A stretch of DNA of 24,125 nucleotides from NCBI GenBank assembly GCA_027596195.1, contig JADGJG010000322.1:1-24125 (forward strand). Direction: 5' to 3'. The notes under the pieces were generated by a model, which saw only the letters and a list, made by a program, of their open reading frames with translations, was not told the DNA's origin and made no database searches. Within the stretch, counting starts at the first letter, position 1; every line of letters begins with the position of its first letter. The position numbers were made by a program, and so were the translations under genes. The stretch comes from Podochytrium sp. JEL0797. Lineage: Eukaryota; Chytridiomycota; Chytridiomycetes; Chytridiales; Chytriomycetaceae. Positions 1 to 24,125 of this stretch are shown piece by piece.

Positions 1-175
1 GGGCTTTCTTTTATGTCATTTTTGGGGATCAGGAGTCGAACATGTGTGTCTGAACCATGTTCGAATCACATTACACTAGAGCGCCCAGGAGGCGCGTGGG
101 AGGCGTGTGGGTGGTGCATGTGGCGCTTTCCAGGGAGGCCTGGGAGGCGTGCGTCAAGGATATCAGTCATTTAAA
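1..175 (-). promoter_or_regulatory. Promoter tract of a small-protein gene left of the window
   Basis: This stretch is nearly identical to 1930-2090, the tract upstream of the small gene at 1656-1868. Read on the minus strand it holds the CATAAAAG box (positions 8-15). The 69 or 77 nt spacing seen in other copies would put the ATG about 55-62 nt left of base 1. The small gene itself is therefore inferred, not seen. Confidence 0.7.
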
Positions 176-313
176 ATGGCGAATATCAAGAATTATTTCA
201 AAGGCGGGGGGGGGGGGGGGAATGGGGTGGTTAATTCAGTTGCTAATCCTCCAATTGCCAAATGTTGAATTTCGTCGATTGCATTGGATTCGGACGCGAT
301 TTAACGAACTTCT

Positions 314-826
314 TTATGCTCCAAGGGATTTCCAATCAGGCCAACGCTTTTCAAAACATTCTTCACAAAACCTGACCTCCCTATAATAGCGGAAAGGGGA
401 CCAACGGCTCTCCATGACGAGCAATGCAATGAAAACGTGGAACAACAACCTTGACAGACCCATTCGCCATCGTGCACCTGTAGCACACCGCATGGTGACG
501 CCATCACACAGGTCGCGGCCATGAAGGCAGGAACACGAGCATTTCTCGCAATGGCTGCACCGCTCGTTCTCGGGGCCTCCACAGGAGGAGCACGTCTTGA
601 AACAAAACGCGTATACCATGGCCACGAGCTCCGGTGGAACGCGATAAGGTCGCAGGATTGCAAAGAGTTTGTGTTGATTGATGTGGGTGCCTTTTTCGCT
701 CTCGGAGTCGGAATACGCCTCGGAATAGGAATCTTCGTCGCTGTCGGAGCCAGAGTGGTCAGAAAGAGATACCAATCCAGGCTTGTTTGTGGTGGACGCT
801 TTTGGGCACTTCTTGACATGGACCAT
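314..826 (-). CDS. Cysteine-rich hypothetical protein, copy 1 (degenerate)
   Basis: A 170-aa open frame starts at an ATG at 826. It has an acidic Ser/Asp/Glu stretch (about residues 20-45), then a conserved block RPYRVPPELV, then paired cysteines (CSSCGG, CSHCEKCSCSC, later CEEC) that suggest zinc binding. The protein is not recognised. Compared with its tandem copy (2265-2960), the middle Cys block (VCQGCCSTFSLHC) is encoded in another frame, so this copy probably carries compensating indels or an unmodelled intron. Similarity to copy 2 continues upstream of the ATG (about 826-915 and 1105-1210), where an in-frame TAA interrupts it. The ORF may be a surviving piece of a longer gene. Confidence 0.4.
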   Translation of the reverse strand: MVHVKKCPKASTTNKPGLVSLSDHSGSDSDEDSYSEAYSDSESEKGTHINQHKLFAILRPYRVPPELVAMVYAFCFKTCSSCGGPENERCSHCEKCSCSCLHGRDLCDGVTMRCATGARWRMGLSRLLFHVFIALLVMESRWSPFRYYREVRFCEECFEKRWPDWKSLGA

Positions 827-1250
827 GTTGGAAAGGAGAGCTCTTTGGAAGGCTTCGTGGATGGACTTGGAAGACAGCGATGTTGAGTAAATACAGACGA
901 TAATAGTGAGACGCGAGTTGGCTTAGTTGAATTTCGAGGCCCAATTCTCGAGCATGGAATCAGTCACGTTGCTGAGGTTGTGCTTTCTCCGTTGGATGGT
1001 GTCGTGAAAGATGATGAAATTGGCGAGTGCAGAGATGCCAGGATGCTCATCCTCGTGCCAAGAAATCGCAGGCGGGGAGGAACAAGCGTTTGAGATGCGG
1101 AAGGACAAAAGGGAATAGGAGACCAGGAAGATCGACAACGCTGCTGCATCGAATTTGGAAGGGAGAATGCGCAGAGGGTCCAGTTTACGAGGAGAATGCA
1201 CACACCCTCAGCTCGCAGCTCACTATATGTGAAGTCGTCTGATGACTCAA
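827..1250 (-). pseudogene. 5' part of Cys-rich copy 1, interrupted
   Basis: Read on the minus strand, this region encodes a segment matching the 5' part of copy 2 (motifs PRKLDPLRILPSK, LSIFLVSY and SSKSIHEAFQRALL). About 190 bp (roughly 915-1105) is present here but absent from copy 2, and it ends at a TAA just before the shared RLTIIVC motif. Either the insert holds an unrecognised intron or the copy is broken. No ATG opens the shared frame; a TGA precedes it in both copies. Confidence 0.4.
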
Positions 1251-1655
1251 GGGGGGTTCAAGGGAGGGTCAAATTGAGGCGGTGGATCGGACCAAGTACG
1301 GTAGATTGCGTTGGAGAGGCAGAAAGAGTCTTGGAGGGTGTTGCAGTGTAGTTAGTGCAACGGGCGCGGGATTTGGCGTGATTTCGTTTTCGATGCGAAA
1401 CCGCGACAAAACCAATTGATGAAACGACAAAAGGAGAAGGCGACGTGGACGCTCCGAAAACGTGGCTTGGGTATACCACGAGTGACGACTCGATTTCACC
1501 AAATTTCGAAGTTTTTTCGAATCCTGTGAACTAATGAAATCACGCTTCCAGGACGACGTTTAAAAGGGATTGGTATGAGTTTCGAATGGGGTTTGAATAT
1601 GCAGACGTTTTATTTATAGGATCAAGCAGAGAATGTGAATAAATATATGATTTCG
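1251..1655. other. Intergenic, partly duplicated
   Basis: About 1260-1400 resembles 3030-3125 upstream of copy 2 (shared words such as cgggcgcgggattt and gaggcagaaagag), so the tandem duplication extends this far. The part next to 1656 resembles the sequence 3' of the small gene at 17606. No gene is supported here. Confidence 0.45.
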
Positions 1656-1868
1656 CTAAAACTTGATCTTGTCAAAGAAGGATCGAATCGACTGCATGCT
1701 CATCTTTGAAGATGTTGAAGCAGTAGAGTCGGTGGTGGTTGTTCGCTGCACTTTGAATCCGTATTCATTGGATTCGGCGGCGTTGGTTGGGGTGGCTTTT
1801 GGGGTTGGCGGCACGAAGACGTGGTGCTTGGGGGCCATGGAGGCGTAGACAGAAGGAGAGAGAGCCAT
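1656..1868 (-). CDS. 70-aa small-protein family, member A
   Basis: A single-exon 70-aa protein. It opens with MALSPSVYASMAPKHHVFVP, has a variable Pro/Thr/Ala/Asn patch (about residues 22-34), then EYGFKVQRTTTTDSTAS and a C-terminal SIRSFFDKIKF that could form a short amphipathic helix. There is no signal peptide or membrane span and no known domain is recognised. Six other complete members lie in the window. Substitutions between members are often silent (for example TCT/TCG and AGC/AGT serines), which argues for selection on the protein. A CATAAAAG box lies 77 nt before the ATG. Function unknown; the Ser/Thr-rich middle could be modified. Confidence 0.85.
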   Translation of the reverse strand: MALSPSVYASMAPKHHVFVPPTPKATPTNAAESNEYGFKVQRTTTTDSTASTSSKMSMQSIRSFFDKIKF

Positions 1869-1929
1869 TGTAGATTGGAGTTGCTTTTGGTTGTTGGGTT
1901 TTTGGTAGATAGCTTCTGAATGCGGAGGT

Positions 1930-2090
1930 GGGGCTTTCTTTTATGTCATTTTTGGGGATCAGGAGTCGAACATGTGTGTCTGAACCATGTTCGAATCACA
2001 TTACACTCGAGCGCCCAGGAGGCGCGTGGGAGGCGCTCGGGTGGTGCATGTGGCGCGTTCCGGGGAGGCAGCGAAGGCGTGCACCAATGG
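1930..2090 (-). promoter_or_regulatory. Promoter tract of small-protein gene A
   Basis: Minus-strand tract shared by the family. It has a TATA-like CATAAAAG (1938-1945), an upstream pair of motifs GTTCGACTCC and GGATTCGAAC-like on opposite strands, and a GC-rich GGAGGCGCGTGGGAGGCG block. It is near identical to bases 1-165. Confidence 0.7.
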
Positions 2091-2960
2091 GATTGAATAT
2101 CCGTTTTTTTTTGTAACCCCAGTTTCTAAATGCCAAATCTTTCATGATTTCGGCAATGAGATTGGACTCGGACTCGAAGAAATCATCTGTTTTAGGAGCC
2201 AATTCAAAAAAAGGGATTCCAGGGACCCAGCTGTATCCTTCGTAAATGTATTCCTCTTCAAACTTTAAAATTTTTGAGAATGTAACCACGGACAACACGC
2301 CACACGAATTGAGTATGCTTTCCACACACAAAGAAAAACTGCCGAATATATCAAGGGTATGTCTGTAAGATCGACAATCCCATCCCATGCAGTACAACGA
2401 AAACGTGAATTCGCAATCTGTACAAGCCCATGTGTCATTGTACAGGTCGCATACCGTGCGATAGCACCAGTTACACATGGTGTCGGTACGAAGGCAGGAA
2501 CACGAGTATTCTTCGCAATGGCTGCACCACTCATCCTCGGGGTCTCCACAAGAGCCGCACCTTTTGAAGCAAAGCAAGTATATCATAGTCACGAGCTCCG
2601 GTGGAACGCGATACGGTCGCAACAATGTAAACACTTTTTGTTGAGAGATTTGGGCGCCTTGGAATCGGAATCGTCCTCTGAATAGGAATCTTCGTCGCTG
2701 TCGAAGCCAGAGCAGTCAGAAAGCGATACCAACGCGGGAGGGGGTGGTCTGATGTCTGTAGCGGGCGCTTCTGGGTTCTTCTTGTCATGGACCAATACCT
2801 TGTTGCAGAGGAGAGCTCTTTGGAAGGCGTCGTGGATAGACTTGGAAGACAGCGAGATCGAGTAAACACAGACGATAATGGTGAGACGCGAAAGGAAATA
2901 GGAGACCAGGAAGATCGACAACGCTGTCGCAGCGGATTTGGAAGGGAGAATGCGCAGAGG
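1996..2960 (-). pseudogene. Cysteine-rich hypothetical protein, copy 2 (frameshifted)
   Basis: Tandem paralogue of the gene at 314-826. The 5' part (2960 to about 2640) encodes a hydrophobic segment (ALSIFLVSYFLSRLTIIVCV), then SSKSIHDAFQRALL and an acidic DSDEDSYSEDDSDS stretch. The 3' part (2634-1996) encodes RPYRVPPELVTMIY followed by paired cysteines (CGSC, CSHC, CNWC, CTDC). The two parts are joined only by a frame change at about 2630-2640, next to a run of five A (minus strand). No ATG opens the shared 5' frame. The last 30 or so codons run into the promoter tract of small gene A, so the original C-terminus is probably lost. The shift could also be a sequencing error in the A run. Confidence 0.45.
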
Positions 2961-3184
2961 GTCCAGTTTGCGAGGGGAACGCAGACACCCTCAGACGCAG
3001 TTCCCTGTGTGTGATGTCATTGGATGACTCGGGGGTTCAAAGGCTTCAAATCGAGGCGGTGGATCAAGTAGATTGCGCTGGGGAGGCAGAAAGAGTGCTG
3101 GCCAACGGGCGCGGGATTTGTGCATTTTTTGTTCTGTTCCACGCCACATCGCTTCAGAAACGTGACAATTTTTCAGCCGTCGAA

Positions 3185-6100
3185 ATGTCGCATCCCCACC
3201 ACCCCGTCCCCACCCCTTCCCATCGATCCAGCAATGCCGCCAACCCACGCATCAAATCCATCCTCAAAAAGAGATCCGAAACCGTCCTTGCAGAAACAAA
3301 ATCCGTATCCGATACGATCCAACGCCTTGTGCATTCGACCGCAAACGCGCCGCCTCTGCTCGCATCCGCCGTAATTGAACAAGCACGCGCATCACTGAAG
3401 AATCCCACAAGACCATTTACTCCTGCATTAATTGAGCGGTGGAGTGATCGCGAGGGGATTCAGGGACTGGCTTCTGCTGGGATTGAAGGGTAAAACGTTT
3501 GTTTTGCGTTTCGTTTGATTCTCCGCGTGTTTTTTGATCAACACTCTTGGAGAAAAGACTTCACCTTTCCTCATCCATTCGACACCGAGGGACGCATCTT
3601 GCGCCCAAATCTCTGCACCCGCGACGTTTGAACCCGCTGTCGATTCAACGCGACCTTCCCCACCCAGAACCACCTATCCATCAATTCGACCCGTCACCAC
3701 CACCACCACCACCATCATCATCCCATACCGACAAACCCTACCCCCAAAGAACGCAAAAGAAACTCGCCACGCGAACCAAAAACTTTGAATTCCCCGAATC
3801 CCCGCTCGCAACAGCTCCACCCCAACCCCCCGCCCCAGACGCATTCACCACAACCCTCGACTCCCTCCTCACCCTTCTCACCTCCTTCCCACACACATTT
3901 AAATCAACACCCGCCACCCACCTCCTCACAACGGTCCAAACCTCCCTCCACGAAGCACACACCCACCTCCTCGAACTCTCGTACCTCCGACACCACCAAC
4001 ACCACCCCAAACAACTCAAACCGCACCGCGACCGTGTAGTTGAGACTCTACTGTCATGGATGCACCTCTCCGTCGGGAGTGAGGTCGAAGGAGTGGAAGT
4101 CGAGATGGCCGTAGGCGTGTGCGTGGCGGTGGTGAGACTCACGCGGGACGATCGCGTGCTTGGGAACGCGTTTAAACTCATGTTCAAGCTGAGCAAGAGT
4201 GGATTGAATGATGGTGTGTTTGGGCGGTACCACGGGACAGGTAAACGTTATTTCATTCGAAGCCAAACATGTTTTCCTGAAACCAGTGCCATATTGTTTT
4301 AGATGCTGTTGTTTCCTACTTGAAACATTTAACATGCGATGACCGGCTTCTAGTGCCTCACAAATGCGATATGGCAATCTACGCGGTGGGGTTGATCAAG
4401 AATTTGAGTTCATCAAACGCGGTTGGAGCAGATTCAGGGAGTGTATTGGAGTGGAATGGGAGTGAATCCATTATTGCCGTATTATCGCGGGTTGCATGGA
4501 TCCTTTTGAACGTGAGTAAATTTTCCTTTCCCACGCATTCAATTCCAAATACAAAAAACCTCATCCGTTACCACATCCCCCCATAAAACAGAAGGATCCA
4601 ATCAAGCCAACAACCCCACCCAACCGAACCGCTCAAATCACTCAACTCCTCATCCAAATCGCCCTCACACTTCGAAACCTCCTCTCCCTCCTCCCCACAC
4701 AAACACACACACACCTATCAACTCAATTCGCTCCATCACTCAGCATGGGGTCAACCGAAACGCCTCTGGATGTTCTCATTTCAATTTTAATGGACCCCCA
4801 ACCGGGCGGGCTGCTCGACTCGCGTGAGCTCGTGCTAAACGTGAGCCGCGTGTTGAGCAAGAGCAGTTTGGATGCAGAATGTCTGGGTATAATGAGAACG
4901 GAATCAAACGTGGGAAGGATTGTTGACTGTGTGGTTCGGTTTCAAACTCAAAAGGTGAGGGAGATAATTTTCCTTTCTCCATTTCCGCTTTTCGCTAATA
5001 AGCGATTCACGAGGTGGATCTACACTCTCAGCCCCACCTGCTTCGCTTCCTCTTTGTCCTCGTCAACTTGACAACACCTCCTGAAAACGAAGAGACTCCA
5101 GTAGACCTCTGTTTGGACCAGTTTGAAAGCTACAGCGGCGACTTTGTGGCCCTGTTTTGGAAATACGCGCGCAAAGTCGTGCATCGGATGAAGAAGGGTT
5201 TTGGTTCGGAGGAGGATGACCTAGATGGCGAGGAAAGCAGTGGTGTCGATGAAGAGAGTTGGGTGGATAATGGTGGGGATAAAAAGAGGGGGAAGAGGCG
5301 AGCACGAGATGAGATGGAAACGGAATGTGAGGATGTTCTGATCAAGGTAAACGCGTGGCGCGCAGTGCATTCGGCCCCTCTCATTCCGATTTAACGCGTT
5401 TTCCATCTGCACACAGATTGTCCGACTCCTATCCAATCTTTCAGTCCACCACCCAATCGGTTCCGAAATGTCTCAAATGATTGAACTAGAGCTCATTTTG
5501 GACTTGATTGAACTCGCGTCTTGCTCGTTTCCCACTTCCAGCACCGAGGAAGAGTGTGCCGCCGATTTGCAACACGAGGAGTTGGTTTTGAATTTGGCAG
5601 GTGCTCTGGCCAATTTCACATTCTACGTGTCGTTGGAGAATGTTTTCAGCAATCGAAAGATTGAAGTCTTGGAACGTAAGTGCTGACTCTATTCCAATCT
5701 TCCGACCTCTCACACACACACGCGCAAAAAAAAGTCATGCTCCCGCTCCTCCTATCAACCAACCCCGAACTCGTTGAACAAGCCACAAGAGTCTACTCGA
5801 ACCTCTCGCGTCCCTCCCCGCACTCGCGCGACCTCCAATCCTGGTTCATCCACCACCGCGGCGGAATCGAACTCCTCTCCATCCTGCTGGACCACCCGTC
5901 GCCCAACGTTCAACTCAATGTTGCCGGAACACTTTTAAACCTGTTCACACCTCCCTGCGGGACACAATGCGCGCGAGTGTTTGAGGAGTTTGGCGGGGTT
6001 GAGAAAGTGACGGATCTTGTGGAGACGGGAATGGTGGAAGGGGATTGGGAGGTGGCTGGGGTTGGGTGTAAGGTGGTTGTGAATTTGGTTGAGTTGATGG

Positions 6101-6487
6101 GAAGGGAGGGCGTGGGGGAAGAGAAGGAAGAGAGGCTGGGTGTGTTGATGGTTCAGTATTTGGGTGAGCCGGTTTCCTTCCCATTCCGGTTATGATTAGC
6201 TAACGCGATGAATATTAGATGCTGCTGATCCTCCACTCGAAACCAAACCGCCTCTTGCTCGAATGAAAAGCCAACAAGACTTGTTTCTCGACACACCCGA
6301 GTCGGAGATTCCGCTGGAAGTCGAGACAACACGTCCTATCTTGACAGAAGAGGAGCGTGATTTTGTGCTCGTTGCGAAAAGGCTGCTTGTCGCGTTGGGA
6401 TACGGGAGCGGCTGTTCTGATTCGGACTCGGCTGAAGAGGACAGCGATTCAAGGCCTCCAATAGGAGTGGTTGAAGTCGGGATATAA
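3185..6487 (+). CDS. ARMC2: ARMC2-like armadillo-repeat protein (flagellar)
   Basis: Eight exons join in frame to 949 aa: 3185-3489, 3558-4240, 4303-4511, 4592-4954, 5014-5346, 5417-5675, 5735-6163, 6219-6487. All introns are GT-AG and 46-80 nt or so. Residues 1-100 are basic and Ser/Pro-rich, and 110-220 are Pro/His-rich and low in complexity. From about 225 to 860 there are helical armadillo-like repeats, clearest in the C-terminal third (ELVLNLAGALANFTFY, QATRVYSNLSR, VQLNVAGTLLNLF, EEFGGVEKVTDLVE). An acidic-then-basic insert lies at about 575-615, and the tail is acidic. ARMC2 proteins are needed for sperm axonemes in animals and for radial-spoke 3 assembly in algae; human ARMC2 is about 870 aa. 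Assignment rests on repeat pattern and C-terminal motifs read by eye. A generic ARM-repeat protein is the alternative. Confidence 0.7.
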
Positions 6488-6630
6488 ACCCAATAAATTT
6501 CTTATCATTGAGCAAATAAAATGACAAAGAAGGACGCGATTGCCAAGCCAGAAAGGGTTCGTTTCCATTCCCTTCGCGCCCATCACCTCACCAAAACAAA
6601 ATAAAAAACAACAAAAATACGGGTGCCCCA

Positions 6631-8295
6631 ATGGCAGCTTCCTTTTCGAGTGCAACCATCTCATATTATGGCACCGGATCGCCTGGAGACCCTTCTCCCA
6701 TCGGCGGGACGGGAGCGTGCGGATTGACGCCAACCGATCCGTGAGTTTGATTGACCCATCATGAACTCCTCTCAATTACTTTTACAGCAACTTCTTTGCC
6801 GCCGTCACCACGAGCCTCATGCAATCCCACAACATATGCGGAATGTGCGCACAAATCACTTGTCCCCAGGTAAGAAGCATCCCCCGAGCGAGGGTTCTCC
6901 ATTTTGAACCTTTGTTTTGACAAACCCAGTGTTCGGGTCGAATCGTAATCACGGAAATCATCGACACCTGCTCCACGTGTGATACAACACCCGACCATGG
7001 ATCCATCAATATTTCGCTGCAATCGATGGGGGCGTTGTTGGGCGGCGTTTCAAACGCTCAGAGTGCGGGAGTCATTCGAAACGCGTCGTGGCAGGTCGTT
7101 GCGTGCCCACCAGTACTTGGGCTTGTTGGTCCAGCTCCATCGGTGACAACTGCAGTAGTATCTACCACGATTGGTGCCATCACCACGAGTTTGGCAGGTC
7201 CATATTTCTTTGATAGTGTGGATTGAACTTACCGAAAATTCAGCAGAGAGCACAAACCCTTCTTCCACTCTGACGACTGCACTTGTTACACCAACGTCAA
7301 ATTCCAACCCCTCCACAACGGCCACATCGAAAACACCACCTCCTCCAACTACAAAATCACCAAACACGGCCCTCGTTGGGGCAATCATTGGAGGGCTTGC
7401 CGCCTTCGTAGTTCTCTCCGCCATCGCTCTCCTCTGCTACAAACGCAATCGATCCAACAAATCGCAGACACTGCCCACCACCTCCCCCTCCACCACCACT
7501 CGTGAACAAACGCCTCTCGTTCCGGAAGAAACAGACCCCCAATTCTTTGACCTTCCCGAAACAACCAGCGCTTCCAGTATACCCGCAAACACACATGAAC
7601 TCCGAGTCTTGACTCCATCGACTCCCGTCGAATCAGAATACCATCATGGTAACCCATTTCCTTCCTCCCACAGCAACACTGCATTTTTGATATCCATGGC
7701 AGGATCCACATCCTCACCATCCACCAACGCGGTAACTCCCTCTGCGAGCGAGAAACACGGTGACCCGATTCTATTTGCTGCCATGACGGGAATCGCTGTC
7801 CCAGCACAAACGAGCGGTGCGTCTGAAAAGAGACGGGGATCATCGCGGGGAGTGTTTGATGCGATGGGGGAGGATGTGAAGTCTGCGGATCAGAGGCGGA
7901 TGGAAGGGGGTGACGAGGAAAGAGGGAAGGGAGGGTTTCAAGCGATCGAGATTGGTTTGTGGAGTGTGGAGAATGTGTGTGCGTGGTTGGAGAGTCTTAA
8001 TTATGATGAGGATGTTGTTGACAAGTTTCGAGGTGAGTTTTTCGAATGGTCGTCGAGGCCGCGTTTTAATCTCGTGAATGCAACAGACAAGGAATGTACA
8101 GGTCACGACTTGAAAGCCATGAGTGCCAGTGATGACAATTGCTTCGAAGTCCTCACGACGCGATTCATGATTCCCGGATTTGGAACGAGACTCGGGTTGG
8201 TGCAGCAAATTCGCGGGTTGTTTACAACCAACACTCAGCCGGTTCTGGTTCAAGCTGATGACTTTCCTCCTGCCTATATACCCCTTCCCGAGTGA
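6631..8295 (+). CDS. Expansin-like barrel, TM and SAM-domain membrane protein, paralogue 1
   Basis: Five exons give 484 aa: 6631-6740, 6788-6869, 6930-7197, 7247-8032, 8087-8295 (7244 is an equally in-frame acceptor for exon 4). Residues 8-123 form a double-psi beta-barrel of the expansin/RlpA type: YYGTGSPGD start, GACG, CGMCAQITC, the IIDTC motif with its Asp, SINISLQSM, and a closing WQVVAC. A Ser/Thr/Pro stalk follows. A membrane span lies at about 196-218, followed by YKRNR, so the barrel should face out. The cytosolic part has TDPQFFDLP and a C-terminal SAM domain (about 388-460). The end is PPAYIPLPE; PPAY (476-479) fits the PPxY ligand of WW domains. No cleavable signal peptide is seen. 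The last intron (54 nt) lacks stops, so its retention would keep the frame. Confidence 0.75.
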
Positions 8296-8519
8296 CATGG
8301 CTCTTGACGCGAATGACACGAAATAGATTCCACGATTCCTACCTTTATTTTATCTATTTTCATATCTATCTCTCATATCCACCAAATAAAAACTGCATAT
8401 CCTCTTTTCTTGGTTCTTTTGGTGGCTGATTTTCCTTTCCGCCAAAAGGCCACCAAAAGGCCCTGTTTGAGGCTTGTGTCTGCCCAGAAAATCGCCAAAA
8501 AATTCTGAACCTCTTCCCA
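8296..8519. other. Intergenic between the SAM paralogues
   Basis: AT-rich 3' end of the upstream gene (AATAAA-like word at about 8386), then the short promoter of the second paralogue. A direct repeat of gccaaaaggccaccaaaaggcc type lies at about 8440-8462. No exon encoding a signal peptide was found here. Confidence 0.5.
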
Positions 8520-10098
8520 ATGACAACCTCGTTTTCCGGCGCGAACCTCTCTTTTTACGGCACCGGATCGCCCGGAGACCCCTCTCCCGTCACAGGAACG
8601 GGATCTTGTGGACTCACAGCGTTGGATCCGTGAGCATTCGCACCCTTCGTATTCATCACCCACTGCCATTATTAACCCGCGTATCCTTCAGCAACTTCTT
8701 TGCCGCCGTCACCACGAGCCTCATGCAATCCCACAACGTCTGCGGAATGTGCGCACAAATCACTTGTCCCCAGGTAAAACTGACAACCCCCCCGAGGTCC
8801 TGATTGTTGATTCAATTTTGAACCTTTGTTTTGACGAGCCAGTGTTCTGGCCGAACCGTGATCGCCGAAATCATCGACACTTGCCCCACATGCGATAACA
8901 CCCCCGACCACGGATCCATCAACGTGTCGTTGCAAACTATGGCCGCGTTGTTGGGCGGCACATCGAACGCCCAGAACGCCGGTGTTGTTCGAAACGCGTC
9001 GTGGCAACTGATTGCGTGTCCACCTACATTGGGATTGACTGGATCTCCGTCTTCTACGGCAACTGCCTCGTCCTCAGCGTCACCTTCTCCAAGTGGGGGT
9101 GCGATCGTGCCTGGAGAATCCGTGTCCAAGGGACCACCCACAGCCGCCATCGCGGGAGGTGTTGTAGGAGGCCTCCTAGCCCTTGCACTGATCGCCTTCT
9201 TCGTATACAAGCGTCGAAACAACACGGGTCCCGCGAAACCCTCTGCTCCAGCCATGATTGTATCGGACCAAACGGACCCGCAATTCTTTGACGCGCCAAG
9301 AACTCCACCAACCAATGATACCATTGAACTCACGCATTCTCCGTCGGTGGTGGTTGTCCCGCTTGAAACGATCGCCTCAAGCGCCAGTCTCGATTCCCGA
9401 ACCGGCTCGACCCACGCCGCCTTTTTGACGTCCACGACTGCAGTGAACAGCTTGCATCTCTACCCCCTTGAAACCGGAGGTGCGAAAGTATCACCCCCTC
9501 TCCTTTCAGCGTTGCTCGAAAAGGCCGTATTGTCAGAGAACGAGAGCCGACGAGGCAGTATCGCCTCATCTGCAGTTGGACACCCGCACTTTGCATCAAT
9601 GGATAAGAAGGGACTCGACACGAGACCGACGCAGTTGTTTGAAGGTATGGCCGAGGTTGCGGCGACGACGGTCAGTGGGAGCAAAGGAATGGAAGCTGGG
9701 GCTGGGTTTAAAGGGGTGCAGCCCGGGTTGTGGAGTGTGGAGCATGTGTGTGCGTGGTTGGGGAGCATGAATTATTCAGAGGAGGTTGTGGACAAGTTTA
9801 GAGGTAAGCTTTTGAGGGTGTTTTTTGGATCCGTTAGAGGCACCGCGCGTAGTTTCTGCTTCTTTTTTGCTGATTCATTCCCAAAAAACCAGACAAGGGA
9901 TGCACGGGACAAGACCTCAAAAACATGAGTGTGAGCGACGACAACTGCTTCGAGGTGCTCACTTCGCAATACTTGATTCCCGGACTGGGCATGCGATTCG
10001 GACTCGCCCAGCAAATCCGCGGGTTGTTTGCCGTCAGTGCGTCGGTGGGTTCTGCAGAGGATTTGGGAGAGAGTCCTCCGGCCTATTTTCCTTTGTGA
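8520..10098 (+). CDS. Expansin-like barrel, TM and SAM-domain membrane protein, paralogue 2
   Basis: Four exons give 452 aa: 8520-8629, 8692-8773, 8843-9803, 9893-10098. The first two exons have exactly the lengths of the upstream paralogue (110 and 82 nt) and the introns share phase. The barrel is residues 8-123 (IIDTCPTC, SINVSLQTM, WQLIAC) and the stalk is Ser/Pro-rich. The TM at about 164-186 is followed by YKRRNN. A cytosolic TDPQFFDAP motif matches the paralogue. The SAM domain is about 355-430 (SVEHVCAWLGSMNYSEEVVD, then CTGQDLKNMS and QQIRGLF). The protein ends SPPAYFPL, with PPAY at 446-449. It lacks the third intron of paralogue 1. Expected topology is N-out without a cleaved signal peptide. 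Ligand and partner are unknown; the barrel may bind wall polysaccharide, by family analogy. Confidence 0.75.
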
Positions 10099-10527
10099 GG
10101 CACAAGGATTGCTGGATCGGTCCGCCACGACACACGAATAAGATTATTTTTGGCGAGATACGCAATATATCCATATTTACTTAATAAGAAAAAGTTAGTG
10201 CAAAATTAAATTGTTGCAACAGCCCGTCACTGCAGCCTCTCAAATATATTACATGCGCGCTCGCGGAGCCTGAATCCTCCCTCAACTCTCCACACGCTTT
10301 TCGCGCTAATTTTGTCCTTTGACTGTGAAATTTGGGGTTGCAAAATGGAGTGACAATCTTCTCTAAAAATTGGCGAAGTAAAAACTTTATTGGATTGTGG
10401 ATATTTACGGGCCTCTTCCAGAAGCAGCACACACTGGGTATATTAGTTCCGGACTACAAATTAAGGGGGCTGGTAAAGAGGAAAGAGGGAAGGGAAATGT
10501 CTCGATAGAGGACGCTAATTTCGCGAA
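10099..10527. other. Intergenic, no gene seen
   Basis: 3' flank of the second SAM paralogue and AT-rich spacer. Short ORFs on both strands show no recognisable motif or paralogue. Confidence 0.4.
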
Positions 10528-10708
10528 TTCAATTCACGAATTTCCAGCGTGATACAAGAGAAACGCGCCGTGTCGCCCTCATGCTGTCTCCCAGCGACAC
10601 TTGGTCCATGGGGAGAGTATATTGTGTACGAAACCCCAAACTCAACGACGCGCGGGTCATTAGAATACAGGAATCGCAAACTTCATTTGATGTTACCATC
10701 CCCGTGAA
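10528..10708 (+). repeat. Duplicated segment, inverted copy at 18050-18232
   Basis: About 180 bp is highly similar to the reverse complement of 18050-18232; both lie just upstream of a small-protein promoter tract. Each can be read as an open frame with SDTWSMGRV, CVRNPKLNDA and VIRIQ. The differences between the copies that I read are mostly amino-acid changing, so coding function is doubtful. It is probably a fragment of an unknown gene carried along by duplication. Confidence 0.6.
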
Positions 10709-10714
10709 ATCTCT

Positions 10715-10885
10715 CCGCGTGCTTCTGCACACTCTCCGGAACGCGCCATACACCACCCGGGCGCCTCCCACGCACCTCCTGGGCGTTCATGTGTCATGGG
10801 ATTCGAACTTGGTGAGACACACATGTTCGACTCCCGATCGCCGAGAAATGACATAAAAGAAAGCCACACCGCCGCGTTCAGAAAG
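10715..10885 (+). promoter_or_regulatory. Promoter tract of small-protein gene B
   Basis: Family promoter tract: GC-rich GCGCCTCCCACGCACCTCC block, GGATTCGAAC and GTTCGACTCC motifs, then CATAAAAG at 10852-10859, exactly 69 nt before the ATG at 10921. Confidence 0.7.
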
Positions 10886-10920
10886 TATCTATCACAACCA
10901 AAAAGCAACACCAATCTACA

Positions 10921-11133
10921 ATGGCTCTCTCTCCATCTGTCTACGCCTCCATGGCCCCCAAGCACCACGTCTTTGTGCCGCCGACCCCAAAACCCACCCC
11001 AACAAACACAAGCGAATCCACCGAATACGGATTCAAAGTGCAACGAACAACCACCACCGACTCTACTGCTTCAACATCGTCAAAGATGAGCATGCAGTCG
11101 ATTCGATCGTTCTTTGACAAGATCAAGTTTTAG
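10921..11133 (+). CDS. 70-aa small-protein family, member B
   Basis: Single-exon 70-aa member with the standard ends (MALSPSVYASMAPKHHVFVP and SIRSFFDKIKF). The variable patch reads KPTPTNTSESTEYG. Its 3' flank (11134 to about 11200, with the word ataaataaaacgtctgcatattc split over the poly(A) region) is almost identical to that of member D, so B and D are products of one recent duplication of roughly 600 bp. Function unknown. Confidence 0.85.
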   Translation: MALSPSVYASMAPKHHVFVPPTPKPTPTNTSESTEYGFKVQRTTTTDSTASTSSKMSMQSIRSFFDKIKF

Positions 11134-11379
11134 CGAAATCATTTATTATTTTCATTCTCTGTTTCGATCCTATAAATAAAACGTCTGCATATTCAACACT
11201 CTTTTGCACATCTTCGTTATTGAACAGGATTAACTCCCACGTGGAAGAATTCCTCATTCGCGATATAATACCCGATGCCCGTTATCACACCGGATGCCCG
11301 CGTTATTTTCATCCCCCAGCCACCCCACTTCCATACGTAATAATGGATTAAATTAAGATGCGTTTCACGTGTTCGGAAC

Positions 11380-11538
11380 GTCCACGTTGCGGTCTCTTCG
11401 TCATTTCCTCACGCGCCTCGGCGCCTCCCTTCTCCACACGCGCCGGTGCCTTCCGGGAAACTTAGCCACACCGGGTGGGCGAAATCTTGACGAATTACCA
11501 AGTTCGACTTGTCCGATCGAAAATTTTGATATAAAAGG
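11380..11538 (+). promoter_or_regulatory. Promoter of divergent member C, with TATA box
   Basis: A canonical TATAAAAG lies at 11531-11538, exactly 69 nt before the ATG at 11600, the same spacing as CATAAAAG in the typical members. The upstream block (TTTCCTCACGCGCCTCGGCG, CTTCTCCACACGC, CCACACCGGG) differs from the usual tract and has an inverted relic at about 12950-13100. Confidence 0.6.
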
Positions 11539-11599
11539 GCAGCCCCGGAGAAACCGACACATCTATTCAAACAACACAAAACTACATTAACAATCTATA

Positions 11600-11833
11600 A
11601 TGGCTCTCTCTCCATCCGTTTTTGCGTCCATGGCCCCCAAGAACCACGTCTTTATCCGATTGGACGATCAACCCACACTCGGACTCCCTCTCTCGCGGTC
11701 TGCCACAACAGAATCGACTGACTTTGGGCTTCAAGTCCCCCGAACCAGCACGTCCGAATCGGCAAGCTCGAGTGCTTCAAGGACAAGCAGGCAGTCTGTC
11801 AGGTCGTTTTACAAGAAGCTCATGTTTTTTTAA
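11600..11833 (+). CDS. 77-aa divergent member C of the small-protein family
   Basis: This single-exon protein keeps the N-terminal signature (MALSPSVFASMAPKNHVF) and the overall plan. The middle is rewritten (IRLDDQPTLGLPLSRS). The Ser/Thr stretch is PRTSTSESASSSAS, and the C-terminus is SVRSFYKKLMFF instead of SIRSFFDKIKF. The Asp of the C-terminal helix becomes Lys and an extra Phe is added. It is the oldest-looking member here and shows which positions are constrained: the first 18 residues, the F/Y-G-x-x-V segment and the S-[IV]-R-S-F end. Confidence 0.8.
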   Translation: MALSPSVFASMAPKNHVFIRLDDQPTLGLPLSRSATTESTDFGLQVPRTSTSESASSSASRTSRQSVRSFYKKLMFF

Positions 11834-11913
11834 ATCTTTTTCTTGAATATTTATATAAATCGGAAATATATCCTGCTCGTTCTCCCTCAATATTCCCGAA
11901 TCCTCTTTCTACA

Positions 11914-12236
11914 TTAACGATAATAGGTACGTAAGGCGCGGAAATCGACGCGCACACACGCCCAACCAGCACCCACACCGTGCTCAATCAAATTTGTCAA
12001 TTTCCAGGCCACAGCCTCTATCTCGATCCTTTTCGCATTCCCAACCAGATGCAATCTTTCGAATTTCGCCCATAGACAGGTGTAGAAAACCTGATAATTG
12101 GTGAAGGGGGGTAAATGAATATGATATAAAGGCATGGTTTTGTTGGAAAACTCATAAACGAGAATACGAGGGCAAGCGATGTGAGCTTATAGTCAACATT
12201 GAGGCCTCCTTCATGTGGGAGAGCGAACGAAATCAT
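11914..12236 (-). pseudogene. Unassigned ORF pair, possibly a broken gene
   Basis: Two overlapping minus-strand frames (12236-12018 and 12135-11914) read as if one protein had been shifted: an N-terminal part with MISFALPHEGGLNVDYKL and a C-terminal part with LPPFTNYQVFYTCLWAKFE and IEIEAVAWKLTNLI. I recognise no family, and no promoter signal is apparent. It may be random ORFs; included because the C-terminal frame has protein-like composition. Confidence 0.2.
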
Positions 12237-12299
12237 GACAGTTTAGGCATTTGAAACTGGGATTAGAAAACAGAGAACAAATATTCAAACACATTGTAA

Positions 12300-12490
12300 A
12301 TGACTGATATCGATGACGAACGCCTCCCGTACTTCTGCACACTCTCCCGAACGTTCCCTAGCACCACCCAGGCGCCTCCCACGCGCCTCCTCGGCGTTCA
12401 TGTGTCATAGGATTCGAACATGGTTCAGACACAAAGTTCGACTCGTATCGCCGAGAAATGACATAAAAGAAAGCCCCGGCGCCGCATTCA
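12300..12490 (+). promoter_or_regulatory. Promoter tract of small-protein gene D
   Basis: Complete family tract, starting near the shared word atgactgatat. It has CGCCTCCC repeats, GGATTCGAAC and GTTCGACTCG motifs, and CATAAAAG at 12462-12469, 69 nt before the ATG. Confidence 0.7.
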
Positions 12491-12530
12491 GAAGGTATCT
12501 ATCAAAACCAAAAAGCAACTCCAATCTACA

Positions 12531-12743
12531 ATGGCTCTCTCTCCTTCTGTCTACGCCTCCATGGCCCCCAAGAACCACGTCTTTGTGCCGCCGACCCCAA
12601 AAGGCAACCCAACGAATGCAAGCGAATCCAATGAATACGGATTCAAAGTGCAACGAACAACCACCACCGACTCTACTGCTTCAACATCTTCCAACATGAG
12701 CATGCAGTCGATTCGATCCTTCTTTGACAAGATCAAGTTTTAG
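12531..12743 (+). CDS. 70-aa small-protein family, member D
   Basis: Single-exon 70-aa member, MALSPSVYASMAPKNHVFVP to SIRSFFDKIKF. Its variable patch reads KGNPTNASESNEYG. The His at residue 15 is Asn, as in member C, and the residue before MSMQS is Asn rather than Lys. Promoter and 3' flank match member B closely. Function unknown. Confidence 0.85.
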   Translation: MALSPSVYASMAPKNHVFVPPTPKGNPTNASESNEYGFKVQRTTTTDSTASTSSNMSMQSIRSFFDKIKF

Positions 12744-12859
12744 CGAAATCATTTATTATTTTCATTCTCTGTTTCGATCCTATAAATAAAACGTCTGCAT
12801 ATTCGAAACTCTTTTTCTACGCTCTTTTGCATATTTTCGTTATTGAAGACCCCACTTTA

Positions 12860-13110
12860 GAATAAGCTTCGCAAACTTCGCGGAAGTATTCGTCCTTCGC
12901 GATATACCCGATGCTCGTTTAATCAAAATGCATGACTATTAAAAGTTTTTGATTTGTCGCGTTTTCCCGGTGTGGCCAAGTTTCGGCACCTCAGCGTGTG
13001 GAGAAGCGGGGGGCATGTGGAGAAGTTGGGGCCGGGGGCCGAGGCGCGTGAGGAAACGGCGAATTGATCGGACTGACAAAGAGAAAGCAATGTGTAGTTC
13101 CAACCTGGAT
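12860..13110 (-). repeat. Inverted relic of the member-C promoter
   Basis: Read as reverse complement, about 12950-13080 contains TTTCCTCACGCGCCTCGGC, CTTCTCCACACGC, GGTGCC and GCCACACCGGG in the same order as 11395-11495 upstream of member C. No small-protein ORF follows on the minus strand, so the gene has been lost and only a promoter fragment remains. Confidence 0.5.
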
Positions 13111-13193
13111 CATCTTAATTTAATCCCTTAATGCGTGTGTGTGGAAATGCGGATTTTTTTGAGTTGTCAAGCAATTTATTTTTGAGGTTTTCG

Positions 13194-13409
13194 CTAAAAC
13201 TTGAGCTTGTCAAAGAAGGATCGGATCGACTGCATACTCATTTTGGAAGAGCTTGAAGCAGTGGAGTCGGTGGTGGCTGTTTGTTGCATTTTGAATCCGT
13301 ATTCATTGGATTCGGCGGCGGCGTTCTTTGAGGCGACTTTTGGAGGCGGTGGCACAAAGACGTGGTGCTTGGGGGCCATGGAGGCGTAGACAGAAGGAGA
13401 GAGAGCCAT
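13194..13409 (-). CDS. 71-aa small-protein family, member E
   Basis: Single-exon member of 71 aa. It differs from A, B, D, F and G by VPPPPKVASKNAAAE in the variable patch (one extra residue), KMQQTATTDSTASSSS in the middle and DKLKF at the end. The promoter is the most diverged of the typical members: the pyrimidine-rich stretch around the CATAAAAG box is altered (ATAAAAAT at about 13470). Expression may be weaker; that is inference. Confidence 0.8.
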   Translation of the reverse strand: MALSPSVYASMAPKHHVFVPPPPKVASKNAAAESNEYGFKMQQTATTDSTASSSSKMSMQSIRSFFDKLKF

Positions 13410-13484
13410 TCTAGATTGTAGTTGTTTTTGGTTGATGAGTTTTTGGTAGATATTTTATGAACGCGACATTTTTATTTTCTGGTG

Positions 13485-13600
13485 TCTGACTATGTTCGAA
13501 TCACCTTACACTCAAGCGCCCGGGAGGCGCGTGGAAGGCTCCCGGGTACATGTGGCGCGTTCCGGGGTGTGCGGAAGAGTGTCGTGCATTCGTTCAGAAT
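13485..13600 (-). promoter_or_regulatory. Eroded promoter tract of member E
   Basis: It keeps the GTTCGAATCA motif and the GCGCCCGGGAGGCGCGTGG and GGCGCGTTCCGG blocks of the family tract, but lacks the standard TTTCTTTTATGTCATTT segment. Confidence 0.5.
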
Positions 13601-13614
13601 ATTTTCTTTTTTAC

Positions 13615-13845
13615 GTCGTGGCTAAGGGCTCCTCCATTTGCCAACGGGGCTAGTCTTTCGCGCTTCGTGTTGAATTTGAAACGAAGTCATCGAACTGGGA
13701 GATTCAGGAGAACGCTTTTCGTAACATTCTTCGCACTCGACGTCGTAACGAAACTTGAGTGGAACGGTTCTTCCAATCTACGCAATGCATTGAACACCTG
13801 GAATCTCGGTCATTACAGACCCATCCGCCGTTGCACAGTACGGTC
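13615..13845 (-). pseudogene. Relic of the Cys-rich gene, third copy
   Basis: Reverse complement of about 13690-13840 reads CNGGWVC, then CSMHCVDW, which aligns with the Cys block of copies 1 and 2 (W-x-C, then S-x-x-C-x-x-W). In another frame it reads FRYDVECEECYEKR, matching FRYYREVRFCEECFEKR in copy 1. Only the 3' third remains. It sits beyond the promoter of small gene E, just as copies 1 and 2 sit beyond theirs, so the gene pair moved or duplicated as a unit. Confidence 0.55.
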
Positions 13846-13920
13846 GTTAATTCTCGAATCAAAAAATGCCTATATTTTCTTCAACACACAGAAATTCGCC
13901 CCAACCCCCAAAAACCTCTT

Positions 13921-14262
13921 TCAACGCGTCTGAATAATTCCCGCATTGATCAACGTTCTAATCTTGGCAGCAATCACCGGGTTCTTCATGTGACTGTACA
14001 AAAACAAAGCAAAAAACCAATCAGTACCCAACCCCCCTAAATACACACACAAAACAACTTACTCTCTCGCAGCCGCCGGGTCTTCCTGCATCTGCTGCAA
14101 AATCGACTTCATAACGGGATCCCCCATAATCTGCTGCACCTCCGGGTTCTGCATCGCACGCGCCATGATTTCCTCACGGTTGCCGCCAGTGTCGGCTTCG
14201 CTTTGAACGTCGTTCAACCCGTTGTAGGCTTTCATCATCTGCAAAAACACAAGGTCAGTTCC

Positions 14263-14294
<32 letters not shown>

Positions 14295-16753
14295 AAAACA
14301 AAACAAAAAACAACACTCACAATCCCTTCAATCTCATTCCCATGCTTCCCCTCCACATCCTTCTCCCTCGCCTCATTACACATATCAATCGCCTTCGTAA
14401 ACTCCCTCTTGGCCACAAGAATCGACGCCTTACGCACGTAAGCCTTCACGAACGCAGGGTCAATCTTCAACGCAGCGTCACAGTCCTTGTCAGCTTCAGG
14501 GAGAGCCATGAGCTTAATGTAACAAGCGGCACGGTTCGAAAAGTTGCGCGCGTCACGGTCGTTGCGTTGGATGGCTTCCGTATATTGCTTCACGGCTTCA
14601 GGGAAGGCGTTCTTTTTGAAAAGTTCGTTGCCGAGTTCGCGGGCCGCGTCGGCGAGGGCGGGGTCGCGGTAGGCTTCCTTCTCCGCCTCCTTCGCAAGCT
14701 TCTCACAATCGCGCAGTTTGTTCAGAATGTCGGGGGTGCGGTGCTCCGAGAGGGACTTTTGGAAATATTTGATGGCGTTGGTGTAGTCCGATTGCTTGAA
14801 GTAGGCGTTGCCCATGCGTCCAAAGGCTTTGGCAATGATTTTGAAGTCGGCGCGTTGGGAACGACCGGTTTCGATGGCTTCTTCGCAGACTTGGATGCAC
14901 GTGGGGTAGTCGCCCATTTCGAAGAGGACGGCTGCGGTGATGGGGTTCGGTTAGTGCGTGTGAACGGTGTGGATGGCTGGGTGTACGATCGACATTCGCG
15001 AGGCGAAATCGCCCCGCACAACCCCACAATCAACACCGAACAAAAGAAACATACCAGACTTGTTGGTCAACACAGCCAAGTTCGACTCATCCAACTCCCA
15101 CGCCTCATTGTACTTTTGCAACGCCTCCTCAAACTGACGCTTCTTGTACAACGCATTTCCAGCCTCCTTCAACTTATCACTCGCAGCCCTCTTCTCCTTC
15201 TTCTCCTTCTCCTCATCCGTCACTTCCTCATCCACCTCCATCGGCTCCGGAGCCTTCTGCGCAGCAGGGGCAGCAGCAGCAGGAACCTGCTTCTCTTCCG
15301 CATCCTCCTCCTTACGCATGGCATCCATCTCTTCCCTCCCCATCGCCTTGGCATCGAGTCCCATCAACGCCAACATGGTGTTCATGAGGCGCGGGTCCTG
15401 CATGTACTGGTTGATGGCGCTCGGGTTCTTTTGGATTTCAGCAATTTTCTGCACGTAGTCGGGTTGCGCGAGGAAGGGAGAGAGTTTGGGGTTCGCGGCA
15501 ATTTTGGCGAAAATGTCTCCGCTAAAGATTTTGCCGAGGCCTTTGTTTTGGGGGGGAGGGGTGATATGTGAGTTAAAAAAAGAAGCTATGCTGTAAACTC
15601 CGCTGCGCGACACGCCTCGCGCATATCTTGCACGCTTCGCTCGTTCCCTCTTCTCACCACGCGCTTTGCGCAAATCTTGCCGCTGCACGCGTGTGCTTCG
15701 CTTCGCTCCACTCCACTCCCCTCCGCATCGCCTCGCTCCGCTTGGCTCCGCAAAAAAAACAACTCACCCATGTCCATGTCATCGCTATCAGCCATCTCGG
15801 AATCCTTGGGAGCATTCTTTTGCTCCTCCGCCAACGCAAGCGCCTCCTCCATACCCTTCTTCATCTGGGCATTCGATGGTTCGAGATCAAGACCAGCCTT
15901 GTAGGCCTCGGCCGCCTCTTCGTATTCACCCATGCCGTGTAGAGCGGCACCCTTGCGCGAGTATCCCTTGGGCCAGACAGGGTTCAGTTTGATGGTTTCT
16001 TCTGCGTCGATGAGGGCTTTGGAGTAGTTGCGGAGGGAGGAGAAGGCGGCGGATCTGAATCAAAAAAGTGAGCATTGAGATTCCTCTTTGAAAAAGAGAG
16101 GGAATATGCACCTGTTAGAGAAGAGCACGTGGTTCTTGGGGTCCTTGGCGATGGCTTCCGTAAAGTACTTGACGGCGAGGTGGTGGGAACCGGCGGAAAA
16201 GGCCTTGTTGCCGAGGGCCTTGAGTTCGTCAGCAGACAAGGAAGCAGTGTCGATCGAGAGCGTGGCCGTGAGTTGCTCCACTTTGGCGATTTCAGCCCCA
16301 ACAACCTTTGCAAAAATTAATAAATAAAATAAAATAAAAATAAAATAAATCACACACCTGGTCCAGCTTGGCACCGTTCTGGAAGAACATGAATGTGGGC
16401 ATTGCGGTAACCTCGTAGCGCTGGGCAATCTCCTTCATTTCATCGACATCGACCTTGAGGAAGGTCACGTTGGGAAACTGGGCTGCGAGTGCTTCGAAGC
16501 GAGGAGCAACGGCCTTGCAGGGGCCGCACCAGGTGGCCTAGGGAGAGTGTGGGTGAGTGTTTGACTAGGAGAAGGCGAGATACTAGTGATTTACCGTAAA
16601 GTCAACGACCGTCAGGTTGGCACTGCGAATGTGCGTGGAGAACTAGGCAGCGTGGTTAGACAACTAGAGAGAGTCGCTAGGGAGTCCCTAGGGAGTCCCT
16701 AGAGAGAAACACAGGGCACTCACAGTCGCGGCGTCGTGGATCGCAGTCGACAT
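13921..16753 (-). CDS. STI1: Thioredoxin-STI1/HOP fusion co-chaperone
   Basis: Nine exons give 694 aa: 16724-16753, 16595-16642, 16358-16537, 16112-16305, 15768-16054, 15055-15540, 14321-14931, 14063-14238, 13921-13993. Residues 1-102 are a thioredoxin with the WCGPC active site (29-33) and the MPT cis-proline. Then come TPR1 (about 111-225), DP1 (248-310), an acidic KEKK-rich linker, TPR2A (about 366-485), TPR2B (about 500-612) and DP2 (625-690). Carboxylate-clamp residues are kept in all three TPR modules (KxxGN or RxxGN, then N, then KxxxR). STI1/HOP passes clients from Hsp70 to Hsp90 in the cytosol; yeast Sti1 is 589 aa with no thioredoxin. Exon 4 encodes both the thioredoxin end ([12 protein letters not shown]) and the TPR1 start, so the fusion is not a model artefact. 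Confidence 0.9.
14263..14289. repeat. (CA)n microsatellite inside a STI1 intron
   Basis: About 13 CA units lie in the 82-nt intron between exons 7 and 8 of the STI1 fusion (14239-14320). On the coding strand it is (GT)n. Confidence 0.9.
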
Positions 16754-16964
16754 GTTTTGTTTTGTTTTTTGGTCGAGAAAAAAATGCTTCGAAGCAATTC
16801 CGCAGTCTTCCACACGCCTTGCTTTCCTCCCCACGAAACTATATCAAATCCGGTTTACATCAAAACACTCAATAGACAATACAACCACTGCTATTATATT
16901 TTTCAATATACAAGCTTTTAAAAGTAATTTACTTAAAACGAAAAGGGGGAAGACAATATTCCGA
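16754..16964. other. Upstream region of the STI1 fusion
   Basis: AT-rich spacer between the STI1 start codon and the SAM pseudogene. TTCGAAGCAATTCC at about 16786 contains inverted TTC/GAA units, but not with the spacing of a heat-shock element, so no HSE is claimed. Confidence 0.35.
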
Positions 16965-17340
16965 AGTGAGCACCTCGAAGCAGTTGTCGTCACTGAAACT
17001 CATATCTTTAAGGTCTTGTCCCGTGCTAAGTTGTCTTCGTTTTTTGGGAACGGAATCACCAAAGAGGAAGCAAAAACTTGGCAAAAACTACACTCAAACA
17101 CTACCAAACTTTTCGAAAAATTCATGCTTCTCAACCACACATGTTCCGCACCCCTACAATCCGGTTTCCTTTCCAATTTTCAAACAATTGAGATAGTCTT
17201 GCGGCGTCGAATCCTTTCTGATGTATCCATCGATTCGAAACGTGTTTTTGTCCAACGGCCGAAAATGCGAAACTGCCTTCGCCGGCCCTCGCTCTCTGAC
17301 AAGACAGCCTATTTGAGTAGCTCTGAAAGCTGGGAATTGG
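16965..17340 (-). pseudogene. Decayed 3' end of a barrel-TM-SAM gene
   Basis: Read on the minus strand, this region follows the 3' part of the gene at 8520-10098 in order: the CTGTCTTGTCAGAGAGCGAG area, a GTTGGACAAAAACACGTTTC block, GGGTGCGGAACATGTGTGG, the intron end CCGTTCCCAAAAAACGAAG, and the last exon with DLKDMSFSDDNCFEVLTS. One base is missing just after the intron relative to the intact paralogue, and stops break the upstream exon. The barrel, TM and PPAY tail are absent. Confidence 0.7.
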
Positions 17341-17344
17341 GTAA

Positions 17345-17600
17345 TTAATTTTTAGTTGCAAGACGCGCTGAAAAATGACAAATTTTTTTTGGATGGCTCC
17401 AAACGAGGGAATCAGGATATATATCGCGAGTGCTGCCTCGGAGATTCGGTGACCAAGCCTGTTCAATAACGAAATTGCTGCGAAATTTCGCTTCCATGAT
17501 GACACTTGAAAAGGTTATCGGCAAGCGTTTGTAACGAATTTTGAATATTCAAATTTTATTCAGAGGATCAACGAGAGAATGAAAATATATGTATATATGA
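17345..17600. other. Spacer 3' of small gene F
   Basis: Part (about 17480-17600) resembles 1540-1650, the 3' flank of member A. No gene is seen. Confidence 0.4.
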
Positions 17601-17605
17601 TTTCA

Positions 17606-17818
17606 CTAAAACTTGAGCTTGTCAAAGAAGGATCGGATCGACTGCATGCTCATATTGGAAGATGTAGAAGCAGTAGAGTCGGTGGTGGTTGTTCGTTGCA
17701 CTTTGAATCCGTATTCAGTAGATTCGCTGGCGTTAGTTGCGGAGATTTTTGGGGTCGGCGGCACAAAGACGTGGTGCTTGGGGGTCATGGAGGCGTAGAC
17801 AGATGGAGAGAGAGCCAT
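17606..17818 (-). CDS. 70-aa small-protein family, member F
   Basis: Single-exon 70-aa member. Residue 12 is Thr instead of Ala (ASMTPKHHVF), the variable patch reads KISATNASESTEYG, and the C-terminus is SIRSFFDKLKF. It is closest to member G, 0.6 kb away in the same orientation. The CATAAAAG box lies 77 nt before the ATG, as in member A. Function unknown. Confidence 0.85.
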   Translation of the reverse strand: MALSPSVYASMTPKHHVFVPPTPKISATNASESTEYGFKVQRTTTTDSTASTSSNMSMQSIRSFFDKLKF

Positions 17819-17879
17819 TTTAGAATAGAGTTGCTTTTGGTTGTTGGGTTTTTGGTAGATAGCTTCTGAACGCGGCGGT

Positions 17880-18025
17880 GGGGCTTTCTTTTATGTCATT
17901 TTTGGGGATCAGGAGTCGAACATGTGTGTCTGAACCATGTTCGAATCCCATGACACATGAGCGCCCAGGAGGCGCGTGAGAGGCGCCCTGGTGGTGCATG
18001 TGGCGCGTCCCGGAGAGTGTAGAGA
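17880..18025 (-). promoter_or_regulatory. Promoter tract of small-protein gene F
   Basis: Family tract in minus orientation. The CATAAAAG start is at 17895, and the GTTCGACTCC and GGGATTCGAAC motifs and the GGAGGCGCGTGAGAGGCGC block are present. A G-rich run (about 18031-18047) marks its outer end. Confidence 0.7.
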
Positions 18026-18049
18026 AGCAGGGGGGAGGGGGGGGGGTTT

Positions 18050-18232
18050 CACGGGGGATGGTAATATTAAATGAAGTTTGCGAATCCTGTATTCTAATGA
18101 CCCACGCGTCGTTGAGTTTGGGGTTTCGTACACAATTTACTCTCCCCATGGACCAAGTGTCGCTGGGAGGCTGCATGAGGGCGACACGGCACGTTTCTCT
18201 TAAAACGCGTTGGAAATGGGTGAATTGATCCA
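18050..18232 (-). repeat. Duplicated segment, inverted copy of 10528-10708
   Basis: See the partner segment. This copy can be read from an ATG at 18233 as an open frame that runs on through the whole promoter tract of gene F. That reading includes the tract itself and is not believed to be a gene. Confidence 0.6.
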
Positions 18233-18453
18233 TCTCGGACTTTCAATTTGAAATGATGCTACGTGCCTTCGAACACGCGCATCAAATTACACCAGTTATG
18301 GTAGTTGGAGGTTGTATCACTTGACGAAATGGTTTTTATTGAGGATTAAAAAGGGAAAGTTGGTCAAGTGGAACTTTAAACTTCATTTTGTTTTATTTTT
18401 TTACGCAATAAATACAGATAGACAAAATGAGAAAGTGGGCTGAAAATAATTGA
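18233..18453. other. Spacer, no gene seen
   Basis: AT-rich sequence between the duplicated segment and the 3' end of small gene G. No family member, promoter tract or recognisable coding signal. Confidence 0.35.
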
Positions 18454-18666
18454 CTAAAACTTGAGCTTGTCAAAGAAGGATCGAATCGACTGCATACTCA
18501 TTTTGGACGATGTTGAAGCAGTAGAGTCGGTGGTGGTTGTTCGTTGCACTTTGAATCCGTATTCAGTAGATTCGCTGGCGTTGGTTGCGGAGACTTTTGG
18601 GGTCGGCGGCACAAAGACGTGGTGCTTGGGGGCCATGGAGGCGTAGACAGAAGGAGAGAGAGCCAT
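18454..18666 (-). CDS. 70-aa small-protein family, member G
   Basis: Single-exon 70-aa member, differing from F at only three positions (residue 12 Ala, KVSATN in the variable patch, Lys rather than Asn before MSMQS). Its 3' flank is unlike those of the other copies, so the duplication that made it ended near the stop codon. The CATAAAAG box is 69 nt upstream of the ATG. Confidence 0.85.
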   Translation of the reverse strand: MALSPSVYASMAPKHHVFVPPTPKVSATNASESTEYGFKVQRTTTTDSTASTSSKMSMQSIRSFFDKLKF

Positions 18667-18717
18667 TGTAGATTGGAGTTGCTTTTTGGTTGTGATAGAT
18701 ACCTTTGGAACGCGGCG

Positions 18718-18870
18718 GTGGGGCTTTCTTTTATGTCATTTCTCGGCGATCAGGAGTCGAACATGTGTGTCTGAACCATGTTCGAATCCCATGACACATG
18801 AGCGCCCAGGAGGCGCGTGGGAGGCGCCTGGATGGTGCATGTGGCGCGTTCCGGAGAGTGTGGAGAACAC
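18718..18870 (-). promoter_or_regulatory. Promoter tract of small-protein gene G
   Basis: Family tract with CATAAAAG starting at 18735, the two TTCGA motifs and the GC-rich block. It ends where the transposon's left end begins. Confidence 0.7.
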
Positions 18871-18873
18871 CGC

Positions 18874-19024
18874 CACAAGTTCTCTGTTCGGAATCGGATT
18901 AGAAATAAGTTCCTAAGTCGATCAGGGCCATGAGATCCAATTTTGAACTATAGTGTTCTGGTCGAATTCCGATCAAACAATCCGATCACATTCCGGTTCT
19001 GAATCCGATGGGAATTCGAACAGA
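18874..19024. repeat. Left terminal and subterminal repeats of the transposon
   Basis: Contains TCTGTTCGGAATCGGAT (18882-18898), TCTGGTCGAATTCCGAT (18957-18973) and an inverted partner GGAATTCGAACAGA (19011-19024). The inner pair could form a hairpin or give two transposase-binding sites. Confidence 0.5.
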
Positions 19025-19126
19025 AGCTCTGACCAGAAACACGAAAAAGGAATAGTTATCATTTATTTTTCTTTTCATTTAATATTATTGCCCGATTCAA
19101 TTTATTTGAAAAAACACGCCAAAAAA

Positions 19127-20545
19127 TTACTCTTCTTCAGAATCGATCTCGCTTGCAGGGCCGTCATCCTCATAATTGTGTTTTCGAAGAGTGTACTTTT
19201 GCTGGTCCTCCGTGACGATTCGGGCGACCTCACTGGGAAAGAGCAAAAATTAGAACTTGCGAAACATGGTGCACTCACCGATCCCGCTCTCCTTCATCCC
19301 GAATTCCCGCAATCCGGCGAAGCTCCCGATCAGCATGCTCCGAAAACCCCTTATGATGGTGCGTATCTGGGAAATGCGCGTCGCGGACACGGCGCTGCAT
19401 TTGAGTGTCAGTAAAACAAATGGGAGAGATTGTACGAACCAAAATCGCAACTCGATTCAAGAATTTCTGGGACGTCTTATCCGGCCCATACAAATACGCG
19501 GTGAAATCAGACAGTTCCAAACGGGAATATGGCGTTTTGTTGTCGCACGCGCCGAAAATCTGCGACAATTAGTCGGATTGGAAAAGGGGAAGTGAGGAAC
19601 AGACCTTCCGGAAGTGGTAGTCTCGCAACTGAGAATGCTTTTTCTGGCAATGGTTCCAGAATGACATCCGCTGAGTTGAAGTCGAGGGGAGCGCCTTGAA
19701 GAGAGCTTGAAACGATGCCGGAGTTCTAAGCTGCGAAAAGAATTATTTGGTGCCGCATTCAAACTCGAGAAATACTCACGAGTGTGGACTTGAGGTTGAA
19801 CTTCTTGTAACCACCCGCGGTGGAAGCCAATGACATGCTGCTCACTTTAACTGCACGAGAACCGATGCTTGGCCATTCTTCTGGAAGAACGCGATGGGGA
19901 GCTTCTTGCGTATGAGCAGCACCCGCCCGAGCAGTTTCGTGAAGTTCGGTGACTTTCGCTGTCAAATCGGCGAGGACAGCGAGAATGTCCTGTTGTGGGA
20001 GGTTCTGGAGATTTTGAGGAAGGGAAATGAGAGGCGGGCGATTCTGCTGCTGCTGCACTTGTTGCTGTTGCCCCTGCTCGAAAGGACGCTGCTGCTGCTG
20101 CTGCTGTAGTTGTTGCCGCTGCTGCTGCTGTTGCTGTTGCTGCAGTTGCAGTTGTTGCAGTTGCTGCATTTGCTGCAGTTGCTGCTGTCGTTGTTGTCGC
20201 TGCTGCTGCAGTTGTTGCTGTTGCAGAGGCGCCGGTGCCTGTTGGTGCTGCTGGGCTTGTGAACGCAAATCGGGGGGTTGTTGTTGCGGTTGCATGGTAA
20301 GGGGGCGCGCGTGGAACGCATTGCTGAAGTTCAGGTGAATCTCTGGTGAAGCGCTCCTGCTCACGTCGCGGGCGGAGTTGCTACGCGGCGTATCAGTGAT
20401 AGCGTGAAATGACGGCGAAAAATAATACTCACATCCCCCCCCATTGGCTGTCACCACGATTTGGCTGCGAATATCCCTCATTCGTATTCCAGTTCTGGGT
20501 TGGCGTGGAGTGGAGTTGGGCCAGAAAGGAGTTTTGCGTTTCCAT
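19127..20545 (-). CDS. Polyglutamine accessory protein of the transposon
   Basis: Six exons give 393 aa: 20433-20545, 19780-20380, 19605-19730, 19440-19559, 19279-19394, 19127-19232. The introns are 45-52 nt. The 45-nt intron at 19395-19439 has no stop and could be retained; the other 45-nt intron contains an in-frame TAA and must be removed. An N-terminal Ser/Asn region is followed by about 100 residues rich in Gln. Next come LPQQDILAVLADLTAKVTEL (possible coiled coil) and a conserved-looking C-terminal part with Trp, His and Cys (SFWNHCQKKHSQLRDYHFRK, FTAYLYGPDKTS). The tail is acidic. The family is not recognised. Its position, divergent from the transposase over 93 bp, suggests a partner comparable to TnpA of CACTA elements; that is inference. 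Confidence 0.6.
20041..20235 (-). repeat. CAG/CAA repeat tract coding for polyglutamine
   Basis: Mixed CAG and CAA codons with interspersed Arg, Leu and Met, within exon 2 of the accessory gene. The mixture of codons makes pure slippage less likely. Confidence 0.85.
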
Positions 20546-20638
20546 TTTTTAAAAAGTTTGTAATGAAATGCGAGCCATTTGTCATTGATATTTTGATGCA
20601 CCGTGACACACAATCGTTTGTTGATTCCTTCAAAATTA
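20546..20638. promoter_or_regulatory. Bidirectional promoter region of the transposon genes
   Basis: 93 bp separates the two divergent start codons (20545 minus and 20639 plus). It is AT-rich with runs of A and T and must carry the start signals of both genes unless upstream exons exist. Confidence 0.5.
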
Positions 20639-23377
20639 ATGAATTCCCCAACCTGGACCTGCAGCGAATGCTACGCCATCTTCACCCGCCACACCAGCCT
20701 TGTACGACATCAGGGGAAAATTCATCCATTTCCTGAAACCCCGTTCGAAGCCGTCGATGATTTTGAGGATGAGGAGGTGGAGATGGAGCACGATTATGAC
20801 GGCGATGACGAGAGCATGCCATCCGACTCCATGGACGTGCAAGATGATCGCAATACCCCCTCCCCGTCCCACACAATGCCGGAAGTCGACGATCTCAACG
20901 ATTTCACCTTGTGCGATGACGATGATGCCAACGCCGAGGTGGTGCTGGATTCCAGTGAATCCGAATTCGATGATGCTGACTTCAATGGACCGTCGGATGA
21001 TGAAGGAGGAAATCCCGACGATTTTGGGGACGATTATCGTCCATTTGACTCTGAAGTAGAGGCAAAGTTGTTTGTTCTTCTGTTTGGAGCTCCGCGCCGA
21101 ATGAGCGTTCAGCAGATGAAAGTCCTTTGGGCAATCTTCAAACTGCTGGATGTGGTTGGAAAGGTGCCGAGCCTGGAATCTGTCCTCAGCCTTCGCAAGA
21201 AAATCGGTGCAATCACGCCGGAACCCAGAACAACCAGCTCGGGTGCCACCGTTTATGTCCGGCCAGTTCGCGAGCTGATCAAGCGCGTGTTTGCAAGCGA
21301 GCTCGCCCAATTTGTACACCGAAAGCCGGAGCCATCCCGAAATCCAAAAGAAATGTTTGAAACCAAGCGATACGCGGAATTGTGCCCAGTTGTGTTTGGG
21401 GATTGGGATGCTGCAAGGCTGTACGCAGGGTGAGTTTTGAAATTCGATTGATGATTATTCTGATCCTAATGCCACAGGGACACAGTCTTTCTCGGAGGTG
21501 CCTCACATCAAGTGCTGAGTTTTGACAAGGACAGAATTGTGGTGGTTGTCCGTGATGCCGGTGGATCTCTTCGCGACGTAGTCATGGTCGGCCCATCTCC
21601 AATTTTTGTACAAGGAGACTTGTCACGGCGAGGTATATTTATTACGAATCTCTTGAGTTGCTTCAATGTTATTGACTTTTTGATAAGCAAACGGACGCGA
21701 AGCGGTTGTTTTTCCGACAGGGATTACGACGGATGAAACGTCAGGGAACAAAACAAAACGATACAACCTTTGCGAGAACATGTTTGTGTACTTTCCCGCA
21801 CTGGGGAGGAGATTTCACACAAGTGCATTCATCAACTTTGCCGGCATGACGAAAAACGGCACGTATCGTGATGTTGCGGAAGCAGTTCTTCGTGATTTCA
21901 TGGAGGGTACAGTTCTGGTCTGTTCAATACTACGGCTATAACGTTGATTTTAGATGGGGAACTGTCTCTTGGAGTCGTTGTTTGGGATTCCTCTTTAAAT
22001 CGCAAGATACTCGTTGTATCCAACATTTACAACATTCTTGCCGACAACCCACGGCACTTTGCCATCTGCAGCCTTGCTGGTTCTACAGCTAAACGCAACT
22101 GCCGTTTCTGTGAGGCCCTTAAGGGCGAAATGGATCTGGCAAGTCCTCGTACACGCGCCAAAACTCTTCTCGCATTGCAACGGATGGATTTGGCTGTCTC
22201 AAAAGCTGACAAAGTTCTCATCAGAGTTGAAACTGGTGTTGCGATTCCCGCCGCAGGATTGCCGAATCCGTACCTCTCCGTTGTCAACTTGGACCCACAC
22301 AAACAATCTCCCATTGACCCTCTTCACTCCCTGAGTCTTGGAGTGATCAAGCATGCCGCTCGTTTCGAGAAGAAAGTGTACTCCAAAGACACAGTCGCTG
22401 GCAGGCAACTACGGATCGCCGTTGGGCCTTTGTTCACTTCGGTCACTCAGTATCGTGGGGACCATTTCGTCGCACCTTACCAGTTTCAACACTATGTTGG
22501 GAGCATGTATGCCAAGGACTTCAAGTTCATTGCTCAAATCGCTCCATTCTTGTACATTTGGCTTTCTTGGGAACGCCGCGGGCTCTGGATTGCTCTGTCT
22601 GCGTTGTCAAAGCTTGCTTACGACACCCACTACACTTCTGCTGACGAGCAAGCCACTCTTATTGGCAAGGCTTCAAAAGCAGTTCAAGTGCAGTTCCAGA
22701 TTCATTTGAAGAAACATTCCAAGACTTCAAAACTGCACTTGTTGGCCCATATGGAGGGGCAGTTTCGTGAGGAAGGTCCTTTTGCACTCTACTCTGTCGA
22801 AGTCGCCGAACACATGAACGGGGATGTCCGACACGCGGTAGTCAACTCAAATCGACAGAATGTTTCACGCGATACGGCCTGGGATTTCAGTGTGAGGGAG
22901 CAAGTGGCCCACTTGATGAGGGGTTCTGTGGATGCAGGAAGCGAGTTGAAAACATTGAGTGGGAGTCGCATTGTTCGTCGGACGTTGAGGTTGGACAAGC
23001 GAAAAGATCCAGTGAAGCGCAAGCGGGTGGGAGAGTATGTGTTTGTGAGGAATTGGACGGAGATCGGTTTGATTCGCTCGATTGGGAATGATGGCGAGAT
23101 TTCTGTGGAGATGATGTTTCGGATTGGGTGCAATTGTTGGGGGGCACAGACGTATGGTTTGTCCGGAAACGTGGAGCTTTTTCGTTCGGATGTTGTCAAT
23201 GGTGAGGCAGACATTTTCCATGACTGCTGGGGGGATGAGAAGTATTGCGAATGGAGGGATGGAAGAGTGAGGCATGCCGCGCATCGGAACATTTATTTGT
23301 TGAATCCATTCAGGTTGGAGGAGCATCACACTCTTGACTTTGTAAATATGAATTTTCTGCTTTCAAAACTTGAATAA
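20639..23377 (+). CDS. Plavaka/CACTA-like transposase with N-terminal C2H2 finger
   Basis: Four exons give 851 aa: 20639-21429, 21478-21632, 21721-21906, 21954-23377. Residues 8-29 form a classical C2H2 finger (C8, C11, H24, H29, with Phe and Leu in place). Residues 40-150 are strongly acidic. The core matches the fungal Plavaka-type pattern: VVWDSS, ADNPRHFAICSLAGSTAKRNCRFCEA (the DNP plus CxxC region), LDPHKQSPIDPLHSLSLGVIKH, YVGSMYAKDFKFIAQIAPF, then KLHLLAHM, GPFALYSVEVAEHMN and SNRQNVSRDTAWDF. These enzymes cut and paste DNA through a DDE nuclease fold. The frame is open throughout. Family assignment is from remembered motif order; superfamily level is firmer than subgroup. Confidence 0.8.
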
Positions 23378-23470
23378 ATTCTTCTTCAACCATTTTCCTT
23401 CGATTCATTTAATTGATAATGTTATTTATAAAATTGTTATTCATGTATAATGTTTTCAAAAGTTAAAAAG

Positions 23471-23548
23471 TCTTCCAGTAGCTGAGCGGTTCAGGACGAC
23501 GGGCTAGGAATCGGCACGTCGCCGGTTCGATCCCCGGTTCGTCTTTTT
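23471..23548 (+). ncRNA. tRNA-like sequence with A box, B box and T5 terminator
   Basis: TAGCTGAGCGG (23479-23489) fits the RNA polymerase III A box, GGTTCGATCCCC (from 23524) fits the B box, and TTTTT follows at 23544-23548. The spacing is that of a tRNA and the would-be anticodon loop CTAGGAA reads AGG. The acceptor stem does not pair, and the D, anticodon and T stems each have one or more mismatches. A degenerate tRNA, a tRNA-derived element or a coincidence are all possible. Confidence 0.4.
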
Positions 23549-23720
23549 GCGATTCGATGACTGACGAATGAAATTTATGATTCGATCGGAATTACGCTCT
23601 CGTTTTTCTGCTCACAATTCGATCGGGGAGACTGTTGTCGTAATGGGATCTACAATTCGGATCTAGTTCCGATATAATCATGATATATCGGAATTCGAGC
23701 AGAGAAACCCCTTGGGGGTG
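23549..23720. repeat. Right terminal and subterminal repeats of the transposon
   Basis: Repeated motifs ATTCGATCGGAATT, CAATTCGATCGG, CAATTCGG, GTTCCGATAT and ATCGGAATTCGAGCAGA (23687-23703), in both orientations. The last is the inverted match to the left end. Confidence 0.5.
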
Positions 23721-23889
23721 AAGCACGAAAAAGTATTATCAGTCATCGACGAAAAGTGTAGTCCCGATTCTCCCAAATGACCTCGTCCGAAATTCAACAT
23801 GAACCGCGAAATAATGAACTCCTTTGGTAAGACGTGGAGGAGCCTCGACGGAGAAGAATTATTTTTGAGAGAATGCGCGACACGCTCCC

Positions 23890-24125
23890 ACATTTTAAAT
23901 GACTGATATTCGATGACACACGCCTCCCAAGCTTCTGGAAACTCTCCGGAACGCGCCACAGCACCACCAAGGCACCTCCCACGCGCCTCCTGGGCGCGCG
24001 AGTGTAATGTGATTCGAACATGGTTCAGACACAGGTTCGACTCCTGATCGCCGAGAAATGACATAAAAGAAAGCCCCACCGCCGCGTTCCAAAGGTATCT
24101 ATCACAACCAAAAAGCAACTCCAAT
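23890..24125 (+). promoter_or_regulatory. Promoter tract of a small-protein gene right of the window
   Basis: Complete family tract ending within the conserved 5' leader (ACCAAAAAGCAACTCCAAT). CATAAAAG is at 24062-24069. With the standard 69-nt spacing and the usual leader end (ctaca), the ATG would be at 24131, six bases past the window. Confidence 0.75.

Follow-up and report, generated by a model that had tools for sequence, protein, structure and literature searches.

A locally amplified family of small chytrid proteins shares a promoter core with a few clustered homeodomain genes

The window analysed here, the entire 24,125 bp contig C249, carries seven complete copies of a small-protein gene that very probably belong to a real gene family maintained by selection. 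In the searches made, the protein family appears undescribed. Locally amplified small-protein families restricted to one lineage are a known kind; what appears to be new is a promoter core, GTTCGACT followed by ATAAAAG, that the family has in common with two clustered homeodomain genes. This promoter link would be the surprising part, if true, and it is directly testable. Single-lineage families of small proteins are easily missed, and for this one searches of 5.8 billion predicted proteins turned up a single relative. The family has a clear selection signature, and its short, testable promoter element may link it to regulators of the homeodomain type in an early-diverging fungal lineage. It offers a concrete starting point for the study of stage control in chytrids.

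Family members in the window

The seven complete members on both strands that the initial annotation had proposed were all confirmed as open ORFs, with lengths of 70–77 aa (Table 1). When the A2 protein was used as the query in a genome search, the other six window members were returned with E values from 3.5e-16 to 4.7e-38. Four of these six are 90–94% identical to A2, and A4 is 81% identical. B1 is about 51–56% identical to A2, depending on the alignment used, and has its closest copy, B2, on contig C600 (92% identity). Since the window is a whole contig, its edges are assembly breaks, and the two additional promoter tracts expected at these edges were both present. Scans of the window for tRNAs and Rfam families gave no match.

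Table 1. Family copies and promoter features on C249. Positions refer to the forward strand of the window.
Feature	Position	Strand	Remarks
Promoter tract, copy beyond left contig end	1..137	-	
Family member A1	1656..1868	-	70 aa, open ORF
Type I promoter of A1	1869..2067	-	GTTCGACT at 1964-1971
Type I promoter of A2	10723..10920	+	GTTCGACT at 10825; TATA-like CATAAAAG starts 69 nt before ATG
Family member A2	10921..11133	+	70 aa, open ORF
Type II promoter core of B1	11502..11537	+	GTTCGACT ... ATATAAAAG
Family member B1	11600..11833	+	77 aa, open ORF; separate subfamily, type II promoter
Type I promoter of A3	12333..12530	+	GTTCGACT at 12436
Family member A3	12531..12743	+	70 aa, open ORF
Family member A4	13194..13409	-	71 aa, open ORF; core promoter segment (GTTCGACT to TATA) gone
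Type I promoter of A4, distal remainder	13482..13575	-	
Family member A5	17606..17818	-	70 aa, open ORF
Type I promoter of A5	17821..18026	-	GTTCGACT at 17914-17921
Family member A6	18454..18666	-	70 aa, open ORF
Type I promoter of A6	18667..18890	-	GTTCGACT at 18755-18762; query of tract search
Dyad TTCGAAC/GTTCGACT in A6 promoter	18755-18786	-	
Promoter tract, copy beyond right contig end	23933..24125	+	Ends a few bases short of the expected ATG

Extent of the array

The genome comprises 24.4 Mb in 995 contigs. A genome search with one member produced 21 rows, two of which were pieces of a single frameshifted copy, giving 20 copies, of which C249 carries seven, C600 three and C324 ten. P0001, the relative from another genome described below, matched only members of this family when used as the query (17 matches, all on the same three contigs), while B1 gave 22 matches, on these contigs and with one on C166 (E 0.65) that was taken as a chance hit. 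When C249, C324 and the first 10 kb of C600 were scanned with the family profile in six frames, nothing further was found except a weak remnant at C324:1990-2061.

Of the six contig ends, four break within a copy: C249 does so at both ends, C600 at its left end (from codon 5) and C324 at its right end (to codon 68). This points to C249, C324 and C600 as probable neighbours in one larger array that was broken up by the assembler, and the count of 20 copies is consequently a lower bound. On C324, the pairs D7-D8 and D9-D10 recur at about 2.36 kb. Three copies on this contig (D1, D7 and D9) are truncated and D5 is strongly diverged, and one copy on C600 is frameshifted. Individual copies with such defects could be assembly errors.

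Several features would suit an origin in which a mobile or repetitive element carried the copies along as passengers, with an ORF that has no cellular role. Copies on both strands share blocks of roughly 480 bp that include the promoter, the ORF and a 3′ tract (a different one in A6), and the flanks of these blocks were unalignable in the five copies compared, except between A2 and A5. Transposon-like ORFs were also identified by eye nearby, at 20597-23374 of the window, and retrotransposon-like ORFs on C600 and C324. However, family copies were found on only three of the 995 contigs (the C166 match aside), and not dispersed across the genome in the manner of a transposable element. The type I promoter tract was equally confined to C249, C324 and C600, and all 11 of its matches lay next to a family copy or at the end of a contig. 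The family behaves as a gene family, not as a dispersed transposon.

Selection on the coding sequence

Silent changes are common among the copies, as the initial annotation had noted. Across the seven sister pairs, 33.5 synonymous differences were counted in 361 sites, compared to 27.5 nonsynonymous ones in 1088 sites. The resulting pN/pS is 0.27 (bootstrap 0.15–0.49; binomial P about 1e-6 under neutrality), a value that is based on small difference counts and on sister pairs picked by the analyst from similarity, with several A-group forks left open by the tree. A dN/dS near 1, named beforehand as the outcome that would count against the proposed purifying selection, was not found, and the proposal is upheld. 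Over all pairs, a measure that counts shared changes many times and includes decayed and diverged copies, the ratio for the whole protein was 0.44. Among single pairs from the same group (A, B or D), values reached 0.76, for A4 and the C600 copy A7. These calculations used 18 of the approximately 20 copies, leaving out the copy on C600 with a frameshift and D1, whose reading frame contains a stop.

The ratio varied along the protein. In columns 1–20, pN/pS was 0.43 for sister pairs and 0.38 for all pairs; the corresponding values were 0.79 and 0.56 in the variable patch (columns 21–43), 0.06 and 0.52 in the Ser/Thr block (columns 44–60) and 0.07 and 0.29 in the C-terminal block (columns 61–78). 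The value of 0.52 over all pairs suggests that the Ser/Thr block is under weaker constraint over longer times. Both the alignment and the regional ratios bear out the earlier description of a protein with fixed ends and a variable middle.

Protein sequence and relatives

Full-length forms of the protein are 69–77 aa long, each encoded by one uninterrupted ORF. In an alignment of 15 members, M1, A2, L3, S4, P5, S6, A9, S10, G37, T43, S51, R62 and S63 are invariant. The N-terminal end reads MALSPSVYASMAPKxHVF, the Ser/Thr block YGFxVxRTTTxxSTxS, and the C-terminal end SIRSFFDKhKF. AlphaFold, run on eight sequences, predicted helices at residues 5–10 and 50–68, with low confidence between them (mean pLDDT 64, pTM 0.21). 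The second of these, at low model confidence, corresponds to the C-terminal helix that had been proposed from the sequence. From the low-confidence stretch between the helices we infer that the proteins may be largely disordered.

As the initial annotation had also stated, no known domain was recognised. Pfam searches with 15 members returned nothing above the curated cut-off (best E 0.063, in one member only), NCBIfam gave no match to 16 sequences at E values up to 1, and a profile search of the PDB yielded three matches, none of them meaningful (E 0.79 and above). A scan of viral contigs gave eight pattern matches, of which none was confirmed as a relative.

The single relative found in the protein search was P0001 (BCR33DRAFT_717510) of the saprotrophic chytrid Rhizoclosmatium globosum, at E 3e-6; this search requires shared 5-residue words, similar length and an annotated protein, so that unannotated relatives may escape it. 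P0001 is an uncharacterised protein of 56 aa, with 25 residues identical to member D8. It shares with the family the block MAPKNHVF, at its start, the Ser/Thr block (FGLxVPRTST) and SIxxF near the C-terminus. It differs in that its annotated start corresponds to Met 11 of the family, its middle is shorter and its last residues are different. No mention of the locus tag was found in the literature searched, and none of the titles and abstract openings covered by the literature search names the small-protein family.

Two promoter types with a common core

The “fixed promoter” originally attributed to the family was found to apply only in part. The tract upstream of B1 differs and A4 has lost the core segment, so the full type I tract is present in five of the seven window members. 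The family has two promoter types, which differ over most of their length; what is common to both is the GTTCRA box, mostly accompanied by a TATA-like box. Among the 20 family promoters examined, a set that omits the left-edge tract of C249, the GTTCRA box is located 87–105 nt before the ATG in 18, and the TATA-like box 50–79 nt before the ATG in 14. The promoters are TATA-type, with short, A/C-rich leaders.

Between the five A-group genes that were aligned, identity is 86–93% over the 200 bp preceding the ATG, while the segment from -221 to -420 is unalignable (29–53%), except between A2 and A5 (90%). The duplicated unit may simply end near -200, and promoter identity by itself is therefore weak evidence for constraint. 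The comparison between the two promoter types provides stronger evidence. In a genome search, the 250 bp before B1 matched only itself and C600:538-648, some 200 bp upstream of B2. This search did not recognise the full type II tract before the D copies, and the link between types I and II thus rests on the promoter alignment.

An element shared with homeodomain genes

A loose GTTCRAC pattern drew attention to C84:24178, where the site precedes a homeodomain gene (Pfam E 3e-10). All promoter patterns described here were written after the promoters had been inspected, and are descriptions, not predictions. For the strict pattern, what counts is consequently the near-absence of other sites, and not the hits themselves. 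This pattern, GTTCGACT-N8-38-ATAAAAG, occurs at 12 sites in the genome, compared to one for the reversed control. Nine of the sites belong to the family (two of them in the edge tracts), two are in homeodomain promoters on C84, and one, on C209, lies within open frames of unproven coding status. The C84 sites, at 24178+ and 20767-, are 97 and 84 nt before the respective homeodomain ATGs; the second gene is known as a homeodomain gene from a match at E 4e-25. A duplicate of the first gene has GTTCGACT 104 nt before its ATG, and the box thus has the same orientation and place in these three C84 genes as in the family.

The exact 14-mer AAATGACATAAAAG is found at nine genome sites, eight in family promoters and one in the homeodomain promoter at C84:24178. 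When one mismatch was allowed, 15 sites were found, nine exact and six with one mismatch, of which one is in the family (control, 11). The expected number of occurrences of GTTCGACT and the 14-mer at this spacing in 24.4 Mb is about 1e-4, by an after-the-fact estimate that assumes equal base frequencies. The degenerate pattern GTTCRAC-N12-36-SATAWAAG had 13 sites (nine in the family, one at a C84 homeodomain gene, and one each on C209, C379 and C445), with nine in the reversed control.

Combinations with a second box were also searched for. TTCGAAC-N14-44-GTTCGACT occurs at 14 sites (control, 2): eight in the family, one at a homeodomain gene, two identical ones upstream of a gene that by eye resembles an Old Yellow Enzyme, and three that by eye look coding or intronic. 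The perfect dyad GTCGAAC-N4-20-GTTCGAC occurs at three sites, before D7 and D9 on C324 and on C331 (control, 2). The type II form, GTTCAAC-N10-40-TATAAAAG, was not enriched genome-wide, with three sites and four for the control. These sites include one at member D4 and one on C20, just upstream of a secreted-looking ORF.

A homeodomain search of the genome returned 26 rows, mostly clustered on C74, C84, C314, C330 and C580. The promoters of 25 of these were used, dropping the fragment L065. Each start was set at the first in-frame ATG, an assumption that may not hold for every gene. GTTCGAC is present in the family orientation in three of the 25 promoters, two of which belong to recent duplicates, and inverted in two; the remaining 20 lack it on either strand. 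The element is thus not general for homeodomain genes. When the 25 promoters were locally aligned to nine family promoters, L046 scored above all 200 shuffles, L047 gave p 0.03 and L048 p 0.8; L062 and L049 gave p 0.035 and 0.04, which is not unexpected among 25 tests. Similarity over the whole promoter is thus clear in one of the three GTTCGACT-bearing homeodomain genes, and for L048 it was no better than in shuffles. On balance, these patterns favour a regulator shared by the family and homeodomain genes, which we consider fairly probable.

Proposed role and alternatives

Our main reading, to which we assign a probability of roughly 40%, is that this locally amplified orphan family encodes a stage-switched, dose-amplified, disordered binding protein that is co-regulated with homeodomain genes. 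A stage-specific activator would bind to the GTTCGACT box, switching on many copies together with the C84 homeodomain genes. The fixed N-terminal end and the amphipathic C-terminal helix would dock on a partner, the Ser/Thr block might act as a phosphorylation-type switch, and the copy number would raise the dose of an adaptor or inhibitor. We rank the adaptor or inhibitor mechanism first, at somewhat less than an even chance, because binding through short linear motifs would fit a protein that has conserved ends, a linker of no predicted structure and no recognised fold. Zoospore dormancy is a possible stage for such a switch, and not evidence for it.

A more specific version seems unlikely to us. 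In this version, a developmental switch of chytrids would place the array and members of the expanded homeodomain cluster under one promoter code, consisting of GTTCGACT and TATA, often with TTCGAAC as an inverted second box. The small proteins would be cofactors or antagonists of a regulatory complex made at the same stage, with an effect that depends on their dose.

Alternatively, the product could be a protein of the dormant zoospore with a storage, structural or ribosome-associated function, produced at a late point of sporulation. The many copies, TATA-type promoters and short A/C-rich leaders would be in keeping with such a role, and dormant ribosomes carried by chytrid zoospores are described in PMC8887899. 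We nevertheless consider this quite unlikely, as the protein has no Pfam or PDB relative and codon use is not special. Of the NNY codons, a share of 0.69 end in C in the A group and 0.62 in groups B and D, compared to 0.55–0.66 for four other genes or gene pairs of the genome. These values lend no support to the initial suggestion that the protein is made in large amounts.

In another alternative, the proteins would be PCNA-binding peptides with the C-terminal MQSIRSFFDKIKF serving as a PIP box-like motif, and the family would tune DNA replication or repair in the manner of small disordered PCNA partners elsewhere. The PIP-box consensus is Q-x-x-[ILM]-x-x-[FY]-[FY], and the first Gln is missing from the PIP boxes of certain Y-family polymerases. 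The predicted C-terminal helix does have the I-x-x-F-F spacing followed by basic residues. However, the Gln position is occupied by M, R or T, and the Rhizoclosmatium protein has FL in place of FF. The likeness of MQSIRSFF to a PIP box fails the strict motif, and a motif this short is likely to be frequent by chance. A PDB search with a 24-residue C-terminal query gave no match at E values up to 10, a result that carries little weight with a query of this length. We regard this role as very unlikely.

More improbable still is an amplified and diversifying array of secreted or surface peptides, such as pheromone precursors, antimicrobials or other small secreted proteins. Families of secreted peptides do show local amplification and a weakly constrained patch, comparable to the sister-pair value of 0.79 found here, but the N-terminus has no hydrophobic, signal peptide-like stretch by eye and Cys is absent from the six A-group window members. 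Fungal lipopeptide pheromone precursors carry a C-terminal CaaX motif; the full-length members lack it and end in KF, MFF or LI.

There is an even smaller chance that the family is in decay and consists of recent duplicates, most of them without function: five of the approximately 20 copies, on C324 and C600, are truncated, strongly diverged or frameshifted, but all seven window copies are open and the sister pairs are constrained. The passenger origin considered above is scarcely credible, given the local confinement of the copies and their promoter tracts, a pN/pS well below 1 and the presence of a relative in another genome.

Comparison with known systems

Besides P0001, two known systems come closest to the family. 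One is the small disordered proteins that bind PCNA or inhibit enzymes, which we take to be like the family in size, predicted disorder and the presence of one short C-terminal helix. They differ in that no sequence relation to the family was found, and in that the first PIP residue is not conserved in the family. The other is the C84 homeodomain genes themselves. Their proteins are unrelated to the family, with PF00046 in two of them, but the genes resemble it in their tandem amplification, in a GTTCGACT box that in three of them lies as far before the ATG as in the family, and in the ATAAAAG downstream of the box in two.

Other Genes of the Window

The features that accompany the small-protein family are collected in the table. 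In the split gene, the thioredoxin part matched Pfam with an E-value of 2e-21. Provided that its exons form one gene, the sequence would encode a thioredoxin-STI1 fusion.

The N-terminal part of the two tandem genes resembles a barwin/expansin-type domain when judged by eye; two short pieces of it were compared with Pfam and gave no match. Their SAM-like stretch scored under the Pfam cut-off, and a fragment of this part recurs as an inverted repeat at 16947–17026. The zf-C2H2 match of the acidic ORF also fell under the Pfam cut-off, and neither ORF of that pair gave a Pfam match above it, nor did the Cys-rich ORF at 301–826. The tRNA-like stretch was called by neither ARAGORN nor Rfam.

Features in the window and on contig C324
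Feature	Location	Strand	Remarks
Two tandem Cys-rich ORFs	301–826, 1996–2788	−	Adjoin family promoters
Two tandem genes	6640–10098	+	Conserved N-terminal part, transmembrane segment, SAM-like stretch
Split gene	13924–16755	−	Thioredoxin, then TPR repeats and STI1/HOP DP domain
C2H2-headed acidic ORF and long ORF	20597–23374	+	DNA-transposon protein likeness by eye
tRNA-like stretch GGTTCGATCCCCGGTTCG	about 23470–23545	+	
Diphthine-ammonia ligase type ORF	C324, L023:6807–7728, repeat from about 9166		Read by eye

Related Features Elsewhere in the Genome

On C324, the ligase-like ORF sits in the same duplicated unit as the family members D8 and D10. The dyad TTCGAAC-N-GTTCGACT was found on contig C667 upstream of two identical gene copies, L076 (C667:68185) and L077 (C667:108324), which by eye resemble Old Yellow Enzyme. 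Its presence there may reflect a wider regulon, or else chance.

The genome has 26 homeodomain-related matches (L046–L071), most of them in tandem clusters, on contigs C84, C74, C314, C330, C580 and others, which is a high count for a fungus of 24 Mb.
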